NCBI GenBank assembly: GCA_014380365.1
Contig: JACMJZ010000025.1
Coordinates: 186,001-250,000 of the forward strand
Length of the DNA stretch: 64,000 nt
Source of the DNA: Pyrinomonadaceae bacterium
GTDB taxonomy: Bacteria > Acidobacteriota > Blastocatellia > Pyrinomonadales > Pyrinomonadaceae
Reading direction: 5' to 3'
This document shows positions 1 to 64,000 of the stretch, piece after piece; the stretch's first letter is position 1; every line of letters starts with the position of its first letter. The position numbers were made by a program, and so were the translations under genes. The notes beneath the pieces are model-generated. The model saw only the letters and a program-made list of their open reading frames with translations, did not search any database and was not told the origin of the DNA.

Positions 1-1303
1 CCGCGTTGATAGTTGTGTGTAAGCCAAAGTCAACTAAGCTGTGAACTGCCACTCCACAAAACCCAACGAGAGCCCCCAAGGTTGCCGCCCGCCGGAATCT
101 GTCATTAGAGCGCAGCCGCCGACGCACTGGTCGTATTAGTCCGACGACAAACCATGCGGCCAGCGCCACACCGATCAGGCCACCGCTGGCGAGGAGTTCA
201 AGATAATCATTATGCGCCCTCTGCGGTGTCATTTCACCTGAGGCATCGTGATGTGCTGTGATGGCGGTCCAGTAACCGCCCATTCCCACTCCGGCCACAG
301 GCTGCGCCTTGACGAGTTGCCAGCTGGCGCGCCAGATATCGATCCTCCGATCCCCCCAACGCGCGCCGGCATCGCGCGAGCTGACTTCACCTGGAATAAC
401 TTCCAGGCGACCCAATAGAGAATCACCCCCTACCCAAACGATACCAATACTGACGGTGGCAACCAGACAGACCACGAGGAGAGTCCGAAGAACTCGCGAG
501 GTTCCAACGAGCCGTACCCATTTGCTTGAAGTCGCCCGCACAGAACTCACCGTGGGGAACAGGACGGCGACGAAGATTACCTGACAGAGCATGCTCAAAA
601 TTCCGCCGCGGGAGTTTGATAGCACGAGCGACATTCCCAACAGCAGGGTCACTCCCAAATAAATGAGCAGCCGCTCGCGACGCACACCGCCTGCAGCCAT
701 CAACCCCAGCAACAAGCCGACAGCAATTTCCATCAGGAAAGCGAAATGGTTGTTGTTGATAAACTGCGCGTAACCAAAGCCCGGCAGGAGATGAGGCAGG
801 ATGAAGCCTGCGTCGTGTTGTATCGTCTTCCGCGCGAGACCAAAGAGCGCGCTCGCCACGGCAATCGCAATGACCAGATAGATGAGCGAGCTCAAGCGGC
901 GATGGGTCGACGTGTAACGCAGCAGCATGGCCGCGACCAAAACCAGGGAAAGCATGCGGGCCACCCAGAGGCGGGTCCCGTGCGGGTCAGCGCTCAAAGT
1001 CTGCCACACTTTGGTGCCTACCCCGAGCGACGGATCGCCATCGCCTCCAATGGGTATTGTTTGAAGTAGACCGAAGAGAGCGAGAGCAACAAGTGGCAGA
1101 AGAATGCGGTAAGCGGACCACTCGTACGAGCTGCTGAGAAATCCTTCGATGAGCCATAACGCCGCCAGGCCGAAGACTGCACACTCAAACAGAGCTTGCC
1201 ACCATGGCTCAACGGTCCCGTATGGCACGGCGCTCAACGCGATGAGCGCCAGCAAGGCGAAATAGATTCCCCGGTCGAGTCGACGCGCGGCAGATTGAAT
1301 CAA
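1..1303 (-). CDS. O-antigen ligase / polymerase family membrane protein (3' end beyond window)
   Basis: The reverse strand is open from 1303 to the left edge, about 434 codons without a stop. The first in-frame codon able to start after the upstream TGA is TTG at 1303 (MIQSAARRLDRGIYFALL), preceded by GAAGG eight bases upstream. The product is strongly hydrophobic with many predicted membrane segments. Near its present end it carries AGVGMGGYW and then AHNDYLELLASGG, the typical signature of the Wzy_C / O-antigen ligase family, which joins or polymerises lipid-linked glycans on the periplasmic face. The C-terminus is missing from the window. It lies back to front with the exoprotein array and about 20 kb from a second Wzy-like gene at 28916, so its substrate cannot be told. 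Family is well supported; ligase versus polymerase is open. Confidence 0.85.
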   Translation of the reverse strand, partial: MIQSAARRLDRGIYFALLALIALSAVPYGTVEPWWQALFECAVFGLAALWLIEGFLSSSYEWSAYRILLPLVALALFGLLQTIPIGGDGDPSLGVGTKVWQTLSADPHGTRLWVARMLSLVLVAAMLLRYTSTHRRLSSLIYLVIAIAVASALFGLARKTIQHDAGFILPHLLPGFGYAQFINNNHFAFLMEIAVGLLLGLMAAGGVRRERLLIYLGVTLLLGMSLVLSNSRGGILSMLCQVIFVAVLFPTVSSVRATSSKWVRLVGTSRVLRTLLVVCLVATVSIGIVWVGGDSLLGRLEVIPGEVSSRDAGARWGDRRIDIWRASWQLVKAQPVAGVGMGGYWTAITAHHDASGEMTPQRAHNDYLELLASGGLIGVALAAWFVVGLIRPVRRRLRSNDRFRRAATLGALVGFCGVAVHSLVDFGLHTTINA

Positions 1304-1698
1304 AGTGTTGACCTTCGATCAGACCATCTCAAAGGAGCTATTCAGGCACGACCAATATACTCCAAGCCCGCTTAGTGGAGACTGTCGGGAAGAATCCCGG
1401 AGGGGCGAAATGTTTATAGACAAGAATAAGCCTCAATCATCCGGCGCCCATTTTAATGGAAGACCAAGGCAGCGGTTCGCTAACCCGGCGGAGGAGTGTG
1501 TTCGTGGTGGGTCATTTTGAGATCTCATTCACACCGCACTTCTGCGGTGACTAGTTGGCTACTACCGTCCTTAACCGTTTCAACGGTTTCACTGGTAAAC
1601 CGTTGAAACGGTTCAAGGATCAATCGCGCCCTGTGACACCTGGCTAAAGCCAGGTGTTAATGAGATTGGACAGACAAGAATGTCTGTCCTACTTGCTC
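1304..1698. other. Intergenic region with hairpins, no gene seen
   Basis: No convincing coding frame. It separates the divergent-end of the ligase gene from the 3' end of the S8 peptidase gene. It contains a perfect 17-bp inverted repeat (1573-1613), a small CACCGCA/TGCGGTG hairpin near 1531-1548 and a GGCTAAAGCC-type palindrome followed by AGGTGTTAATGAG near 1640; a related GGCTAAA...GGTGTTAATGAG string recurs near 20643. A 71-codon frame here has no start signal or recognisable composition. Confidence 0.6.
1573..1613. repeat. Perfect 17-bp inverted repeat (hairpin)
   Basis: The arms AACCGTTTCAACGGTTT and AAACCGTTGAAACGGTT are exact reverse complements around a 7-base loop. It lies beyond the 3' end of the S8 gene, so it could stop or protect its transcript, but there is no T run, so intrinsic termination is not shown. 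Confidence 0.7.
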
Positions 1699-3846
1699 TT
1701 ACTGGCCTGGAGCGCCGTAGCACTCAAGCTCGACGATGCGCGAGTAGTGTGCCCGGCCCATGTTGACGACGATGCGAATTCCCGTCGTCGTGACGGGCGA
1801 GCCGAGGGAAATCACACGCATCGCTTTCGTGTTACCGGTGATGGTTCCACCAGGCACGGTTACCCACAGCACTCCGTTCCAGGTTTGGATCTCGAAATCC
1901 TGAATGCCGTAGACACTGGCGTCCGTGTTCTCGTCAGGTACGACTGGATTGCGGTAGTCGTTTTGCAGCGTGTAGACATGAACCTCGCTGATAGTCTTCG
2001 CGCCGCCGCCAAAGGTGATGTCGAGGCTGTCCGGCCACGCATCTCGAGTGGCGTCGTTCCAACCGCCGCCCTGTTCCCAACCGCCGCCCGAGCGTTCGCC
2101 ATCAAAGGCGCTGTCGGTCGAATAGTTGCGGGTGGTGTAGGTTGACGATGCGGCGGGCACCGACCCAAGAGTTGTTAATGCGTAGTTGACCAATCCAGTG
2201 TCGACATCCTCGAGAGCGAGTGTGACGGCTTCGAGGGCGTCGATGCGGCCCCAGCCGTAGGTGTTGTTGGGAACCTGCGTAGGCGTGTCGCCGCCGCATC
2301 CTTCCGCGGTGAACTTCTTCGCCGCGCTCTGTTCGATGATCTCCTCAATGCGATCCACGTTGCCGGCCAGGGCAGGATTGGCGGAGATTACCAGCGCGAC
2401 CAATCCCGCAACGTGCGGACCGGCCATGCTGGTGCCGCTCAGGCTGCCGTATGTGCTATCGCTGCCGCGCAGGGACGAACGAATGGTCGAACCGGGCGCC
2501 GAAATGTTCGGCTTAAGATAAAGAGGAGCGGTCGGGTTGTCCGGATCAGCGGCGGCTGGACCACGGCTGCTGAAGTCGGAGATCGTATCTGTGGTATGCA
2601 TAGTCGAGCCTACGGTGAACGCCTCCGGGTAACGCGCGAGCGGATGATAGATGGTATTGCAACCTGGGGCAGGACCGGGCGCACCGTCGTTACCGGCTGA
2701 GGCGACGTAAACGATGCCGGCAGCGCGGCTCGCCTTGAGCGTGTCTCGCAGTGGATTCGGTTCCGGCGGACAACCCTCGACACAACCCCACGAGTTGTTA
2801 ATTACGTGCGGCGCTTTAGAGGTGTCGGGATTCAAATCGTTAGTGTCGGTGGGAGCTATGAACCATTCCATGCACTCAAGATAAGTCGGGATGGCGCCGA
2901 CGCCATTGCTCATGTTGCGGCAAGCCATCCACTTCGCTTGCGGGGCCATACCGATCAGGTTGGTAGCGCCGTCGTCGCCGACCATCGTGCCGACTGTGTG
3001 CGAGCCGTGGCCGCCTCCCAGAATCTCGTCGTCGTCGCAAGGCTCGGGGTTTGGCTGGCCCGCGCCGGTGACACCGCCGGGATTGCAGATGTTCGCGGGC
3101 TCGGGTGGCCAATTCGGAATGTGGATCGCGTCGTGCCAGTTGTAGTTGTGATTGGCGCTGGTGCCGTTCCAGCCGCGGTACTGATTCTTCAGCGCATTGT
3201 GCGTCCACCTGACGCCGGTGTCTGCTCCGGCAACGACCACGCCTTGTCCTTCGAAGCCGAGGGCCCACGCATCATCCGCGTTGACCTTCCTGATGCCCGG
3301 CTCAGGAGTTGGTAGCACCAGCGGGATGTTGGGCGAATTGGGCGACTCCGCTCTGGAAGCGCCACCGTCCTGAGGCGGAAGCTTTAACGCTCCCTTGCCA
3401 ATCGGATAGACGGCAGCAACCTCGGGCAGTGTCGCCACAGCCTGCAACACAGTCACGTCGCCTTTAGCCCACACCACGTTTGAGATCCAGAACGACTTGT
3501 ACTGTGCGCCGCGTTGCGCCAGCGCCTGCTTCACGTTGACCTGTGTGCTGGCAGCGTTTGCAGTCAGGCGTTGGTAGACGTAGCTTCCTTTTTCGTTTTT
3601 GGTCGCGAGCGTTTTCGCGCCGCTCAGGTCAGCCTGCTGTTTCATGTAAATCAGAAACTCTGTCTGGCCCAGGGCCACGCTTTCCAACACGCGTGCGTCA
3701 ACCTTCGTCCGCCAATCCGGCGCCGCGGCTTTTCCCAGCCCGACCTGTGCGCCGGAGCGCGGCGAACTCGTGAAGGCGATGAGCACCAAACCTGCCACGA
3801 CTAGCAAACAAAACAGCTTGATACGAATTCGTTTCTGGCTCTTCAT
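1699..3846 (-). CDS. Secreted S8 subtilisin-like peptidase with C-terminal discoidin-like domain
   Basis: ATG at 3846 follows GGGAGA with a 7-base gap; a TTG two codons earlier is too close to that site. A signal peptide (MKSQKRIRIKLFCLLVVAG...) is followed by an I9-like propeptide to about residue 150, then a subtilase domain with all three catalytic motifs: AGADTG (Asp near 209), GGGHGSHTVG (His near 280) and SGTSMAGPHVAG (Ser near 473), plus ASAGNDG for the oxyanion Asn. Residues ~555-715 form the C-terminal domain shared with the four genes upstream (WEQGGGWND, WVTVPGG, HYSRIVELE). It should be an exported, self-activating endopeptidase held by that domain. It is the last gene of the run 12882-16745, 8269-12630, 3931-8019, 1699-3846, all minus strand, and may be read from the promoter at 16847-16891. 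Enzyme class is secure; substrate unknown. Confidence 0.93.
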   Translation of the reverse strand: MKSQKRIRIKLFCLLVVAGLVLIAFTSSPRSGAQVGLGKAAAPDWRTKVDARVLESVALGQTEFLIYMKQQADLSGAKTLATKNEKGSYVYQRLTANAASTQVNVKQALAQRGAQYKSFWISNVVWAKGDVTVLQAVATLPEVAAVYPIGKGALKLPPQDGGASRAESPNSPNIPLVLPTPEPGIRKVNADDAWALGFEGQGVVVAGADTGVRWTHNALKNQYRGWNGTSANHNYNWHDAIHIPNWPPEPANICNPGGVTGAGQPNPEPCDDDEILGGGHGSHTVGTMVGDDGATNLIGMAPQAKWMACRNMSNGVGAIPTYLECMEWFIAPTDTNDLNPDTSKAPHVINNSWGCVEGCPPEPNPLRDTLKASRAAGIVYVASAGNDGAPGPAPGCNTIYHPLARYPEAFTVGSTMHTTDTISDFSSRGPAAADPDNPTAPLYLKPNISAPGSTIRSSLRGSDSTYGSLSGTSMAGPHVAGLVALVISANPALAGNVDRIEEIIEQSAAKKFTAEGCGGDTPTQVPNNTYGWGRIDALEAVTLALEDVDTGLVNYALTTLGSVPAASSTYTTRNYSTDSAFDGERSGGGWEQGGGWNDATRDAWPDSLDITFGGGAKTISEVHVYTLQNDYRNPVVPDENTDASVYGIQDFEIQTWNGVLWVTVPGGTITGNTKAMRVISLGSPVTTTGIRIVVNMGRAHYSRIVELECYGAPGQ

Positions 3847-3880
3847 TTTCAATTCTCCCTTTCCTGATTACATCCCTAAG

Positions 3881-3928
3881 TGGCACGGGCGTCCCGCACG
3901 TGGATCACGCGCAAGATGCGCGTGCCAC
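3881..3928. repeat. Palindromic repeat family R1 (HAQDARAT-type), copy 1
   Basis: A 48-bp element from TGGCACGGGCGTCCCGC to GATGCGCGTGCCAC, with terminal TGGCACG/CGTGCCA inverted ends. Near-identical copies lie at 21800-21886, 28854-28900, 34704-34751 and, inverted, 35634-35680. This copy fills nearly the whole gap between two exoprotein genes. Confidence 0.85.
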
Positions 3929-3930
3929 AA

Positions 3931-6900
3931 TTACGGGCATCCCAACGCTTCGACTTCGGTGATGCGGCTGTAGTGAGCGCGCGCGTTCAGGACATTGATC
4001 CTGATGTTTGTGGTCGTCACGTACGGGAAGGTGACGGTCCTCATAACTTTGTCGTTCCCGCGGATGGCGCCTCCCGGCACGGTCACCCACTGACTTCCAT
4101 CCCAGTACTGGATGTCGAAGTCAATCAGGCCGTAGAGCGTCGCCGTCATCTCGGGTGTCGGCTCCTGCGGGTTGTTGAAATTGTCCTGCACGGTGTAGAC
4201 ACGGATTTCGTTGATCAACTTACTGCCGTTAAAGCTGACGGTCAGTGCATCCGGCCAGGCGCCGCGCGTGTTGTCGTTCCAGCCGCCGCCGTTTTCCCAG
4301 TTCAAGCCTTTGCGATCACCATCAATCGCGCCGCCTGGCGAGTAGTTGCGGGTCGTGTAGGTTGAATCTGCACTTGCGATGGCTCCGGCAATTGCAGCAG
4401 CGACGTTACCGAGCGTCGTGCAGACGGCCGCCAGACAATCGGCCAGGTTGTTGACCGCGACGTTGTCGATGTACCAACCGCTCTGCGCGCCGGCCGTCGT
4501 ACCGACATCCGAAGTCATGCGGAAGCGAATATAAACGGGCAAGGCATTTGGATTGTGGAGACCGCCTGCGAAGGACCGCAGCGAAATCTTCACACGGCTC
4601 AGTGCGCCAGAGCCGGTGAACGCGCGCCGTCCCTGGAGCGCAGACAAGATGACGCCGTTAAGTGATCCGTCAAGTTTGCCGTTGTAGCCGTTCTGGATAA
4701 TGTAATTCCCTAAGTCGAAGGTCGACGTATTGTCCGGGAACGGCGTGGCGTTGAAGTTAGGCGAGCCGACGGCGAGTTCCATCACGCCACCGTCAAACGC
4801 TCCTTCGGTGCTAAAGAAGTGGTCAAACTCCATCACCGAATCGGCGGTTAAGGTGAGCGGCCCGATGACGGCCGAAAAGTCACTCGGTGCGCCATCAGAA
4901 CCCGGATCAAAGTCCGGTGCATACACTCCGGCAGACGGCGTGCCTCCAAAATCCATGTTCGGTACCCGCTGGAAAGCAGCGAGAGCTTGATCCGGTGTGG
5001 CCGAATCCTGTAGCGGCGGCGTGAACCGACTGTTGGCTGCTCCGGTCTCGAACGTCTCGTTGGCGAAAACCGGCGGCGTCGCCAGTAGCGGCGATGTCGG
5101 CGCGCTAAAGCGCACGATAGTGTTGCCGGTGTTGTTGGTGTCGATGCGCCCGTTGTTCCGGTCGCGGGCCTGCACGATGTAGTAGTAAGCCTGATTTCGC
5201 TGGAGCCCGGTGTCCGTAAACGAAGTGCCGGTCACATCCGTCTGGATGCGGTTGGCCGAGGACGGTGTAAAGGCTGGGTTCTGTGTGCCGTTACCCTGGC
5301 CGACTGAAGAGACGCGGTAGACGTCGTAGACTAGGTCGGCGTTCAGATTGGCGGAAGTTGCCGGCAGCCAACTCAGCGTCAGACGATCACACAACTGCGA
5401 ATCGGTCACTGCGGCCAGGCCGGCGAAGACCGGATTGGGGACCTGCGTCACTGCGCCGGGGAGGAGAATGTCCCACATCCCGCGACCGTGCGTCGCAATG
5501 CGGAGTTTGCGCTCCGAGGTGATGCCCATGTCGAAGACTGCAACGCGCGGCAGGCCCGTTCCCACCGGCGACCAGGTGGCTCCGCCGTCTTCCGAGCTAT
5601 AGACGCCGATGTCCGTGCCGGCGATCAGCCGGTTTGACTCCGACGGGTCCACGAGAAAGGAATTGACCGGCACCTGCGGCAATGTGTTCGCACCGGAACC
5701 GACCACAGCCGTCCAATTCGGTGCGGTCAAGCTCGTCGTCTTCCAGACGTTGCTAACGCCGAACGCCGAAAGCGTGACGTAAGCCGTGTTGGGGTTGTTC
5801 GGATCAATCACCGCGCGGGCGACGAAGTTGTTCGGAACAACGTTCAGCGGATCGAGGTTGGTCAACGAGGCCGAGCCCGCCGTGGTTCCCCAGAGTCCGC
5901 CCGTCCGCAGTCCGACCAGGCGAACGTTGTCGTTGGTCGGCGAGATGCCAATGGCGCTGATGGGAATGCCCGCCGGCGGCGTCACCGCTGTGTTGAGTTC
6001 AATCGGCGCCTGGCTCGAAACGACGTTGACGAGGCCTTTGTTGTCCGAACGATAGAGCCGGTCGGTGCCGTAATAAATCGTGTTCGGAGTGCCCGGCCCG
6101 GTTTCGAGCGGCGCATAGAACAGCACCGAGTCGGAACAGGTGATGCCGTTGCCCGTGCCGGCAATCTGGCAGCCGCGAAACGTCCAATTCTCGAAGGCGT
6201 TCACGTCCTCACTGAAAGCGAAACCCATAACAGCGCCGCCCGGCGCGTTTGAGTTGTAGTAAGTGTGATACATGGTGGCGCCGGTGTCCCCGGAACTCTG
6301 GTCAATCGCCGCGTAGCCGCCGTCGCCGTAGTCCGTGCGCCGCCAGGTGCCGTCGAAGCGCAACATCTCTGTACCGTTGTCCTGAGTGCCGCCGATGGTG
6401 AAATTGGGATCGTTCGGGTGAATCGCCACGCTCATAAACTGCGTCGCGCTGAAGGTGCCGTTGCTCAGGCTGGTCCACGACGCGCCGGCATTGTTGGAAC
6501 GGTAAATACCGCCGTCACTGCCGAAGTAAACGACCTGCGGGTTTGAAGGAGCGACGGCGATGACGTGCGAATCCACGTGCAGTCCCTGAGCGCTCGTGAC
6601 AAACGAGGTGCCGCTGTTGGTCGAGATGCCGAAAGGCAGAGCGGGCGAGCCGCCGAGATAGACGCGGCTGGCGTTTGTGGGATCGACGTCAATAGCAATG
6701 TCGTAGAAGCACTGCGGGTTGCAGAAGTTGTTGTTCACCGCCTGCACCCACGTCCCGCCGCCGTCAGTCGAGCGATAGACCGTGCCGGTGGCGATCGCCG
6801 ACGCCGCATAGACCGTAACTGTTCCGCCGATTTTATTGATCGCCAGTTCGGTCCTGGTCGCTGTCGAAGTTGTGCCGGCGAGGTCCAGCGTTTTGGTGAA

Positions 6901-8019
6901 GGTCGGCACGGCATCCATCGCATTGGTCGTCAGGAACAACCCGCCGTTGTCAGCCGCTGTCGGAGGAGTGGTTGCTAAAGCTGCAGTCCCCACAATAGAC
7001 GCAACGATGCGATTCGGATTGCCCGGCTCCATCACCATATCCACGATATTGCGATTTTCACCAAGGCCTATCGCCGTCACGGCGAGTTTGGTAAACGTCG
7101 GCGAAGCGGACATGGCGTTGGTCGAGCGGAACAACCCGCGATTCGGCAAGGCGCCGGGTGTGGAGGGGCCGATGCCGCCGATGCCCGACGTGCTGCTCAC
7201 GAAAATAATGTTCGGGTCGGTCGGATGTACGAGAACCTCGCCAATTGCGCGGCCGCTGAGCACATCGTTGTTAGCTGTGTCGCGATTGATGGGCCCGGTG
7301 ATGGTCGGCGAGGCGCTACTGGCGTTTTCGATGCGGTACAACCCGACACCGAAGAAGCTGCTGGCGGAAAAGGTCTGCTCGCCGGTCCCGACGAAGAGGA
7401 TTTCGGGATTGGACGGCGCTAACGTCAGCGTACCGATGGCCAGCGACAAGGCACTGTCCATGAGCGGCGTCCACGTCGTGCCGCCGTTGGTGGTGCGATA
7501 TAAGCCGCCTTGCGCAGTACCGACGTAAGCGATGTCGGGGTTGGTCGGATGTACGGCAATCGAAACGGTCCGACCGCTCACGGCGGTCGAAACGCCTACG
7601 GTCTGGCCGTTTGGAATCGGGAAGGGACCGATCGGCGTCCAGGCCCCGGTGATGCCCGGTGGCAGCAAGCTGGACTGCGACGATGATCCAGGGGCTCCAA
7701 GGGCTCCAGGGGTGGCTATTCCAGGGGCGGGGGAGGTTGAGCCGAGCAAGCGCTGTTGCTGCAGGTTCAATTTTTTCACGGCAGCAATTCGCAAGGCCGG
7801 ATTAACTGGCAAGCCGTTGCCAAGGCCGCGCATCAGAGCGATCTGCTCCTCACGCCGGAGCATGTATTCTTCCTTGCTCATCGCATTTTTCCATGTCCGC
7901 GGGACGTCAGGATCGTCGTCCGTGAATAACTCCCGGGTCGCTTTGCCGATGAACGGAACCGCCAGCAGAATGAGCAAAGTTAAAGAGCAAACACTCGTGA
8001 TGACTATCGCTTTTTTCAT
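3931..8019 (-). CDS. Large secreted Asp-box (sialidase/BNR-like) protein with C-terminal discoidin-like domain
   Basis: ATG at 8019 has GGAG seven bases upstream and opens a signal peptide (MKKAIVITSVCSLTLLILL...); an in-frame ATG ten codons earlier lacks such a site. About 1362 residues. The first two thirds hold many beta-propeller-like repeats with Asp-box motifs (TTNGGTTW, STDGGGTW, SNNAGASW, SEDGGATW), followed by a fibronectin-III-like stretch (LSWLPATSANLNADLVYDVYR), a jelly-roll-like stretch beginning NETFETGAANSRF, and the shared C-terminal domain from about residue 1215. Asp boxes occur in sialidases, but also in VPS10-like and photosystem-assembly propellers; I see no sialidase FRIP or catalytic arginine pattern, so enzymatic activity is not claimed. 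It is likely a secreted binding or glycan-acting protein. It lies between the S8 and M12B genes. Confidence 0.88.
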   Translation of the reverse strand: MKKAIVITSVCSLTLLILLAVPFIGKATRELFTDDDPDVPRTWKNAMSKEEYMLRREEQIALMRGLGNGLPVNPALRIAAVKKLNLQQQRLLGSTSPAPGIATPGALGAPGSSSQSSLLPPGITGAWTPIGPFPIPNGQTVGVSTAVSGRTVSIAVHPTNPDIAYVGTAQGGLYRTTNGGTTWTPLMDSALSLAIGTLTLAPSNPEILFVGTGEQTFSASSFFGVGLYRIENASSASPTITGPINRDTANNDVLSGRAIGEVLVHPTDPNIIFVSSTSGIGGIGPSTPGALPNRGLFRSTNAMSASPTFTKLAVTAIGLGENRNIVDMVMEPGNPNRIVASIVGTAALATTPPTAADNGGLFLTTNAMDAVPTFTKTLDLAGTTSTATRTELAINKIGGTVTVYAASAIATGTVYRSTDGGGTWVQAVNNNFCNPQCFYDIAIDVDPTNASRVYLGGSPALPFGISTNSGTSFVTSAQGLHVDSHVIAVAPSNPQVVYFGSDGGIYRSNNAGASWTSLSNGTFSATQFMSVAIHPNDPNFTIGGTQDNGTEMLRFDGTWRRTDYGDGGYAAIDQSSGDTGATMYHTYYNSNAPGGAVMGFAFSEDVNAFENWTFRGCQIAGTGNGITCSDSVLFYAPLETGPGTPNTIYYGTDRLYRSDNKGLVNVVSSQAPIELNTAVTPPAGIPISAIGISPTNDNVRLVGLRTGGLWGTTAGSASLTNLDPLNVVPNNFVARAVIDPNNPNTAYVTLSAFGVSNVWKTTSLTAPNWTAVVGSGANTLPQVPVNSFLVDPSESNRLIAGTDIGVYSSEDGGATWSPVGTGLPRVAVFDMGITSERKLRIATHGRGMWDILLPGAVTQVPNPVFAGLAAVTDSQLCDRLTLSWLPATSANLNADLVYDVYRVSSVGQGNGTQNPAFTPSSANRIQTDVTGTSFTDTGLQRNQAYYYIVQARDRNNGRIDTNNTGNTIVRFSAPTSPLLATPPVFANETFETGAANSRFTPPLQDSATPDQALAAFQRVPNMDFGGTPSAGVYAPDFDPGSDGAPSDFSAVIGPLTLTADSVMEFDHFFSTEGAFDGGVMELAVGSPNFNATPFPDNTSTFDLGNYIIQNGYNGKLDGSLNGVILSALQGRRAFTGSGALSRVKISLRSFAGGLHNPNALPVYIRFRMTSDVGTTAGAQSGWYIDNVAVNNLADCLAAVCTTLGNVAAAIAGAIASADSTYTTRNYSPGGAIDGDRKGLNWENGGGWNDNTRGAWPDALTVSFNGSKLINEIRVYTVQDNFNNPQEPTPEMTATLYGLIDFDIQYWDGSQWVTVPGGAIRGNDKVMRTVTFPYVTTTNIRINVLNARAHYSRITEVEALGCP

Positions 8020-8100
8020 TTCAGTTCTCCCGTTTCTCACTGATGTCAAGCATCGACATTGTTAGATCTTAACTAGTGCATTTTGGAGTCGGACTACATT

Positions 8101-8197
8101 CTCTTTGCGTAACTTTGCGTCTTAACTTCGCGCCCTTTGCGGTCCTTCTTGCCGGTTTACCGCAAAGGTCGCAAAGAACTCGCAAAGGTTCGCAAAG
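8101..8197. repeat. Palindromic GCAAAG repeat family R2, copy 1
   Basis: About 97 bp. The left half is rich in CTTTGCG, the right half in CGCAAAG, forming a long imperfect inverted repeat. The same design occurs at 37693-37784, 40421-40515 and 62770-62864, always between genes. Confidence 0.85.
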
Positions 8198-8268
8198 TAA
8201 CTCCCCCAGTACTTGTTTTCCCGCGCGATTCGGGGCGCCCACGGAGGGACGCCCCTACAAACATCGAA

Positions 8269-11200
8269 CTACTGTCCTGATGCGCCGTATGCTTCGAGCT
8301 CGACGATGCGGCTGTAGTAGACGCGGCCGTTCGTGACGAGCACGCGCACTTTCGTCGTCGTTATCGGCGTGCCGAGGGTGATAACCCGCAGCGCCTTTGT
8401 GTTACCCGTAATCGTTCCACCCGGCACGGTTACCCACGCCGTCCCGTCCCACGTCTGTACCTGGAAGTCGAGAATGCCGTAGGTGCTGGCGTCTGTGTTT
8501 TGGTCAGGAGTCACCGGCGAATGGAAATTGTTCTGCAGCGTGTAGACGCGTATCTCGCTAATCGTCTTAGCGCCGCCGCCGAAGGTGACATCGAGGTTGT
8601 CGGGCCAGATCCCGCGGGTGTTGTCGTTCCAGCCGCCGCCCTGTTCCCAGTTCGCTCCCGCCACTTCGCCGTCGGAGGCGCTGGTCACTGAATAGTTGCG
8701 ATCGGTGAACGTGGACGAAGCTGAAGGGACGGAGCCGAGCGCCGTCAGCGCGTAATTGACCAGACCGCTCACCGGAACGACTGTTACCTGAACGGTTGCA
8801 GTAGCTGTCCCGCCGTTGCCGTCTGAGGCCGTATAGGTGAACGAATCCTGCCCATCGAAGCCGGCGTTGGGTTGATAGGTAAGAAGTGATCCGCCATCAG
8901 TAATCACCACTGCGCCGTTTGCGCCTTGAGTGACAGATTGAATTGTTAAGGTCTCGCCGCTGTCGGGCGCGTCAGTATCGTTGTGTAGAACGTCGATGGT
9001 GTTGGGTCCGCTGTTTTCATTCACCGTCGCGTTGTCGTCGCCCGCCTGCGGGTTGTCGTTAACCGATGCCACGGTCATGTTCACGTCGGCGTTGGCGCAG
9101 AGTGGACCGGGATCGCAGACGGTGTAGCCAAAGCTGTCGGGGCCGAAGTAGTTCGGGTCCGGCGTATAGGTCACGGTGCCGTCGCCGTTGTTGATGACTG
9201 ACCCATGCGGTGCATCCGTTACGGCCGTGACCGTGAGCGTGTCGCCGTTTGGATCGGTGTCGTTCGCCAACACGTTGATGATCTTCGCGGTGTCTTCATT
9301 GGTCGTGTCGGTGTCGTCTACGGGTGTAGGCGGCAGCGGACAGTTGTCGTTTTCGACGAGCAGGTTGGTGAACTGCACGTCGTCGATCCACCAGCGGGTT
9401 CCCTCGGCCACCAGCACGCCGTTGTCGAGGGCCAGACGCCAGCGCAGTTTTCTGCCGATGCCTGCGTAAGCGCCGAGATTCACTTCAACTCGATTCATGT
9501 TGGGGAGAGATGGTGACTGGCCTGACCAGGCCGCACGGCCCGCGATCGGACTGGCGAAGCCGGAGTCGATGACTTCGGTGTAGCCGCCCGCGACAAAGTT
9601 CTCTGGACCAACGTCAACCCAGGTAGAGCCTCCGTCGGTGCTGATCTCCAGAACGCCGCCGTCGTATCCGGTTTCAAAAGTGAACCGATGCCAGAAGATC
9701 AGCTTGCTGGAAGACGAAAGATCCTGTGGCGGAGAAATAAGCCGGTCATCCTTCACATCGGGCGCGGAGGCGTCGCTGTTGTAGGAATTTGTGCCGCTGT
9801 GCGCCGCCGGATCCGCTCTGACTGCCCACGTCTCACTTACGGGAATGGTGTTCACTTCCGTTTGCACAGTCCACCCCGGCGTCTGAGGCGGCTCAAAGTC
9901 GTCGTTGAAACTTCCGTTGGTCAAAGGCGGACAACCCGACGCGACCGTCACCGTGACGAGCGCGCTATCGGTTTGGCCGCCGCCGGTGATCGTGTAGTTA
10001 AAGGTGTCCACGCCGGAGAAGCCGCCGGCAGGTGTATAGAGAATTCGATCGTCGGTGGTGTCGCCGGGGGTGCCGTTGTTGTCGACCGTGGCGGTTCCGC
10101 CTTGGCCTGTGGGCGAGTCGACTGCGGTGATGGAGAGCGGGTCATCCGGATCGAAGTCGTTTGCCAGAACTGGAATGATTACGGGGACGTTGACGTTAGT
10201 GGACGCTGCATCGTCTACGGCGACGGGCACGCCGCTCGCCAACACCGTGACGGTGACGAGCGCGCTGTCGCTTTCGCCGCCGGCGGTAATCGTGTAGGTG
10301 AAATTATCTGCACCGCTAAAGCCGGTGGCCGGTGTGTAGACTATGCGGTCGTCGCCGGGCTCGGAGGTTCCATTGTTATCGACCACTGCCGTGCCGCCAT
10401 TCGTCGTGGGCGACTGGACACTGGTGATGGCAATCGGATCGCCAGTCGGGTCGGAGTCGTTAGCCAAGACTGAGATGGTCACCGGCGTGTCGACGGCGGT
10501 GGTAGCCGCATCGTCAACCGCTACCGGCGGACCAACGCTGGCCTGGATCGCAAAGTTGTTGTTCGAAATATCGAAGAAGATGTTCCCGGCGCCTTCAACC
10601 TTTATCCGCGCCTGACTCGTGGAGACATTCGGCGCCGCCACGCTATGCGAGCCATCGTTGGGAACGTTGGTGGCCAGCACGTGCGGGAAGGTCAAACCGC
10701 CGTCGATGGAAAGAAGGATGTTGACGTTTTGCGTGTCGATGGGATCGGGGCCGGTAGCCGTAGTCGTGTTGGCCGGGTCCCATGTCACGTTCTGGATTCC
10801 GCCGCCGGTCCAACTCTCGCCGCCGTTGGGTAACAAAACCCGGAATCCTGTGGCGTGTGCGGTGACGTTTACCCGTGTGCAGTCGTAGTCAACGCCGCCA
10901 GCGCCGGCGCGGTTGTCGCGGACCGTGACGCAGAAATCCATCTTGCGCGTGGTGGTCGGCAACTTCTCACCATATGGGCTCGTGTTGTTAAGCAGGCTTG
11001 AGAGCTTGGGGAACGTTCGTGTCGGACTCGTCGTCGGATCGAATGAACGCAGGATAGGCGAGGCGCCGTTGTCGGTGTTGCCGTCTCCCGCCGCGCCCAG
11101 GTCAAACTCCTCCCAGGTGTAGGTGAGGCCGGCATCCGTCGCGTCGGCGTCGTTACCGACCGCAGTCAGCGCGAAGGCCGTCCGGGCTGGAATGTTGTAG

Positions 11201-12630
11201 TTGGGTCCTGCGTCAACCGTCGGCGGCGTATTGCCGGTAGCCGTCGGTACATCGCAGGCATTGCCGCCGCCGATGCTGATGAAGTTTTGCATCTCGCGGT
11301 AGCTAAGGTTGTGGAAATAGTCGTCGCTGTTAGGCTGAAGGTTTTGCACGCCGCAGATTCCCGCGTAGGCCTGGATAGTCGAGCCGCTGCCTACCTCGTA
11401 AGCGGTTGAGGCGTTGCGGTTGGTTCCCGAACAACTGCCCGTGCTGCCGTTGAAGGTGTGGTTTCCGCCAAACTGGTGGCCCATCTCATGGGCCACGTAG
11501 TCCACGTCGAAACTGTCTGTGATGGGAGAGGGGTTTCCCGTAACGCCCTCGGCCTTGTGGCCGAGCGCGGCAGTGCTGCAAACCACTCCGAGCCCGGCTA
11601 CACCACCGCCACCAGTGCTGAAAACATGGCCGATGTCATAGTTGCCCACACCGACGATTCCGTCGAGCACCGTGGGGTTGGTGAAGAGCATGGAGAGTCC
11701 GTCCTCATTGACGTAGGGGTCGGCCGGCGTGTTGAAGATGATGTCCTCTTCATTGGGGATCAGGTTCATGTGAACCGCGAAATCGCGTTCATAGATGGCG
11801 TTTACCCGGTTCACAGTGGGGACGATGCCGTTGTTAAGCGCTGCAGCCTTGGTCGCAAGAGTTGGAAGCGGGCCACTATGAAACTGCGTGTACTCGTAGT
11901 TGGCGGCGAGCGCCAGACGGTAAGTGCGGCGGATAGCGCCATTGGGATCAACCGGCGGCGGCGCGGCATCAGCGGCCATCGAATTAGGAGCAGCCACCAC
12001 GCTGTCCTTTCCTTTAAAAAGACAGTTGATCCGCTTGTCGGTTTTGTAGTCGCGTTTGTAATAGGAGATGTAGTGGACGACGTCGCCCCTGGAGTAACGA
12101 TCGATGTAGGTGGTGCCGGTGCCGGAAAGGACGATGGCGTGGAAGCCCGCCGACGTCCAACCGAAACGCGCAGTTGCGGTCGGATCGTCTACGCCCTGGC
12201 CGCGATAGGTTTTGATTCCGGAGTGTCTGGCAGCCAACTCGGGCGCCATGACCGGCGAATTCTCGATGCGAAAGCGCTGCGACGAACCGTCGGGCATGGG
12301 GAGCGTCAGCACCGCACTTGATTGCGCAAGTGGAACGCCGTTCTCCAAGGGCGCAGCGCTTAGGATCGTCAGAAGCGTGCCGGAGTCGACGGCCACTGTC
12401 CGGTAGCGTTCGGGTTTGATCTCGCGCTTGAGCGCCAGATGGGACAACAGCGACGGATTCACGTCACGCCAGAGCGGCGTCGCTGGACCAGTTGGAGCTG
12501 ATGGCAACGACGTGCGCGGCAGGCCGACCTGGGCTGTGGAACGCGACGAGAAACTGAAGGCAACAAGAATAAGGACTGGAAGAACAAGCAGGCAGAGTAA
12601 CGTGGCTCGAAGTAGTTTTCGGGGATTCAT
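8269..12630 (-). CDS. Secreted reprolysin-like (M12B type) metallopeptidase with cadherin-like repeats and discoidin-like C-terminus
   Basis: ATG at 12630 is preceded by AGGTGAT five bases upstream and opens a signal peptide (MNPRKLLRATLLCLLVLPV). About 1453 residues. A propeptide-like region is followed by the zinc-binding motif HEMGHQFGGNH, starting near residue 381, the HExxHxxGxxH signature of metzincins. After it come a cell-wall-adhesin-like stretch (FRVLLPNGGESW), at least four Big/cadherin-like repeats of the form PVAVDDAATTAVDTPV...VLANDSDP, a MAM-like segment between the second and third repeats, and the shared C-terminal domain. By family this should be an exported zinc endopeptidase on a long stalk, tethered outside the cell. 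It is second in the run that begins with the M4 gene. Peptidase class is well supported; domain borders are approximate. Confidence 0.9.
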   Translation of the reverse strand: MNPRKLLRATLLCLLVLPVLILVAFSFSSRSTAQVGLPRTSLPSAPTGPATPLWRDVNPSLLSHLALKREIKPERYRTVAVDSGTLLTILSAAPLENGVPLAQSSAVLTLPMPDGSSQRFRIENSPVMAPELAARHSGIKTYRGQGVDDPTATARFGWTSAGFHAIVLSGTGTTYIDRYSRGDVVHYISYYKRDYKTDKRINCLFKGKDSVVAAPNSMAADAAPPPVDPNGAIRRTYRLALAANYEYTQFHSGPLPTLATKAAALNNGIVPTVNRVNAIYERDFAVHMNLIPNEEDIIFNTPADPYVNEDGLSMLFTNPTVLDGIVGVGNYDIGHVFSTGGGGVAGLGVVCSTAALGHKAEGVTGNPSPITDSFDVDYVAHEMGHQFGGNHTFNGSTGSCSGTNRNASTAYEVGSGSTIQAYAGICGVQNLQPNSDDYFHNLSYREMQNFISIGGGNACDVPTATGNTPPTVDAGPNYNIPARTAFALTAVGNDADATDAGLTYTWEEFDLGAAGDGNTDNGASPILRSFDPTTSPTRTFPKLSSLLNNTSPYGEKLPTTTRKMDFCVTVRDNRAGAGGVDYDCTRVNVTAHATGFRVLLPNGGESWTGGGIQNVTWDPANTTTATGPDPIDTQNVNILLSIDGGLTFPHVLATNVPNDGSHSVAAPNVSTSQARIKVEGAGNIFFDISNNNFAIQASVGPPVAVDDAATTAVDTPVTISVLANDSDPTGDPIAITSVQSPTTNGGTAVVDNNGTSEPGDDRIVYTPATGFSGADNFTYTITAGGESDSALVTVTVLASGVPVAVDDAASTNVNVPVIIPVLANDFDPDDPLSITAVDSPTGQGGTATVDNNGTPGDTTDDRILYTPAGGFSGVDTFNYTITGGGQTDSALVTVTVASGCPPLTNGSFNDDFEPPQTPGWTVQTEVNTIPVSETWAVRADPAAHSGTNSYNSDASAPDVKDDRLISPPQDLSSSSKLIFWHRFTFETGYDGGVLEISTDGGSTWVDVGPENFVAGGYTEVIDSGFASPIAGRAAWSGQSPSLPNMNRVEVNLGAYAGIGRKLRWRLALDNGVLVAEGTRWWIDDVQFTNLLVENDNCPLPPTPVDDTDTTNEDTAKIINVLANDTDPNGDTLTVTAVTDAPHGSVINNGDGTVTYTPDPNYFGPDSFGYTVCDPGPLCANADVNMTVASVNDNPQAGDDNATVNENSGPNTIDVLHNDTDAPDSGETLTIQSVTQGANGAVVITDGGSLLTYQPNAGFDGQDSFTYTASDGNGGTATATVQVTVVPVSGLVNYALTALGSVPSASSTFTDRNYSVTSASDGEVAGANWEQGGGWNDNTRGIWPDNLDVTFGGGAKTISEIRVYTLQNNFHSPVTPDQNTDASTYGILDFQVQTWDGTAWVTVPGGTITGNTKALRVITLGTPITTTKVRVLVTNGRVYYSRIVELEAYGASGQ

Positions 12631-12821
12631 ATTTATCACCTTTGCGAAAGAGAGCAAGGGGGGCTACGCCAAAAAGGGCAAAAAGGCGTGCGCCCGGTTT
12701 ATCGTCGCTGCTTGTCGTTCGGTCGAATTGTTGGTTTGAGTCTTCACTGGTTATCCGAAATCCGGGCCCACCCGCTGACGCAGGTGGTTGCGGACAATTC
12801 AAAAGCGAGGTTGAAGTTTTT

Positions 12822-12859
12822 CCACCGTGCGGTTCGGGATTCCGTGAACCGCACGGTGG
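12822..12859. repeat. Perfect 14-bp inverted repeat between exoprotein genes
   Basis: CCACCGTGCGGTTC and GAACCGCACGGTGG flank a 10-base loop just past the 3' end of the M4 gene. In the direction of transcription (minus) the stem is followed by A residues, not T, so it does not look like an intrinsic terminator; it may stabilise the transcript end. Confidence 0.8.
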
Positions 12860-12881
12860 ATGAAGGCGGAGCCCACCACCT

Positions 12882-15800
12882 TCAGTTACAGCCGATGGCT
12901 TCGACTTCGACGATGCGGCTGTAATAAACCCGCCCGTTCAGGACGTTGATCCTGATCATCGAGGTCGCAATGTCGGCGAACGAAATCGTTACCATTGCCT
13001 TGGTGTTGCCGCGGATGGCGCCACCCGGCACAGTCACCCAGGCAGTCCCGTTCCAGTACTGCACGTCGAAGTCGAGGATGCCGTAGACATCCGCCGGCGT
13101 ATCGACCGTTGGCTGGACCGGGTTCTGGTAGTTGTTCTGCAGCGTGTAGACGTTGATCGTATTGATCGTTCGCGTAGTGTTGAAGTTGACGTCGAGGTTG
13201 TCTGGCCACACCCCGCGCGTGTCGTCGTTCCAGCCGCCTCCCTGTTCCCAGCCAGCGCCTGTCACGTCGCCGTTGATTGCGCCGGCGGGCGAGTAGTTGC
13301 GGCTGGATTGGGTTGAAGACGCAGTGGCTGTTGAACCCTGCGACGAATGCGCGACGTTGACGTCACAAGCTGCTACCAACGCGCTGGTGGCGCTGACTTC
13401 ATTGCTGAATGGCCCGGGCACCTGTTGGGCGCCGAGGGTGTAGGTGGTGCGCGCGCGGTAACAGCGCGTGCCGCTGCTGCGGCCTGTGACCGTGTGCGAC
13501 GTGGTGGCGGTGCTGACGATATCGGTAAAGCTGTTGTTTGTGATCGAGATATCGTCGATGTACCAGCCGTACTGCGTCCAGAGAACTACGTTTGACGCGC
13601 CGAGCGCGAAGCGGAAGCGGAGCCGAATCGTTTGTCCGCTGTAGATTGTTAGATTGAGCTCCTGTGGCGTTAACACTTCTTCGGCAAAAGCTGCCGCACC
13701 CTCATCCGGCAAGCTTCCTTGCGAGCGGTTGTTGGTGTAGATCGCCGTCCAGGTCGTGCCGCCGTCGGTCGAGACCTCGACGAAGCCCTTGTCGTCGTCT
13801 TCGTTGAAGTACCACTCGGAGAACCTCATGGTGGTGATGCCCGTCGCTGGGATCGAGATCGGGCTGTTAAAAGTCATCGTGGTCGACTTGTTCTGCGTGT
13901 TCTGCTCCGAAGTCGGATTGGCCCAGAAGGTCGAGCCGGCGTGATTGGGTTTCTGGTTCGGAAGTCCCTGCTGCCACATGGGCGAAGGCGCCGAGCCAGT
14001 CTGCGCGATCGTCCACTGGCCCGTGCCGCCCTCCGCATCGTCGTTGAGCAACGGACCGCAATCGACGGGCGACTCCTGAAGCACATCGGGACCGCTGGCA
14101 CCTGCCGGGCGAGTCCAGTTCAGCGTGTACGAGCCATTCGGATCAGGATTCTGATAGTCCGGACCCAGCGAGAGCACGGGAGCTTCGAGTATCGGGCAGG
14201 TGAACACGTTGATGTTGTCCACGTACCAGCCGTCGTAGCCGTTGCAGCCGTCCTGGCTGAAGTTGAAGCGGACCTTGACCGTGTCGCCCGGGTTCGTCAG
14301 CGACGAAAGGTCGACGATCGTGGTTCCCCAGGAGCCTGGAGGAGCGTTGGTAGGCGTGCCAACGTTTGCGCCTGTCCAGGCTGCTTCGCCCGGATTCGGA
14401 TTGGTATTGTTGTCCGCTGGCGGAGGCAGGTTGTACGAGGTCTTTGGTCCGTTATGAACGTAACTACCGGCCGGCACGAGTTGGAACGTGCCGTTGTTGA
14501 CACTGATCTCAACCTGGCCGCCGTCAACACCTGTCTCGGTATCAACGTAATGTTCGAAGCTGAGTTTCACGTCGCCAGCAGCCGCGGCGGGCATCGTAAT
14601 TGCTGAGCTATCAATTGAGAACTGACCGGAGTAGTCGTCAACACCCGGCGTGCAATGGCCGCCGCCGAATTCGCCGACTTTCGGAGCCTTTCCTAATGCC
14701 GTCTTGCCCGCATGTCCCGCAGGCGCCGTGGAACTTATGAAGAAATCGCGAACTGACCTCGAGGCGTCTTCCCACTCAGGGAAGGTGCCGGCGCTGTTCT
14801 TGGTCCAGCCGTTCATGTCTCCGTCTTCCCAGTTTTCCGAGAAAATGCTGGTCGCGCCTGGGCAGCTCTCGGGAGTTTCCGGGTCGAGCAGGATTATGAT
14901 CGGGCAGGGCGGCGGGGTGTTCATCTCGACGGCGAGTATCGCCTTGTCAACTTGCTCGCAGTGGGTCGCCGTGATCCGATCACCAGGAGCAACCACCACG
15001 CTCGCTGCTGAGCTGGTTGAAAGTAAATTGATGGGCTTGTCGATCAGGTCGTTACACGAAGCCTGCAAGGCTGCGGCGTGTCCCTGAAAATCAGTGGTCG
15101 GCGTTTGGTAGACCGTCATGGCGCGGTAATAGATCGCCAACGCCCTGGCGAAGCCGATGGCCTGCACGGTCTGGCCGTTAAAAGTTTTTCCGTCAACCAG
15201 CATCGCGTAGGCGTGGTTAGCGACACCACTATTGGTGTGCAGGCCGCCGCTGTCGCCCGAACCGCAGGCGTAATTGGGCGAGGTAACTTTGTCGGGGTCG
15301 CCGAACCGCGTCGGGTCCCACATATCTCGCAGGATGCCCAGGGCTGGATCGTTGAAGCCGTTTACGTCTTCGCCCATTTGCCAGCGTTGGCCATCCGGCA
15401 TTGGCTGGGCGTTGTTGGAGCCGCCCTCGGCGTCCGCGTTGTTGATCAGGTCGTGCGTCTCGCCGAAGATATCCGAGTAGGCTTCGTTTAGCGCGCCCGG
15501 CTGGTATGCATAGGTTAGGCCGTGCGTGTATTCCGTGTAGCCGTGTGTCCACTCGTGTGACACGACGTCGTCGGCGTCGAAGTCCGGACAGTAGTTGGTC
15601 GAGATTCCGTTCCAGTAAGCGTTGGGACAAACATTGTTCGCGAGCAAGACGCTGTGCATCGTATGGCCCAGGCCGTCGTACGAATCACGTCCAAAACCCG
15701 ACCGGTATAGGTTGTAGGTTTCGCCGGCGAACCGGTAGAGATTGTTAATTGGATCGGCGCCCGTCGTGCCGGGCTCGTTGCCGGGTGTGTATGGGTCGCC

Positions 15801-16745
15801 TTCGTGGCGTACGTCGAAGGGCTCGCCATAAGCAGGCGTGTAGATGATGCGGTCGAGGCCGTGCGGGTTTAAGTTGATGCGCTGAAGTTGCGTTCCCTTG
15901 GTCGCTTCAATCCAAACCTGTTCGCGCATGGCCTTGCCGTCAGTTATCTCAATCGAATAAGCCAAAACGCTCTGACCGCGCTGGCCTTCCAGCAGGCCCG
16001 TGCGATAAATGCTCAACTCGGTCTTGGCAACACTCACGCTCGCCGCAGATCTGGTAGCGAGGTTTCCTGCCTGGACTGCGTTGAGGCGGGGCGCTTTGTT
16101 GGCGTTAACGCCCGGAACGAAATGACCGTTGACGCCGGTGACGCCGCGCGAGTTCATGTGAACCACCAGCTGCGCGCCGAACACCTTCAATCCTTTGTAC
16201 ATCTGGTCAAACTTGACGTGGGTGGCCCCGATCTTGTCGGTCGAAACGCTCTTGACCTTGAGTGCGCTGGCGGCGACTGAGTCGCCCGGCATGGTCGAAC
16301 TTGCGACCAAACTCCGCTCCATGACACTCATGCCAACGAGGTCGCCGTTTTGACTCAAGAACGCGCGCGCGCGCATCTCTGGAATCCCGAGGAGGTTGTC
16401 GGCGGCCGGCAAGGTCGCGGTGCCTTTCGCGCGGACGAAGTCGTAGACTCCGGTCGCCGCAGACACGTGACTGGCTATCTGAGTTCCACTGGACGACTGC
16501 AACCGCGCCAGCGCTTGAGCGGCTGATGGAATTGCCACGGCTGTCGCGGCTTTGGCCTGGGTGGTTTGAACCTGGGCAGAAGAACCCGTGGGGAACGTGC
16601 TCGTGTAAAGCAGAGTTCCTGCAACAAGCAGGAGGACGAGCGACGTGGCTCGAAGTAGATTTTTTGTTGTCACTATTTTTCTTTCTTGAGAGATTTTTCC
16701 TGACCAGAGATTTTTTGAACCAAGCCAGCTCTTTTGCGAACGCAT
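12882..16745 (-). CDS. Secreted M4 (thermolysin-type) metallopeptidase with discoidin-like C-terminus
   Basis: ATG at 16745 follows AGGAGA at a rather long distance; a GTG at codon 25 would give a tighter signal peptide (MTTKNLLRATSLVLLL) and cannot be excluded. About 1287 residues. An FTP/PepSY-like propeptide covers roughly 100-290. The catalytic part has HEWTH (397-401), GALNEAYSD with its Glu at 421, exactly 24 residues after the first His as in thermolysin, and GGLHTNSGVANHAYAML, the usual M4 third-His block. Two MAM/jelly-roll-like regions (FSENWEDGDMNGW and a later one) and the shared C-terminal domain follow. The gene is first in the minus-strand run of four exoproteins and has the direct-repeat promoter 16847-16891 about 100 bp upstream, so it probably leads the transcript. 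Secure as an M4 family enzyme. Confidence 0.93.
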   Translation of the reverse strand: MRSQKSWLGSKNLWSGKISQERKIVTTKNLLRATSLVLLLVAGTLLYTSTFPTGSSAQVQTTQAKAATAVAIPSAAQALARLQSSSGTQIASHVSAATGVYDFVRAKGTATLPAADNLLGIPEMRARAFLSQNGDLVGMSVMERSLVASSTMPGDSVAASALKVKSVSTDKIGATHVKFDQMYKGLKVFGAQLVVHMNSRGVTGVNGHFVPGVNANKAPRLNAVQAGNLATRSAASVSVAKTELSIYRTGLLEGQRGQSVLAYSIEITDGKAMREQVWIEATKGTQLQRINLNPHGLDRIIYTPAYGEPFDVRHEGDPYTPGNEPGTTGADPINNLYRFAGETYNLYRSGFGRDSYDGLGHTMHSVLLANNVCPNAYWNGISTNYCPDFDADDVVSHEWTHGYTEYTHGLTYAYQPGALNEAYSDIFGETHDLINNADAEGGSNNAQPMPDGQRWQMGEDVNGFNDPALGILRDMWDPTRFGDPDKVTSPNYACGSGDSGGLHTNSGVANHAYAMLVDGKTFNGQTVQAIGFARALAIYYRAMTVYQTPTTDFQGHAAALQASCNDLIDKPINLLSTSSAASVVVAPGDRITATHCEQVDKAILAVEMNTPPPCPIIILLDPETPESCPGATSIFSENWEDGDMNGWTKNSAGTFPEWEDASRSVRDFFISSTAPAGHAGKTALGKAPKVGEFGGGHCTPGVDDYSGQFSIDSSAITMPAAAAGDVKLSFEHYVDTETGVDGGQVEISVNNGTFQLVPAGSYVHNGPKTSYNLPPPADNNTNPNPGEAAWTGANVGTPTNAPPGSWGTTIVDLSSLTNPGDTVKVRFNFSQDGCNGYDGWYVDNINVFTCPILEAPVLSLGPDYQNPDPNGSYTLNWTRPAGASGPDVLQESPVDCGPLLNDDAEGGTGQWTIAQTGSAPSPMWQQGLPNQKPNHAGSTFWANPTSEQNTQNKSTTMTFNSPISIPATGITTMRFSEWYFNEDDDKGFVEVSTDGGTTWTAIYTNNRSQGSLPDEGAAAFAEEVLTPQELNLTIYSGQTIRLRFRFALGASNVVLWTQYGWYIDDISITNNSFTDIVSTATTSHTVTGRSSGTRCYRARTTYTLGAQQVPGPFSNEVSATSALVAACDVNVAHSSQGSTATASSTQSSRNYSPAGAINGDVTGAGWEQGGGWNDDTRGVWPDNLDVNFNTTRTINTINVYTLQNNYQNPVQPTVDTPADVYGILDFDVQYWNGTAWVTVPGGAIRGNTKAMVTISFADIATSMIRINVLNGRVYYSRIVEVEAIGCN

Positions 16746-16846
16746 AATGTTGGGGTCTCCTGTTACGGCGATAAGAAACTTTGGGAGCCTGTCTCCTGCG
16801 TCATCGCGGGCAGTGAAAACCAGGCAAAAGCTACTGCGACGTTGTC

Positions 16847-16891
16847 AGGATATTGAGCTGGGTTGAGAAATCCTTGAGGCATCCACTTGAG
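16847..16891 (-). promoter_or_regulatory. SARP-type direct-repeat promoter, site a
   Basis: Read on the minus strand: CTCAA at 16891-16887, 16878-16874 and 16867-16863 (steps of 13 and 11 bp), the last two forming CTCAAGGATTTCTCAA, then exactly 10 nt to TATCCT (16852-16847), the likely -10. It lies about 100 bp before the M4 gene start. Steps and -10 are identical to site b. Confidence 0.7.
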
Positions 16892-17071
16892 GTATATAAA
16901 CGTGTACAACAGCACGCGGTTGAGGCGGAGTTGTAATCAGGAACGTGCAGAAAACACTAAAGAAAAAGTAAGGCACGAGGCATTAAGGTCCGAACATTGT
17001 CTCTTGATTGCATTCTCGAAACAAATTCGTTTGGCGATAAATTCAAGTGGTTGAGGAGAAAAGACAAGTCT

Positions 17072-17281
17072 CAGCGCCAACGACGCGAAATGTAGCTGCC
17101 TGGGCCATCGGCCCAGGATCGACGACAAGGATGGTTCTTTAGCGCTGAAAGCGCGAAATGCTGGATTGGCTACCGATTCGCCAGACCGTTCCCATTTCGC
17201 GCTTTCAGCGCTTCCAAAATTTACCCGTTTCCTTACCCAGGGCGTTGCCCTGGGTTGTTACATTTCGCGCCTTTGGCGCTG
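17072..17281. repeat. Long composite palindrome family R3, copy 1
   Basis: About 210 bp that reads roughly the same on both strands: outer arms AGCGCCAACGACGCGAAATG and CATTTCGCGCC...GGCGCT, next arms CTGGGCCATCGGCCCAG and CCAGGGCGTTGCCCTGG, and inner arms AGCGCTGAAAGCGCGAAATG / ATTTCGCGCTTTCAGCGCT. A second copy lies at 25372-25589. With site a it fills the 540-bp gap 16746-17285, in which I see no gene. Confidence 0.85.
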
Positions 17282-17285
17282 GGTC

Positions 17286-20200
17286 TTACGTGCCGAAGGC
17301 CTCGACTTCGACGATACGCGAGTAGTGCACGCGCCCGTTCAGGCAATGAATCCTGATCTTCGACGTCGTCACGCCGGGGAACAAGACTTTGGTTATCACC
17401 TTGTTGTTCCCGCGGATCTCGCCGCCCGGCACAGTCACCCACGCCGTGCCGTTCCAGTACTGCACGTCGAAGTCAATCAAGCCGTGAAACTCACAGGTCA
17501 TTGCTTCGGTCGGCTCGCTCGGATTCTTGAAGCTGTCCTGAAGCGTGTAGACCTTGATCTCGTCGATTGTCTTCGAGCCCGCGAAGGCAATCTCGAGATC
17601 GTCTGGCCAGACACCTCGCGTGGCGTCGTTCCAGCCGCCCCCGTTCTCCCAGTTTGCGCCGGCGCGTTCACCGTCGATCGCGCCGCTCGGCAGGTAACTG
17701 CGGAGGCTGGTAAACGATGACGACGCGGTTGCGATGCCGCCATTCAAGGCGAGGGCGACATTGAGCCGCGGCACCGGAATCAGAAACTGTGTGCCACCAC
17801 GCGTGTTGTCGGAACGCCCGGCATTGCCGGCGGCGGCAATAGACGCCGAGCCGCGAAGACCTGTCAGCACGGAGCCGCCGGCGATTGGCGCGTGGCCCGC
17901 AGCGACGAATGGGTTGAACTTGCTGAGCGCCGCCTTAACGGTGATCGTCTTCGTCGCCTGATTAAAGGAGCCGCTGTCCGCCGCGCCGCGATCCGTGTAG
18001 GTCATGCCGCCGTTGCCATTTCGAATGGCGCTGCCAAAGCGATAAGTCTGCGCGCCGGCGCCGTCAGTCTGCGCCAGCAGGTAAAACTGATCGCCACGGT
18101 CGGCAGTTGCCATGGTGAACAAACCGGTCGGGCTGAGTACGGAGTTTGGGGCATTGGCAGCGAAGTTCATCCGCCAGAGTCCGCTGGGCGGCACGGCGGT
18201 CAAGTCTGTCACCTTCATCTTCCCGACGAGCACGAGGTTGTTGGTTGGTCCCTCAGTCGAGTAAGTGACGGATGTGATATCAACAGGCTCATTCTGGTTC
18301 AGGATCGTAGTCGAAGTGCGCGCGTCCTGCGCCGGGTCAACTACCTGCGAGCCGTCAGTCGAGTAGGGAGGCGCCGCCGGCAATCCTGAGCCTTCGACCG
18401 GAGCAGGTACAGTGCCGCCGTTGACGGTCGGTCCGGAAACCTGACGCATCACGAAGGTGTTGCCGTCGTAATCGTTATGGTCGTCGGTGTAAGCGATAAC
18501 GGCCGCGCCCGTCGGGTCAAACGCCACCTGAAAATAGTCAATCAGATTGCGGTTGACGTCCGTGGACGTCGGGCTGAGTCCGGCCAGGGAGATGTTCGAA
18601 GCGTGGTGAACGTGGTCGCTCGCCTTTATCTGACGCACGGTTGGACTTCCCGTGTTTGCCCCCGTTACCTGCGCGAAGAACACATTCCAGTCGGATTCGT
18701 TGTTGTTTACCTCGCTGGCGGTGCCGTACCAGACGATGCCGACTGAGCCCGCCACGGTGCCGGTTTCGATCCAGGGCAGCAGGTTTTTCGTCACCTCCGG
18801 TCCGTTGTTGATTTGGATGGGCGCGCTCCAGGTGTCGCCCTTGTCGGTGGAAGATTTGAGATAGATGTTTGTGCCGTCAGAGTAGTTGACGTAGAGCGTG
18901 CCGTTTGGAGTGCCATCGTCAGCGACCTTGACCACGAAGAATAGGTTGGCCCCGTTGGCCGGTCCTGCGGGTTTGCAGGTGTAGGTCAGAGGTTCGTCTG
19001 TCGGCGTGAGCGGCGTGCCGACGCAGACCTGGCCCGACGAGCCGCTGATGTAGACCGTACCCGTAGCTTTGTGTACGTCAATGTAGCCGGCCTGCCCGAT
19101 CGGACCCGCAGTGCGCGCCGGACCAAAGGTGAATCCGCCATCAGTAGAGCGCTGAATCATTGAAACGGCTGGCGCCAGCGTGCGATAGAAAATGTAAACA
19201 TTGTTTGAGCCAACGGCCTCAAACCATTGGCGGTCGTCGCCGGGTATGCCGCCCGTGATGTTGCCCGCCGGGTTCTTCTGGAAAGTAATGCCGCGGTCGG
19301 TCGACTTGGCGACGGAGATGTTGGCCAGCGCCAGACTTGTAAACGCAAGCGTCGGCGGCGCATTTGGATCTTCAGTGGCACTCGCCGGAAAAGTTACTGC
19401 CAGATCGACGTCGCCGCCGCCGTCCGCGATCAGCGAAGGTTCGGCTTCTCCGGTGAAAGCGTCTGGTTGGCCGCGGTAAAGCGGGTTACGCATGAACGGG
19501 TCGTACATTGGATTCGGCTGACCGTTAACCGTGGGGCGGAGATCGAAGTACCAGAGGTCACAGCCCGCGGGCACACCGCGAATACCGGCGACGTAAGCGT
19601 TGCCAAACTTGTCAACGCGCAACGAAGGTTCACCGTCGCGAACGGTGGCGGGCGCGTGCAACGGCACATTTGGACTGAAGTTAATTCCGCCCTTCAGATA
19701 TGTGACCCCCGCTCCAGTCGGTGTCGGCGTTGGCACCGGTTCACCCGGCGCAAGCACTGGCATTGTCGCTTTCGAGTCGCAGGGTCCGAGCGTGCCGGGG
19801 ATTGTGCCGGGGCAGGCCGACTGCGAGTCGTAATAGATTCTGGTGTTGTTTTGCGAGTCGATAAACGCAGGGTCGATTGTGAGTACGATGTTCTGGGCCG
19901 CAATAATCTCCGGTAGGAATATTTTTGCCGAAAGCAGCTTGGGAACGTTCGGAAGATCCGGGGTGGCCCGCACTCTTTCCGCGTATCCAAGTACACCATC
20001 TGCCCAAACCTTGATAGTCCAGTCGGCATTGCCTACGCCACCGCCACATGCGCCACACGAAGCCCAAAAGTCGACTGTCATTTCGCCGCCGAGCCGTGTC
20101 GGTCCCGAGTTCCAAATCCAGTTTGGATCGTAAATGTTCCGATCGGCAGTGCCGTCCAGCGCCGGGTTGGCAACAAACCAGCTTGCGGCCGGGTTTGTCG

Positions 20201-20492
20201 GATCCAACGCGCTACTGGTCCTCAGAAACGGCCCGTCGCAGTTAAGGATGTCCGCACGGCCATCACCAGTGCAGGGTGTCGCCGGGGAGCCGCCCGAATC
20301 GTGCCCGTTGCCGTGAAAGTGCAGGACAGTCGGCGTGACCGCGCGCACCACCGTAGGCAGCGAAGGCGCCAGTGCGGCGACCGTGCAGATCGCCGCAGCC
20401 AGGGCCAGCGTGATCATGATTTGTAAACGGGCCGAGCTGAAGCGTGACTCCGGCTGGTTCTGGGAACGCGGCGCACTTGATTGACGGGACAT
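17286..20492 (-). CDS. Secreted Asp-box protein with discoidin-like C-terminus
   Basis: ATG at 20492 has AGGAG nine bases upstream. About 1068 residues. The N-terminus carries a charged stretch and a hydrophobic segment (IMITLALAAAICTVAAL) that acts as signal peptide or anchor. Residues ~260-700 hold Asp-box motifs (STDRGITF, STDGGFTF, STDKGDTW), suggesting a sialidase-fold beta-propeller; a later beta-rich region (about 720-910) and the shared C-terminal domain from about 915 (WENGGGWND, WVTVPGG, HYSRIVEVE) follow. No sialidase catalytic set is recognised, so it may bind rather than cut glycans. It has its own direct-repeat site (20555-20586) directly upstream and is separated from the M4 gene by a 540-bp gap, so it is probably a separate unit under the same control. 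Confidence 0.87.
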   Translation of the reverse strand: MSRQSSAPRSQNQPESRFSSARLQIMITLALAAAICTVAALAPSLPTVVRAVTPTVLHFHGNGHDSGGSPATPCTGDGRADILNCDGPFLRTSSALDPTNPAASWFVANPALDGTADRNIYDPNWIWNSGPTRLGGEMTVDFWASCGACGGGVGNADWTIKVWADGVLGYAERVRATPDLPNVPKLLSAKIFLPEIIAAQNIVLTIDPAFIDSQNNTRIYYDSQSACPGTIPGTLGPCDSKATMPVLAPGEPVPTPTPTGAGVTYLKGGINFSPNVPLHAPATVRDGEPSLRVDKFGNAYVAGIRGVPAGCDLWYFDLRPTVNGQPNPMYDPFMRNPLYRGQPDAFTGEAEPSLIADGGGDVDLAVTFPASATEDPNAPPTLAFTSLALANISVAKSTDRGITFQKNPAGNITGGIPGDDRQWFEAVGSNNVYIFYRTLAPAVSMIQRSTDGGFTFGPARTAGPIGQAGYIDVHKATGTVYISGSSGQVCVGTPLTPTDEPLTYTCKPAGPANGANLFFVVKVADDGTPNGTLYVNYSDGTNIYLKSSTDKGDTWSAPIQINNGPEVTKNLLPWIETGTVAGSVGIVWYGTASEVNNNESDWNVFFAQVTGANTGSPTVRQIKASDHVHHASNISLAGLSPTSTDVNRNLIDYFQVAFDPTGAAVIAYTDDHNDYDGNTFVMRQVSGPTVNGGTVPAPVEGSGLPAAPPYSTDGSQVVDPAQDARTSTTILNQNEPVDITSVTYSTEGPTNNLVLVGKMKVTDLTAVPPSGLWRMNFAANAPNSVLSPTGLFTMATADRGDQFYLLAQTDGAGAQTYRFGSAIRNGNGGMTYTDRGAADSGSFNQATKTITVKAALSKFNPFVAAGHAPIAGGSVLTGLRGSASIAAAGNAGRSDNTRGGTQFLIPVPRLNVALALNGGIATASSSFTSLRSYLPSGAIDGERAGANWENGGGWNDATRGVWPDDLEIAFAGSKTIDEIKVYTLQDSFKNPSEPTEAMTCEFHGLIDFDVQYWNGTAWVTVPGGEIRGNNKVITKVLFPGVTTSKIRIHCLNGRVHYSRIVEVEAFGT

Positions 20493-20554
20493 GGTGGAAG
20501 CTCCTTTGGAATTACGAATGTCAATTTATCCGCTGATACAGGTTGATGTTGGAA

Positions 20555-20586
20555 ATCTAAAATGTGATGGTTGAGAAAAACTTGAG
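20555..20586 (-). promoter_or_regulatory. SARP-type direct-repeat promoter, site f
   Basis: On the minus strand CTCAA at 20586-20582 and 20575-20571, 11 bp apart, as CTCAAGTTTTTCTCAA. The expected -10 position (20560-20555) reads TTAGAT, weaker than in sites a-d. About 65 bp before the ATG of the Asp-box gene at 20492. Confidence 0.55.
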
Positions 20587-20672
20587 GATTGCGGAAACGG
20601 GCAAAAAGCGGAGGGAAACCCAGGGCTGGAAACTCTGCCACCGGGCTAAAACCACGGTGTTAATGAGAGTCG

Positions 20673-21146
20673 CTACTCGAAGGTGCGCAGGAGGCGATAG
20701 GAAGTCAGAAACTGTGGGTCGTTGCCGAGCGCCTCAAACACGTAGCCGGGGCGTTTACCTCGCGCTGACACCCTCCAGATGTAGGTGTGGTTTGTGCCAT
20801 CGGTTTTATGCTGGGCGACGCTTAGGTCACCCAGATCGCTGTAACGCAGACGCTGTTTAGCATCCGTGCGCGCGATCGCAGTTATCCAGCGCACGACCTT
20901 TGTTTTAGCGTCGAATCTCACCCCAACAAAAGAAATGCGACTGTCGCGCACCTCCCACACGTCATGCTTCATTCGGTCATTGACCTGCAGGCGCCCGGCC
21001 TTATTCAAACGCCGGCGCGCCTCTGGCTCGCTCATGCCGGGGCGAACCCCAAACACGTCACCCGGCGGATTCCTGGCGAAGGCGAGCCGCTCGGCCACGG
21101 CGAAAACCGTGAGCAGCAGACAAAACACAGTCAACTTTTTCATCAT
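20673..21146 (-). CDS. Small secreted protein of unknown function
   Basis: The frame stays open upstream to 21356, but the sequence from codon 71 (MMKKLTVFCLLLTVFAVAERLAFA) is a textbook signal peptide and the promoter-like site b lies inside the longer version, so I place the start at ATG 21146 (or the adjacent ATG at 21143); GGAGGAAGAG lies 10-17 bases upstream. The mature part is about 135 residues, begins GDVFGVRPGMSEPEARRRLNKAG, and is rich in Arg and Lys. That opening resembles the start of small BamE/SmpA-like domains, but I see no lipobox cysteine and do not claim homology. It is convergent with nothing and divergent from the exopolysaccharide cluster, sharing its control region. Confidence 0.75.
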   Translation of the reverse strand: MMKKLTVFCLLLTVFAVAERLAFARNPPGDVFGVRPGMSEPEARRRLNKAGRLQVNDRMKHDVWEVRDSRISFVGVRFDAKTKVVRWITAIARTDAKQRLRYSDLGDLSVAQHKTDGTNHTYIWRVSARGKRPGYVFEALGNDPQFLTSYRLLRTFE

Positions 21147-21224
21147 TTTCAAAGTCTCTTCCTCCTGCGTTTCCAGCCCCCAGGTTCGCCCAATCACGCC
21201 AGCAAATCGTTTGGGAGCAGCTAC

Positions 21225-21269
21225 AGGATAATCACCTGAGTTGAGAAATACTTGGGCGCCAGACTTGAG
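21225..21269 (-). promoter_or_regulatory. SARP-type direct-repeat promoter, site b
   Basis: On the minus strand CTCAA (21269-21265), CCCAA (21256-21252) and CTCAA (21245-21241), steps of 13 and 11 bp exactly as in site a, then 10 nt to TATCCT (21230-21225). It points at the small secreted gene starting at 21146. Confidence 0.68.
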
Positions 21270-21464
21270 TATTACAAACATGTCAAACATTTTCCTGCTG
21301 ATTTGCCCAGTTTCGCCAAGAATCCTAACGCATTTGCGGGGTTTGGAATGGTTCAAGCCTCGGGGTCAAGCTGAAATAGTCTGCCCGAGCCGGGATATTT
21401 ACTTTCGGCCGCTGACATTTACCGGCGATTTATTGGAGTTGTTTGCGCGCCCCGAGGAAAATAC

Positions 21465-21496
21465 CTCAAGAATTTCTCAAGCCTTATAGCTATTCT
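21465..21496 (+). promoter_or_regulatory. SARP-type direct-repeat promoter, site c (head of exopolysaccharide cluster)
   Basis: CTCAA at 21465 and 21476, 11 bp apart (CTCAAGAATTTCTCAA), then 10 nt to TATTCT at 21491-21496. It points into the Wza-like gene, about 275 bp from its ATG. The stretch 21147-21770 holds no gene; sites b and c are back to back in it. Confidence 0.68.
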
Positions 21497-21770
21497 CCCA
21501 TCGTAGGAAAACGACAGATTGTCCCGGGTATTTACAGCTGGATGGACGGAAACTGAGGAAACAGCGTTCCTCGCTAACAACTAGAGATTTGGGTGTGCGG
21601 AAACTTTCAATCTCAGTTTGGAGAAAACTTGATGCGGCCTCGCACATGGGGCTTCCCCTTCGGGGGTACAGCGTGAATTCCTCCACCAGCTCTCCGGTGA
21701 AGGTTGGTCAGGCGAAGGCACGGGTTTGAAAACGGACGAAGCTGGATGCGCCAAACAGGCTGGTGACAAA

Positions 21771-22886
21771 ATGAAGCTGATTCGACTAACAACTGAAAGT
21801 GGCACGGGCGTGCGGGGTCCCCGGCGGGGCAGCCCCGCTGGGGTGCTCGACCCGCCCGTGGATCACGCGCAAGATGCGCGTGCCACAATCTTGAAGCTCG
21901 TACGCTTCTCTTTCGTCCTGGCGCTGCTGGTATTGACGGCCGGTATTGGCTGGGCCCAACAAGCTGAGGTCAGCAATGCGTCCCACGCGACCCCTTCCGC
22001 TTCGTCTAATTCAACACCATCCACGGAGGATCGTTATCGGATTGGACCCGGCGACGTGCTCGACATTCGTATATTTAACAAACCGCAGTTTTCGCGCGAA
22101 AGCGTTCGCGTTGACGGACGCGGAATGATCCGGATGCCTTTGATTCAAACTGAAATCCAGGCGGCGTGTCGGACCGAAGCAGAACTGGCGCGGGAAGTCA
22201 CCACGCAATACCTGGAATACTTGCGAAACCCGCAGGTCGACGTTTTTATCCGAGACTTCCAGTCGCAGCTCGTGTCGGTACTCGGCGCTGTGCGCACCCC
22301 GACCCGGTTTCAACTCCAGCGTCGCGTTCGCCTCCTGGAATTGCTTTCGCACGCCGGCGGTCCAAACGACGCTGCGGGACGGACCATTCAGGTAGTTCAC
22401 ACCGCCGCGCCTTCGATGTGCGAAACATCGGCGCAGGCCGAAGCCGACGAAACCGCCCTGGATAATTACAAGTTGGATGAAACGCTGAAAGGCGAAGTGG
22501 CGGCGAACCCATACGTGCGTCCCGGCGACGTGATCAGCGTCTCCGAAGCGGAGCAGGCGTTTATCGTCGGCAACGTGCTGAGGCCGCAAGCAATTTCGCT
22601 CAAGGAACGCGTTACCGTCTCACGCGCAGTGGCGATGAGCGGTGGCACGATGCCTGACACGAAGAGCGACCGCGTGCGCATCGTCAGGCAGCCGCCCGGA
22701 ACCACCAACCGGACAGAAATCATCGTGGACTTGAAAGCAATCGACAAGCAGAAGGCCGAAGACGTTGTGCTACAGGCAGGTGACATCGTTGACGTTCCGA
22801 CCTCCGGCGCCAAGAGATTGTTCCGAAGTCTGGTAGGCGCAGTTATTCCTAATATCGCTCAGTTGCCGGTACGTGTCATTCCTTAG
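21771..22886 (+). CDS. Polysaccharide export protein, Wza/BexD-like
   Basis: ATG at 21771 has GGTGA four bases upstream; a TTG at 21726 and a TTG at 21891 are in the same frame. The 21891 start would give a clean signal peptide (MKLVRFSFVLALLVLTAGIG). With the ATG start, about 30 residues ahead of that hydrophobic stretch are written by repeat R1 (SGTGVRGP...DHAQDARAT), so an element has landed between start and signal sequence without breaking the frame. The mature part has the polysaccharide export domain (RYRIGPGDVLDIRIF) followed by SLBB-like units (LVSVLGAVRTPTRF; AFIVGNVLRPQAI). By family it forms the outer-membrane channel for exopolysaccharide. No lipobox cysteine seen. First gene of the cluster, behind site c, and 66 bp before its Wzz/kinase partner. 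Confidence 0.9.
   Translation: MKLIRLTTESGTGVRGPRRGSPAGVLDPPVDHAQDARATILKLVRFSFVLALLVLTAGIGWAQQAEVSNASHATPSASSNSTPSTEDRYRIGPGDVLDIRIFNKPQFSRESVRVDGRGMIRMPLIQTEIQAACRTEAELAREVTTQYLEYLRNPQVDVFIRDFQSQLVSVLGAVRTPTRFQLQRRVRLLELLSHAGGPNDAAGRTIQVVHTAAPSMCETSAQAEADETALDNYKLDETLKGEVAANPYVRPGDVISVSEAEQAFIVGNVLRPQAISLKERVTVSRAVAMSGGTMPDTKSDRVRIVRQPPGTTNRTEIIVDLKAIDKQKAEDVVLQAGDIVDVPTSGAKRLFRSLVGAVIPNIAQLPVRVIP
21800..21886. repeat. Repeat family R1, copy 2, inside the coding start of the exporter
   Basis: Same ends as the 48-bp R1 unit (TGGCACGGGCGT ... GATGCGCGTGCCAC) but enlarged to 87 bp by a GC-rich palindromic insert in the middle. It is read in frame as part of the exporter's N-terminus if translation begins at 21771. 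Confidence 0.85.
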
Positions 22887-22952
22887 AAGTGAGGCGCAGT
22901 TTCTATTGAGAACTGAACTGTCCAACACATATTCCCCAGTCAGGTGAAAACG

Positions 22953-25355
22953 ATGAACGAACCCATAGAGCCACGCAACGAGATTTCGAAACTGACCGCA
23001 CTCGCGAAGCCGGCGGAAACATTCGTGCCTTCGTCCTATTACAGTTATGACCCGGAGGGCGACGGCGAAAAGGGCGGCTACTCGCGACTGCATGATTACC
23101 TGCGTTCCGCACGCAAGCGAATCTGGCTGATCCTGGGAATCGTAGTCGTGATCACCACGCTGGCAGCTTTCTACATGGCGCGCCAGCCGGACGTCTATGA
23201 AGCGAAGGCCAACGTTCAGGTTGACCTGGAGGTAAGCAATCCGGTACTCGGTTCGATCAAGAGTAATTCGTTTATCCTCAACGCCCCGTCGCAGGACCCG
23301 GGCTACTTCAACACCCAGCTACAAATTCTTTCGAGCGCAAATCTGTTGGGTCGCGTAGTCAAGACGCTGGATCTGGCCAACAACCGCGCCTTCGTAAATC
23401 CACAGTCAGTACAGGATCGTTCGACCTGGGGAAGCCTCAAGCACATGGCCGGCTTTGGCAAGAAAACTACGGACGAAGACAAGAATCGTCAGGTTGAACG
23501 ACTGCCGCTCAACGACACCCTCGCGCCTGCGACGGCGCGCGACGACATAGTTGAAATCAACCGGCTTTCTCCCTATGTCGAAAGCCTGCAAAGATCGCTG
23601 ACCGTAAAGCAGATCAACGATACACGGCTGATCGAAATTCGTTTCAAGCACTCTGATCCTCAAGTGGCGTCCAAAGTTATCAATGGCATTGCTGACGCTT
23701 TTGCGTACTCGAATCTCGAGCGAAAGACCGAGACGAGCGACAAGGCCGGCGACTTCCTGCAGAAGCGAATCATCGAGCTCCAAAGCGAAATCCGCCGCGG
23801 CGAAGAGACGCTGATTAACTACGCCAAAAACCACCAGATTATTTCGCTCGACGCCAGCCAGAACACGGTGGTGGATCGACTTTCCGGTCTCAACAAACAA
23901 CTCATGGAGGCGGAGAACGAACGCAAGATGGCAGAGTCGGCTTACCGCGCGAGCCAGGCGCCCGGCGCTGCTGAAGCGCTCGCCGAAGAGTCGGCCAAAC
24001 TCGCGGCTGAAGCGGAGACGAAGCTGATTGAGTTGCGACAAAAGCGCGCTGACCTGCTGGTTGAGTACACAGAAAAAGTTCCTGACATCAAGCAGATTGA
24101 CGAACAGATTGCAGAGCTTGAGAAGCAGGCCAAGGAATCGAGGCGTCAGGCTGTTACTGTGCTCACCACCAATCTCGCGACCCGCTACCGCCAGGCGTTC
24201 GCCGCCGAACAGTCGCTGCGAAAGTCGTTCAATGCGCAACGCGGCGAAACGCTGACGCAAAACGAAGCGGCGGTAAACTACCGCATCATCCAGCAGGAAA
24301 TCGAAACCAATAAGGGATTGCTGGAGGGCCTGTTGGGGCGTGCCAAGGAAAACGACGTGGTAGTGGCAGGAACGCCAAACAACATTCACGTAGTCGATTA
24401 TGCGACGGTGCCCAAGAGTCCGGTGGGACCAAAACGTCTGGAGGGCATTGGCCTGGCGTTCCTCCTTTCGTTTGTTGTGGGGATCGCGTTCGCGCGTTAC
24501 CTGGAATACCTGGACGACACAATTCATTCGTCAGACGATGTGGAGAAGCTCCTCCATCTGCCGGCCCTGGCCGTGATTCCGGCAATTGGAAATTCCGCTC
24601 GCCGCCGTTTGTTGTCGACAGTTACGTCGCTGCAAATGAAGAATGACTTCCAGAGCGAGCTGCTGATCGACTCCGATGCGCGCTCGCCGCTGGCTGAGGC
24701 TTATCGCCATCTGCGAACTTCCATCCTGCTCTCGTCCGCGGGTGGTGCGCCTCAAACTCTGCTGGTCACCTCGAGTCAACCGGCTGAAGGAAAGACTACG
24801 ACGGCGGTCAACACCGCCTTGATTCTGCAGCAGACCGGGGCGAGCGTGCTGCTGATTGATGGAGACATGCGCCGGCCGCGCTTGCATTCGATTTTCGGCA
24901 TGGATAATCAAACCGGCCTCAGCACAATTCTCGCCAGCAAGATGAACGACGCCGAGATGCTCTCGCTGGTTGAACGACACAAGTCGACTGGCGTTTACGT
25001 GCTCACCGCCGGAACGATCCCGCCCAACCCGGCGGAACTGATTGGCTCTGAAACGATGCAACGCCTGATCACCACGCTCAAACGCAAGTTTACGCACATC
25101 ATTATCGACTCGCCGCCAGTTGCTTCGTTTACAGACAGCGTGCTGATCGCGTCGCTGGTGGATGGGGCGCTGCTCGTGGTGCACGGCGATCATGCTTCGC
25201 GCGCAATCGTGCGTCGCTCGAAACAGATGTTGCACGACGTGGGAGCGAAAATCTTCGGCGTGGTCCTGAACAACGTCAGCGAGGTGCCGAACGATTACTA
25301 CTACAGCACTTACTACCAGAAGTATTACAAAGGCGAGGACAGCATCGCGTCTTGA
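22953..25355 (+). CDS. Wzz-type chain-length regulator fused to BY-type tyrosine kinase
   Basis: ATG at 22953 follows AGGTGA with a 5-base gap; a GTG three codons earlier overlaps that site. About 800 residues. A Wzz domain starts with a membrane segment near 56-76 (IWLILGIVVVITTLAAFYM), continues in a long coiled-coil periplasmic part (about 260-440) and returns through a second membrane segment near 500. The C-terminal kinase has Walker A SSQPAEGKTTTA, Walker A' LLIDGDMRRPR and Walker B HIIIDSPP, and ends in a tyrosine cluster (NDYYYSTYYQKYYKG), the usual autophosphorylation tail. By family it sets polymer length and drives export with the Wza-like channel just upstream. Confidence 0.95.
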   Translation: MNEPIEPRNEISKLTALAKPAETFVPSSYYSYDPEGDGEKGGYSRLHDYLRSARKRIWLILGIVVVITTLAAFYMARQPDVYEAKANVQVDLEVSNPVLGSIKSNSFILNAPSQDPGYFNTQLQILSSANLLGRVVKTLDLANNRAFVNPQSVQDRSTWGSLKHMAGFGKKTTDEDKNRQVERLPLNDTLAPATARDDIVEINRLSPYVESLQRSLTVKQINDTRLIEIRFKHSDPQVASKVINGIADAFAYSNLERKTETSDKAGDFLQKRIIELQSEIRRGEETLINYAKNHQIISLDASQNTVVDRLSGLNKQLMEAENERKMAESAYRASQAPGAAEALAEESAKLAAEAETKLIELRQKRADLLVEYTEKVPDIKQIDEQIAELEKQAKESRRQAVTVLTTNLATRYRQAFAAEQSLRKSFNAQRGETLTQNEAAVNYRIIQQEIETNKGLLEGLLGRAKENDVVVAGTPNNIHVVDYATVPKSPVGPKRLEGIGLAFLLSFVVGIAFARYLEYLDDTIHSSDDVEKLLHLPALAVIPAIGNSARRRLLSTVTSLQMKNDFQSELLIDSDARSPLAEAYRHLRTSILLSSAGGAPQTLLVTSSQPAEGKTTTAVNTALILQQTGASVLLIDGDMRRPRLHSIFGMDNQTGLSTILASKMNDAEMLSLVERHKSTGVYVLTAGTIPPNPAELIGSETMQRLITTLKRKFTHIIIDSPPVASFTDSVLIASLVDGALLVVHGDHASRAIVRRSKQMLHDVGAKIFGVVLNNVSEVPNDYYYSTYYQKYYKGEDSIAS

Positions 25356-25371
25356 TTCTGCCTGCCGAATC

Positions 25372-25589
25372 TCAGCGCCAACGGCGCGAAATGTAATAGC
25401 CTGGGCCATCGGCCCAGGTGGGATCCGTCACAAGGCTGCTTCGCGCTGTAGGCGCGAAATGAAGTTGGCCACCATGCTATATTCCCCGTCGAACTTCCGA
25501 TTTCGCGCCTTCAGCGCTTCCAAGAGTCAGTCAGGCATCTCAACCTAGGGCGTTGCCCTAGGCTATTGCATTTCGCGCCGTTGGCGCTG
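25372..25589. repeat. Long composite palindrome family R3, copy 2
   Basis: About 218 bp with the same nested arms as 17072-17281 (AGCGCCAACGGCGCGAAATG ... CATTTCGCGCCGTTGGCGCT; CTGGGCCATCGGCCCAG ... CTAGGGCGTTGCCCTAG). It occupies the gap between the kinase and the first glycosyltransferase. A TTG inside its right arm is in frame with that gene but is not taken as the start. Confidence 0.85.
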
Positions 25590-25631
25590 GAACCTTGGGT
25601 TTCAAGTAGTCTTGCCAGACACTGCTTCCAA

Positions 25632-26867
25632 ATGAAAATTTTGTACCTGAGTGCGTGTGCGCAGTTAGGCGGAGCAGAGAAGAGCCTGCTCGACGTGCTT
25701 GCCAGCATGCGCGCGGCGAAACCCGATTGGCCGCTCCGGCTCATCGCGTCGGAAGACGGCCCACTCATTTCCCGCAGCATGGCGCTCGGCGTGCCAACGA
25801 CCATCGTTCTATTTCCATCAGCCCTGGCTCGCGTGGGAGACGCAGCAGTTGGCGGGCCGGCTGGTCATCAACGAAGCCGCTGGTCGCTTCTGATTGAAAT
25901 GCTACGGGCGGCGCCCGCGGTTCTTAGTTACTCCAGCAGATTGCGAAGAATCATCCGCGAGCTGGCGCCCGACGTTATCCACTCCAATGGATTTAAGATG
26001 CACGTGCTTGGCTTGTGGGCCAAGCCCGCCGGCGTGCCGATTATCTGGCACATACACGACTATGTTTCGGCGCGGCCTTTGATGACCCGTTTGCTGCGTC
26101 ACTATGCAAAGCGCGCGGCGTTGGCCGTGGCCAATTCCAGCAGCGTCGCCGCGGACGTGACGAGCGTCTGCGGCAACCGTCTGATGGTCAAGACGATCTA
26201 CAATGCGATTGACCTGGACAACTTCTCACCTGTTGGCCCAACGCTCGACCTTGACCGGCTCTCCGGATTTGCACCAGCGACTCCCGGAACCATCCGAGTG
26301 GGATTGCTCGGCACGCTGGCACGCTGGAAAGGTCATGAAACTTTTCTCCGCGCGATGGCCCTGATACCAGCCGACGTGCCGGCGCGCGGCTATCTCGCCG
26401 GCGGAGCGCTTTATCAAACGAATGGCAGCCAGCATTCTCTGGCAGAACTTAAAGAGTTGGCCGGCAAACTCGGTGTCGCCGATCGCGTTGGGTTTACCGG
26501 CTTTGTTGATGAACCCGCCGCGGCTATGAGGTCGCTGGACATTGTCGTGCACGCCAGCACTGAGCCCGAGCCGTTTGGCCTGGTGATTGTTGAAGGGATG
26601 GCGTGCGGTCGTGCCGTCATCGCCAGCGAAGGAGGCGGCGCAGCGGAACTTATTTCGGTGGAAACCAACGCCCTGAGTCATGCCCCCGGCGACGCGGAGG
26701 CATTGGCGAAATGTATTACGCGTCTGGCCACTGACTCCGATTTGCGACGCCGGTTGGGACAGGCGGGCAGGAGTACGGCTGAGCAACGCTTTGACCGCGC
26801 GCGCCTGGCGAAGGAGTTAATACCGGAATACCAGAGATCAGAGGTCAGAGGTCAGAGATTAGATTAG
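25632..26867 (+). CDS. Glycosyltransferase, GT4 type
   Basis: I place the start at ATG 25632 (MKILYLSACAQLGGAEKSL), where homology-like sequence begins; the 22 codons before it lie in repeat R3. About 411 residues in two Rossmann-like halves (GT-B fold). The C-terminal donor-binding block TEPEPFGLVIVEGMACG carries the E-x7-E motif of GT4 retaining enzymes. It should add a sugar to the lipid-linked repeat unit on the cytoplasmic side. Its last residues (QRSEVRGQRLD) are encoded by a repeat, not by ancestral gene sequence. Confidence 0.9.
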   Translation: MKILYLSACAQLGGAEKSLLDVLASMRAAKPDWPLRLIASEDGPLISRSMALGVPTTIVLFPSALARVGDAAVGGPAGHQRSRWSLLIEMLRAAPAVLSYSSRLRRIIRELAPDVIHSNGFKMHVLGLWAKPAGVPIIWHIHDYVSARPLMTRLLRHYAKRAALAVANSSSVAADVTSVCGNRLMVKTIYNAIDLDNFSPVGPTLDLDRLSGFAPATPGTIRVGLLGTLARWKGHETFLRAMALIPADVPARGYLAGGALYQTNGSQHSLAELKELAGKLGVADRVGFTGFVDEPAAAMRSLDIVVHASTEPEPFGLVIVEGMACGRAVIASEGGGAAELISVETNALSHAPGDAEALAKCITRLATDSDLRRRLGQAGRSTAEQRFDRARLAKELIPEYQRSEVRGQRLD

Positions 26868-27022
26868 TGTCACAGCCCGGTCGGCGCCGTCTTCCGCTCC
26901 TAACGGAGCTGGAATCTTGTCTGGACTTCAAGCTATAAACATCTCGCTCCTAACGGAGCTACTAACTGACTGCTGACTTCTGATCTCTGACCTCTGACCT
27001 CTGATTTCTGACTTCTGCTTCC
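26832..27022. repeat. Composite inverted repeat (AGAGGTCAGAG / CTCTGACCTCT) with GCTCCTAACGGAGC hairpins
   Basis: Outer arms CAGAGATCAGAGGTCAGAG and its near complement at 26975-27010; inside are two copies of the palindrome GCTCCTAACGGAGCT near 26896 and 26944. A diverged relative seems to lie at 63890-64000. It overlaps the 3' end of the preceding glycosyltransferase gene and ends just before the next gene. Confidence 0.75.
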
Positions 27023-27023
27023 T

Positions 27024-28178
27024 ATGCGTGTTCTTCATATCCATAGTGGGAATATGTATGGCGGGGTGGAGACACTCCTGACCACGCTGGCCCTTCATCG
27101 TGATCTCGCTCCAGATATGGACGCGCATTTTGCGCTTTGCTTTGAACAACGTTTGAGCGCGGAGTTGACTGCTTCAGGAGTTCCTGTGCACTTGCTGGGG
27201 AACGTGCGGATTAGCCGTCTGCTGACGGTCGTGCGCACGCGACGGGCGCTCACGAAGCTCTTGCGCTGCATCCCTTTCGACTTGGCCATCTGTCATTCGG
27301 CATGGTCGCAAGCGCTTTTTGGGCCGACGGTTCGGGCCGCAGAAATCCCGCTGGTCTTCTGGCTTCACGGCGAGGCGAATGGACGACATTGGTTGGAGCG
27401 CTGGGCAGGGAAAACTCCGCCTGACCTGGCGTTGTGCAACAGTAAGTTCACCGCGCAAACGCTTCCGAATATTTACCCGCACGTCCGAACCGAAGTAGTC
27501 TACTGCCCCGTAACACCACCAGAGCGAGGTGAATCAAGCGCAGACCGCGCGGCTACGCGGGCAGAGTTGCAGACGCCGGAGAATGCGGTCGTTATCATTC
27601 AGGTGAGCCGCATGGAATCGTGGAAGGGCCATGCGCTGCATCTCGAAGCTCTCAGCCTGCTGAAAGATTTGCCGGGTTGGGTGTGCTGGCAAGTTGGGGG
27701 CGCGCAGAAGCCAGGCGAACTCGAGTATTTTGCGGAACTGAAGAAAACCGCGATCCGCCTGGGGATTGGCGATCGCGTTCACTTTCTCGGCCAGCGTTCG
27801 GATGTGCCCAAGCTGCTGGCTGCCGCAAACATTCACTGCCAGCCCAATTCCGGGCCAGAGCCTTTTGGCATTGCCTTCATTGAAGCGCTGCACGCCCGCC
27901 TCCCCGTCGTTACGACGGCAATTGGCGGCGCTTGTGAGATCGTGGATGAAAGCTGCGGCTTGCTGGTCCCGCCCGGGGATGCAGAGGCGCTCGCCGCTTC
28001 GCTGCGACGCTTGATCGAGGATGAAAACTTGCGCAGGAGCCTGGGGGCGAGTGGCCCCTTGCGCGCTCAAGAGCTATGCGATCCCGCGACGCAAATTGAG
28101 CGACTCGGCAGGCTGCTTGCTTCCGTCGCTCGTCGCCCCATTGTCAATTCTAACGTGCAACAGGAAGTCACGGGATGA
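27024..28178 (+). CDS. Glycosyltransferase, GT4 type
   Basis: 384 residues from ATG (MRVLHIHSGNMYGGVETLL). The N-terminal acceptor half has the GGVE motif common in GT4; the C-terminal half has GPEPFGIAFIEALHARLPVV with E-x7-E and then GGACEIVDE. It should transfer a sugar from a nucleotide donor to the growing repeat unit. The stop overlaps the start of the following methyltransferase gene (ATGA), so the two are translationally coupled. Confidence 0.9.
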   Translation: MRVLHIHSGNMYGGVETLLTTLALHRDLAPDMDAHFALCFEQRLSAELTASGVPVHLLGNVRISRLLTVVRTRRALTKLLRCIPFDLAICHSAWSQALFGPTVRAAEIPLVFWLHGEANGRHWLERWAGKTPPDLALCNSKFTAQTLPNIYPHVRTEVVYCPVTPPERGESSADRAATRAELQTPENAVVIIQVSRMESWKGHALHLEALSLLKDLPGWVCWQVGGAQKPGELEYFAELKKTAIRLGIGDRVHFLGQRSDVPKLLAAANIHCQPNSGPEPFGIAFIEALHARLPVVTTAIGGACEIVDESCGLLVPPGDAEALAASLRRLIEDENLRRSLGASGPLRAQELCDPATQIERLGRLLASVARRPIVNSNVQQEVTG

Positions 28179-28876
28179 GCACCGCCGCTTACGCAGATCC
28201 TTCTGAAGTAGAAGCGCGCGCGCGCCAGAGCCACGGCACGAGCGACACGGCCATTTATGAAATGGTAGTCAAAGCTCTGGACGCGCGCGGCGTCGCCGGC
28301 GGCACGCTGGTCGATGTTGGCTGTGGAGCGGGTCAACTCCAGCCTTTTATGGAACCACGATTCGCGCGTTACATCGGAGTCGATGTAGTGCGTTACGAAG
28401 ACTTTCCTGCTGAGTCGGAGTTCACGCAGGTTGATCTGGACACCGGCAGGGTAGCGTTGCCGGACGCGAGTGCCGATGTAGTTGCGGCTGTCGAAACCAT
28501 CGAACACCTGGAGAACCCGCGAGCGTTTATGCGCGAGCTGGTGCGATTGGTTAGACCGGGTGGCTGGGTGGTGGTGACCACGCCAAATCAACTGAGCCTG
28601 TTGAGCCTGTTCACGCTGACGGTCAAAAAACGCTTCTCGGCTTTTCAGGATGTGCACTATCCTGCGCATTTAACCGCATTACTGGAAGTGGACTTGAAAC
28701 GCATTGCGCGGGAGTGTGGGCTGGTTGATTTTGCGGTTGTCTACAGTTGCGCCGGACGGATCGTGTTGACTTCCTGGCACTATCCGAAGTTTATCGCCCG
28801 CATGTTACCGCGCGCGCTCTCGGACAATGTGCTTTTGATCGGGCGGAAGAACGTGGCACCGGCGTCCCGCCCGTGA
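28175..28876 (+). CDS. Class I SAM-dependent methyltransferase
   Basis: About 233 residues. Motif I is LVDVGCGAGQLQPF, the acidic end of strand 2 is YIGVDVV, and post-motifs AAVETIEHLENPRAF and LVRPGGWVVVTTPN follow, the Methyltransf_11/Ubie pattern. In this context it probably methylates a sugar or glycan end. Starts with ATGA overlap on the previous glycosyltransferase. The last residues (VAPASRP) are encoded by repeat R1 copy 3, which supplies the stop codon. Confidence 0.88.
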   Translation: MSTAAYADPSEVEARARQSHGTSDTAIYEMVVKALDARGVAGGTLVDVGCGAGQLQPFMEPRFARYIGVDVVRYEDFPAESEFTQVDLDTGRVALPDASADVVAAVETIEHLENPRAFMRELVRLVRPGGWVVVTTPNQLSLLSLFTLTVKKRFSAFQDVHYPAHLTALLEVDLKRIARECGLVDFAVVYSCAGRIVLTSWHYPKFIARMLPRALSDNVLLIGRKNVAPASRP

Positions 28877-28900
28877 TCACGCGCAAGATGCGCGTGCCAC
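28854..28900. repeat. Repeat family R1, copy 3
   Basis: 47 bp, TGGCACCGGCGTCCCGC to GCGTGCCAC, bridging the 3' end of the methyltransferase gene and the gap before the polymerase gene. Confidence 0.85.
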
Positions 28901-28915
28901 AATTTACCAATCGTT

Positions 28916-30262
28916 ATGTCGTTGTCCTTATTACTCTGCCTGCTGGCGTTCACGTTTTGCTATGTCGCCGGTCGCCGTTCCTTAGTGGACGGGCTGGTCG
29001 CCGTGCTGGGGATCGGATACTTCTATGGCATCACCAAAGCCAACCTGGCGGACACCACATCAAACTTCATTTTTGACGCGGGCGTGGTCGGGCTGTATGC
29101 GACCCAGTTGTTTCGGCCTCTGAACGCGCTGCAGAAAACGCGCGTGGAAGCGTTGCGGTCGTGGATGGAGGTGCTGATGCTCTGGGCGCTGCTGATCTTT
29201 TTTCTGCCGGCCCAGGATCTGGTGATTCGCCTGGTCGGTTTGCGTCCCAGCATCTTCTTCCTGCCGTTCCTGCTTTTGGGCGCGAGATTGTTGCCCGAGG
29301 AACGATACAAGTTGGCGCTGTGTCTGGCCGTTTTGAATCTGACGGCGCTCGCGTTTGCGGTCGGGGAATTTATGCTCGGCGTGCCGGCGTTTTTCCCGCG
29401 CAACCAGATGACGAAGATAATTTACGCCAGCAAGGACGTGCTCGGTGCAGATACTCTCTATCGCATCCCAGCCTGTTTCGCCAACGCGCATGCATACGGC
29501 GGCACCATGGTCGCGACGGTTCCCTTCATTGCCGGGGCCTTCCTGCAGAAGCACAAACACCAGTGGCAGCTCTACTTGCTTGTTACTGGTTTGGCGACGG
29601 CGTTGTTGGGCGTGCTCCTCTCTGCCACGCGGGTTAACTTCGTGGCCATTGCAATTCTGATCCTGGTACTTACGTTTTCCATCAAATCAAGAATCGGATA
29701 CGCCTTCGGTTGGATTGTCATCCTGGCAGCAATCGGTCTCTTCGCGGCGGGTGAAGCGCGGCTGCAGCGTGTGGCGGAGTTGCAGAACACCGAGTATGTG
29801 AAAGAACGGGTGGTCGGCAGTGTTAACATGACGTTTTTCGAGTTGGCGGCCCAGTATCCTTTCGGCAATGGGCTGGGTGGAGGCGGCTCCAGCATTCCTT
29901 ATTTCCTGCAGGGCCAGATTCGCAACCCGGTCGTCATGGAAAACGAGTACGCGCGCATCATGCTGGAACAGGGAATCTTTGGGCTGTGCTTGTGGATCGC
30001 GTTCATTGTCTGGCTGGCGAGTAGGTATAAAGGAAGTCGTTCAGATTCGTGGCGCCAGGGCCGGTTCCTCGCATGGTGTGGGTGCATGATAAGTTTCGGC
30101 ATCGGTCTACTGGGCATCGGGCTGTTTGCGTCTGTGCCGCAGACTTGCATCGTACTGATGACCGCAGGGTGGGTTGCCGCTCGCGAACCAACTCCCGTTC
30201 CCGAGCGGGAGAAACAAACAGCGGCGCATGAATTCAAGACCGCTCAACAACTGCCGACGTGA
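28916..30262 (+). CDS. Exopolysaccharide polymerase, Wzy / O-antigen ligase-like membrane protein
   Basis: 448 residues from ATG, with about eleven hydrophobic segments spread over the length and a large periplasmic loop (about 280-340) containing GNGLGGGGSSIPYF and NEYARIMLEQGIFGL, similar in layout to the Wzy_C loop. By family it joins repeat units into the polymer in the periplasm. It is the only polymerase candidate inside the cluster, with a flippase gene nearby, which completes a Wzx/Wzy pathway. A distant relative sits at the left window edge. Confidence 0.85.
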   Translation: MSLSLLLCLLAFTFCYVAGRRSLVDGLVAVLGIGYFYGITKANLADTTSNFIFDAGVVGLYATQLFRPLNALQKTRVEALRSWMEVLMLWALLIFFLPAQDLVIRLVGLRPSIFFLPFLLLGARLLPEERYKLALCLAVLNLTALAFAVGEFMLGVPAFFPRNQMTKIIYASKDVLGADTLYRIPACFANAHAYGGTMVATVPFIAGAFLQKHKHQWQLYLLVTGLATALLGVLLSATRVNFVAIAILILVLTFSIKSRIGYAFGWIVILAAIGLFAAGEARLQRVAELQNTEYVKERVVGSVNMTFFELAAQYPFGNGLGGGGSSIPYFLQGQIRNPVVMENEYARIMLEQGIFGLCLWIAFIVWLASRYKGSRSDSWRQGRFLAWCGCMISFGIGLLGIGLFASVPQTCIVLMTAGWVAAREPTPVPEREKQTAAHEFKTAQQLPT

Positions 30263-30289
30263 AAGCGGTGCTGAGGGAGAGTGTTGCTG

Positions 30290-30431
30290 AGCCCGTGAAG
30301 CGGGCGACAGAGTTACGATTTACGGCAGAATCTGCCGCCCGCTTCGCGGGCTAGTCACTTACTAACTACCTTACCCAGGGTTCCGCTTCGCTTCACCCTG
30401 GGCTTTAGGCTTTCGCCTGCTACGCAGGCTC
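30290..30431. repeat. Composite palindromic repeat, single copy in window
   Basis: Arms AGCCCGTGAAGCGGGCGACA (30290-30309) and TGCCGCCCGCTTCGCGGGCT (30333-30352), then CCCAGGG...CCCTGGG around TTCCGCTTCGCTTCA and a short AGGCTTTCGCCTGCTACGCAGGCT hairpin. Same architecture as R3 (nested palindromes) but different arms. Confidence 0.7.
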
Positions 30432-30453
30432 GTTGTGAGAGTGAAACTTAGCT

Positions 30454-31350
30454 ATGGCTGGATGGATTCGCACAACGCTTCTGAGAGCCTATGCACAAAC
30501 GCCCGAGCACCCCACCAAGTATCGAGTGATCCAGTGGCTGGGAAGGCACGTCTTTCCCGCAAACGGCATAAAACATCGCGCCTACGAAGATATTAAACTC
30601 TACCTGCACCCGCGCGACTGGATTGAGTATTGGCTGCTGCGCGGTGACGACTATGAACCGCTGACGCTGAAGTTTATGGAGCAGAACCTGCGACGCGGCG
30701 ACGTTGCGATTCTCGCCGGAGTTAATTTTGGGTTGCACGTGGCGGTTGCGGCCCGAGCCGTTGGCGATGAAGGGCGCGTGATTGGAATTGAACCTCAGCC
30801 CGCTGCCTTGTTGCGAGCGGCTGAGAACCTGCGGCTGAATAATCTGCTGCACCGCGTAAGTCTGGTAAGCGTGGCGCTCGGCGCTCGCGAAGACCTGGTC
30901 CACATGGCGTGGCCGGCGGCGGCGAATTCGGGCACCGCCAGCTTGCTCGACGAGGGTGCCGGATTGTTGGTTTCAATCATGCCGCTGGCGACTGTTATCA
31001 AAGCGCAGGAGTCTCCGAACGTGCGTCTGCTATTACTGGACGTGCAGGGTTACGAAGCGCAGGCTCTGGCTGGACTGACTGAGGACTGCCTGCCGGAGAT
31101 TCTTATCGTCGAGATCGATCCGGAGTTTCTGCAGAGGGCCCATACGTCAGCCGCCCTACTGCTGAAGCAGATTGTCAATCTCGGTTATTCGTTGCACTCG
31201 CTTGATGGCACCCGGGAGACGCACGATTCAGAATCTTTTCCTGAGCGGAACGTCATCGGCCTGAGAAAGGACGTCGAAGTAAAGTGGGCGAAAGGGTCCA
31301 ACGCGGGAAAGCTGGATCCATGCATTCGCCCGCTGGCGCGGGCTGGTTGA
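30454..31350 (+). CDS. FkbM-family methyltransferase, motif I altered
   Basis: 298 residues from ATG. The FkbM pattern is seen in VIGIEPQPAALLRAAENLRLNN, LVSVALGARED and LLLLDVQGYEAQALAGL. The SAM-binding motif I, normally of the type VDVGANVG (as in the paralogue at 36803), here reads ILAGVNFG, so the acidic residue is lost. The gene is otherwise intact. It may bind SAM more weakly or have another role; in context a sugar O-methyltransferase is the default guess. It follows a 190-bp repeat-filled gap. Confidence 0.82.
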   Translation: MAGWIRTTLLRAYAQTPEHPTKYRVIQWLGRHVFPANGIKHRAYEDIKLYLHPRDWIEYWLLRGDDYEPLTLKFMEQNLRRGDVAILAGVNFGLHVAVAARAVGDEGRVIGIEPQPAALLRAAENLRLNNLLHRVSLVSVALGAREDLVHMAWPAAANSGTASLLDEGAGLLVSIMPLATVIKAQESPNVRLLLLDVQGYEAQALAGLTEDCLPEILIVEIDPEFLQRAHTSAALLLKQIVNLGYSLHSLDGTRETHDSESFPERNVIGLRKDVEVKWAKGSNAGKLDPCIRPLARAG

Positions 31351-31398
31351 CCGTTTCCATTACGATTTTCACTACTGGCAATTCGCACAGTAATCATC

Positions 31399-32934
31399 AT
31401 GAGTCGTACTAAACGCTTTGTCAGCGGGATCAGCTTCGGCTACGCCGGACAGGTATTGACCACTCTGGTGGGTCTCTGGCTCACACCGTTTTTGCTGTTC
31501 CGCATCGGGCAGCATGATTACGGTCTGTGGCTGGTCGGCACACAGTTGATGTTTTATCTCGCCTTATTGGATCTCGGTGTGGTGGCGCTGTTGCCGCGCG
31601 AGACGGCCTTTGCCACCGGTCGCGCCAGCATTGAAGAGTCGGAGGATTTACCGGTCATCGTCGGGCAGGCTCTGCGACTGGTGTTATGGCAAATTCCGCT
31701 GGTGGCGCTGGTAGCCGGCATTGCGTGGTTCACGATTCCGCACGACTGGGAAGGTTTGCGTCATCCTTTGGGACTGGTGCTGCTGGCTTTCGTGTTGACG
31801 TTTCCATTGCGCATCTTCGGCGCAGTGCTACTTGGCCTGCAAGACCTGGCTTTCCTCGGACGCCTGAATATCATTTCGTTTCTAATCAGCACGGCGATTA
31901 CGGTTGTGCTCGTGTTGGCCGGCTGGGGTTTGTATGCGCTGGCGTTTGGCTGGATAGCCGGACAGTTCATCAAGGCCGGCGCGAGTTGGTATCGCTTACG
32001 CCGGCGGTTTCCGTCAGTCCTGCCAGGGAATTTGCCGGAGCTCGGTTGGAGCGTGACGCGCGTTCGCCTGGTCAGCGGCTTCTGGGTCAGTCTGAACCAG
32101 ATCGCCCAGGTGCTCTTGAACGGCACTGAAATTTTGATCATTGGAAAACTCTTTGGCCCGGCGGCAGTCGTGCCTTACGTGTGCACGGGAAAACTGGTCA
32201 GCGTATTGGCGACGCAGCCGCAAATGTTCATGGCGTCGGCGAGTCCCGCGCTGAGCCAGATGAGAACGGGCGAAACGCGCGAGCGCCTGGCTGAGGTTTG
32301 CATTGCCCTGGGCCAGGCCACGCTGTTGCTCAGCGGCGCCGGCGTCTGCATAGTGTTAATGGTTAATCAGGGTTTCATCGAGCGTTGGGTTGGCCCGGAC
32401 CAATATGGCGGATTCTGGCTGACGGCCCTGCTGTTGTTGAGTATGCTGATTCGCCACTGGAATCTTACGCTGGGCTATACGATTTTTTCTTTTGGCTACG
32501 AGCGGCGGTTGTGCGTGACTGCGCTGGCGGACGGGATGTTGAGTATTGGCTCCGTGTCTTTATTCGTTTGGCTATATGGATTGATCGGAGCGCCGCTGGG
32601 CATGATGGTAGGGGTTTGCCTGGTAAGCTTGCCGGCAAACCTGATGGCGCTCGCGCGCGAAAGCAAGATGACGGTTTGGGAATTAGTAAAACCTTTGTCG
32701 GCCTGGTTCATTCGCTTTGTGGCGCTCATACTGGCTGCGGGTGCGTTGGCGAGAATGTGGTCGCCTAGAACTGTGCCGCTCTTGATTGCAACTGTCGCAG
32801 CGAGCGGGCTCGTTTATTTGTTGGTAATGTTTCCGCTGGCGCTGCGTGACCCGCTCGGCATCTACGTGCGTCCGCGGATTTTCCCTTGGCGAGCCAGGAT
32901 GATGCGGGCCCTGCGTCTGCGTGCTTCTGTTTGA
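31399..32934 (+). CDS. Polysaccharide flippase, Wzx-like (MOP superfamily)
   Basis: 511 residues from ATG, with twelve or more hydrophobic segments evenly spread, starting SGISFGYAGQVLTTLVGLWLTPFLL. Central parts such as VSLNQIAQVLLNGTEILIIGKLFGPAAV match the Wzx/MATE-like flippase layout. It should move lipid-linked repeat units across the inner membrane for the polymerase at 28916. The following glycosyltransferase gene starts 31 bp after its stop. Confidence 0.9.
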   Translation: MSRTKRFVSGISFGYAGQVLTTLVGLWLTPFLLFRIGQHDYGLWLVGTQLMFYLALLDLGVVALLPRETAFATGRASIEESEDLPVIVGQALRLVLWQIPLVALVAGIAWFTIPHDWEGLRHPLGLVLLAFVLTFPLRIFGAVLLGLQDLAFLGRLNIISFLISTAITVVLVLAGWGLYALAFGWIAGQFIKAGASWYRLRRRFPSVLPGNLPELGWSVTRVRLVSGFWVSLNQIAQVLLNGTEILIIGKLFGPAAVVPYVCTGKLVSVLATQPQMFMASASPALSQMRTGETRERLAEVCIALGQATLLLSGAGVCIVLMVNQGFIERWVGPDQYGGFWLTALLLLSMLIRHWNLTLGYTIFSFGYERRLCVTALADGMLSIGSVSLFVWLYGLIGAPLGMMVGVCLVSLPANLMALARESKMTVWELVKPLSAWFIRFVALILAAGALARMWSPRTVPLLIATVAASGLVYLLVMFPLALRDPLGIYVRPRIFPWRARMMRALRLRASV

Positions 32935-32965
32935 GAATGAGTCTGCGAGTTTCACTGCGAACTCA

Positions 32966-33967
32966 ATGAAACCCCATTCCCCAAATTCGACACCGTCCCC
33001 CAGGGTCTCGGTTGTCTTACTGAGTTACAACCGGCCCGCCTATTTAAGGGAAGCGCTGGCCGCGCTGGCCGTGCAGTCGTATCAAGACATGGAGGTCACG
33101 GTCGTCGACAATCCCAGCCCGGCCAGTGAAGAGATCGCCAAAATCGTCAGACAGTATCCGCGCATCACGTTCCTTCAACACAAAGTCAATCTGGGTTACA
33201 CGGGTGGGATGAACAGCGGCATGATGAGTGTTTCCGGACACTACATCTGTCTGACGGAAGACGACATCGTCATGGACGAAAACTGCATACAGCGCTTCGT
33301 CGAATACATGGATGACCATCCTGCTACGGGCCTGATCGCGCCGATTATCTATAACAAAGCGGCGCGGACGATTCGCTGGGCAGGCGGCCGGTTTGAGTTA
33401 GGCGGCGTCTATCGAATGAAAATCTTCGGTGCCGGAGAGACCGACGCCGGACAGTTTGAGGATCCCTTCGAGGTAAACTTCATAGACGGCGCGACAATGT
33501 TTGCACGCGCCGACTTATGGAAGAGTCTTAAAGGATTCCACGAGGATTTTTTTATGTATGCGGAGGCAGTTGAGTTTAGTATTCGCGTCGCTCTGACGGG
33601 CCAGAAGCTCGAGGTCGTGCCGCAGGCGAAGGTTTACCATTTCGAGCCGCCAGAGAGGCCGACGCCACCGGAGATAGAGTTTCATAAAGTCAAAAATTTC
33701 TTTGCGCTCTACTTGCTGCATGCACCGCTCGGCAACCTGCCGGAGTTTGTTTTCCGGTACGCAGTCTTGAATACCTTGCGCTCGGCGCTCGGCCGCAAGG
33801 GGAACACCCTATTGACTCTCAAAGCTCTGTGGTGGGTCCTGAAAAAGACGCCTGGCTTGCTGAGGGAACGGCGCAAGGGCGTTCCTCAAATCAATGTTCT
33901 CGATTCTGTTGCAACTGCGACCGGCACCTTAAAAAATGAGCAAGCTCCGCAAGCTGTGAATCACTGA
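32966..33967 (+). CDS. Glycosyltransferase, GT2 (rhamnosyltransferase-like)
   Basis: Start set at ATG 32966 (MKPHSPNSTPSPRVSVVLLSY); the frame extends 15 codons up into the flippase gene via GTG. About 333 residues. GT-A features: VSVVLLSYNRPAYLREAL, TVVDNPSP, NLGYTGGMNSGM, and LTEDDIVMDE in the DxD position, with FFMYAEAVEFSIRV in the acceptor part. The only inverting GT-A enzyme in the cluster. Its stop overlaps the next start by one base (TGATG). Confidence 0.92.
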   Translation: MKPHSPNSTPSPRVSVVLLSYNRPAYLREALAALAVQSYQDMEVTVVDNPSPASEEIAKIVRQYPRITFLQHKVNLGYTGGMNSGMMSVSGHYICLTEDDIVMDENCIQRFVEYMDDHPATGLIAPIIYNKAARTIRWAGGRFELGGVYRMKIFGAGETDAGQFEDPFEVNFIDGATMFARADLWKSLKGFHEDFFMYAEAVEFSIRVALTGQKLEVVPQAKVYHFEPPERPTPPEIEFHKVKNFFALYLLHAPLGNLPEFVFRYAVLNTLRSALGRKGNTLLTLKALWWVLKKTPGLLRERRKGVPQINVLDSVATATGTLKNEQAPQAVNH

Positions 33968-34761
33968 TGGTCTTTAAAGAAACACTTCGAGATGTCACGT
34001 ACAAGGTTGCGCCGCGCCGGATTCTGGATGGCTATCACTACCTGAAAACGGTGCACCACGCGCGCCGCCTTAGCGCCCTGAGAGACAGCGGCGGCGATCC
34101 GCAGATTTGGCTGGACGCGCTCTGGAGTTCTCACTTCTTTCGTCCCCTGCAAAAGCGCACAGAGATTTTGGGTTTGGTTGAAGTTCTGAGACAGCTCAAG
34201 CCGTCGACAATCTGTGAGATCGGCGCGGCGGGAGGGGGAACAACTTTCCTCTTGGCCCATGCCTGTCCTTCCGACGCAGTGATCGTTACCGTCGACCTGA
34301 TATTTAGTGAGCGGCGCAAAGCCGCCCTCAAACAATTCGCAGTGGCGGAGCAGAAGATTTTCTGTTTGCAAAAAGATTCGCATCAGGTGGAGACCGTGAC
34401 AGCGATCAGCGAGTGTTTGCCTGATGGGAAACTCGACGTGCTCTACCTCGACGGGGACCACAGCTACGCTGGGATAAAAGCCGACTTCGAATTGTTTAGC
34501 CCGCTCGTCAAGCCGGGAGGCATCATTGTCTTCCACGACATTGTGCCCGACTTCAAGACTCGCCATGGCGTCGAAACGACGAGTTACACCGGCGGTGTAC
34601 CGCAATTCTGGCAAGAGCTGAAAGCTTCTCACGAAAGAGTGGAGGAGCTGGTTGAGGATGCGGCGCAGGATGGTTACGGCATCGGAATCCTGCATTGGAA
34701 AAGTGGCACGGGCGTCCCGCCCGTGAATCACGCGCAAGATGCGCGTGCCACCCAGAACTGA
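33967..34761 (+). CDS. CmcI/cephalosporin hydroxylase-like SAM methyltransferase
   Basis: 264 residues from an ATG that overlaps the previous stop by one base. Class I fold with motif I ICEIGAAGGGTTFLL, VTVDLIFSER, YLDGDHSYAGIKADFE (typical of the CmcI/Methyltransf_24 type) and PGGIIVFHDI. Likely a sugar O-methyltransferase in this setting. The C-terminal tail SGTGVPPVNHAQDARAT comes from repeat R1 copy 4, which also lies just before the stop: an example of a mobile palindrome extending a protein. Confidence 0.87.
   Translation: MVFKETLRDVTYKVAPRRILDGYHYLKTVHHARRLSALRDSGGDPQIWLDALWSSHFFRPLQKRTEILGLVEVLRQLKPSTICEIGAAGGGTTFLLAHACPSDAVIVTVDLIFSERRKAALKQFAVAEQKIFCLQKDSHQVETVTAISECLPDGKLDVLYLDGDHSYAGIKADFELFSPLVKPGGIIVFHDIVPDFKTRHGVETTSYTGGVPQFWQELKASHERVEELVEDAAQDGYGIGILHWKSGTGVPPVNHAQDARATQN
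34704..34751. repeat. Repeat family R1, copy 4, in frame at a gene end
   Basis: 48 bp, the closest match to the consensus TGGCACGGGCGTCCCGCCCGTG...GATGCGCGTGCCAC. It is translated as the C-terminal tail of the methyltransferase encoded at 33967-34761. Confidence 0.88.
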
Positions 34762-34783
34762 CAGACGCGCTTAATGACTAGCA

Positions 34784-35632
34784 ATGGCAGTTTCCACAAA
34801 TGCGGACATCAGAAAAAAGGGCGAGCGTGTCGCTGCAGATCTATATCTTGATCTGATGAAGAAGTGTCTGGCGAACCTAATCTATGGTGAGCTGGAAGCG
34901 TGGCCGGTCGAACCTAAAAACGCGCTGAAACGAAAGGTCGTAGCTGCGTTCCGAGCGCGCGGGATGAAGCTGGTTTGGGATCGTCCCTACGACCCGCAGG
35001 CGCGGCTCAACGGTGAAGGTTGGCCCGCCGGTGCCCACACAATGATGGGGATCAAGCGGCTGGAGAATTTGCAGTATTGCGTCGAAGACGTTTTGCGCCA
35101 GGGCGTCGCGGGTGATCTCATCGAGACGGGTGTGTGGCGCGGCGGTGCGACGATCTTCATGCGCGCGATTCTCAAGGCATATGCGGTGACTGACAGGCGT
35201 GTTTGGGTGGCGGATTCATTTGCCGGCCTGCCGCCTCCCAACCCGTCTAAGTATCCGGCGGATACAGACGACCAGCATTACACGTTCGATTTGCTTTCCG
35301 TCACTTTAGAAGAGGTCAAGGCAAACTTTGAGAAGTATGGACTCCTCGATGACCAGGTCTGTTTCCTGCAAGGTTGGTTTTCCGAGACGCTGCCTGCCGC
35401 GCCGATTGACCGGCTGGCGGTGATCCGTTTGGATGGTGATATGTATGAATCAACCATGGACGCGCTGTCGGCCCTGTATCCCAAGCTTTCGCGCGGCGGT
35501 TATTTGATTGTTGACGATTACGCATTGGCCGGATGTAAACAGGCCGTGACTGACTACCGGGAAGCAAACCACATCAGCGAGGAAATCCTGCCGGTTGACG
35601 GCTGCGCGGTGTATTGGCAGCGCCAATATTAA
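34784..35632 (+). CDS. TylF/MycF-type sugar O-methyltransferase
   Basis: 282 residues from ATG. The TylF family pattern is clear: GDLIETGVWRGGATIFMRA, VWVADSFAGLPPPN, VCFLQGWFSETLPAAP, LAVIRLDGDMYESTMDAL and GGYLIVDDYALAGCKQAV. The Asp residues in RLDGD and VDDY match the metal-binding positions of MycF-like enzymes, which methylate sugar hydroxyls using Mg. This strongly suggests that a sugar of the repeat unit is O-methylated. Confidence 0.93.
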   Translation: MAVSTNADIRKKGERVAADLYLDLMKKCLANLIYGELEAWPVEPKNALKRKVVAAFRARGMKLVWDRPYDPQARLNGEGWPAGAHTMMGIKRLENLQYCVEDVLRQGVAGDLIETGVWRGGATIFMRAILKAYAVTDRRVWVADSFAGLPPPNPSKYPADTDDQHYTFDLLSVTLEEVKANFEKYGLLDDQVCFLQGWFSETLPAAPIDRLAVIRLDGDMYESTMDALSALYPKLSRGGYLIVDDYALAGCKQAVTDYREANHISEEILPVDGCAVYWQRQY

Positions 35633-35633
35633 G

Positions 35634-35680
35634 TGGCACGCGCATCTTGCTCGTGATCACGGGCAGGATGCCCGTGCCAC
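35634..35680. repeat. Repeat family R1, copy 5, inverted
   Basis: 47 bp in the opposite orientation to the other copies, starting two bases after the TylF-type gene's stop. A reading frame that enters the next gene runs through it, but the better start for that gene is downstream. Confidence 0.85.
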
Positions 35681-35693
35681 ATTTCAAGAACCG

Positions 35694-36806
35694 ATGCGCT
35701 ATGGAAGCACACATCGTAATGGTGGCCCGCCCGGTCGCGTGCTGCACATCGTTCCGGCGCTGTTCGGGCATGACGATGGAGTCGTGGGCGGCGCCGAGCG
35801 TTACGCGCTGGAGCTCGCGCGGCACATGGCGGAAGAAACGCCCACCACGCTGGTTAGTTTTGGGGATCGAGAGCGGCATGAGACTGTTGGCGAGTTGAAG
35901 ATTCACGTCATCGGCGCTCCCTGGTACGTCCGCGGCCAGCGCACCAATCCCGTTTCACTCTCGCTGATTTCCGAATTGCGAAAGGCCGACGTCGTTCACT
36001 GTCATCAGCAGCATGTCCTCGCCAGTAGTCTGGCTGCGGTTGTCGGTAAGTTTACTGGTCGCCGCGTTTTCGTTAGCGACCTGGGCGGCGGCGGCTGGGA
36101 TGTCTCAGCTTACGTTTCCACTGACCGCTGGTATCGCGGACACCTGCACATCAGCGAGTACAGCCGGATGACTTTTGGGCAGGCCGGCAAGCCCTGGGCG
36201 CATGTGATTCTCGGCGGCGTGGATACCGCAAAGTTCTCGCCGGATGAAACTGCGCGGCGCGACGGAACGGTCCTCTTCGTGGGCCGTCTGCTCCCGCACA
36301 AGGGAGTCAACGATCTGGTGAGCGGCATCGCCCCAGACATGCCACTCGAACTGATCGGCCAGGCAGGCGATCCGAAATTTCTCGAAGACTTGAAAGCGCT
36401 GGCTGCCGGCAAGCGCGTAACTTTTCGTCACGACTGCAACGATGCCGAGCTCGTGCAGGCCTATCGAAAAGCGTTATGCGTGGTGCTGCCGAGCGTTTAC
36501 AAAACCATGTATGGCGCGGAGTCGCGCGTTCCGGAGCTTTTGGGACAAACACTGCTGGAAGGAATGGCGTGCGGCACCCCGGCAATTTGCACTGACGTAG
36601 CGAGCATGCCGGAAGTGGTCGAGGATGGCGTCACCGGATTCGTCGTGCCGCCGAACGACGGCGCAGCGCTGGACCAGAAGCTGCGCTGGCTACGCGATCA
36701 TCCGGAGGAAGCCAGGACCATGGGCGAGGCCGCACGACGTCGGGTGTTGGAGAATTTTACCTGGCCGCAGGTTGTGCGTCGTTGCCTGGAGGTTTACTCC
36801 GCATGA
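35694..36806 (+). CDS. Glycosyltransferase, GT4 type
   Basis: Start set at ATG 35694 (MRYGSTHRNGGPPGRVLHIVPAL); the frame continues upstream only through repeat R1. About 370 residues. GGAERYALELARHM near the N-terminus and PELLGQTLLEGMACGTPAICTDV near the C-terminus are the GT4 blocks, the latter with E-x7-E; KGVNDLVSGI marks the linker half. ATGA overlap with the following FkbM gene. Confidence 0.9.
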   Translation: MRYGSTHRNGGPPGRVLHIVPALFGHDDGVVGGAERYALELARHMAEETPTTLVSFGDRERHETVGELKIHVIGAPWYVRGQRTNPVSLSLISELRKADVVHCHQQHVLASSLAAVVGKFTGRRVFVSDLGGGGWDVSAYVSTDRWYRGHLHISEYSRMTFGQAGKPWAHVILGGVDTAKFSPDETARRDGTVLFVGRLLPHKGVNDLVSGIAPDMPLELIGQAGDPKFLEDLKALAAGKRVTFRHDCNDAELVQAYRKALCVVLPSVYKTMYGAESRVPELLGQTLLEGMACGTPAICTDVASMPEVVEDGVTGFVVPPNDGAALDQKLRWLRDHPEEARTMGEAARRRVLENFTWPQVVRRCLEVYSA

Positions 36807-37627
36807 GTCTCCTTCAGGAAACAGCGCGGAAGACGGCGGGACTATTGGGTCGGGAGTCGTGGCTGGTTCGCAGGCTCCGTCCCGCGTACGAATCGTTGCT
36901 CGGCCGGTCCCACGACGGGCGCGGCATTCCCTGGACTATCAACGGTGTCAGCTACCGCATTGACCCGCACTATCGCCACCGGATGGGTTCCGAGTACGAC
37001 TCGCCCGTGGCCGAATTTCTACGCCAACGAATCAGGCCGGGCGCGCTCTGCGTTGATGTCGGCGCGAACGTAGGCGTCTATGTGCTTCAGTTCGCAAACT
37101 GGTCAGGCCCAAACGGCAAGGTTGTGGCTTTCGAACCAAATCCGGCGGCGCGTGATGCCCTGGAAAGACACGTGCAGATGAACGAACTGAGCGAGCGGGT
37201 AACGATTGTGCCTGCCGCTGTCGGCGCCAACGCCGGGGAAGCTGTCCTTTATGCCGCCGACGTTGCCGGGATGAGCCGTCTCGGTGAAGCGAACAAAGCG
37301 ATTGCGGATCGAGTTTCCGAAATCACCGTTCCCGTGGTAACGCTGGATGAGTATTGCAAGACTGAGGGTCTCCGGCCTGATTGGCTCTTTATTGATATTG
37401 AGGGTTTTGAGATTGCTGCGCTGTCAGGCGCACGTCAACTGGTCAAAAGCCGCGGCCGAGACATGAACATAGTGGTTGAGATTCATCCGGACGTTTGGTC
37501 ATCGGCCGAGACGACACGCGCCCAAGCCGAGGCATTGCTCGGCGAGTTGAAACTGCGCGCTGTGTCGTTGATGGGTCAGAGCGATCCGTTGGCCGAGCAT
37601 GGGTTGGTGTATCTGGAACACGTTTGA
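36803..37627 (+). CDS. FkbM-family methyltransferase
   Basis: Start set at ATG 36803, overlapping the previous stop as ATGA; the frame extends seven codons further up from a TTG. About 274 residues. Intact motif I CVDVGANVGVYVLQF, then VVAFEPNPAARDALERHV, IVPAAVGANAGEAVLY and LFIDIEGFEIAALSGA, the standard FkbM set. Paralogue of 30454-31350, where motif I is degraded. Probable sugar O-methylation. Confidence 0.9.
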   Translation: MSLLQETARKTAGLLGRESWLVRRLRPAYESLLGRSHDGRGIPWTINGVSYRIDPHYRHRMGSEYDSPVAEFLRQRIRPGALCVDVGANVGVYVLQFANWSGPNGKVVAFEPNPAARDALERHVQMNELSERVTIVPAAVGANAGEAVLYAADVAGMSRLGEANKAIADRVSEITVPVVTLDEYCKTEGLRPDWLFIDIEGFEIAALSGARQLVKSRGRDMNIVVEIHPDVWSSAETTRAQAEALLGELKLRAVSLMGQSDPLAEHGLVYLEHV

Positions 37628-37692
37628 TGTCAGTACGACCGACCGGGCCGACCTTTCGGTAGTGGTGCAGTTTGCTGGATTGAAGATGCTTT

Positions 37693-37784
37693 TCTTTGCG
37701 TTTCTCTTTCGTCTTGGCGTACTTTGCGGTAAACCGAACAGCGAAACCGCAAAGAGCGCAAAGTAGACGCAAAGGGTCGCAAAG
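37693..37784. repeat. GCAAAG palindromic repeat family R2, copy 2
   Basis: CTTTGCG-rich left half, ACCGCAAAGAGCGCAAAG-rich right half, between a methyltransferase gene and a glycosyltransferase gene. Confidence 0.85.
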
Positions 37785-37867
37785 AAGAACCTGTCTCAAC
37801 GACGATCTTTTGTGTTACTTGCCCGGCTTCGTCATCGAGGCCACCGCTCACACAGTAGTGAAAAACT

Positions 37868-39058
37868 GTGAATTTGACCTGGCACATTATCACGCCGGAA
37901 TACCCGCCACAGCCGGGGGGCGTTAGCGATTACACGCGACTCGTCGCCACCGCTTTGGCTGCTGCCGGAGATGAAGTCGACGTTTGGTGTCCATCCCGAC
38001 AAGGTGAAGTGGCGGACGTTGAAGCGGCTGACGGTGTCGTAATCCATAGAAACTTTGGCGACTTCTCGCGTTCAGACATACGCCGCGTCGATCAGATGCT
38101 GGATCAGTTCGAAGGTCCGCGACGATTGCTGGTGCAATGGGTGCCGCATGGCTTCGGCAAACGAGCGATGAATCTGCCGTTCTGTTGGTGGCTGTTGAGC
38201 CGGGCCCGGCGCGGCGATCGAGTGGAGCTGATGGTCCACGAGCCTTTTCTGGAATTCACGAAAGGATTCCGGAGGCAAAACGCTGTAGCGCTCGTTCATC
38301 GTCTAATGACGATAATTCTGCTGCGCGCTGCCAGCCGAGTTTGGATTTCGATACCTGCCTGGGAAACGTATTGGCGTCCTTATGCGTTAGGCCTCAAGCA
38401 GACGTTTAGCTGGTTGCCGGTGGTGAGCAATATCCCGGTTGTAAGTGACCCGGTGGCGGTTAAGGCAGTTCGATCTCGCTACGTCGGAAATGAAGATTCA
38501 CTCGTTGGCCACTTCGGAGCGTATGACCGGGACAACACAAGTCTCCTGGTCGCCGCGGTTGCACCTTTGATCGGTAACGGACGTAAGAATGTGTTATTGC
38601 TGCTGGGCCGAGGTGGCGAACGGGTGCGCGACGCATTAATTCAGAAACAGCCTGAGATGGCGGATCGCGTGCACGCCACTGGCGCGCTCGATGACGTTGA
38701 TCTTTCTGTGCATCTAGGCGCATGCGATGTGATGTTGCAGCCCTACGTCGATGGCGTGAGCAGCCGTCGCGGGAGCATGATGGCCGCGCTCGCCCACGGG
38801 TTACCGGTGGTTACAACGAGCGGCCGGCTAACTGAACCGTTGTGGGCCGAGAGTGAAGCGGTTGTGGTGGTCCCGGTCGAAAACGTGGCAGGCTTGGTGG
38901 AAACAACGAGACGACTACTCGCCGACGTTGAGGGACGTGGTCGCATGGGCCGTTCGGCGAAAGCGCTTTACGCTGAGCGTTTCGATGTGAGGGTCATCAT
39001 CAGCGCGTTGCGCGACGCCGCAGCCACGGTGGAAGGACCAAAGGAGCCTGGCTTTTAA
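37868..39058 (+). CDS. Glycosyltransferase, GT4-like
   Basis: 396 residues from a GTG start (MNLTWHIITPEYPPQPGGVSDY), the only start codon before the conserved N-terminal strand. GT-B fold with YPPQPGGVSDYTRLV at the nucleotide-independent half. The usual E-x7-E block is replaced by DVMLQPYVDGVSSRRGSMMAAL, a variant seen in some GT4 enzymes, so the donor-binding acid pattern differs from its neighbours. Role in repeat-unit assembly inferred from position. Confidence 0.85.
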   Translation: MNLTWHIITPEYPPQPGGVSDYTRLVATALAAAGDEVDVWCPSRQGEVADVEAADGVVIHRNFGDFSRSDIRRVDQMLDQFEGPRRLLVQWVPHGFGKRAMNLPFCWWLLSRARRGDRVELMVHEPFLEFTKGFRRQNAVALVHRLMTIILLRAASRVWISIPAWETYWRPYALGLKQTFSWLPVVSNIPVVSDPVAVKAVRSRYVGNEDSLVGHFGAYDRDNTSLLVAAVAPLIGNGRKNVLLLLGRGGERVRDALIQKQPEMADRVHATGALDDVDLSVHLGACDVMLQPYVDGVSSRRGSMMAALAHGLPVVTTSGRLTEPLWAESEAVVVVPVENVAGLVETTRRLLADVEGRGRMGRSAKALYAERFDVRVIISALRDAAATVEGPKEPGF

Positions 39059-39099
39059 ACATTTGACCCGATACCCGTTCCGTTCCCGCAAGAGTCACG

Positions 39100-40386
39100 A
39101 TGCGAATCGCTGTTATTAACTGGACAAGGCGCAGGGTTGGCGGCGTCGAAACGTACCTCAACACTATCATTCCCGAATTAGCTCAAGCTGGACATGAGAT
39201 AGCTTTCTGGAGTGAGGTCGATGAGCCAGGCGAACGCGCACAGATTAGCCTTCCGCCGGGATCGCCGTCGTGGAGTGTTGCGGAGTTGGGCGCAGAGCGG
39301 GCCCTGCAAGAATTGCGAGAATGGCACCCGAGCATCAGTTACACACACAACTTATCGGACCCAAAACTAGAGGCGGAAACGCAGTCCATCGCTCCTTCCG
39401 TTTTTTTCGCTCACGATTACTACGGAACCTGTATTAGCGGCGCCAAGACGTTCAAGTTTCCGGTGGTGAAGCCGTGTGATCGCCGGTTCGGCTGGCAATG
39501 TCTGTTGCATTATTTTCCACATCGCTGTGGCGGGTGGAGCCCCATCACGATGATGAGCCTCTACAATCTGCAGTCGAGCCGCCAAAAGCTTCTACATAAG
39601 TATGACGCCATCGTGACGCACTCAAATCACATGCTGGCGGAATTGATCAAACATGGACTGTCGCCGCAGAGTGCCTACAATTTCCCTTACTACGTTCAGC
39701 AAAGAAAGGGGAGCGAGGTAGCCGCCAAACCTACTCAGTCCGCTGTGAGTCGGTCGGCGCCGAACGTTTATCTAGCGCAGGGCGAGTTAGTCTCGGCGGG
39801 GCCAAGCGCGAAAACGCCCTTACGATTGCTGTTTTCCGGCCGGATGGAATTCCTAAAAGGTGGCCATGTTTTTCTGGATGCGTTGCCGCGCGCTGCCGCC
39901 TCTCTCGGGCGTCCGTTGCACGTGGTCTTCGCCGGCGAGGGTCGGGAGCGTCCGGTCTGGGAGCGGCAGGCTGCTGATTTGCAGCGCCGACACCCCGAGC
40001 TGGAGATAGAATTCCCTGGCTGGGTCGACCGTACTCAGATGGACCGGCTGCTGGATACTTGTGATTTACAAGTCGTGCCCAGCCTTTGGCCGGAACCCTT
40101 CGGTTTAGTTGGCCCGGAAGCTGGGTTACGCGGCGTGCCCGCGGCGGCTTTCTCGGTTGGGGGAGTGCCAGACTGGCTGGTTGACGGCGTGAACGGCTAC
40201 CTGGCGCCAGGGGATCCGCCGACGTCCCAGGGTTTGGCGGACGCAATTGTTCGCTGCCTGCGCGACCCGGCGGAACATGCGCAGCTGCGCCAGGGAGCAG
40301 TCAGGGTAGCCGAGCAGTTTAGTATCAAGAGTCACCTGGCAGCTTTGATGGAAGTTTTCGAACACGTGGCGGCGCGTCGTCCCTAG
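39100..40386 (+). CDS. Glycosyltransferase, GT4 type
   Basis: 428 residues from ATG (MRIAVINWTRRRVGGVETYL). A cysteine-rich insertion (CISGAKTFKFPVVKPCDRRF, then CLLHYFPHRCGG) sits near residues 110-150, as in some GT4 enzymes whose cysteines bind metal or form a lid. The C-terminal half has SLWPEPFGLVGPEAGLRGVP with the E-x7-E acids and GGVPDWLVDGVNGYLAPGD. Confidence 0.88.
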   Translation: MRIAVINWTRRRVGGVETYLNTIIPELAQAGHEIAFWSEVDEPGERAQISLPPGSPSWSVAELGAERALQELREWHPSISYTHNLSDPKLEAETQSIAPSVFFAHDYYGTCISGAKTFKFPVVKPCDRRFGWQCLLHYFPHRCGGWSPITMMSLYNLQSSRQKLLHKYDAIVTHSNHMLAELIKHGLSPQSAYNFPYYVQQRKGSEVAAKPTQSAVSRSAPNVYLAQGELVSAGPSAKTPLRLLFSGRMEFLKGGHVFLDALPRAAASLGRPLHVVFAGEGRERPVWERQAADLQRRHPELEIEFPGWVDRTQMDRLLDTCDLQVVPSLWPEPFGLVGPEAGLRGVPAAAFSVGGVPDWLVDGVNGYLAPGDPPTSQGLADAIVRCLRDPAEHAQLRQGAVRVAEQFSIKSHLAALMEVFEHVAARRP

Positions 40387-40420
40387 CTGCTCATTCGGTT
40401 CGGTGGATTTTGCACAGTAT

Positions 40421-40515
40421 CTCTTTGCGCCTTTGCGAACCCTTAGCGCGCTTTGCGGTAGCAGGCACAATGCGTAACCGCAAAGAGCGCAAAGTAGTCG
40501 CAAAGAGACGCAAAG
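40421..40515. repeat. GCAAAG palindromic repeat family R2, copy 3
   Basis: About 95 bp. Right half ACCGCAAAGAGCGCAAAGTAG is nearly the same as in copy 2, so copies 2 and 3 are close relatives. Confidence 0.85.
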
Positions 40516-40554
40516 GAACCCAGTGTCACTGAGAAATCGGTATCAGTCATCCAC

Positions 40555-41718
40555 ATGAACATCGCTTTGGTAGTCCATGATCTTCACGAGCGCGGCGGTC
40601 ACAGCCGGTACACCAGAATTCTGGCCGATGGACTGGCGCGCCACCACGACGTAACCGTGTTCGCCAACTACTGCGAGCGTCCCCCCGATTCGCGTTGGAA
40701 CTTTGCTCCGGTGCGCGCCTGGCGCGCTAACGCGCTTTCAACAGTTCAAACATTTCCGATTGGCATGCGTTCGCTGGCGCCGCAGCTGGCGGCGTTTGAT
40801 ATTCGTCACATGCAGGGATACTGCGGCGGACGCCCGAACGTCGTTACCGCACACATCTGTCTCGCAGCCTACCTGAATTCGCTGCGCGATATTTCCAGAC
40901 GGAGCCGGACGTCGCTCGGTTGGATGGCGACGGCGGAAGCGCGTTTCTATCATGGCTATGAGGGACACGTGATAGCGATTTCGCAGAAGGTCGCGCGCGA
41001 GTTGCAGGAGTGCTATGAGGTGCGTGGACCCATTAGCGTTATTCCTCACGGCGTAGATGCCAGTCTCTTCGGCGCTGATAACGGCGCACACGCTGGCGCA
41101 GCAGTGCGCAGCGAATTGGGCATCGACAAAGATTCCACACTGGCTTTGTATGTCGGCGACTTGACCAAGACGCATACCCATCTAAAGGCAATTAGCGCCG
41201 CCGCGCCCGAAGTTGAATTCGTGATCGTCACCTCTTCAAAGCAATATCGCTGGAGTGCGAGCAACGTGCATATTGTCCAGCCGACGTCGGAGCTGGCGCG
41301 TTACTATGCCGCGGCCGACGCCTTCGTCTTTCCAACCACGTATGACGCTTTTGGAATGGTATTGCTCGAAGCGATGGCCTCCGGGTTGGCTGTGTTTAGT
41401 TCCGACCGTGCGGGCGCTGCTGAATTGATAACGACGGGTAAGAATGGCTTCGTGATCCCGCTCAATGATTGGGTGGAAGCAACGGCGGCCGAGCTTCGCG
41501 ATCGTGATTCACTCCGTACGGTCGGTGCGGAAGCGAAGACAATGGCTCGCGGGCATGACTGGTCGACGGTCGTCGCCGCGGTCGAGCAGGTTTATTTCAG
41601 TGTGGCCGCCGCAAGTGAACCTGCACTTGAAGCAGGAAGCGTCGCTGAGTTAGGGGGCGTCGATGACGCCGATGACGCCAGGGGCGTCAATGAAAAAGGG
41701 TATCGTTATCAGCAATAA
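40555..41718 (+). CDS. Glycosyltransferase, GT4 type
   Basis: 387 residues from ATG (MNIALVVHDLHERGGHSRY). Donor-side block TYDAFGMVLLEAMASGLAVF with E-like spacing, then AGAAELITTGKNGFVIP. The last 29 bases overlap the start of the next gene in another frame, so the two are tightly coupled. Confidence 0.88.
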   Translation: MNIALVVHDLHERGGHSRYTRILADGLARHHDVTVFANYCERPPDSRWNFAPVRAWRANALSTVQTFPIGMRSLAPQLAAFDIRHMQGYCGGRPNVVTAHICLAAYLNSLRDISRRSRTSLGWMATAEARFYHGYEGHVIAISQKVARELQECYEVRGPISVIPHGVDASLFGADNGAHAGAAVRSELGIDKDSTLALYVGDLTKTHTHLKAISAAAPEVEFVIVTSSKQYRWSASNVHIVQPTSELARYYAAADAFVFPTTYDAFGMVLLEAMASGLAVFSSDRAGAAELITTGKNGFVIPLNDWVEATAAELRDRDSLRTVGAEAKTMARGHDWSTVVAAVEQVYFSVAAASEPALEAGSVAELGGVDDADDARGVNEKGYRYQQ

Positions 41719-42838
41719 GACAGTCGCTTTCATCGTTAACGGCGGTCGCGATAGTGCGATGGGTTTTCGCGCCAGAGATTTCGCGGCTCGCATTTCCAAA
41801 TACGACATTCACATTGCCTATCGCACAGATTCGAAGATTCGTTCAATTCTTAGCTTTTTCAACTTTCTGGTGCGCTTGCGTCCGACGGCGACTTACGTTT
41901 TTGACGTCTCCTATTCCGGCATCTTGAGCGCGGGCTTTTACAGACTGGTATTCGGCAACTGCCTGATCGTTGAGACAGGCGATGCGATTACCGAGCTGGT
42001 TCGATCGAGCGGCAGTCGCGGGATACCAGGTGTCTGGTTAACGCAGTTTCTGGAGAACACGGCGTTTTGGATTGCTGACCGCGTCGTGGTGCGCGGAACT
42101 TTTCATCAGGAACTGTTGGCGCGGCAGGGAATTGGCGCCGACGTAATTCAGGACGGGGTAGACACGGGAAAGTTTGCGCTTGCCGACGCAGGGAAGCTGC
42201 GAAAGGAGCACGGACTCGAAGGCGTGTTGACTATCGGACTTCTCGGTTCATCTATCTGGAGCGAGAAGCTTCAGATGTGCTACGGCTGGGAGTTGGTCGA
42301 GACGATCGGTTTGCTTGCCGACAGCGGCGGTGAAGGAAACATGGTCAGGGGAATCAAGGGAATCATGATCGGTGGCGGTTCGGGGATTCTGCGTCTCAAA
42401 GCCCGGTGTCGCGAACTCGGTATTGAAGACAGGATCATCTTTCTCGACTTCATTCCTTACGAACAGTTGCCACGTTATTTGAGTCTGATTAACGTTTGTC
42501 TTTCGACCCAAACGAATGATTTGGTTGGCCAGGTTAGGACGACCGGGAAGTTGCCGCTGTATCTGGCTGCCGGACGCTACATTCTGGCTAGCGATGTGGG
42601 CGAGGCGGCGCGCGTCCTTGAGCCGGAGATGCTAGTGCCGTATGACGATGTGAAAGACGAGCAATACCCGCAGAAGCTCGCCGAAAGGATTCGCACAATT
42701 CTATCCCACCCGGAAATACTTGATCAGGCGGAGGCCAACATCGCTCTTGCGAAAAAGCATTTTGACTATTCGGTGCTGGCCGAGCGGGCTAACCGCGTGA
42801 TTGAGGCCGCGATCAAAGCGCGAGGTGAACAGCGATGA
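41690..42838 (+). CDS. Glycosyltransferase, GT-B fold, diverged GT4-like
   Basis: Start at ATG 41690 (MKKGIVISNKTVAFIVNGG), nine codons below an ATG that lies in an acid-repeat stretch (GATGACGCC). About 382 residues. GT-B features: VIQDGVDTGKF, LTIGLLGSSIWSEKLQ, DRIIFLDFIPYEQLPRYLS. The donor block reads LVGQVRTTGKLPLYLAAGRYI without the usual glutamates. Overlaps the previous gene by 29 bp and the next by an ATGA. Confidence 0.8.
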   Translation: MKKGIVISNKTVAFIVNGGRDSAMGFRARDFAARISKYDIHIAYRTDSKIRSILSFFNFLVRLRPTATYVFDVSYSGILSAGFYRLVFGNCLIVETGDAITELVRSSGSRGIPGVWLTQFLENTAFWIADRVVVRGTFHQELLARQGIGADVIQDGVDTGKFALADAGKLRKEHGLEGVLTIGLLGSSIWSEKLQMCYGWELVETIGLLADSGGEGNMVRGIKGIMIGGGSGILRLKARCRELGIEDRIIFLDFIPYEQLPRYLSLINVCLSTQTNDLVGQVRTTGKLPLYLAAGRYILASDVGEAARVLEPEMLVPYDDVKDEQYPQKLAERIRTILSHPEILDQAEANIALAKKHFDYSVLAERANRVIEAAIKARGEQR

Positions 42839-43656
42839 GCCGCGCGAATCAAGCACGAGGCGGCGAAGTTGCCAATCATATTGATCAGGCAATTGCCGCA
42901 ATGCTCGATGAGTATCGCGGCAATGACTGGATGCTCAACGAACACTGGCCGTTGAATGAGCCTCACGTTCGCCTGATGATTGCCGACGTAATGGCCCGTT
43001 TCCCACCTGGACCAAATGTGCGTCTGTTGGATGTCGGGTGCTTCAATGGTTACATCAGTTTCCTATTCAAGCATCTCGGCTATCACGTGACCGGCACGGA
43101 CGTTTGCGAGCTTGAGGATCGCCGGGCGATTTTCGAAAAGGCCGGAATCGAATTCGAGTCCTCGAATCTGAACGATGCTGAACCCTTCAAGCATCTCGCC
43201 GCCGAGCAGTTTGATATCGTGATTATCGCGCAGGTCATCGAACACATTTTGAGTCATCCGCTTGGTTTGATTCGCAGCCTGGCTGACACTATGCGAACAG
43301 GCGGGCTAATGATTCTGACAACGCCCAATCCCGCGACGCTTATGAATGCGATTCGTGTCTTGCGCGGGCGTTCCCTGCTTTGGGGTACCAACGATTTCAT
43401 CGACCATCCAAAATTTGAGCGAGGCGAGATTATTTCGCAGGGCGAGATTCATTATCGTGAGTACACGAGCGCGGAACTGCGTCACATGCTGGAGGGCGCG
43501 GGCTTGCGTGTGGAGCTGTCTCGCTACCTGGGCCTGGGTGATAGCAGCACACAGTCGCCTCTGAAAAAACTGGTGAAGAACAATCCGCTCAGCAAAACGT
43601 TAACGTCGTACCGGTTGCTGGCTTCCAATCACTATTTCCTGGCGCGCAAGGTGTAG
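42835..43656 (+). CDS. Class I SAM-dependent methyltransferase
   Basis: 273 residues, ATGA overlap with the preceding gene. Motif I LLDVGCFNGYISFLF, VTGTDVCELED, FDIVIIAQVIEHILSHP and TGGLMILTTPNPATL form the UbiG/Methyltransf_23 pattern. The C-terminal part (REYTSAELRHMLEGAGL) is typical of this type. Probably acts on the glycan or its lipid-linked form; sixth methyltransferase of the cluster. Confidence 0.88.
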   Translation: MSRANQARGGEVANHIDQAIAAMLDEYRGNDWMLNEHWPLNEPHVRLMIADVMARFPPGPNVRLLDVGCFNGYISFLFKHLGYHVTGTDVCELEDRRAIFEKAGIEFESSNLNDAEPFKHLAAEQFDIVIIAQVIEHILSHPLGLIRSLADTMRTGGLMILTTPNPATLMNAIRVLRGRSLLWGTNDFIDHPKFERGEIISQGEIHYREYTSAELRHMLEGAGLRVELSRYLGLGDSSTQSPLKKLVKNNPLSKTLTSYRLLASNHYFLARKV

Positions 43657-43721
43657 GTGTGTTGGCGCTACCGCTCCCGGTTCTGATTTATTGAGTGTGA
43701 AACTGAGGGTGATTACCCATC

Positions 43722-44945
43722 TTGATTAGTTCGGTCTCACCACAGCGCAGACGACGTACCAGCGGCGTTGTCACACTGGATCAAGCCGCCCCGGCGCGCC
43801 TGGCTATTCTTTGTGACATCGTTGAAGAGAACTGGCCGAGCATGGACCTTGTAGCTGAGATGCTCTTCCGATCTTTGCAACGAGATCATGCAGATTCGTT
43901 TGCCGCAACCCTCCTCGCGCCTTCCATGCGCCGCCGCCTCACACGCGTGGCTTCCGAATCGCGACACTTCTTCAATGCCGATCGACTGCTGAATCGCTTC
44001 TGGGATTACCAAAGGTGGCTGCGGAGCCGCACACAGGAGTTTGACCTCTTTCACGTCATCGATCACAGCTACGGTCAGTTGCTGCATCATCTCCCGCCCG
44101 CGCGGACCATCGTCACTTGTCATGACCTCGATACGTTTCGATCCCTTATCGATCCGCAGGCCGAGCCTAGATCGAGGCTGTTCCAGAAGATGATGAGAAA
44201 CGTTCTCAGCGGGTTTCAAAAGGCGGCTTTGGTGGCCTGCGACAGCGAGGCCACGCGTGATGAGCTGCTAGCGCATAAATTGATCGCGCCCGAGCGGTTA
44301 AGGGTTGTGCCGCTCGGCGTTCACCCTTCGTGCAGTCTTGAAGCTAATCCAGCGGCGGATTCTGAAGCGCGACGTTATCTTGGTGAAGGGCCGGAAAACT
44401 CAATCAACCTCTTGCACGTGGGAAGCACGATCAAGCGAAAGAGAATTGATGTGCTGCTGGAAACTCTTGCCGGCTTGCGAAAGGAGTTTCCGCAGGCGTG
44501 CCTCATCCGCGTGGGCGGTCCGTTCACTCCCGCGCAGGTGGATCAAGCCAGGCGCCTCGACCTCGAGAACGCCATCGTCGTACTGCCTCATCTCTCGCGC
44601 GAGGTGCTCGCCGCGGTTTACCGGCAAGCGGATTTGGTTTTGCAGCCTTCAGATGCCGAGGGGTTTGGTCTGCCTGTGATCGAGGCGATGGCTTGCGGCA
44701 CTCCGGTTATTGCGAGCGACCTACCTGTGCTGCGCGAAGTAGGTGGGGAGGCTGCATCGTACGTCCCTGTGTCTGAGGTGCCGGCGTGGACCGAAGCGAT
44801 TAACTGGCTACTTCAAGAGCGAGAACAGCAGCCAGAAAAGTGGGCGGCCAGGAAAGCTGCGGGAATAACACAAGCAGCAAAGTTTAGCTGGGCCGAATAT
44901 GCTCGAAAGATGGTTGGGTTATACGACGAAGTACTCGCAGGTTAG
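43722..44945 (+). CDS. Glycosyltransferase, GT4 type
   Basis: 407 residues if translation begins at TTG 43722, with GAGGGTGA about nine bases upstream; no ATG precedes the conserved part (ARLAILCDIVEENWPSMDL). The acceptor half contains FHVIDHSYGQLLHHLP and the donor half AEGFGLPVIEAMACGTPVIA with E-x7-E, followed by VGGEAASYVP. Last gene of the first exopolysaccharide block; a 475-bp gap with promoter site d follows. Confidence 0.87.
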   Translation: MISSVSPQRRRRTSGVVTLDQAAPARLAILCDIVEENWPSMDLVAEMLFRSLQRDHADSFAATLLAPSMRRRLTRVASESRHFFNADRLLNRFWDYQRWLRSRTQEFDLFHVIDHSYGQLLHHLPPARTIVTCHDLDTFRSLIDPQAEPRSRLFQKMMRNVLSGFQKAALVACDSEATRDELLAHKLIAPERLRVVPLGVHPSCSLEANPAADSEARRYLGEGPENSINLLHVGSTIKRKRIDVLLETLAGLRKEFPQACLIRVGGPFTPAQVDQARRLDLENAIVVLPHLSREVLAAVYRQADLVLQPSDAEGFGLPVIEAMACGTPVIASDLPVLREVGGEAASYVPVSEVPAWTEAINWLLQEREQQPEKWAARKAAGITQAAKFSWAEYARKMVGLYDEVLAG

Positions 44946-45420
44946 TGGAAGAGTATGAGACTCACCCTCGGTAGAACCGTTCCACCAAATCACACGAATT
45001 AACAAGAAGTAAGCCCTCGGTTTCATGCGGTTCGTGTGGTTCGTCTTTGCAGCGACCTACCTGTTAGGACACCAAATCCGTCCGAGCGAAGCGAAGTTCT
45101 CAAGCGCTTGTCGGCGCCTCCGAAATTCACCTTCATTCAAATCGTGAACGATTGATTTCTGTTGAAAAACAACAGTATTCATTGATTCCGCGCCTTTGCA
45201 GGTCACCTCAAGAATAGCTCAAGTATTTCTCAACCGGCCTGAATATTCTGTCACTGTTCCTGAACCTGTCACACAGACGCCCGCTGTTCGGCTGATTGGA
45301 TCGAAACCAATGAGTAGGCACCAATCCATTAAACCATTCGCCCATGAAACGGATTTATTAAGTGCGGAATAAATCTGTTTGGCGTGGGCCAACGGTAAGG
45401 AAACAAGCTGGAAAAAGCCA
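44946..45420 (+). other. Intergenic control region ahead of second polysaccharide block
   Basis: No gene seen. Contains promoter site d (45208-45250) and a predicted leader of about 165 nt before the ATG at 45421. The frame of the next gene extends up to a TTG at 45379 but without conserved sequence. Confidence 0.6.
45208..45250 (+). promoter_or_regulatory. SARP-type direct-repeat promoter, site d (three tandem repeats)
   Basis: CTCAA at 45208, 45219 and 45230, two steps of exactly 11 bp, i.e. three half-sites on one face of the helix, then 10 nt to TATTCT at 45245-45250. Best example of the motif. Points into the glycosyltransferase gene at 45421. Confidence 0.75.
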
Positions 45421-46734
45421 ATGAGTAACCCGAAACCATTTGAGCACATCGCACTTGAGCCTTTACAAAAACGCCGGCCCACCAGGCTCGCAAAAGTCGA
45501 GCGCAAATTGCATGTCCTCCATATCGGAAAATATTATCCGCCACATGCCGGAGGCATGGAGAGTCACCTCGAAGCGCTGTGCGGGGAACTAAAACGGACA
45601 GTTGATCTGGAGGTCGTGGTTGCTGCCAGCAATGAATCAGGAACACAAGAGGAACTCATCGACGGAGTGCCGGTAACGCGGCTGGCAAAATTATTTAACC
45701 TGCGTTCTGCGCCTTTCTGTCCGCAGATGGCCCGCAGGATTCGCGAATCCAACGCAGACATCGTTCACATACACCTGCCAAATCCCGGCGCCATTCTCGC
45801 GTACCTGGCAAGCGGCCATCGCGGACGCCTGGTGGTCACGTATCACAGCGACGTTATCCGCCAGCGAGTGCTCAATCGGTTCTTCGATCCAATCCTGCGG
45901 CATGCTTTGCACCGCGCGGACGCCATCATTGTTTCGAGCCCAAACTACATCGACAGCTCAGACGTCTTGCCGCTCTTTCGGGACAAGTGTCGTGTGATTC
46001 CTTTCGGGATTCCGCTCGAGCCCTTTCAACGACCGGATAACGCGCAGGTAACAAAACTTCGCCGCTTGTATGGCCCACGGATCGTTTTGGGAGTTGGCCG
46101 CCTCGTCTATTACAAGGGATTCGAGCATCTGGTCGAAGCGATGCGGTTCGTAGATGGCCGACTGGTAATCGTGGGCAGTGGTCCCTTACACAGCGCGCTC
46201 GAACAGAAGGCTGAGAACTGCGGTGTGAAAGAGCGCGTAACATTTCTGACGAATGTGGAAGACGTAAGTCCGTATTACCACGCGGCCGATGTTTTCGCTC
46301 TTCCTTCAGTCGCTCGCAGCGAAGCGTTCGGCATCGTGCAACTGGAAGCGATGGCCTGCGGCAAGCCGGTAGTAAACACCGATCTCGACTCGGGAGTGCC
46401 GTTTGTTTCGCTTGATGGTGTTTCCGGAGTGACTGTCCCGCCGGCAAACCCAAAAGCTTTGGGCCAGGCCCTTACCTCGCTGATGGACGATCCTTTGCGG
46501 AGTATCGCTTACGGACGCGCCGGCCAGCGCCGGGTTAAGCAGCACTTCAGCTTGCAGGAGATGGCGGGCCAAACTCTTGCTCTCTATCGCGAAGCAACGA
46601 ATCCAGTCTTTGCCAATAACCCCAGAACGTTGCCGGAAAGAATCCGGAGCATTCTCAAAACCGGCGAGGCTATGAAGTCTCCCGCTGAATCGATTGCGCT
46701 CGGCGCGCTTCAGCGAAAGGGGATGTCGGCATGA
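45421..46734 (+). CDS. Glycosyltransferase, GT4 type
   Basis: ATG at 45421 (MSNPKPFEHIALEPLQKRR) gives about 437 residues; an upstream TTG is less likely. Conserved LHVLHIGKYYPPHAGGMESHLEAL opens the GT-B fold; the donor block is SEAFGIVQLEAMACGKPVVNTD with E-x7-E and VGRLVYYKGFEHLVEAM precedes it. It leads the block behind site d and overlaps the next gene (ATGA), so it is paired with the initiating transferase. Confidence 0.92.
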   Translation: MSNPKPFEHIALEPLQKRRPTRLAKVERKLHVLHIGKYYPPHAGGMESHLEALCGELKRTVDLEVVVAASNESGTQEELIDGVPVTRLAKLFNLRSAPFCPQMARRIRESNADIVHIHLPNPGAILAYLASGHRGRLVVTYHSDVIRQRVLNRFFDPILRHALHRADAIIVSSPNYIDSSDVLPLFRDKCRVIPFGIPLEPFQRPDNAQVTKLRRLYGPRIVLGVGRLVYYKGFEHLVEAMRFVDGRLVIVGSGPLHSALEQKAENCGVKERVTFLTNVEDVSPYYHAADVFALPSVARSEAFGIVQLEAMACGKPVVNTDLDSGVPFVSLDGVSGVTVPPANPKALGQALTSLMDDPLRSIAYGRAGQRRVKQHFSLQEMAGQTLALYREATNPVFANNPRTLPERIRSILKTGEAMKSPAESIALGALQRKGMSA

Positions 46735-48380
46735 AGACGTACATCCTGCTCTTCGTCGTCTCAACCTGCACGTCGTTGGTTTTGACTCCGGTCGTCAGCC
46801 GCATCAGTAGGCATTTCGGTTGGCTTGATGACCCGCGGGACCAAAGGCGAGTTCACGAAATTGCGGTGCCTCGACTCGGCGGCACAGCAATCTTCGCCGC
46901 CATTCTCCTTGCGCTTACGGCATTGCTTTTCACGAACAACGCAATTACGGAGGCAGTCAGGGCAAACAGCGCGCAACTTCTGAGCGTGCTCGGGCCGGCA
47001 GCGATTATTTTCCTGATCGGAATTTATGACGATTTTCACGGAACAAATGCGACGACGAAGTTCCTGGGTCAACTGTTGGCGGGTTTGCTCTTTTACGCGA
47101 TGGGCGGGCGCATAGAGGCTTTATCCGTACCGTTGGTTGGCTCGATTGAACTCCATCCAGTGATCGGTTGCGCGTTGACGCTGCTGTGGACCGTCGGCAT
47201 TAGCAATGCTTTCAACTTGATTGACGGTATGGACGGATTGGCTACCGGCGCTGCGCTGTTTGCCGCACTCGTGATGCTGGTGGTCTCGCTCACTCTGGGA
47301 AATCCGCTGATCACCGTAGTCGCAGTTGTCCTATGCGGATCGCTGATCGGCTTTTTGCCGTACAACTTTAATCCGGCCTCGATCTTCCTGGGCGATTCGG
47401 GATCGCTCGTCATCGGATTCATTCTGGCAGCGCTCAGCGTCCAGGGAACGCAAAAGGCGTCGACGGCAGTCGCGGTGGGAATTCCGTTAATTGCTTTTGG
47501 CGTCCCCGTCATCGACACAGCGTTTTCCATAGTCCGACGCTTCATCGGCGGCAGACCACTCTTTGAGGGCGACCGCGAACACATTCATCACATGCTGCTG
47601 GCTCGCGGTTGGTCGCAGCGCTATGTGATTTTGGTTTTGTACAGCGCCTGCGCACTGTTTGGTTTCTCGGCGCTGCTGCTGCTGAACGCATCGGGTACGC
47701 GCACGACCGGATTTGTTCTCTTCGTTGTCGCCGCCGCCATCCTGTTTTCGGTGGGGCGCCTCCGTTATCACGAGGTAGATGAAGTGAGGGCCGGCATAAG
47801 GCGCAGATTTTTTGATGGTCGCGTGCGTCTCGCAAATAATATTCGCGTTCGTCGCGCTGCGCGGGTGATGTCCAACGCCACGACACTTAACGAGATCTAC
47901 GGCGCGATCGATGAGCTGCTGGAACTGGGCGATTTCGTTTACGCCACCATGCATTTTGGCCATAACGCGAACAGGAAAGGCTTCGGAAGCGAAAAGAAGC
48001 CGACAACTGATATCCGTCGGAGCTCGATCTACCGAACCTGGGAGCGGGGGAATGTTGATGCGGAAGAGGTCAGAGACTCTGGCCGCTTCTGGACCCTGCG
48101 TCTGCCGCTCTCCGCGCAAAAAACTCGGTGCGGGTACCTGAACCTTTACCGCGAGTTTGGCGATGAAGCGTTGCTGTTGGACATTAACTACTTGTGCGAC
48201 CTCTTCCAGCGTGAGACGGCGAAAGCCCTCGAGAGAGTGCTGACAATTACTGAACAGCCGGAGAGCGTTCCTCAGTTGGTAGTCAGCATGCCGTTGCACG
48301 CGGCAGTCAAAGAGCGTCCCCTGATGCCGGCGCGCGCCCACTACAATGAAGCACCCGCGCTACTTCGCGTCGCCGTCTAA
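46731..48380 (+). CDS. Polyprenyl-phosphate HexNAc-1-phosphate transferase (WecA/MraY family) with C-terminal extension
   Basis: 549 residues, longer than the usual ~330-380. The membrane part (about 1-345) has all family motifs: DDPRDQRRVHEIAVPRLGG, GIYDDFHG, NAFNLIDGMDGLA, IFLGDSGSLVIGF and DREHIHHMLLARGWS. It should load a sugar phosphate on undecaprenyl phosphate and so start the repeat unit; no WbaP-type initiator is seen in the window. Residues ~350-549 form a soluble extension (FDGRVRLANNIRVRRAARVM..., WTLRLPLSAQKTRCGYLNLYREFG) that could be a sensor or GAF-like domain; its function is unknown. Confidence 0.93.
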   Translation: MKTYILLFVVSTCTSLVLTPVVSRISRHFGWLDDPRDQRRVHEIAVPRLGGTAIFAAILLALTALLFTNNAITEAVRANSAQLLSVLGPAAIIFLIGIYDDFHGTNATTKFLGQLLAGLLFYAMGGRIEALSVPLVGSIELHPVIGCALTLLWTVGISNAFNLIDGMDGLATGAALFAALVMLVVSLTLGNPLITVVAVVLCGSLIGFLPYNFNPASIFLGDSGSLVIGFILAALSVQGTQKASTAVAVGIPLIAFGVPVIDTAFSIVRRFIGGRPLFEGDREHIHHMLLARGWSQRYVILVLYSACALFGFSALLLLNASGTRTTGFVLFVVAAAILFSVGRLRYHEVDEVRAGIRRRFFDGRVRLANNIRVRRAARVMSNATTLNEIYGAIDELLELGDFVYATMHFGHNANRKGFGSEKKPTTDIRRSSIYRTWERGNVDAEEVRDSGRFWTLRLPLSAQKTRCGYLNLYREFGDEALLLDINYLCDLFQRETAKALERVLTITEQPESVPQLVVSMPLHAAVKERPLMPARAHYNEAPALLRVAV

Positions 48381-48443
48381 CGCCCCCTACAAAACTACGG
48401 CTACGCGTCAATTCCGAAGTATTTGCAAAGAGGAGGGAAGCCC

Positions 48444-48638
48444 ATGGCGCAGATCTACCGCATTCTTCTCCCAGTGTGTTGGCTCCTGGGGCTGTTGAGC
48501 ATACTGGCCGCAGTGATCATAAAACTGGCGCACCTGTCTGCCGTATTGACGATTGCCCCGCACACCGGATTCATCGTTGCCGGCGCTTTCTTCCTTTGCG
48601 CCCTGGCGACCCGGGAAATGCAGCGGGCGGTGCGGTAG
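48444..48638 (+). CDS. Small two-helix membrane protein
   Basis: 64 residues from ATG 48444, with a strong AGGAGGG six bases upstream, the best ribosome site in the region; a longer version beginning at 48423 is less likely. Two membrane helices (ILLPVCWLLGLLSILAAVIIKLA and IAPHTGFIVAGAFFLCALATR) with basic ends. Not recognised. It follows the WecA-like gene by 63 bp and could be a partner of it or of the polymerase complex. Confidence 0.7.
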   Translation: MAQIYRILLPVCWLLGLLSILAAVIIKLAHLSAVLTIAPHTGFIVAGAFFLCALATREMQRAVR

Positions 48639-48737
48639 TTGCCAACCCTAGAACGCTGTCGGCGATGGACTCGAATCGCGGTTACCGTTAAATAACGCTG
48701 AACTCCCGCCCCGGTGGTGAACATCCGTGTTTAAAAA

Positions 48738-48770
48738 CTCAAGAATTTCTCAACCCAATTGCAATACAAA
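48738..48770 (+). promoter_or_regulatory. SARP-type direct-repeat promoter, site e (regulator block)
   Basis: CTCAA at 48738 and 48749, 11 bp apart (CTCAAGAATTTCTCAA). The -10 is one base off the others and weak (TACAAA at 48765). It heads the two regulator genes, so it predicts autoregulation. Confidence 0.6.
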
Positions 48771-48851
48771 GATTCTGGCCCTGAAGGGAAGCCGAGAAGG
48801 GTACTCACGTAGGCAAAGAGAGCGGAATTACTCAGTCATCAGCATAAATCC

Positions 48852-49646
48852 ATGTTTCTAATTGAATCCTCAAACGACCTCCGAACCGCACACACGGAGC
48901 TAATCATCGAAAAAATAGTGAGACCTGTGTTTTTGCCGGGGCTCTCTCGTCAGAGACTTCTGAAGCTTCTTGAAAACAGCCTGATTTCCTGCACGTCGAC
49001 GATAATCAGCGGGCGTGCCGGTACCGGCAAGACTTCCCTGGCGCTGGACTTCGCACGGAATTGCGGGCGCAGCGTGGCCTGGTACAAAGTGGATGCCCCG
49101 GACGGCGAAATCCAGATCTTTTTTCAGTATTTGATTTCCAGCATCAGGCAACAGCGCCCTGACTTTGGGAAGGCCACCCTGGCGCAGCTCGCACGAACAT
49201 CGACGCCCGACCAGATCCCACTCCTCGCGGAGACTTTTGTCTACGAACTAGTGGAAGGGGAAAAGAAGCCACTCCTGGTCGTCATTGAAGACCTGCATCT
49301 GGTTTACGATTTCGAATGGGTGGTTCCATTCTTCCGCAGGTTGTTGCCGCTGCTGCCATCCGAAGTTCACATCCTGATAACCAGCCGTACGATGCCTCCG
49401 GCTCCGTTCTGGCGCATGCGTTCAAAACAAACGCTGACGGTGATTGAAGAGGAAGCACTGGGTTTTACGCGGCAGGAAGCAGTCGAACTCTTTGAGAGTC
49501 ATAAGCTTTCCAGCGAACAAGCCAATATTGCTCTGGATCACACGCGCGGTCGGGCGGCTGCGTTAGCGCGATTCGCCGCTGCACTTACCGGTTCGACAGA
49601 GGAAAGACTTCCAGAGCAAGTCTCTCCCAGGCAAAGAGTTGGTTAA
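48852..49646 (+). CDS. Stand-alone MalT-type STAND NTPase domain
   Basis: 264 residues from ATG. P-loop GRAGTGKT (54-61), Walker B LLVVIEDLHLVYD, and a sensor-like ITSRTMPPAPF match the NTPase part of the 1159-residue regulator downstream (NAGSGKTT, LILILDDYHHL, IISREMPPLSL). It stops where the helical/TPR part would begin and has no DNA-binding domain; no leftover of one is seen in the 170 bp that follow. Either a truncated paralogue or a real partner that competes for the same signal or co-oligomerises with the full-length protein. It is the first gene behind site e. Confidence 0.82.
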   Translation: MFLIESSNDLRTAHTELIIEKIVRPVFLPGLSRQRLLKLLENSLISCTSTIISGRAGTGKTSLALDFARNCGRSVAWYKVDAPDGEIQIFFQYLISSIRQQRPDFGKATLAQLARTSTPDQIPLLAETFVYELVEGEKKPLLVVIEDLHLVYDFEWVVPFFRRLLPLLPSEVHILITSRTMPPAPFWRMRSKQTLTVIEEEALGFTRQEAVELFESHKLSSEQANIALDHTRGRAAALARFAAALTGSTEERLPEQVSPRQRVG

Positions 49647-49819
49647 TGGCGGCACGCCGACCTTCGGTCAGGTGCTTAGAGTACAGGCTTCAGCCTGCCA
49701 CTTCAGAACCGAACAACCTAAAGGTTGGACTCTAAACTTTTTTGTAGCCGCGTCTTGCATGTGATTACGGGCGGGCACCCGTCCCATTTAGTTGAGTCGC
49801 TAAGCCATCGAGGACAACC

Positions 49820-52800
49820 GTGAATAGCCTCTCGCCAACGCCAGTTGCAGTCCCAAATCCGATTGGGTTTGAAGATATTGACTTGGGGCCAATTCGGCAT
49901 GTTACTCTCCGAGAAAGCGAAACCAGCATCCAGAGGCAGAAGTCGATGGCTAAAACCCGGCAGGGGAAGCCCCTGCAAACTACGCCCGACCCGGCATTCG
50001 TGCAAACACCGGGGACTGAAACTTCGGGCGGCCATCCCAGTTTCTTTCTGCGCACGAAGCTGCTGCCGCCACGTCCTGCTCCGGAGTTACTTTCTCGCGT
50101 TCGACTAACGGAACGCCTTCTCGCAAATCTCGCGAATCCCGTTACGCTCGTCACCGCCAACGCCGGATCCGGGAAAACCACACTCGTCGCCGATTTCCTC
50201 CGCACCCACAAGCGCCCGTACGTTTGGTATCAATTGGATCACACGGATGCAGATCCTTTTGTGTTCCTTGGCTATGTGACGTTTGGCATTCAGCAGGTTG
50301 TGCCTGGTTTCGGTGAGACGATGTTTTCTTACCTGCAGGAAACAACTGACGAGCTGGCCCAGCACCCTGAGCGCGCGGTCGACGTTTTACTAAACGAAGT
50401 CCTGGATCGAGTTGATCAGCAACTGATACTGATCCTGGACGACTATCACCATTTAGGAACCAACACCCCGGTTCACTCAGTCCTCGATCGGCTGCTGGCA
50501 TATTTGCCGGACGTGCTGCACGTCGTCATTATCTCGCGCGAAATGCCGCCGCTGTCGCTCGCTCGATTACGCACGCAAGCTCCGCATTCAGTTATTGATC
50601 GGTCTGATTTGTTGTTCACTGACGACGAAACGCAGGAGCTGTTTCGCAAAGTTTTCGATCTTGAGCTAACGCCCAAGCAGCTCTCGGAATATCGCGAGCG
50701 CACGCACGGATGGATTACCGCGTTGCAATTAGTGCGGCAGGTAGCCCACCGGGCAGTGACAAGCTCCCGGGAGGAACACCCCGAACCACCTGATCTCGTG
50801 GACGTGTTACGGCAGTCAGAACGGGACATTTTTGACTACTTTGCCGAAGAGGTTTTTGCAGACGAGCAGGAGGACCTGCAACAACTTCTTTTGAAAATGT
50901 CGATCATCGATCGGATCGACCTGGAGACTTGTGCTTCGCTCTTTGGGGGGATGAATTGCTCGAGAGTTCTACCAACTCTGGTGCGTCGCAATGTCTTTAT
51001 GACCGTCGCCAGCGACGAGCGCGGCGAAGAATATCGCTTGCACCCGCTCTTTCAGAGTTTCTTGCGGCGGCGGCTGCGCAGCGAACTGGGCCGCGCAGGC
51101 GTTTCTGCCGAGCACCAGCGTTGTGCGACATATTTTTTGGAGCGGCAGTCGTGGGAACAGGCGGTCAGGCATCTGGTTTCTGCAGAAGACTTTGATCGCG
51201 CAGCGGCTGTGATTGCGGACAAAGGCGCCAAGTGGATCTCTTCGGGCGCGATGGCTTCACTGGCTTCGTTGGCGGACTCGATTCCGACACCGTCACTCGA
51301 GTCACACCCTCGCGCTGTCGCACACCGAGCGGAGGTAGCTCGTTTGCGCGGCGAATACGAAGTGGCGCAAGCCACATTTCACCGGGCCGCCGCCCTGCTG
51401 AAACAACAGGCGGACACAGAGGGCGAGGCGGAAGCGCTTCATTCGCTGGCAACTCTGGCCCGGCGGAAGGGCGATTATCAGCTTGCTTTCACTTATCTGG
51501 ATCGCGCACTCGAATTAGCTGATGCGAATTCCGTTGTCCGCACCAAGTGTGGAAATACGCGCGGCCTTTGCCTGGTGGCGATGGGCGAGTGGACCGCAGC
51601 GGAACGGGAGTTTCGCAGCGCCTTACAGTTGGCCGAAGAACAAAACGACGAGCACTACACCAGGCTGATTGCTCACAATTTGGGGACCCCGGCGGGAATG
51701 CGGGGAGACTTTGGCGAGGCCCTGCGCTGGCTGCGCCGCATGCTGCCGAGAGATCTGCAGCGGTCGCCGATGCCGCAGGAGGCAGTTGCTCACCTGAACA
51801 TGGCTAGATGCTACCTGTACCGCGGCGACTTCGAATCTTCCGAACAGCATCTGGATAACGCGCTGGAGCGTTGCCAACTCTTCAATTTAGTCGCCGCACG
51901 CGCAGAGACTTTCGAAACCTATGCCAACCTCTATCGCGAACGCGGAGATATTGAAAAAGCTAACGAGTACTACGAGCGCGCCGCACGCGCTTACGATGAG
52001 GCCGGAATCAATCTCGCCCGGACAGAGCTCTTTGAAGAACGCGCAGTCCTGAGCATGCACGTAGGCGACTTTAATGCGGCACGCCACCAAATCGACCGGC
52101 TCCTGGCTTCACGGCCATTAGAGAAAGACGAAATGGGTTTCTACACAGCTTCCCTGACTCGCGGAAGGATTATGACCGCCCAGGGTGATTTCGTAGCGGC
52201 ACGCCGGGACCTGGGTGAAGCGCTCGAGTATTTTCACTCGCACAGCCTTTATTACTACGAAGCGCAGGCCTGCGTAGCCATCGGCCGGTGCGACCTCAAG
52301 TCTAACGACGAGCCGAAGATGCTGGAGCACTTGAAGCGCGCCGTCGATCTCGCCGTCCGCTACGACTACGAATACTGGATCAAGCGCGAGGTGCTGAACA
52401 ATCCGGAGCTGTTCTCCACCGAAGAGATTGCCGAACTCTTGCCTGCGGATTTGCGGGCCCAGGTTTCCCAGGCAGAAACTACTCCAGAAAAACCGATCGC
52501 CGTCCAGGCCGCTGAGATAGCGCTGACTACTAAACCGGTGACTGACCTTGCGCTTAATCTGCTGGGCCCGGTCGAGGTTGTCCGTGATCCCACGCGACCC
52601 CTGGCCGTGGACGCATGGACTACGCGGCGGTCGCGCGACATTTTGTGCTTCATCGCTTCCAGGCGTCACCACCGGGCTTCGAAGGATACGATTATTGACA
52701 CGTTTTGGGGCGAGACTGACTTTGAAGTTGTGGAAAAGAATTTTCACCCAACCGTCTCGCATATACGCAAGGCCCTAAACAGTAATCAACCGCTAAAGCA

Positions 52801-53299
52801 GAATTTCCTGCTTTATCGGGATGGCGACTACCAGTTGAACTCCGAGTATTCCTACCGAATTGATCTCGAGGATTTCGACCGTTTGCTGAGTGAAGGCGAA
52901 AACGCCCGGCGGGCAAGGCAATTCGAGGAATGCGTCCAGGCCTATGAAAGCGCAATTGCGCTCTATCGTGGCGAGTTCATGCAGGGGAGCTATGAGCCCT
53001 GGGTGGAGGAGCAAAGGACGTACTACCGCGAGCAGTATTTGCGTTTGCTCGAGGCGCTTGCCGGTGTGGCCCAAAAGACGGGGGACTGGTCAAAGTCGAT
53101 GCAGCTCGCGCAACGCATCCTGCACGAGGATCAGTTTCGCGAGGACATTCATTGCCTGATTCTTCGGGCCCAGGCCGCGCTAGGGAATCGGGGCGCGGTG
53201 AAAGAGCATTACGAAGGGCTAAAAAGGCTATTGCAAGAGGAACTGGGGGTCGAACCGAGCGCTGAAACCAAGCGGCTTTATGAAGAACTGAAGGGATAA
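49820..53299 (+). CDS. BTAD-containing SARP-like transcriptional activator with MalT-type NTPase
   Basis: 1159 residues from GTG 49820, with GAGG seven bases upstream. After a 70-residue N-terminal extension comes a MalT/LuxR-type NTPase (FLRTKLLPPRPAPELLSRVRL; P-loop at 114-120; Walker B LILILDD near 203-208), helical and TPR repeats (about 400-890), then an OmpR/PhoB-type winged helix near 905-990 (LNLLGPVEVV...FWGETDFEVVEKNFHPTVSHIRKALN) and a BTAD domain to the end (FDRLL...ELGVEPSAETKRLYEEL). SARPs of Streptomyces carry winged helix plus BTAD at the N-terminus; here the order is reversed. Such proteins bind 11-bp direct repeats, which is what sites a-f show. Likely master activator of the exopolysaccharide and exoprotein genes; the inducer sensed by NTPase/TPR is unknown. 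Confidence 0.93.
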   Translation: MNSLSPTPVAVPNPIGFEDIDLGPIRHVTLRESETSIQRQKSMAKTRQGKPLQTTPDPAFVQTPGTETSGGHPSFFLRTKLLPPRPAPELLSRVRLTERLLANLANPVTLVTANAGSGKTTLVADFLRTHKRPYVWYQLDHTDADPFVFLGYVTFGIQQVVPGFGETMFSYLQETTDELAQHPERAVDVLLNEVLDRVDQQLILILDDYHHLGTNTPVHSVLDRLLAYLPDVLHVVIISREMPPLSLARLRTQAPHSVIDRSDLLFTDDETQELFRKVFDLELTPKQLSEYRERTHGWITALQLVRQVAHRAVTSSREEHPEPPDLVDVLRQSERDIFDYFAEEVFADEQEDLQQLLLKMSIIDRIDLETCASLFGGMNCSRVLPTLVRRNVFMTVASDERGEEYRLHPLFQSFLRRRLRSELGRAGVSAEHQRCATYFLERQSWEQAVRHLVSAEDFDRAAAVIADKGAKWISSGAMASLASLADSIPTPSLESHPRAVAHRAEVARLRGEYEVAQATFHRAAALLKQQADTEGEAEALHSLATLARRKGDYQLAFTYLDRALELADANSVVRTKCGNTRGLCLVAMGEWTAAEREFRSALQLAEEQNDEHYTRLIAHNLGTPAGMRGDFGEALRWLRRMLPRDLQRSPMPQEAVAHLNMARCYLYRGDFESSEQHLDNALERCQLFNLVAARAETFETYANLYRERGDIEKANEYYERAARAYDEAGINLARTELFEERAVLSMHVGDFNAARHQIDRLLASRPLEKDEMGFYTASLTRGRIMTAQGDFVAARRDLGEALEYFHSHSLYYYEAQACVAIGRCDLKSNDEPKMLEHLKRAVDLAVRYDYEYWIKREVLNNPELFSTEEIAELLPADLRAQVSQAETTPEKPIAVQAAEIALTTKPVTDLALNLLGPVEVVRDPTRPLAVDAWTTRRSRDILCFIASRRHHRASKDTIIDTFWGETDFEVVEKNFHPTVSHIRKALNSNQPLKQNFLLYRDGDYQLNSEYSYRIDLEDFDRLLSEGENARRARQFEECVQAYESAIALYRGEFMQGSYEPWVEEQRTYYREQYLRLLEALAGVAQKTGDWSKSMQLAQRILHEDQFREDIHCLILRAQAALGNRGAVKEHYEGLKRLLQEELGVEPSAETKRLYEELKG

Positions 53300-53569
53300 C
53301 GCCCCTTGAACGATCCAGGCTGATGATTCGTGGTGAAAACGCAAGGATTACGCAACACATGCTACCGGGTCTGAACTTAGAATGCACCACGCTTTTCGGA
53401 AGCTCAATGGGTTGCTCGGCCCCGGAATCAGGAAGACTGAAGCCGGCAACATTAACAATTGAGCACAGGTCTTTGGATACGAAAAGCTACAGTGCGGAAA
53501 CGCACCCTCGCCAAGTAAGGCCAAGCAGAGTGGCATGACTACGCCGATAAACCCGACTGAGGTGATAGT

Positions 53570-56500
53570 TTGCTCAGAATGACAGTCTCTATCAGTTTAA
53601 TAATAAGAAAAGCGAACAGATCAATCGCGCTGGTTCTGTGTCTGCTGATGAGCGTTTCACCAGCAATGGCGGGGCTCGCGATCACCGCAGCAAACGGCAT
53701 CGTCATGACCGGAGCCGACGGCATCGTGATGACGGGCGCGGATGGCATCGTGATGACCGGCGCTGACGGGGCTCTAACCTGGGGCCCGAACGGCATTGTG
53801 ATGACCGGCGCTGACGGCATTGTGATGACGGGTGCGGATGGCATCGTGATGACCGGGGCAGACGGGTTCTCCTATCCAAACAGCGTGCGAAGCTCCAGTG
53901 CGGACGGGATCGTGATGACCGGCGCTGATGGCATCGTGATGACCGGGGCGGATGGCATCGTGATGACCGGGGCCGACGGCACCACCCGAACCGCCGACTC
54001 CGTAACGATCACAGTCGCGAACGGAATCGTGATGACCGGCGCGGATGGCATCGTGATGACGGGTGCGGACGGCGTCCGGCGCAATGCCGACGGCATAGTG
54101 ATGACTGGCGCCGATGGAATTGTTATGACTGGCGCTGACGGAATTGTGATGACTGGCGCCGACACGGTACGCGCAAAGGGACCTGACGGCGTTCCCTATT
54201 CAGTTGTTCCCAATGACCTACGGTTTGCAGGCGTGACCGGCATTGTGATGACTGGCGCCGACGGGATCGTCATGACGGGCGCGGACGGCATCGTGATGAC
54301 CGGCGCGGACGGCATTGTGATGACCGGAGCCGATAGTGTTCCGCGCACCGGTTTGCAAAGCGTCGATCCCGAGCTGGCACTTCTGCTGGACCGAGCGGTG
54401 GACGACAGCAGCATTAACGCAGTGGTGGTTTATCACCAGCTGCCGACTGAGGCCGACCTTTCAGAATTGAAGTCAATCGGGATTACCGGTGGGACGCGCT
54501 ATCGCGCACTGCCAATAGTGAGCATCACCGGCACACGCCGGCAGATAGCCGCGATTTCCCACTTGCCGGCGGTTCGTTCGATTTATGGAAATCGCACTTT
54601 GACTTTTAATAGCGAGCCCGAGGTTCGCGCGGTTACTGGCGTGGATCGCGCCCGACGTGATGCTGAACTCACGGGTCACAATCGGAGTCTTCCGGTCACA
54701 GGCCGCAATGTCACTGTTGCCGTGCTCGACACAGGCATTGACGCGACCCATGGCGACCTCGCCGGTCGTGTAGTCAAGAACATCAAGTTGGCCGACACGC
54801 AGAGTGTTGGCGCCGGTTTCAGCTATCCAATCAATTCTGAAAATCTACCGAATACAGATCAACTCTACGGACATGGAAGTTTCGTGGCAGGAATCATCGC
54901 CGGTAACGGCAGCCTTTCGGGCGGCAAGTTTGCCGGAGTAGCACCTGATGCCCGTTTAGTCGGACTCAGCGCCGGCGACTTGACCCTCGTCTACGTGCTC
55001 AACGGTTTCGACTATCTGCTGTCGAACCGCGCAGAGCTGGCGACGAAAGTGGTTAACTGCAGTTTCTCGGCGAACACCGTTTTCGATACAAACGACCCTG
55101 TCAACGTCGCCACCAGAATGCTGACTGAAGCCGGAATCAATGTCGTCTTTTCGGCAGGAAACACCGGCCCCGGCGCACAGACACTGAATCCTTATGCGGT
55201 TGCCCCATGGGTTGTCAGCGTCGGCGCCACCGATACGCAGGGCCGCTTGGCCAGCTTCTCATCGCGGGGAGATTTTGCCAGCGGTCTGTTTCGTCCCACG
55301 CTGGTTGCGCCAGGAGTCAGTGTCGTGAGCGTTCGCGGTTCGGGGATCACCAGCGTGACCGGGGCCGAGGGACTGGCAGGCGCGGATGCGCAACGATTGA
55401 GCACTTCGGAAATACCAAACTACACTACCGCCAACGGCACCAGCTTTTCCGCGCCGCAGGTGGCGGGCGCCATCGCGCTAATGCTCGAGGCCAAACCTTC
55501 GCTGACACCGGCGCAGGTTCGTGAAATTCTTCAGCTCACCGCGACTCCCTTAGCTCCTTACTATGCGCACGAAACAGGAGCGGGCATGCTGAATGTTCAT
55601 GCGGCGGTGCTCCAGGCAGCATTTACCGAACGGCGTTTGGGCGCTTGGCGCGGCATAGCTGATCGCGGCCAGGTCCAGTTTCTCAAAGATCCGCTCACGA
55701 CATTCTCCGGTACAGCCCAGGCGGGAACCCCTTCCGACACGACCCTGAAAATTCCAGACCACGCACTCTTTGCTTCAATCAAGATCGGTTGGGGACCGCT
55801 CTGGAGTTTGAATGACCTTGGCCTGCAGGTGTTCGATCCGGGCGGATCTCTGCGCGGTCAAGCGAACGCGATCAATCTGATTGGATTGACTGGAAAGCGC
55901 GAAAGTGTTGCTTTGAATTCTCCGGCGCCGGGCGCTTGGCGGCTGAGCGTGCGAAACACGGTCGGCGGATTGGGTACTGCACAACCGTATGTGGGCGTGC
56001 TGGATGTTGGTCGCGCTCGCTATGCGCGGATGACCGATCTTGACCACCTCAGCCCGGCTGTGCGAGAAGACATCTACCAAAACATCCGGACGTTTACGAT
56101 GTGGCCCATTGGTTCTCATTTCCGTCCGGATCACCCGGTCAGCCGATTGGACCTGGCCACGGCGCTCGTGTCCGGCGGTCGCGTTCCACAATATCTCGGC
56201 CGTAGTTCAGCCTACCGGGACGTGACAGACTCGGCTTCGAGGCTGTTTGTGGAAAGCGTTCAGGCATCGCCCAAAGGAGCATTATTTGCCGATGCCGCGC
56301 CGGGAGGCCGGTTCCGGCCGCATGATAATGTCACCCGACTTGTAGCTGCGGTTGCGCTAGTCAAAGCTGCCGGTCTGCGTACTGAGGCAGAAACAAAAGC
56401 CGGTACTCCTCTGGCATTTCTCGACGCCAGGAGTATCCCCTCTGAGTTAAAAGGATATGTGTCGGTGGCGATTTCAAAGGGCTTGCTCCAAGGCGACACT

Positions 56501-56581
56501 CTCTTCCGGCCCGACACCGCAGTTACCCGAGCAGAGCTAGCTCAGGCTATTGCCGCTCTGGAGCGACGCGCAATCCAGTAA
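53570..56581 (+). CDS. Surface subtilase with GIVMTGAD octapeptide repeats and SLH motifs
   Basis: 1003 residues from TTG 53570, with GAGG seven bases upstream; ATG at 53579 is the alternative. A signal peptide (IALVLCLLMSVSPAMAG) leads into residues 43-255, which hold 18 exact copies of GIVMTGAD in six clusters (3, 3, 3, 2, 3, 4) with unique linkers. A short propeptide-like part (INAVVVYHQLP) precedes the subtilase domain: VLDTG (Asp387), YGHGSFVAG (His435) and NGTSFSAPQVAG (Ser625). Residues ~840-1000 contain three S-layer homology motifs (HFRPDHPVSR, RFRPHDNVTR, LFRPDTAVTR). The enzyme should be exported and bound to the cell-wall polymer by its SLH part. The repeat block is unlike any subtilase prodomain I know. 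Lies directly downstream of the regulator gene, 270 bp away. Confidence 0.92.
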   Translation: MLRMTVSISLIIRKANRSIALVLCLLMSVSPAMAGLAITAANGIVMTGADGIVMTGADGIVMTGADGALTWGPNGIVMTGADGIVMTGADGIVMTGADGFSYPNSVRSSSADGIVMTGADGIVMTGADGIVMTGADGTTRTADSVTITVANGIVMTGADGIVMTGADGVRRNADGIVMTGADGIVMTGADGIVMTGADTVRAKGPDGVPYSVVPNDLRFAGVTGIVMTGADGIVMTGADGIVMTGADGIVMTGADSVPRTGLQSVDPELALLLDRAVDDSSINAVVVYHQLPTEADLSELKSIGITGGTRYRALPIVSITGTRRQIAAISHLPAVRSIYGNRTLTFNSEPEVRAVTGVDRARRDAELTGHNRSLPVTGRNVTVAVLDTGIDATHGDLAGRVVKNIKLADTQSVGAGFSYPINSENLPNTDQLYGHGSFVAGIIAGNGSLSGGKFAGVAPDARLVGLSAGDLTLVYVLNGFDYLLSNRAELATKVVNCSFSANTVFDTNDPVNVATRMLTEAGINVVFSAGNTGPGAQTLNPYAVAPWVVSVGATDTQGRLASFSSRGDFASGLFRPTLVAPGVSVVSVRGSGITSVTGAEGLAGADAQRLSTSEIPNYTTANGTSFSAPQVAGAIALMLEAKPSLTPAQVREILQLTATPLAPYYAHETGAGMLNVHAAVLQAAFTERRLGAWRGIADRGQVQFLKDPLTTFSGTAQAGTPSDTTLKIPDHALFASIKIGWGPLWSLNDLGLQVFDPGGSLRGQANAINLIGLTGKRESVALNSPAPGAWRLSVRNTVGGLGTAQPYVGVLDVGRARYARMTDLDHLSPAVREDIYQNIRTFTMWPIGSHFRPDHPVSRLDLATALVSGGRVPQYLGRSSAYRDVTDSASRLFVESVQASPKGALFADAAPGGRFRPHDNVTRLVAAVALVKAAGLRTEAETKAGTPLAFLDARSIPSELKGYVSVAISKGLLQGDTLFRPDTAVTRAELAQAIAALERRAIQ
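53696..54334 (+). repeat. 18 codon-phased 24-bp repeats encoding GIVMTGAD
   Basis: Each unit is 24 bp and translates to the same eight residues without exception, while the third codon positions differ freely (GGC/GGA/GGG, ATC/ATT, GTG/GTC/GTT, ACC/ACG/ACT, GAC/GAT). Identical protein with diverged DNA shows selection on the peptide. Spacing between clusters varies from 7 to 25 residues, always in frame. Confidence 0.95.
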
Positions 56582-56647
56582 GCCCGGTGAGTGCGCTCTC
56601 TGTTGATACCCTTTCTAAATGCGTACCCTCGTCATTTGGCGTTGTGA

Positions 56648-57943
56648 TCAAGAACGCCAATAATCGTGCGAGTTATCAGCAACCATATTCCTTCTGGCAG
56701 CTATTCGGATCTCTGATTGACGCGCTGGAGGTGTTGTTGCACCCCGTCGTACGTGGTAGCTAAGATTCTCAGGATCCGAGCCAACGCCGTAGGGAGCTTG
56801 CTCGCCTTCCTCGACGATAATGGCGATTACAGTTTGCCCGTTCACATCACACTGCTCAACTTGGGTTTTCGGCTCAGGATGGACCTTTGAGCGAATCATC
56901 TGCTTAATTCTATCCTTCTCCCGACCGACATCGCACTTCATGCCTTTTATCTCGCCTGTTCCGTTGACGACTCCTATTACGATCATTCCCCCTTCGCCAT
57001 TCGCGAATGCTGCCACTGTTTTCAACATTCTCTCATCGTGCGGCGGAACACTTTCTTTAAACTCAGCCTTTTCACCTTCGCCGCGGGCGATTACTCCCGA
57101 AACCTGTGTCGCTAGATCGGGCGGGCTCGTGATCACGTTCTCCCACGGCGACGACGTTCCATACTGGTTGAGATCACGCAGATCCAACCAGCGACTGTCA
57201 CGCGAGAGTAAGAGCCACAAGCGCTGTGGCAAGCCGTCCGGGAAAGGAAACTCTATCTTGCGCAGCTCGCGTAATTTTTCATCGAAGCGTGTGTCTGGCG
57301 AGCCAGTCACCTCTAGTCGAGCGCCTGAAACTGCGTCGCCTTGCACGGTCACACAAAGCGAGTTGGGCTTTAGTTCCACGCGATCAATCCAAGCCTCTAT
57401 GTGAGCGACCCGCAGAATTATGGTGGTAGTTGGGAAACCGGAATCAGAATTGACGTCACGATCAAAAAGATGCTTGAACGCGGCCACGCCAAGAGCAGGA
57501 AACGATGGACAGCCATCATGGACTAATGGATCTCGTTTCTGCTTTGGCTCAGAGCGGCTAAACTTGGAATGTAATTCGTAAACGGAATGAGGTTGCCAAA
57601 GCCCCTCGAATCCACGGTAGCGGGAATGGCTCGGAAAGCGCTCTGAGCGTATCTGTTCGTTCAACTCAGGAATCTCGAAGGAGTAACCCTCCAACTCACC
57701 CCGTCTTAGTGGCAACCACTTGGCGATTTCCTCGCCCGGCATTGTGCGAGCAATGAAGACTATGTGTTCGTAGTCGAATACGGTCCACGAAGGGTTTGCT
57801 AAATCAGGCGCGACAGTAAGCACCATGGTTTGCATTAGCCACTCATCTTTTGCCTTTGTGAGGGCCACGCGAAGTGAAACTTCCGATTCGCTTTGCAATA
57901 GGGCGAGGAAGTCTGTCAATTTCAGTTCCTCTTGCACTAACAT
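56648..57943 (-). CDS. AlbA_2 (Schlafen-like) domain protein with novel N-terminal half
   Basis: 431 residues from ATG 57943. The C-terminal third (about 290-400) has EGEKAEFKESVP, VAAFANGEGGMIVIGVVNGTGEIKGM and SYHVRRGATTPPA, the AlbA_2 (AAA_4-like) pattern seen in Schlafen relatives, transcription regulators and defence proteins. The first 280 residues are not recognised; they contain RGFEGLWQPHSVYELHSKF. Opposite strand to everything around it and somewhat different in composition. Function not assigned; a stress or phage-defence role is only a possibility. Confidence 0.82.
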   Translation of the reverse strand: MLVQEELKLTDFLALLQSESEVSLRVALTKAKDEWLMQTMVLTVAPDLANPSWTVFDYEHIVFIARTMPGEEIAKWLPLRRGELEGYSFEIPELNEQIRSERFPSHSRYRGFEGLWQPHSVYELHSKFSRSEPKQKRDPLVHDGCPSFPALGVAAFKHLFDRDVNSDSGFPTTTIILRVAHIEAWIDRVELKPNSLCVTVQGDAVSGARLEVTGSPDTRFDEKLRELRKIEFPFPDGLPQRLWLLLSRDSRWLDLRDLNQYGTSSPWENVITSPPDLATQVSGVIARGEGEKAEFKESVPPHDERMLKTVAAFANGEGGMIVIGVVNGTGEIKGMKCDVGREKDRIKQMIRSKVHPEPKTQVEQCDVNGQTVIAIIVEEGEQAPYGVGSDPENLSYHVRRGATTPPARQSEIRIAARRNMVADNSHDYWRS

Positions 57944-57989
57944 TTCTTAAAAAGCCACCCCCAACCCTCATTAGCGTTGTGCGTTCGTT

Positions 57990-58304
57990 TTGTGTCCGAC
58001 GAGAAGTAAACAAGAAAAACTATGCTACCACGTAGCAGAGGAAGTAACTGCGGGTCCTCGGACTTGGGAAGTGTCTATGCTTGTGTTGCTGCGGCCAACG
58101 AATGGCCTTTCCAAAGAAGTGGGAAAAACATCACGCGGCCCTCGCGCTGTACTTTGCTTACTACAACTTCTGACGGATGCACAAATCTTTAAGGTGTACT
58201 CCGGCGATGGCGGCGGGAACCACGAAGCGTCTTTGGATGCTAAAAGATTTACTAATGGAGGCAACGAGTATATAAGCTGCTTCGGCAAAGTTAATGACCA
58301 CTAA
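57990..58304 (+). CDS. Small protein of unknown function, coupled to downstream membrane protein
   Basis: 104 residues from a TTG, or about 75 from ATG 58077 (MLVLLRPTNGLSKEVGK). No family recognised. C-terminus GGGNHEASLDAKRFTNGGNEYISCFGKVNDH looks protein-like. The stop overlaps the next start by 11 bases, which supports a real coupled gene. Lower GC than the cluster around it, as for its neighbour. Confidence 0.5.
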   Translation: MCPTRSKQEKLCYHVAEEVTAGPRTWEVSMLVLLRPTNGLSKEVGKTSRGPRAVLCLLQLLTDAQIFKVYSGDGGGNHEASLDAKRFTNGGNEYISCFGKVNDH

Positions 58305-58734
58305 CAGCTCAACTCTTTCGGACAGCGCTAAGGCGGAATATGAGGCTGGTTTGGAGCAGTTCCGCTTGATGTCAAATTTGCGTCGTCAAGACATGGCATT
58401 TGCTACCACTGTTCAGGCCGCCGTTTTTACTATTGTCGGGTCTAAACTACTGCAACTTAATTTTTCCGATTTTCTTCTTTCAGCGATCGCGTTTTTCGTT
58501 CTTCTTCTCGGTCTCAATAGTGAACGCCGACTTGCTGCATATATGACTGGCTATATGAAAAGAGTACTGGAGATTGAGGCAGAATCTGGGATGTCAATGT
58601 TTTGCGGAGCGGGACAGGTAACCCAGAAGAGACGGTTCTTGGTTTCCAACGCCATAGTATTCCCATTCTATTACTGTGTTTTTGTTTTTGCTTGGCTGGT
58701 TGTTTGGACTTTGAATCTTTGGAAGAGGCGATGA
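58294..58734 (+). CDS. Small membrane protein of unknown function
   Basis: 146 residues from ATG. A soluble N-terminal helix (SDSAKAEYEAGLEQFRLMSNLRRQDMAFAT), two closely spaced membrane helices (QAAVFTIVGSKLLQL..., FLLSAIAFFVLLLGL), a cytoplasmic loop and a C-terminal helix (FPFYYCVFVFAWLVVWTLNLW). AT-rich codon choice (TTT, CTT, ACT) sets it apart from the surrounding genes and hints at transfer. Coupled to the 104-residue frame before it. Confidence 0.78.
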   Translation: MTTNSSTLSDSAKAEYEAGLEQFRLMSNLRRQDMAFATTVQAAVFTIVGSKLLQLNFSDFLLSAIAFFVLLLGLNSERRLAAYMTGYMKRVLEIEAESGMSMFCGAGQVTQKRRFLVSNAIVFPFYYCVFVFAWLVVWTLNLWKRR

Positions 58735-58982
58735 ATCGCCAACCCTAAGCCCACCTCATCACTGGGACCCCAGCAACAGAAGAATAGGACACTACCCGGA
58801 CGTGCGGGCTGCCGAAAAGGAGTCTGGCTTCCTGGCGTTCTTAGGTTTTCAAGATGCTGCTAGGATCTCAAAATGAACTAGCCCTCGGGAGACGGATGAG
58901 AGGATCCAGCCAACAGCCGCTGTGGTAAGATTTCGCCCGATAACCGGAGCCGCGATTTCGAACCTGCGCCGAGACGAAGCTG

Positions 58983-60068
58983 ATGCCCATCACGACAGAA
59001 CTCTCTATTGCTCCTCTCGGGGCTGGTGATCTGATTGATCGCGCCGTCAGACTCTACCGCCGGCATCTGTTCGTACTGATCAAGATCGCCGCTCCGCCCG
59101 TGTTTGTTTCAGCATTAGGTTCTGTTTTGTGGGCGATCGCCTGGCGCGGGTTCACGTCAACTCCCAGCACGAACGAACTCCTCTTTTACATCCTCTTGAC
59201 CGTCATCAGCATTGTCTTGATTTTGGGTGGACGAATTTTTAGTTTGATCGTAATGGGCGGCGCTTCCAGGAACCTCGTCACCCACCTGCTGTGGAACGAA
59301 CCGGTTTCTGTTCGCACCACTTACACCGCGGTGCGATCCAGATTCTGGTCTCTGCTGGGCGCGTCACTGATCATGATGATTTGGCTCAGTATCTCAGCGT
59401 CAGTCGGATTCTTCGGTTGGTATATGGTCGTGCTCGTCGTTTCCTTTGGGGCCATCTTCCTGGGGTCATGGGCGCCAGTCTGGATGGCGGCTATCGTAGG
59501 AGTTGTTGGTTTTCTCGGCGCAACTGCGCTGGCGCTGTGGCTGTTCTTTCTCATGGCCGGTCGCATAGTTTATGTGCCGCAAGTAATGCTGGTTGAGGGG
59601 AAACGCGTCTTTGAGTCGGTGGGCCGCAGCTTTTCACTGGCGAAGGGCAACGTGCGGCGACTGATGGCGATGACCCTTTTCATAACCTTCACCAGTTGGT
59701 CGGCCTTGATGATTCTGGTGATTCCGTTGGGCTGGTACGGGTACGTCAGCGGTGTCGATCCGTCGCCCTTTGGCGCGGCGGAGTGGCCCGCGTGGTACGC
59801 GATCAGCTACAGCATCATCGAGCCGTTGAGCCAGATTCTCTTGGCGCCTGTCTGGATGCTGGGCCTGTCGTTGCTGTATGTTGACGAACGCGTCAGGCAC
59901 GAAGGTTACGACATCGAGCTAATGGCGTCGCAAAACTTGCCCGCGATGCCGCAGCTAAACTTTTCATCACCGCTCGCTCCGGCGATTTCAACCGGACCCG
60001 GTTCCATGACGCGGGCGCCGCTGCGTCCACCCCCGAGTTCACCCGGCAGCGTGTTGGGTCTAAGTTGA
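58983..60068 (+). CDS. Multi-pass membrane protein of the MoxR/DUF4129 locus
   Basis: 361 residues from ATG (MPITTELSIAPLGAGDLIDRAVRLYRRHLFVLIKIAAPP). Six or so membrane helices; the LYRRHLFVLIKIA opening and ALWLFFLMAGRIVYVPQVMLVEGKRVFESVGRSFSLAKGNVRRLMAM middle resemble the membrane domain found in glycerophosphodiester phosphodiesterases and related YciC-like proteins. Short hydrophilic tail rich in Pro and Ser. First gene of the operon; 9 bp before the DUF4129 gene. Confidence 0.85.
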   Translation: MPITTELSIAPLGAGDLIDRAVRLYRRHLFVLIKIAAPPVFVSALGSVLWAIAWRGFTSTPSTNELLFYILLTVISIVLILGGRIFSLIVMGGASRNLVTHLLWNEPVSVRTTYTAVRSRFWSLLGASLIMMIWLSISASVGFFGWYMVVLVVSFGAIFLGSWAPVWMAAIVGVVGFLGATALALWLFFLMAGRIVYVPQVMLVEGKRVFESVGRSFSLAKGNVRRLMAMTLFITFTSWSALMILVIPLGWYGYVSGVDPSPFGAAEWPAWYAISYSIIEPLSQILLAPVWMLGLSLLYVDERVRHEGYDIELMASQNLPAMPQLNFSSPLAPAISTGPGSMTRAPLRPPPSSPGSVLGLS

Positions 60069-60077
60069 GCGGAGAAC

Positions 60078-61151
60078 ATGCGCACTAAGAACAGTGGTCA
60101 CGACTTCTTCGTCGATTTCCTGAATCGATCGCTCCTGCCCGCAATCGGTCTGCTGTTCCTCTTGTCAGCGGCGACCCAGGCAATTCCTCTGTCGGCATAT
60201 CATCGCCAAATCAAACGAGCGGTAACGGCGCTCGACACCCTGGCCCAGAGTGATGAAACCGAAAGCGCCTGGGACTATGCGAAGCGTGATGCTGAAACCA
60301 TCGATGCGGTGCGCAAGGTTTTGCCGCGAAGTGAGACGGTTGAGTGGGAGGGAACCAGTGTCAGCGCAGACAATTCGTGGCTGCACCAGGAGCTCGACAA
60401 GTATCGCACGGTGAAGTTTGCGGGGCGGGCCGAGATGCTGCGCAGAATGAAGGACCGGCTCCAGGCGATAGACGAACGCATCACCGAAGTTGTAGGGCCG
60501 GGTACCTATGTGGCGGGCAGTAAATCTGACGATAGTCGCCGGCTGCAAGAGATTCTGTCGCGGGTTGAATACGCCCGAACCGTGAAGCAGCCGAACGCTA
60601 TCACGCGGCTGCTGCAGCAGTTTTTGAAGTGGCTGGAGAATCTATTCCCTAAACCGAAGGGTCTTTCGCCCGGCATAGCGGGGCTTTTTAGCAAAATCGC
60701 TCAGATAGTTGTGATCCTTCTGGCGCTCGCGGTCCTCGCCTATGTGGCGAAGCTGTTTTTGCCGCAACTGCTTCGCTCGCGTGGAACCAAGCGGAAGAAG
60801 ACTAAGGGCCAGGCCCGGATCGTGATGGGTGAGCGACTGGATCCGGACCAAACGGCAGTCGATCTCCTGGCGGAAGCCGAAGGATTGGCCCGGCGAGGAG
60901 AGTTGCGCGCCGCTATTCGCAAAGCTTACATCGCGCTGCTGCTTGAGTTGGGTGACCGGAAGATTATTAGTTTGGCGCAGTATAAGACGAATCGTGACTA
61001 CCTCCGCGCGGTCAGAAACATCGAGCATCTGTACGGAAACGTAAAACAGCTCACCGACAGTTTTGAGCTGCACTGGTATGGCCGGGCCCAGGCAACCGAA
61101 ACCGACTGGCTCGCGTTTCGCTCGGCCTATAACCAGGCGCTCTTGAAATGA
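60078..61151 (+). CDS. DUF4129 domain membrane protein
   Basis: 357 residues from ATG. An N-terminal hydrophobic segment (LLPAIGLLFLLSAATQAI), a periplasmic helical part, a membrane helix near 210-230 (IAQIVVILLALAVLAYVAKLFL) and the C-terminal DUF4129 domain (QTAVDLLAEAEGLARRGELRAAIRKAYIALLLELGDRKIISLAQYKTNRDYLRAV, ending SFELHWYGRAQATETDWLAF). Such proteins accompany MoxR AAA+ ATPases and DUF58 proteins and probably help assemble membrane complexes. Confidence 0.88.
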   Translation: MRTKNSGHDFFVDFLNRSLLPAIGLLFLLSAATQAIPLSAYHRQIKRAVTALDTLAQSDETESAWDYAKRDAETIDAVRKVLPRSETVEWEGTSVSADNSWLHQELDKYRTVKFAGRAEMLRRMKDRLQAIDERITEVVGPGTYVAGSKSDDSRRLQEILSRVEYARTVKQPNAITRLLQQFLKWLENLFPKPKGLSPGIAGLFSKIAQIVVILLALAVLAYVAKLFLPQLLRSRGTKRKKTKGQARIVMGERLDPDQTAVDLLAEAEGLARRGELRAAIRKAYIALLLELGDRKIISLAQYKTNRDYLRAVRNIEHLYGNVKQLTDSFELHWYGRAQATETDWLAFRSAYNQALLK

Positions 61152-61166
61152 ACCGGGAGAGATCAT

Positions 61167-61314
61167 TAGCCGCGGATGAACGCGGACAGACGCGGATAAG
61201 AGTATGACAATCGGACTAAGTTTGCGTTTTCAGTGGTTCCTCGCAATTTGCGTTGGACGTCAGTACGGCTTTATTCGGATCTGATCTGCGTGAATCTGCG
61301 GGAATCCGCGGCTA
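61167..61314. repeat. Inverted repeat (TAGCCGCGGATGAACGCGG type)
   Basis: TAGCCGCGGATGAACGCGGA at the left and a near complement (TCTGCGGGAATCCGCGGCTA) at the right end, about 148 bp apart, filling the gap between the DUF4129 and DUF4350 genes. Single copy in the window. Confidence 0.75.
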
Positions 61315-61326
61315 GTTATTATTGTT

Positions 61327-62745
61327 ATGCGGCAACGTCTAGGAATCATTATCACGATTGTGCTTGCGCTGGGCGTTTTGGTGGCGATCAATTCTCTTGC
61401 GTATGTGCAGGATGAAAAGAGCCAGGATTCGGAGTTAGCTCCCAACCGTTCCAGCTATAACTCCGGCTCGACCGGCACGCGCGCGCTTTACGATTTTCTC
61501 AGCGAGGCTGGCTACAAGGTGGTGCGCTGGCGCGAGGCGCCGGAAAGACTTCTGGCCGCGTCAAGTCCCAAGGTGCAGACTTTCGTCATCATTGGCAGGC
61601 CACTTGTTTCCATCGAGGCCGATGAAGCCAGGAGCCTCTTGCATTGGGTTGCTCGCGGTGGGCGCTTAGTGATAATCGATCGACGGCCGGATGACTCTTT
61701 GTTGCCGCCGGCGGGCGACTGGAGCATCACCACGGAGTTTGTTAACTACCCGAGTCTTGGCGACGATCCGGCGAATGCGGAACAAATGACTAAAGACGTT
61801 AAGCCACTGCGTCCGGTCCAACCCACACGCCTGACTCGCGACGTTGGGTCAGTGCAGTCGTCGCGATTCTTCTCTGCGATAAAGATTTTCACGCCAGACA
61901 AGGATGCCGCGAGTAAGAAGCCTGCGCAGGAAGATTCTGATTTTGACACCATACTCGATGAAGAGCCTCCGCCTCCGGAACCAGTCGCGCCCCTCGCAGC
62001 GGATGCAAAATCTGCTGGAAACGTCTCGCCCGCCCCCGTCGTCCACCTGGCGACGACCCAGGCGCCTCTCTTGGTTGATTACCGGCATGGCCACGGCAGC
62101 ATTGTCTTGTTGAGCGATTCTTACATGGTCTCGAACAATGGGATTTCCCTCAAAGACAATCTGCGGCTCGCGATTAATCTTCTTGGTGGAAATCCCGGCT
62201 CGAGTTCTGAGGGAATGATTGCCTTCGATGAATTTCATCAGGGACGGATGACGACCAGCAATGCGTTTGTCGGCTACTTCGCCGGAACTCCGGTGCTGGC
62301 CATCGCCGGCCAAATAGTCCTGTTGGTGATGCTTATTCTGTGGACGAGAGGACGGCGGTTTGCGCGTCCAGTGCCCCTGGTGCAGGTTGATCGCAGATCG
62401 AGTCTTGAATTCGTGGCTACGATGGCCGAACTCCAACAACGCGCCCACGCGTATGATCTGGCAATTGAGAATATCTACTCACGAACGAGGAGAGTGCTCG
62501 CGCGATATGCGGGGGTAGACTACAACAGCCCGCGGGCGGAGATCGCCGCGCGAGTCGCATCGCGCTCAACCCTAACTGCACATCAAATCGAAACGCTGAT
62601 GCGACAATCAGAGGAAGCCATCAATGGCGGTGGGATAAGCGAACGACAGTCGATTCATCTGGTGAAGCGTCTGCGCGAAGTTGAGAACGCACTGGGACTG
62701 CGCATGCGTTCACGCGAAGCGAAACAGACAGCACAGAACATTTGA
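61327..62745 (+). CDS. DUF4350 domain protein
   Basis: 472 residues from ATG. N-terminal membrane anchor (LGIIITIVLALGVLVAINSLAY), then NRSSYNSGSTGTRALYDFLSEAGYKVVRWRE and TFVIIGRPLVSIEADEARSLLHWVARGGRLVIID, the DUF4350 (GATase-like) core; a Pro-rich linker; GSIVLLSDSYMVSNNGI; a second membrane helix near 320-340 (VLAIAGQIVLLVMLILW) and a cytoplasmic tail. Standard member of MoxR loci. Confidence 0.9.
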   Translation: MRQRLGIIITIVLALGVLVAINSLAYVQDEKSQDSELAPNRSSYNSGSTGTRALYDFLSEAGYKVVRWREAPERLLAASSPKVQTFVIIGRPLVSIEADEARSLLHWVARGGRLVIIDRRPDDSLLPPAGDWSITTEFVNYPSLGDDPANAEQMTKDVKPLRPVQPTRLTRDVGSVQSSRFFSAIKIFTPDKDAASKKPAQEDSDFDTILDEEPPPPEPVAPLAADAKSAGNVSPAPVVHLATTQAPLLVDYRHGHGSIVLLSDSYMVSNNGISLKDNLRLAINLLGGNPGSSSEGMIAFDEFHQGRMTTSNAFVGYFAGTPVLAIAGQIVLLVMLILWTRGRRFARPVPLVQVDRRSSLEFVATMAELQQRAHAYDLAIENIYSRTRRVLARYAGVDYNSPRAEIAARVASRSTLTAHQIETLMRQSEEAINGGGISERQSIHLVKRLREVENALGLRMRSREAKQTAQNI

Positions 62746-62769
62746 CGGAAGGTGATCACCGCCATGATT

Positions 62770-62864
62770 TACCGCAAAGAGCGCAAAGGCATTCGCAAAG
62801 TGGCGCAAAGAAGCACCAAAACCGCTTTGCGATCCTTTGCGCGAAACTTTGCGTTCTTTGCGGT
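62770..62864. repeat. GCAAAG palindromic repeat family R2, copy 4
   Basis: ACCGCAAAGAGCGCAAAG at the left and CTTTGCGTTCTTTGCGGT at the right: here the purine-rich arm comes first, so this copy is inverted relative to copies 1-3. Sits inside the MoxR operon, between DUF4350 and MoxR genes. Confidence 0.85.
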
Positions 62865-62929
62865 TAGCTCCTGAATCGGTAAAACTCTGGACTGTTATTT
62901 TCAGAATCTGAATCAATATCCAAAACCAT

Positions 62930-63883
62930 ATGATTGAATATGTCGCCTCAACCGTCGATCACATTCGGCGCGAACTCAGCAAAATAATCGTTGGCCAGGA
63001 TGAGCCCATCGAGCAGATCCTCGTGGCCCTGCTGGCGGAAGGCCACGCACTGATTGAAGGCGTTCCCGGTACCGCGAAGACGCTGACCGTGAAAACGCTG
63101 GCACGCATCATCAACGCGAATTTCGGCCGCATCCAATTCACGCCTGACCTGATGCCTTCGGACATCACGGGCACTAACGTCTTCAATGTCGCAACTTCCG
63201 AGTTCAATCTACGCCAGGGCCCGGTCTTCACCGACATACTCCTGGCTGACGAAATCAATCGCACGCCGCCGAAGACGCAGGCTGCATTGTTGGAAGCGAT
63301 GGAGGAGCGGCAGGTGACGATTGATGGCGACGCCCATCAGCTTTCGCCGATTTTCACCGTGCTCGCAACCGAGAATCCGATCGAGTATGAGGGTACGTAT
63401 CCCCTCCCGGAGGCCCAACTCGATCGTTTCATGTTGAAGATCCTGCTTGATTACCCGGGCGAGGAACACGAGCGCCAGGTGGTGGCAAACTGGGATGCAG
63501 GTTTCAATTCGCGCCGCCTGGGAGAAGTGGATATCCAGCCGCTCGCGGATGCGGATGCCATTGCTCGTTGCCGTCGTGAGGTGAGCACCTCGCGCATGGA
63601 GCTCGGCGTCCAACATTACGCCGTCGACCTGGTGCGTCGCACTCGCTCACATCCGTTTATTCACTACGGCGCCAGCCCGCGCGCTTCAGTTGCGCTGCTA
63701 TTGTGCTCCAAAGCCCTGGCCGCGATTCGTGGGCGCGAGTTTACGACGCCGGACGACGTGCGCGACGTGGCCCGTCCCGTCCTGCGTCACCGATTGAGCC
63801 TGCGCGCTGAAGCCGAACTCGACGGCGCCACGCCCGATGCAGTGATTACCGATATTCTGAGGAGCGCGGAAGTACCACGGTAG
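62930..63883 (+). CDS. MoxR-family AAA+ ATPase
   Basis: 317 residues from ATG. Walker [16 protein letters not shown], Walker [25 protein letters not shown], sensor-1 [24 protein letters not shown] and a C-terminal lid ([29 protein letters not shown]). By family it is a cytoplasmic chaperone-like ATPase that activates vWA/DUF58 client proteins. Preceded by DUF4350 and DUF4129 genes; a DUF58 gene is expected just right of the window. Confidence 0.95.
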
Positions 63884-64000
63884 AACGTCGGAAGTCAGAA
63901 GTCAGAATACAGAACACAGAAGTAGAAAACCGACGCTTCAGCTGCCACTGAGACCACTCATGATTGCCTACATCCGACACCCTACTTCTGAATTCTGTCT
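63884..64000. other. Window end, repeat-like sequence, no gene
   Basis: AAGTCAGAAGTCAGAATACAGA and a partial complement CTTCTGAATTCTGTCT at the edge suggest a relative of the repeat at 26832-27022, cut by the window border. Confidence 0.5.

Follow-up and report, generated by a model that had tools for sequence, protein, structure and literature searches.

R1, the palindrome examined here, is a non-autonomous, dispersed repeat, namely a REP dimer of the kind described in 2013 (Di Nocera) and not a Rickettsia element. It has probably spread in part via an IS1-type miniature transposon, with its overlaps with genes being tolerated. An earlier note on the 64-kb window (the whole stretch of DNA analysed) described a palindrome translated as part of several proteins, and this observation is confirmed. 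The interpretation offered there is supported for a dispersed in-frame palindrome that is tolerated and similar in effect to the Rickettsia palindromic elements (RPEs), but not for frame compatibility as a design, an insertion into an exporter, or kinship with a repeat at 26832.

R1 consists of a pair of GTGG-tagged hairpins arranged head-to-head, with half A (GTGGCACGGGCGTCCCGCCCGTG) and half B (GTGGCACGCGCATCTTGCGCGTG) separated by a spacer of ~3 nt, and with GTGG directly preceding the short hairpin in both halves, as in the GT(A/G)G tag of REPs. The 5.0-Mb genome holds 129 R1 half-site matches; at ≤3 mismatches 91 B halves and 75 A halves are found, with reversed controls yielding 0 in both cases. 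In total 187 half matches were resolved and 101 elements kept, with single halves bearing 4–6 mismatches to both references, and one locus (L066) overlapping another (L052), left out of the counts. Inverted pairs ≤60 nt apart number 77, of which 75 are A+B heterodimers, compared with 2 tandem pairs, and the dimer measures 49 nt in 50 of 71 cases. The 15 genus mates carry 0–4 half-sites each, and 17 of the 162 genomes surveyed in the class have any R1, with related genomes G066 (128), G093 (106), and G101 (83) being rich in it. Regions from other genomes are those among the matches listed, and genes were called with a custom script.

The five palindrome copies reported in the window are present, although their usual length is 49 rather than 48 nt. 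A 17-mer at ≤3 mismatches gives 6 matches in the window (0.37 expected from shuffles) and a 23-mer gives 4 (0.00 expected), with DNA folding z-scores of −3.4 to −5.8 for the five copies, two of which (3880 and 35633) are intergenic. The relevant features are as follows.

3880..3928, + strand, R1 dimer of 49 nt, intergenic, with called genes 33 nt away on one side and 2 nt away on the other
21771..22886, + strand, polysaccharide export protein gene (PF02563, SLBB), downstream of the R1 variant
21799..21886, + strand, R1 variant of 88 nt, located 5′ of the exporter signal peptide and with a further hairpin nested in an enlarged hairpin A
28175..28876, + strand, methyltransferase gene (PF13489) ended by R1
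28853..28900, + strand, R1 dimer of 48 nt, giving the methyltransferase 28175–28876 its last seven residues, VAPASRP, and TGA
33967..34761, + strand, CmcI-like methyltransferase gene with an R1 tail (PF13578 and PF04989, matched up to residue 195 of 264)
34703..34751, + strand, R1 dimer of 49 nt with zero mismatches to the reference halves, read as SGTGVPPVNHAQDARAT, the gene ending 10 nt further
35633..35680, − strand, R1 dimer of 48 nt, intergenic, immediately following the stop of the 34784–35632 gene
58105..58254, + strand, IS1-like transposase relic (52% identity over 50 aa)

Both methyltransferase ends were described correctly in the earlier note: the predicted C-terminus of the CmcI-like protein reads ...HWK-SGTGVPPVNHAQDARAT-QN, with R1 forming the tail, and the other protein is predicted to end ...KN-VAPASRP-stop, with the TGA lying within R1. 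Outside its own genome the R1-tailed CmcI-like methyltransferase has only distant homologues (best 32% identity; 35 genomes), so its SGTGVPPVNHAQDARAT tail is not placeable against close orthologues. The comparison is possible for other genes. R1 was said to be read in frame and tolerated inside genes, and thirteen called genes, including those for ValRS and EPSP synthase, do carry it in frame within the protein. The insert is absent from all 10 aligned genus orthologues of ValRS and from all 9 usable genus rows of EPSP synthase, the tenth row being a wrong ORF that was left out. Likewise, the 13 relatives examined lack R1 in the agmatine deiminase loop, and the PDB homologues of EgtB and GcvT are gapped at the R1 insert. 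The earlier note would have been refuted by distant orthologues carrying the same tails, and where this comparison could be made it came out in the note's favour. For the tails and inserts, an ancestral origin with a chance likeness to the repeat is very improbable: the orthologues lacking the insert speak against it, as does the match to intergenic copies at the level of DNA rather than of peptide alone. The one point in its favour is a NorD-like gene in which two genera (L329 and L382; 60% identical) have the R1 peptide at one and the same site. As this gene has R1 in both genera, some R1 insertions are not recent. The NorD-like protein also contains four HAQDAHAT-like units in tandem, and one enzyme loop that holds R1 here holds a different palindrome family in two sister species. 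Where orthologues are comparable, intra-protein copies occupy variable loops or linkers, mostly oriented and framed so as to yield a small, unstructured-looking peptide, SGTGVPPVNHAQDARAT.

The frame compatibility stated in the earlier note is not built into the element. Only 12 of 71 dimer lengths in the genome are a multiple of three, with 53 of 71 being 1 modulo 3, and the ~4.2 open frames of six per R1 (mean) are close to the ~3.8 of random 49-mers of the same genome. Counting copies and frames genome-wide nevertheless bears out a preference, with 12 of 18 read-through dimers in A-first phase 1, the SGTGVPPVNHAQDARAT frame (p = 2.3e-4 against one quarter), or 11 of 17 (p = 6.3e-4) when the doubtful L362 is set aside. 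This frame bias within genes looks like filtering.

Placement relative to genes follows that of REPs, being dispersed, mostly extragenic, and near gene 3′ ends: 67 of the 101 elements are intergenic in a genome with 85% of its DNA in called genes, and 33 of 57 stops next to R1 lie within 15 nt of it, against 6 of 77 starts. Seven genes of the genome end at a TGA of R1. Genes broken by R1 were considered as a source of ascertainment bias around tight intergenic copies, however no domain was split across R1 in the 10 gene pairs scanned with Pfam, a spot check in which 2 of 20 proteins were without a match and several others had weak ones only. Copies probably survive mainly just 3′ of stop codons, a placement that selection against gene disruption would also leave. 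Where R1 overlaps a gene end, translation would enter the repeat and halt at the TGA that ...CCCGTG forms with a following A (VARASRP-stop), or would alternatively read through as SGTGVPPVNHAQDARAT. We infer that the protein tails are incidental products which selection tolerates. An RNA-level function, as terminator or mRNA stabiliser, for which gene-end copies are kept while the coding overlaps are incidental, would suit the strong hairpins (folded as DNA) and the clustering just past stops. We regard it as unlikely, however, given that selection against disruption would also leave that clustering and that R1 is patchily distributed, with 145 of 162 class genomes having none at ≤1 mismatch.

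Two further features of the earlier note are read differently here. Translated from the ATG at 21771, the exporter ORF does place R1 between start codon and signal peptide, giving M-KLIRLTTE-SGTGVRGPRRGSPAGVLDPPVDHAQDARAT-I-LKLVRFSFVLALL; however, a TTG at 21891, directly after the R1 variant, opens an ordinary signal peptide. The variant is internal to the ORF with the first start and part of the 5′ leader with the second. R1 DNA is found in 0 of 13 homologous exporter loci, and none of the 11 N-termini parsed from these 13 loci has the R1 peptide; the exporter copy thus probably lies in a 5′ leader, upstream of the signal peptide. The repeat at 26832 does encode the glycosyltransferase tail QRSEVRGQRLD that was likened to R1, but its DNA is not R1 and the kinship is rejected: the sequence is an unrelated repeat of the heptad CAGAGRT, with its inverted counterpart at 26979–27017.

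The route of spread is suggested by R1 copies in related genomes. A stringent scan of fetched loci, among the matches listed, recovered 10 two-ended elements, 7 with an R1 core and others with non-R1 cores between the 17-nt ends (GTAGTGGTGCAGTTTGA or GTAGTGGGTCAGTTTGA). All seven R1-cored elements are 88–89 bp long, and all lie in related genomes, with none in the genome of the window. Direct repeats of at least 8 nt stand outside the ends of 5 of the 10 (3 of 7 R1-cored; 0.57 of 10 expected), and of at least 5 nt outside 9 of the 10 (6 of 7 R1-cored; 1.59 expected), with the target duplications of these armed copies measuring 8–10 bp. The same ends belong to a transposase: in viral contigs, an IS1-like transposase is enclosed in 15 of 19 end pairs 0.7–5 kb apart (one pair being the query itself and one contig being counted twice), and overall a transposase lies on the inner side of 50 of 151 ends and on the outer side of 3. 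Its family assignment rests on PF03400 (30.2 bits, cut-off 24.1), with NF033558 at 70 bits falling below the cut-off of 100. Terminal inverted repeats are common to IS1-family elements and a subset of R1 copies. In the window, the relic at 58105..58254 comes from a transposase of the type with the ends that border R1 in armed copies.

Within the genome itself bare dimers are the majority, with arms exceeding the 99% control level in 10 of the 47 dimers that are intergenic and in 1 of the 24 in coding DNA. In the window, arms are within the control range for four of five copies, that at 34703 being borderline (0.039 of controls). No target duplication was found abutting bare dimers (equal dinucleotides in 13 of 117, compared with 14.2 in shuffles), a test that dropped dimers with >6 mismatches in all or with short flanks, and one exact pattern of the long outer palindrome without R1 had no match in 390 loci. 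At least part of the spread of R1 in the bacterial family was probably as the core of an 88–89-bp miniature transposon, on which an IS1-type transposase would act in trans, and the bare dimers may be eroded armed units or may have been moved by another enzyme.

That other enzyme could be a RAYT, with R1 a classical REPIN and the IS1-type arms a later capture by, or insertion into, IS1-derived miniature elements. The GTGG tag, hairpins, head-to-head dimers, and position downstream of genes are REP hallmarks, most dimers of the genome lack arms, and RAYT genes are present in it (L034, 88.3 bits, and L035, 80.0 bits, against a cut-off of 80). Nevertheless, none of the RAYT/Y1 transposase loci scanned (34; 26 including 6 repeats; and 45), a set covering all but 11 of the 77 listed Y1 matches, is directly flanked by R1, and a RAYT as the proven mover is rejected as unproven. 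The missing flank is not decisive, as the available text of Di Nocera et al. (PMC3733652) reports RAYT-like genes, Acidobacteria being among their hosts, that have long inverted repeats on either side in place of REPs. The duplications of 8–10 bp around armed copies weigh further against this alternative, which we consider possible but doubtful. Such duplications are not known from RAYTs. The REPs that flank one RAYT of the genome are GTAG-tagged and differ in sequence from R1, a RAYT in R1-rich G101 is flanked by GTGGCACAGACTTTAGTCTGTG repeats, and at one locus (L253) R1 lies ~0.8 kb from an IS200-like gene.

R1 offers a countable natural experiment in how mobile DNA becomes protein, with one 49-nt unit in many genes and copies outside genes for comparison. 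The presence of a REP dimer at the centre of a miniature transposon of the IS1 type also bears on what moves REPs for which no RAYT has been found. Strings such as HAQDARAT in annotated proteins flag a mobile repeat and not homology; for this reason one search with an enzyme sequence hit further R1 copies within the genome. More tentatively, miniature transposons of the IS1 type with exchangeable cores, each a palindrome (R1, the DKLxFV-coding one, or the CGCAAAG one), may continually supply protein sequence in this acidobacterial family, with unrelated cores having inserted into one and the same loop of an enzyme in sister species, one R1 frame selected, and tandem expansion possible within proteins such as the NorD-like one. 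If so, loops of conserved enzymes would be written repeatedly by mobile DNA.

Palindromes at gene ends and inside proteins are known from other bacteria, and what is new is the link with a miniature transposon of the IS1 type. HAQDARAT, and Blastocatellia with repetitive extragenic palindromic, gave no literature match, and R1 was not found in search listings on intragenic REP/RAYT, REPIN/Acidobacteria, or ISMhu11/IS1 family/MITE; the available text of a tool paper from 2025 (PMC12306157) gives counts, though no sequences, of putative REPs for three genomes of Acidobacteriota. R1 resembles the Rickettsia elements in effect, with in-frame palindromes retained inside varied protein genes, as the earlier note held, but is not one of them: RPE-4 and RPE-6 are CGTC-tagged in the text available (PMC3733652), in contrast to the GTGG of R1. 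Some R1 copies of related genomes share terminal inverted repeats and 8–10-bp duplications with IS1-family MITEs, whereas the R1 core is a REP dimer and most dimers of the genome are without arms. REPINs with a RAYT were reportedly described by Bertels and Rainey in 2011. R1 has in common with REPINs two inverted REPs per unit, a GTGG/GTAG tag, and RAYT genes in the genome, but differs in that no RAYT among the loci scanned is flanked by R1, as the cognate RAYT of a REPIN would be by its own REP; RAYTs are always flanked by two inverted REPs according to the available text of Nunvar et al. 2010 (PMC2817692), with exceptions in that of Di Nocera et al. (PMC3733652).

Among known kinds, R1 comes closest to the GTAG/GTGG-tagged REP dimer. 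As far as the available text of PMC3733652 goes, intragenic copies and the supply of stop codons are already published for GTAG REPs, whose families, like R1, lie after genes and inside ORFs, have REP ends giving stops, and in some cases have dimers nested in longer palindromes. That text lists GTAG repeats in Proteobacteria, Cyanobacteria, Chloroflexi, and the PVC group, and Acidobacteria for transposases only, placing the R1 host, a soil bacterium of the Blastocatellia (Acidobacteriota), outside the groups listed for the repeats. The IS1-type ends with target duplications and the counted frame bias of R1 have no counterpart in it, whereas its GTGG-tagged GTAG-20 family of Opitutus terrae, to which R1 is likened by description and not by stem sequence, shares with R1 the tagged hairpins, head-to-head dimers, and heterodimers.

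The five palindromic copies claimed for the window by the earlier note are real and far above chance, and its three protein readings (the two methyltransferase tails and the exporter N-terminus) are right as translations. In the host genome (4,977,406 bases, 34 contigs), the B half of the element, R1, has 91 matches and the A half 75 at ≤3 mismatches, with the reversed control giving 0. The regions fetched around the genome-wide matches (~0.9 Mb including the window) hold 77 inverted half pairs within 60 nt, 75 of them A+B, and two more pairs in tandem, with a total of 101 elements comprising 71 dimers (spacer ≤16 nt) and 30 single halves (≤3 mismatches). The spacer is 3 nt in 50/71 dimers, most commonly AAT (27/71), hence a usual unit of 49 nt. 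Folded as single-stranded DNA, R1 forms either a single long hairpin or two hairpins sharing a stem, with folding z-scores of -3.4 to -5.8 for the window copies. A nested hairpin is seen in one window copy and in three others in the fetched regions (loci L073, L075, and L105):

21799-21886, R1 with nested hairpin inside A

With genes called by our own dicodon gene finder, 67 of the 101 host elements are intergenic, compared with 85% of the DNA being called coding, and 33/57 gene 3′ ends adjoining intergenic R1 lie within 15 nt of it, against 6/77 starts. The corresponding figures for five further R1-rich genomes (73 regions taken among the matches listed, holding 94 elements) are 71/94 intergenic, 18/54 3′ ends, and 1/74 starts. 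The TGA of the A half ends seven host genes with VAR/VAP...P tails (L055, L056, L083, L093, L095, L097, and window 28853), and read-through tails are formed by two dimers (window 34703, L084) and one single half (L105); in both window methyltransferases the Pfam domains stop ahead of the R1 tails. In three called host genes (L064, L077, L092) the start codon, ATG or GTG, falls within the B half (MRVP... or VRVP...); initiation codons may thus be a further contribution of R1, or these starts may be a gene-finder artefact. R1 further lies in frame inside thirteen called host genes, exporter excluded, and in genes of other genomes, among them:

Genes with in-frame or coding R1 (fetched locus)
Host, internal: ValRS, L087
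Host, internal: EPSP synthase, L050
Host, internal: EgtB-like enzyme, L077
Host, internal: GcvT-like protein, L057
Host, internal: agmatine deiminase, L091
Host, internal: carbamoyltransferase, L079
Host, internal: Rieske oxygenase, L059
Host, internal: molybdopterin enzyme, L100
Host, internal: FKBP isomerase, L108
Other genomes: AlaRS, L353
Other genomes: racemase, L388
Other genomes: penicillin amidase, L385
Other genomes: protein which we take to be NorD-like, L329 and L382

Comparison with orthologues, as the earlier note had proposed, agrees with insertion in two of these enzymes, with a short variable linker at the R1 site in 10/10 aligned genus orthologues of ValRS, and EPSP synthase without R1 in 9/9 usable rows (row L186, a wrong ORF, being dropped). 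R1 is in none of the 13 relatives examined (of 19 fetched) at the agmatine deiminase loop, which is short in ten of them; L299 and L300 carry another palindromic repeat, read as SDKLQFV...DKLxFxG, and L301 a short VSDKLSDK. In this loop (L298-L301 for comparison), R1 occupies the host protein and another palindrome family the proteins of two sister species. The EgtB and GcvT inserts fall where solved homologues have alignment gaps, and for the exporter R1 DNA is found in 0/13 homologous loci and the R1 peptide in 0/11 readable N-termini (of 13). The same tails in distant genera were named by the earlier note as the mark of ancestral protein sequence. The R1 peptide is missing even from genus orthologues of ValRS and EPSP synthase, but in the NorD-like gene it occupies an identical site in two genera (60% identity) and is tandemly expanded into four HAQDAHAT-like units in L329:1811-5083. 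This shared site counts against a recent origin of every R1 insertion, and the NorD-like insertion may therefore be older, or independent. Outside the host genome the CmcI-like enzyme has only distant matches (best 32% identity, 35 genomes), and we therefore infer its R1 tail from the DNA repeat.

The claim that the elements are frame-compatible stands for the in-frame coding copies, but not for the unit at large, with dimer length being 1 modulo 3 in 53/71 and openness being ordinary, at ~4.2 open frames of six compared with ~3.8 for random 49-mers of the host. Among read-through dimers of both data sets, 12/18 are A-first relative to the gene in phase 1, giving SGTGVPPVNHAQDARAT, where one quarter is expected if the four open readings are taken as equal (p = 2.3e-4). 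One of these, L362, bears transposon arms and is followed by a lipoprotein-like signal, making 11/17 the safer count (p = 6.3e-4, the copies being not strictly independent). A-first copies make up 15/18 read-through dimers and 10/11 dimers with an internal stop, and just 17/50 intergenic dimers between co-oriented genes; the totals are 42 A-first against 37 B-first, as would be seen if insertion had no preferred orientation and the two orientations then met different fates. We infer purifying selection on the R1 peptide, but part of the intergenic A-first deficit may be due to absorption of A-first copies by gene ends.

The flanks of dimers share a weak consensus, through which longer palindromes were recognised, of the form GTAGTGGTGCAGTTTGA-n-[R1]-n-TCAAACTGCACCACTAC. 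When every fetched locus was scanned stringently, 10 elements proved to have both ends; seven of them, each 88-89 bp long and all from related genomes, have an R1 core. No two-ended R1-core element came from the host, whose L056 two-ended element has the core CGCAAAG. Direct repeats of 8-10 nt lie outside the ends of 5/10 elements against 0.57 expected (R1 cores 3/7), and repeats of at least 5 nt in 9/10 against 1.59 (R1 cores 6/7). Looser sets point the same way: repeats of at least 8 nt accompany 6/30 armed dimers against 0.26 expected (14-34 nt from R1), and 8/90 unarmed dimers against 0.93 (0-34 nt). The ends found around R1 also occur in viral contigs. Of 19 end pairs spaced by 0.7-5 kb among the matches listed there, 15 have an IS1-like transposase between them (one being the query itself, and L402 counted twice), and this transposase lies on the inner side of 50/151 ends and the outer side of 3. 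It matches PF03400 above the cut-off and NF033558 below it, and the window holds a relic:

58105-58254, relic of IS1-like transposase

Arms above the 99% control are present in 24/37 intergenic and 3/12 coding dimers of other genomes, and in 10/47 and 1/24 respectively of the host, where L051 has both. As arms are infrequent among host dimers, the IS1 route is established for a subset of copies and presumed for the remainder; bare copies may have eroded, or moved otherwise. CGCAAAG palindromes at window 37659-37790 and L056:9764-9906, the latter with both ends, bear the IS1-type end GTAGTGGTGCAGTTTG, and thus combine a different core with the same end.

The R1 half site (≤1 mismatch) occurs in 17/162 genomes of the class, with 129 in the host, 128 in G066, 106 in G093, 83 in G101, 34 in G088, 19 in G067, and 1-4 in eleven others. 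Among named genomes, the exact dimer matches 14 stretches, each of which belongs to an Acidobacteria MAG (Blastocatellia UBA11740 and palsa_120; gp4 AA25 and AA26), with records near the host possibly left out. Four RAYT-like genes (REP-associated tyrosine transposases) are present in the host, two reaching the NF047646 cut-off and two falling slightly short of it, and such matches are common in the family (77/99 genomes). Host RAYT L035 (C5:504044) is flanked by GTAG-tagged REPs of non-R1 sequence, GTAGGACAGACATTCCTGTCTGTC, and RAYT L246 of G101 by GTGGCACAGACTTTAGTCTGTG repeats; none of the RAYT/Y1 loci scanned in the host and R1-rich genomes, with 11/77 Y1 matches left out, is directly flanked by R1.

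The repeat at 26832, which the earlier note had likened to R1 as the source of the glycosyltransferase tail QRSEVRGQRLD, proved to be a different element:

26832-26863, CAGAGRT heptad repeat; inverted partner at 26979-27017

No further CAGAGRT arrays of at least 4 units were found in the host-genome regions searched. The window also contains 24-nt repeats at 53643-54357 (17 registered copies; a putative GIVMTGAD-type peptide repeat), and a second inverted repeat element pair at 17069-17282 and 25370-25590 with CAGCGCC...GGCGCTG arms.

The likeness in effect to the palindromic elements of Rickettsia (RPE), drawn by the earlier note, holds for the in-frame copies inside genes, but R1 is not an RPE, being set apart by its tag. 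As far as the literature was searched, the R1 family and its IS1-type vehicle are new, as are the frame bias counted here and the use of one loop by different repeat families. Di Nocera et al. 2013 (PMC3733652) describe tagged REPs, head-to-head heterodimers, and ORF-internal copies, as well as REP ends that supply stop codons and dimers nested in longer palindromes, and R1 fits the REP kind described there.

Follow-up and report, generated by a model that had tools for sequence, protein, structure and literature searches.

In the usual route of subtilase maturation, the propeptide is cut off from the protease. The domain order of such proenzymes is exemplified by Tk-SP of Thermococcus kodakarensis (PDB 3afg), in which, as in other S8 proenzymes, an I9-type propeptide precedes the S8 protease and a C-terminal beta domain. 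Self-assembly is already known among extracellular S8 subtilases, as the Vpr subtilase of Bacillus forms fibrils (PDB 8jmw; PMC10657474). Octapeptide solenoids have likewise been proposed before, for bacterial ice nucleation proteins, whose octapeptide and 16-residue repeats are proposed to form stacked beta coils (PMC3918373). A further point of reference is provided by RRNPP signalling pairs such as PlcR-PapR, in which a TPR regulator adjoins the gene of an exported precursor and reads a lineage-specific short peptide. These are recognized by a receptor of 250-500 amino acids with peptide-binding TPRs, a secreted propeptide of 10-100 amino acids, and adjacency of the two genes (PMC10075063). 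The octapeptide GIVMTGAD is absent from 5.39 million open-access papers, and literature searches yielded nothing on the domain architecture described below.

The protein considered here is encoded in a 64,000-nucleotide stretch of a Pyrinomonadaceae genome (GenBank assembly GCA_014380365.1, contig JACMJZ010000025.1, positions 186,001 to 250,000), hereafter the window. Its open reading frame (53570-56581, + strand) begins with TTG, specifies 1003 amino acids, and comprises the following features:

53559 to 53568, + strand: Shine-Dalgarno-like GAGGTGATAG just 5' of the TTG start, recognized in the sequence
53570 to 53671, + strand: signal peptide (residues 1-34), predicted to be cleaved at SPAMA/GLAITAAN (AMA/G), from the sequence and its orthologues
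53672 to 54334, + strand: continuous octad-repeat domain (residues 35-255), from the repeats and the register of the linkers
54350 to 54607, + strand: I9-type propeptide domain, from the AF2 model and a profile match to ProN-Tk-SP of 3afg
54701 to 55552, + strand: Peptidase_S8 domain (residues 378-661), from Pfam PF00082 (E 1e-45) and motif positions
55673 to 56023, + strand: beta-rich, PPC-like domain after S8, from AF2 strands and the 3afg alignment, which reaches mature residue 763
56030 to 56575, + strand: C-terminal SLH region, with one SLH over the Pfam cut-off and two SLH-like stretches seen by eye

The GDSLL reading-frame context found 5' of the start recurs in G004, G012, G108 and G009. 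In nearly all orthologues, an xA/G sequence stands at the same cleavage site and the first octad follows immediately. The Asp/His/Ser triad of S8 (D387, H435 and S625) and N531 were located by motif, and with the preceding I9-type propeptide they place the protein in Peptidase_S8. A profile of 21 orthologues matched the Tk-SP pro-form 3afg over mature residues 227-763 (E 5e-59), and 3afg was also the best Foldseek match. The alignment begins only after the octads; neither these nor the SLH region have a counterpart in it. The beta-rich domain after S8 is equivalent to the Tk-SP C-terminal domain, its PPC score in Pfam (E 0.063) falling under the cut-off. Vpr matches the S8 region in sequence and fold; it lacks an octad array, and the matched region is the protease rather than the repeats.

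The I9-type domain occupies about residues 282-340, between octads and S8, and is modelled by AF2 with a pLDDT of about 90 over mature residues 250-300. The Pfam I9 profile itself gave no score on the window protein; on the structural model and the profile alignment to ProN-Tk-SP, this domain is its true subtilase propeptide. The first-pass annotation had placed the repeat block where a propeptide would be. The block does lie between signal peptide and S8, but the separate I9 domain downstream rules out the octads as the propeptide of the enzyme. The SLH anchor claimed at the same time is likely, with one SLH supported by Pfam (PF00395, E 2.3e-11, residues 950-991, positions 56417-56542); the two further stretches are SLH-like by eye only.

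Exactly 18 copies of GIVMTGAD lie within residues 43-255, with no near-miss copy among them, and these are encoded by 18 distinct 24-nucleotide versions. Between copies, codons mismatch at 0.82 of the level predicted if each were drawn independently according to the codon usage of the gene; a slightly different count gave 3.78 mismatches against 4.60 +- 0.15 expected. Mismatch so close to expectation indicates that what is conserved is the peptide and not the DNA. The invariance of the 18 copies, the variability of their codons and the resulting claim of selection on the peptide itself had all been put forward from the first reading, and each holds on counting. The octad region had nothing over the cut-off in Pfam, no family match in Pfam or NCBIfam and no significant match among PDB sequences, so that it matches no repeat family described there; nor do other genes of the window genome match the octads.

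The stretches between the identical copies are themselves informative. Besides GLAITAAN, with which the mature N-terminus opens, and the 18 copies, the domain contains the degenerate octads GALTWGPN, GFSYPN-SVRSSSAD, GTTRTAD-SVTITVAN, GVRRNAD and TVRAKGPD-GVPYSVVPN-DLRFAGVT, amounting to about 27 octad slots. Among 261 linkers in 48 arrays, 164 are exact multiples of eight residues and 135 are exactly eight, the remainder being mostly 15, 18 or 25 residues long; this preference for multiples of eight has a chi-square p of about 1e-139 when linkers related by descent are taken as independent. Linkers of eight residues match the pattern G[IVLF][LT][YF][TV]G[ATP]N. Multiple-of-8 lengths and octad pattern together rule out unrelated spacers; the linkers are degenerate octads in register, forming one continuous octad domain from the mature N-terminus. 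The earlier argument that unlike linkers speak against a continuous solenoid accordingly does not hold.

The relatives of this protein come from a single scan across 84,980 species genomes, which yielded 50 orthologous loci, all in Acidobacteriota metagenome-assembled genomes (MAGs) of Blastocatellia/Pyrinomonadaceae type. A close S8 homologue is present in 47 of the 119 genomes of the window's family. The next matches were S8 proteins from Firmicutes and Bacteroidetes, more distantly related, which aligned only from about mature residues 214-258, so the octads are absent from the match. The architecture recurs in a second Acidobacteriota clade (gp22 MAGs, family f24), there with seven copies of GIRWNDVG, or else GIRWNDTG or GLRWNDVG. 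A short open reading frame with VVLTGSPP repeats (in G222) is unrelated. Small GIxxxx proteins encoded in the same genomes carry other motifs.

The orthologues keep the architecture and not the octapeptide. The repeats had been expected to be conserved in close relatives if they mattered, and they are, though each relative has its own octapeptide, which had not been foreseen. Specifically, 25 different majority octads occur among 46 Blastocatellia arrays (e.g., GITLTGAD, GITATGAD, GIQVTGAD and GLSLTGAD); on the S8-domain tree, GITLTGAD is common in one clade, and elsewhere close relatives are unlike. Within a single array, the majority octad accounts for 81% of 769 octads (48 arrays), where units were collected at 5/8 or more matches to the array majority, a filter that biases somewhat toward sameness but would still pass most single and double differences. 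At positions 2, 3 and 4, mismatch is 0.04, 0.04 and 0.12 within arrays and 0.36, 0.47 and 0.79 between array majorities, and G1, G6 and D8 are nearly fixed across Blastocatellia arrays. The sameness is strong without being absolute, given arrays that are mixed at position 4 (L129 L/F, L109 V/A/T, L112 I/V/A and L139 A/I).

Paralogues in one genome can carry unlike octads: GITATGTD (L103) and GITVTGAD (L104) in MAG9, GVTATGSD (L110) and GVTFTGAD (L134) in MAG45, and GIRWNDVG and GLRWNDVG in G159, a comparison that rests on MAGs and is subject to the caveat of mis-binning. Such differences point to matching within the protein or with its own module and make a single cell-wide partner for the octads unlikely. 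Together with the other motifs of the small GIxxxx proteins, they rule out a genome-wide peptide dialect.

How, then, do arrays come to be uniform and yet differ between lineages? One answer would lie in the DNA alone, with slippage or gene conversion homogenizing the units and sameness arising as a by-product of recent spread. Several observations are in keeping with such concerted evolution. In the closest pairs, octad codons turn over faster than linkers or S8 (octads, linkers and S8 at 0.75, 0.97 and 0.90 for L105/L106, and at 0.60, 0.80 and 0.83 for L130/L137), unit-by-unit codon orthology is lost in octad-switched pairs, five arrays show greater codon similarity between neighbouring units, and a relic GLSLYGAD survives as one unit in L130. 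Yet gene conversion evens out codons and residues alike, and alone it is insufficient to explain near-random codons with fixed residues: codon mismatch among copies in 44 arrays has a median of 0.92 of expectation (range 0.63-1.10; at least 0.9 in 23 of the 44), while pairwise residue mismatch at positions 2-4 within arrays is 12-27% of the between-array level. Codon randomization also rules out recent tandem duplication as the source of identity in most arrays. Moreover, same-octad close pairs keep unit-by-unit codon orthology (L125/L143, p < 0.0005; L099/L118, p 0.009), which shows that conversion does not act all the time. In each of the arrays L110, L112, L117 and L137, TCN as well as AGY codons are used for serine at the same octad position, most simply explained by at least two independent origins of that residue. 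We therefore consider concerted evolution at the DNA level an unlikely explanation on its own, although local exchange between units also contributes, as the alike neighbours in five arrays indicate.

The close relatives L134 (GVTFTGAD), L130 (GVVMTGAD) and L137 (GLSLTGAD) illustrate the change of a whole array: their S8 domains are 86-92% identical and nearly every octad is different, with DNA-level similarity retained in the linkers between the rewritten octads. This orthology of the linkers leaves a whole-array swap between species unsupported in these three. The mixed arrays L109, L112, L129 and L139 look like intermediate states, and exchange between units combined with selection against odd units fits all of these data. 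Selection for unlike neighbouring codons, as might serve to avoid slippage, is not supported, the tendency being if anything toward a slight excess of similarity between neighbours (Stouffer z -1.9). Because codons are near random and a protein seldom combines the residues that a position accepts in different species, we conclude that sameness is selected; as read from these alignments, it is the mutual sameness of the octads, and not any particular sequence, that seems to be under selection. To our knowledge, this evolutionary pattern, the same within a protein and rewritten between proteins, is unusual.

A second gene accompanies the array subtilase and bears on its function:

49820 to 53299, + strand: adjacent regulator with STAND-type ATPase, TPR repeats and a C-terminal winged helix plus BTAD, from Pfam

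This regulator lies upstream of the array subtilase and comprises 1159 amino acids; its ATPase, TPR and BTAD domains (BTAD E 1e-26; TPR_12 E 1e-26; AAA_16 E 2e-6, under its own cut-off) place it among the STAND/MalT-like BTAD regulators. Of the 40 loci with 3.5 kb or more of upstream sequence, 39 have a homologue of this regulator next to or close to the array subtilase, in the same direction or divergent; the exception is L115, and in L113 the homologue is found about 3 kb downstream. The distant GIRWNDVG clade likewise has one, at 30-33% identity. Among paralogous modules, regulator and octad are specific to each module. S8 paralogues without an array are also without a regulator, except in G015 and G011, where a regulator is next to one. 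The regulator probably controls the adjacent array subtilase gene. We found no description of the gene pair in the literature.

The association invites comparison with peptide pheromones. In such a scheme, the attached protease or a different one would excise the octads, which would then enter the cell and be recognized by the TPRs of the adjacent regulator; the copies would be identical because one receptor reads them all, and lineages would differ as pherotypes do in PlcR-PapR-like pairs. The conserved TPR-bearing neighbour and the pairing of regulator and octad in each paralogous module speak for this reading, as do the export of a precursor that carries a protease and the three oligopeptide-binding-protein genes of the genome. 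Across 52 close pairs, TPR identity falls as octad distance rises (partial r -0.47, label-shuffle p about 0.006) in a test controlled for ATPase, DNA-binding and S8 identity, in which shuffles ignore phylogeny and several identity thresholds were tried. With the GITLTGAD clade removed, the association has a p of about 0.06, and no signal is seen there for more distant pairs; TPR-octad coevolution is a lead, and suggestive only. Against the pheromone, processing signals between the copies are absent, the near-fixed G1, G6 and D8 frame looks structural, the reading leaves unexplained why the octads, conserved degenerate ones included, run in register as one continuous domain, and such regulators often merely control neighbouring genes. 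We know of no such peptide-signal system in Gram-negative bacteria. Compared with RRNPP pairs, gene adjacency is shared, but the regulator exceeds the receptor size range and has a STAND ATPase and a C-terminal BTAD, the 1003-residue precursor is far outside the propeptide range, the precursor has its own protease and 18 copies, and the host is not a member of the Firmicutes. The pheromone reading, which would account for the regulator and for the lineage specificity of the octads, is the rival of greatest interest, though rather unlikely. Its fuller form, a two-gene Acidobacteriota signalling module in which about 10-22 identical octapeptides with their own subtilase are paired with a coevolving STAND-TPR-BTAD receptor-regulator, and pherotypes differ between species and between paralogous modules, we regard as quite improbable.

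What remains is to account for a domain that is uniform, in register and exported. In the octads, hydrophobic residues at positions 2 and 4 alternate with mostly polar residues at 3 and 5 and are followed by a G-A-D turn, which suggests one strand per octad; position 4 would then probably be inward-facing and buried, and positions 3 and 5 outward-facing. In the full-length AF2 job, strands were modelled with pLDDT 60-75 over much of mature residues 71-210 and values below 50 over 1-71; the job on array plus I9 gave about 26-42 over mature residues 1-170 and no confident octad fold, and no solved structure matching the octads was found. Since AlphaFold gives the domain no confident fold, its fold and function are what we infer.

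One candidate function is the binding of a repetitive partner, be it a polysaccharide, an ion lattice, ice or a prey surface, with each octad engaging one copy and the lineage-specific octad tracking the external partner. The regular eight-residue spacing would suit such an array, as would the near-constancy among copies of positions 3 and 5, which probably face outward, and ordered binding faces on octapeptide repeats are known in ice nucleation proteins (PMC3918373). The octads share no sequence match and no conserved TxT with those proteins, the motif being absent from GIVMTGAD, GIAVTGAD and GIQVTGAD arrays, and differ further in being identical within a protein, lineage-specific and carried on a protease. 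Furthermore, a surface ligand would not explain why the probably inward position 4 varies most between species, and paralogues of the same genome differ. Ligand binding therefore appears very unlikely.

The explanation that we favour, and to which we give about an even chance, is that of a released, beta-solenoid-like octad domain in which matching is required among the units that stack or bind homotypically, and whose array changes as a whole. The N-terminal block would be a single exported domain placed ahead of an otherwise ordinary subtilase of I9 propeptide, S8, beta domain and SLH region; its most likely fold is a beta-solenoid to which every octad adds a strand and a Gly-Ala-Asp turn. 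An octad would need to agree with those stacked beside it or, in a homotypic assembly, with the identical units of further copies of the protein. Equivalent strands stacked within or between molecules would penalize mixtures of octads but leave the array free to change in its entirety, the probably buried position 4 included; such stacking would explain the sameness per protein, the variability of position 4 and the conserved register of the degenerate octads. Change would be possible only array-wide, with unit exchange and parallel substitutions leading to one octapeptide per protein lineage. As the octads lie upstream of the I9 propeptide, usual maturation would detach them from the SLH-bearing protease: an autocatalytic cut at the I9/S8 junction would separate an octad-plus-I9 fragment, and the freed octad domain may serve as an extracellular structural or self-recognition element. 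Both ideas of the first-pass annotation, released peptides and stacked beta strands, survive as compatible with these results.

For the Acidobacteriota, a phylum that has received little study, the locus represents a conserved gene pair not described before, the likely product of which is either an extracellular domain that matches itself or a peptide signal. More broadly, nature here provides a clean example of repeat units that seem to be selected for being identical to one another rather than for a given sequence. At one octad position, V, T, A, Q, R or S may stand depending on the species, but seldom two of these in a protein, and the randomized codons mean that DNA alone cannot account for the uniformity. 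With about 50 natural variants at hand, both the uniformity of these arrays and their change as a whole are directly testable.

Octads and regulator, the latter being the STAND ATPase-TPR-winged helix-BTAD protein encoded beside the array subtilase, are joined in one frame at the following loci:

L073:7112-8302, minus strand, 397-aa ORF of genome G031
L120:2413-8916, regulator and array subtilase in a single frame

In the 397-aa ORF a signal peptide and six GVVLTGAD octads, together with part of the I9 domain, run straight into the regulator's C-terminal winged helix/BTAD; this is either a fusion by deletion or a mistake in the assembly. At L120, where the octad is GLTMTGAD, an uninterrupted frame of 2168 aa spans both proteins.

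In one genome two array-type subtilases stand in tandem, and in the window the array subtilase gene is convergent with a Schlafen AlbA_2 domain gene:

L226:5422-10732, minus strand, two tandem array-type subtilases of genome G419
window 56648-57943, minus strand, protein with a Schlafen AlbA_2 domain

The contig stops within the second G419 subtilase; its intact partner carries an unusually mixed array (GVSVTGAD, GVSVTGTD, GVTVSGAD and GVTISGTD).

Separately, the Pyrinomonadaceae encode a second family, unrelated to the octad subtilases, of small secreted GIxxxx proteins (~90-100 aa), for example:

L182:7732-8028, plus strand, small GIxxxx gene
L181:7549-7863, plus strand, small GIxxxx gene
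L070:5806-6135, plus strand, small GIxxxx gene

Each protein (loci L179-L189 and L070) holds 3-6 copies of a short motif, mostly uniform within one protein and different from species to species (GIIVAG, GIIIAG, GIIINN, GIIIDN, GILVSD, GIIISD, GIIMSG). The mature N-terminus carries one of these copies, and in most cases the extreme C-terminus carries another; two cysteines are conserved. Searches of Pfam and NCBIfam returned no entry for this family. On sequence inspection, its gene surroundings are conserved (L070, L179, L182, L185, L188 and L189): a cysteine-desulfurase-like gene lies there along with genes for a ~750-800 aa protein and for a radical-SAM-like protein (CDMRCTHCFF).
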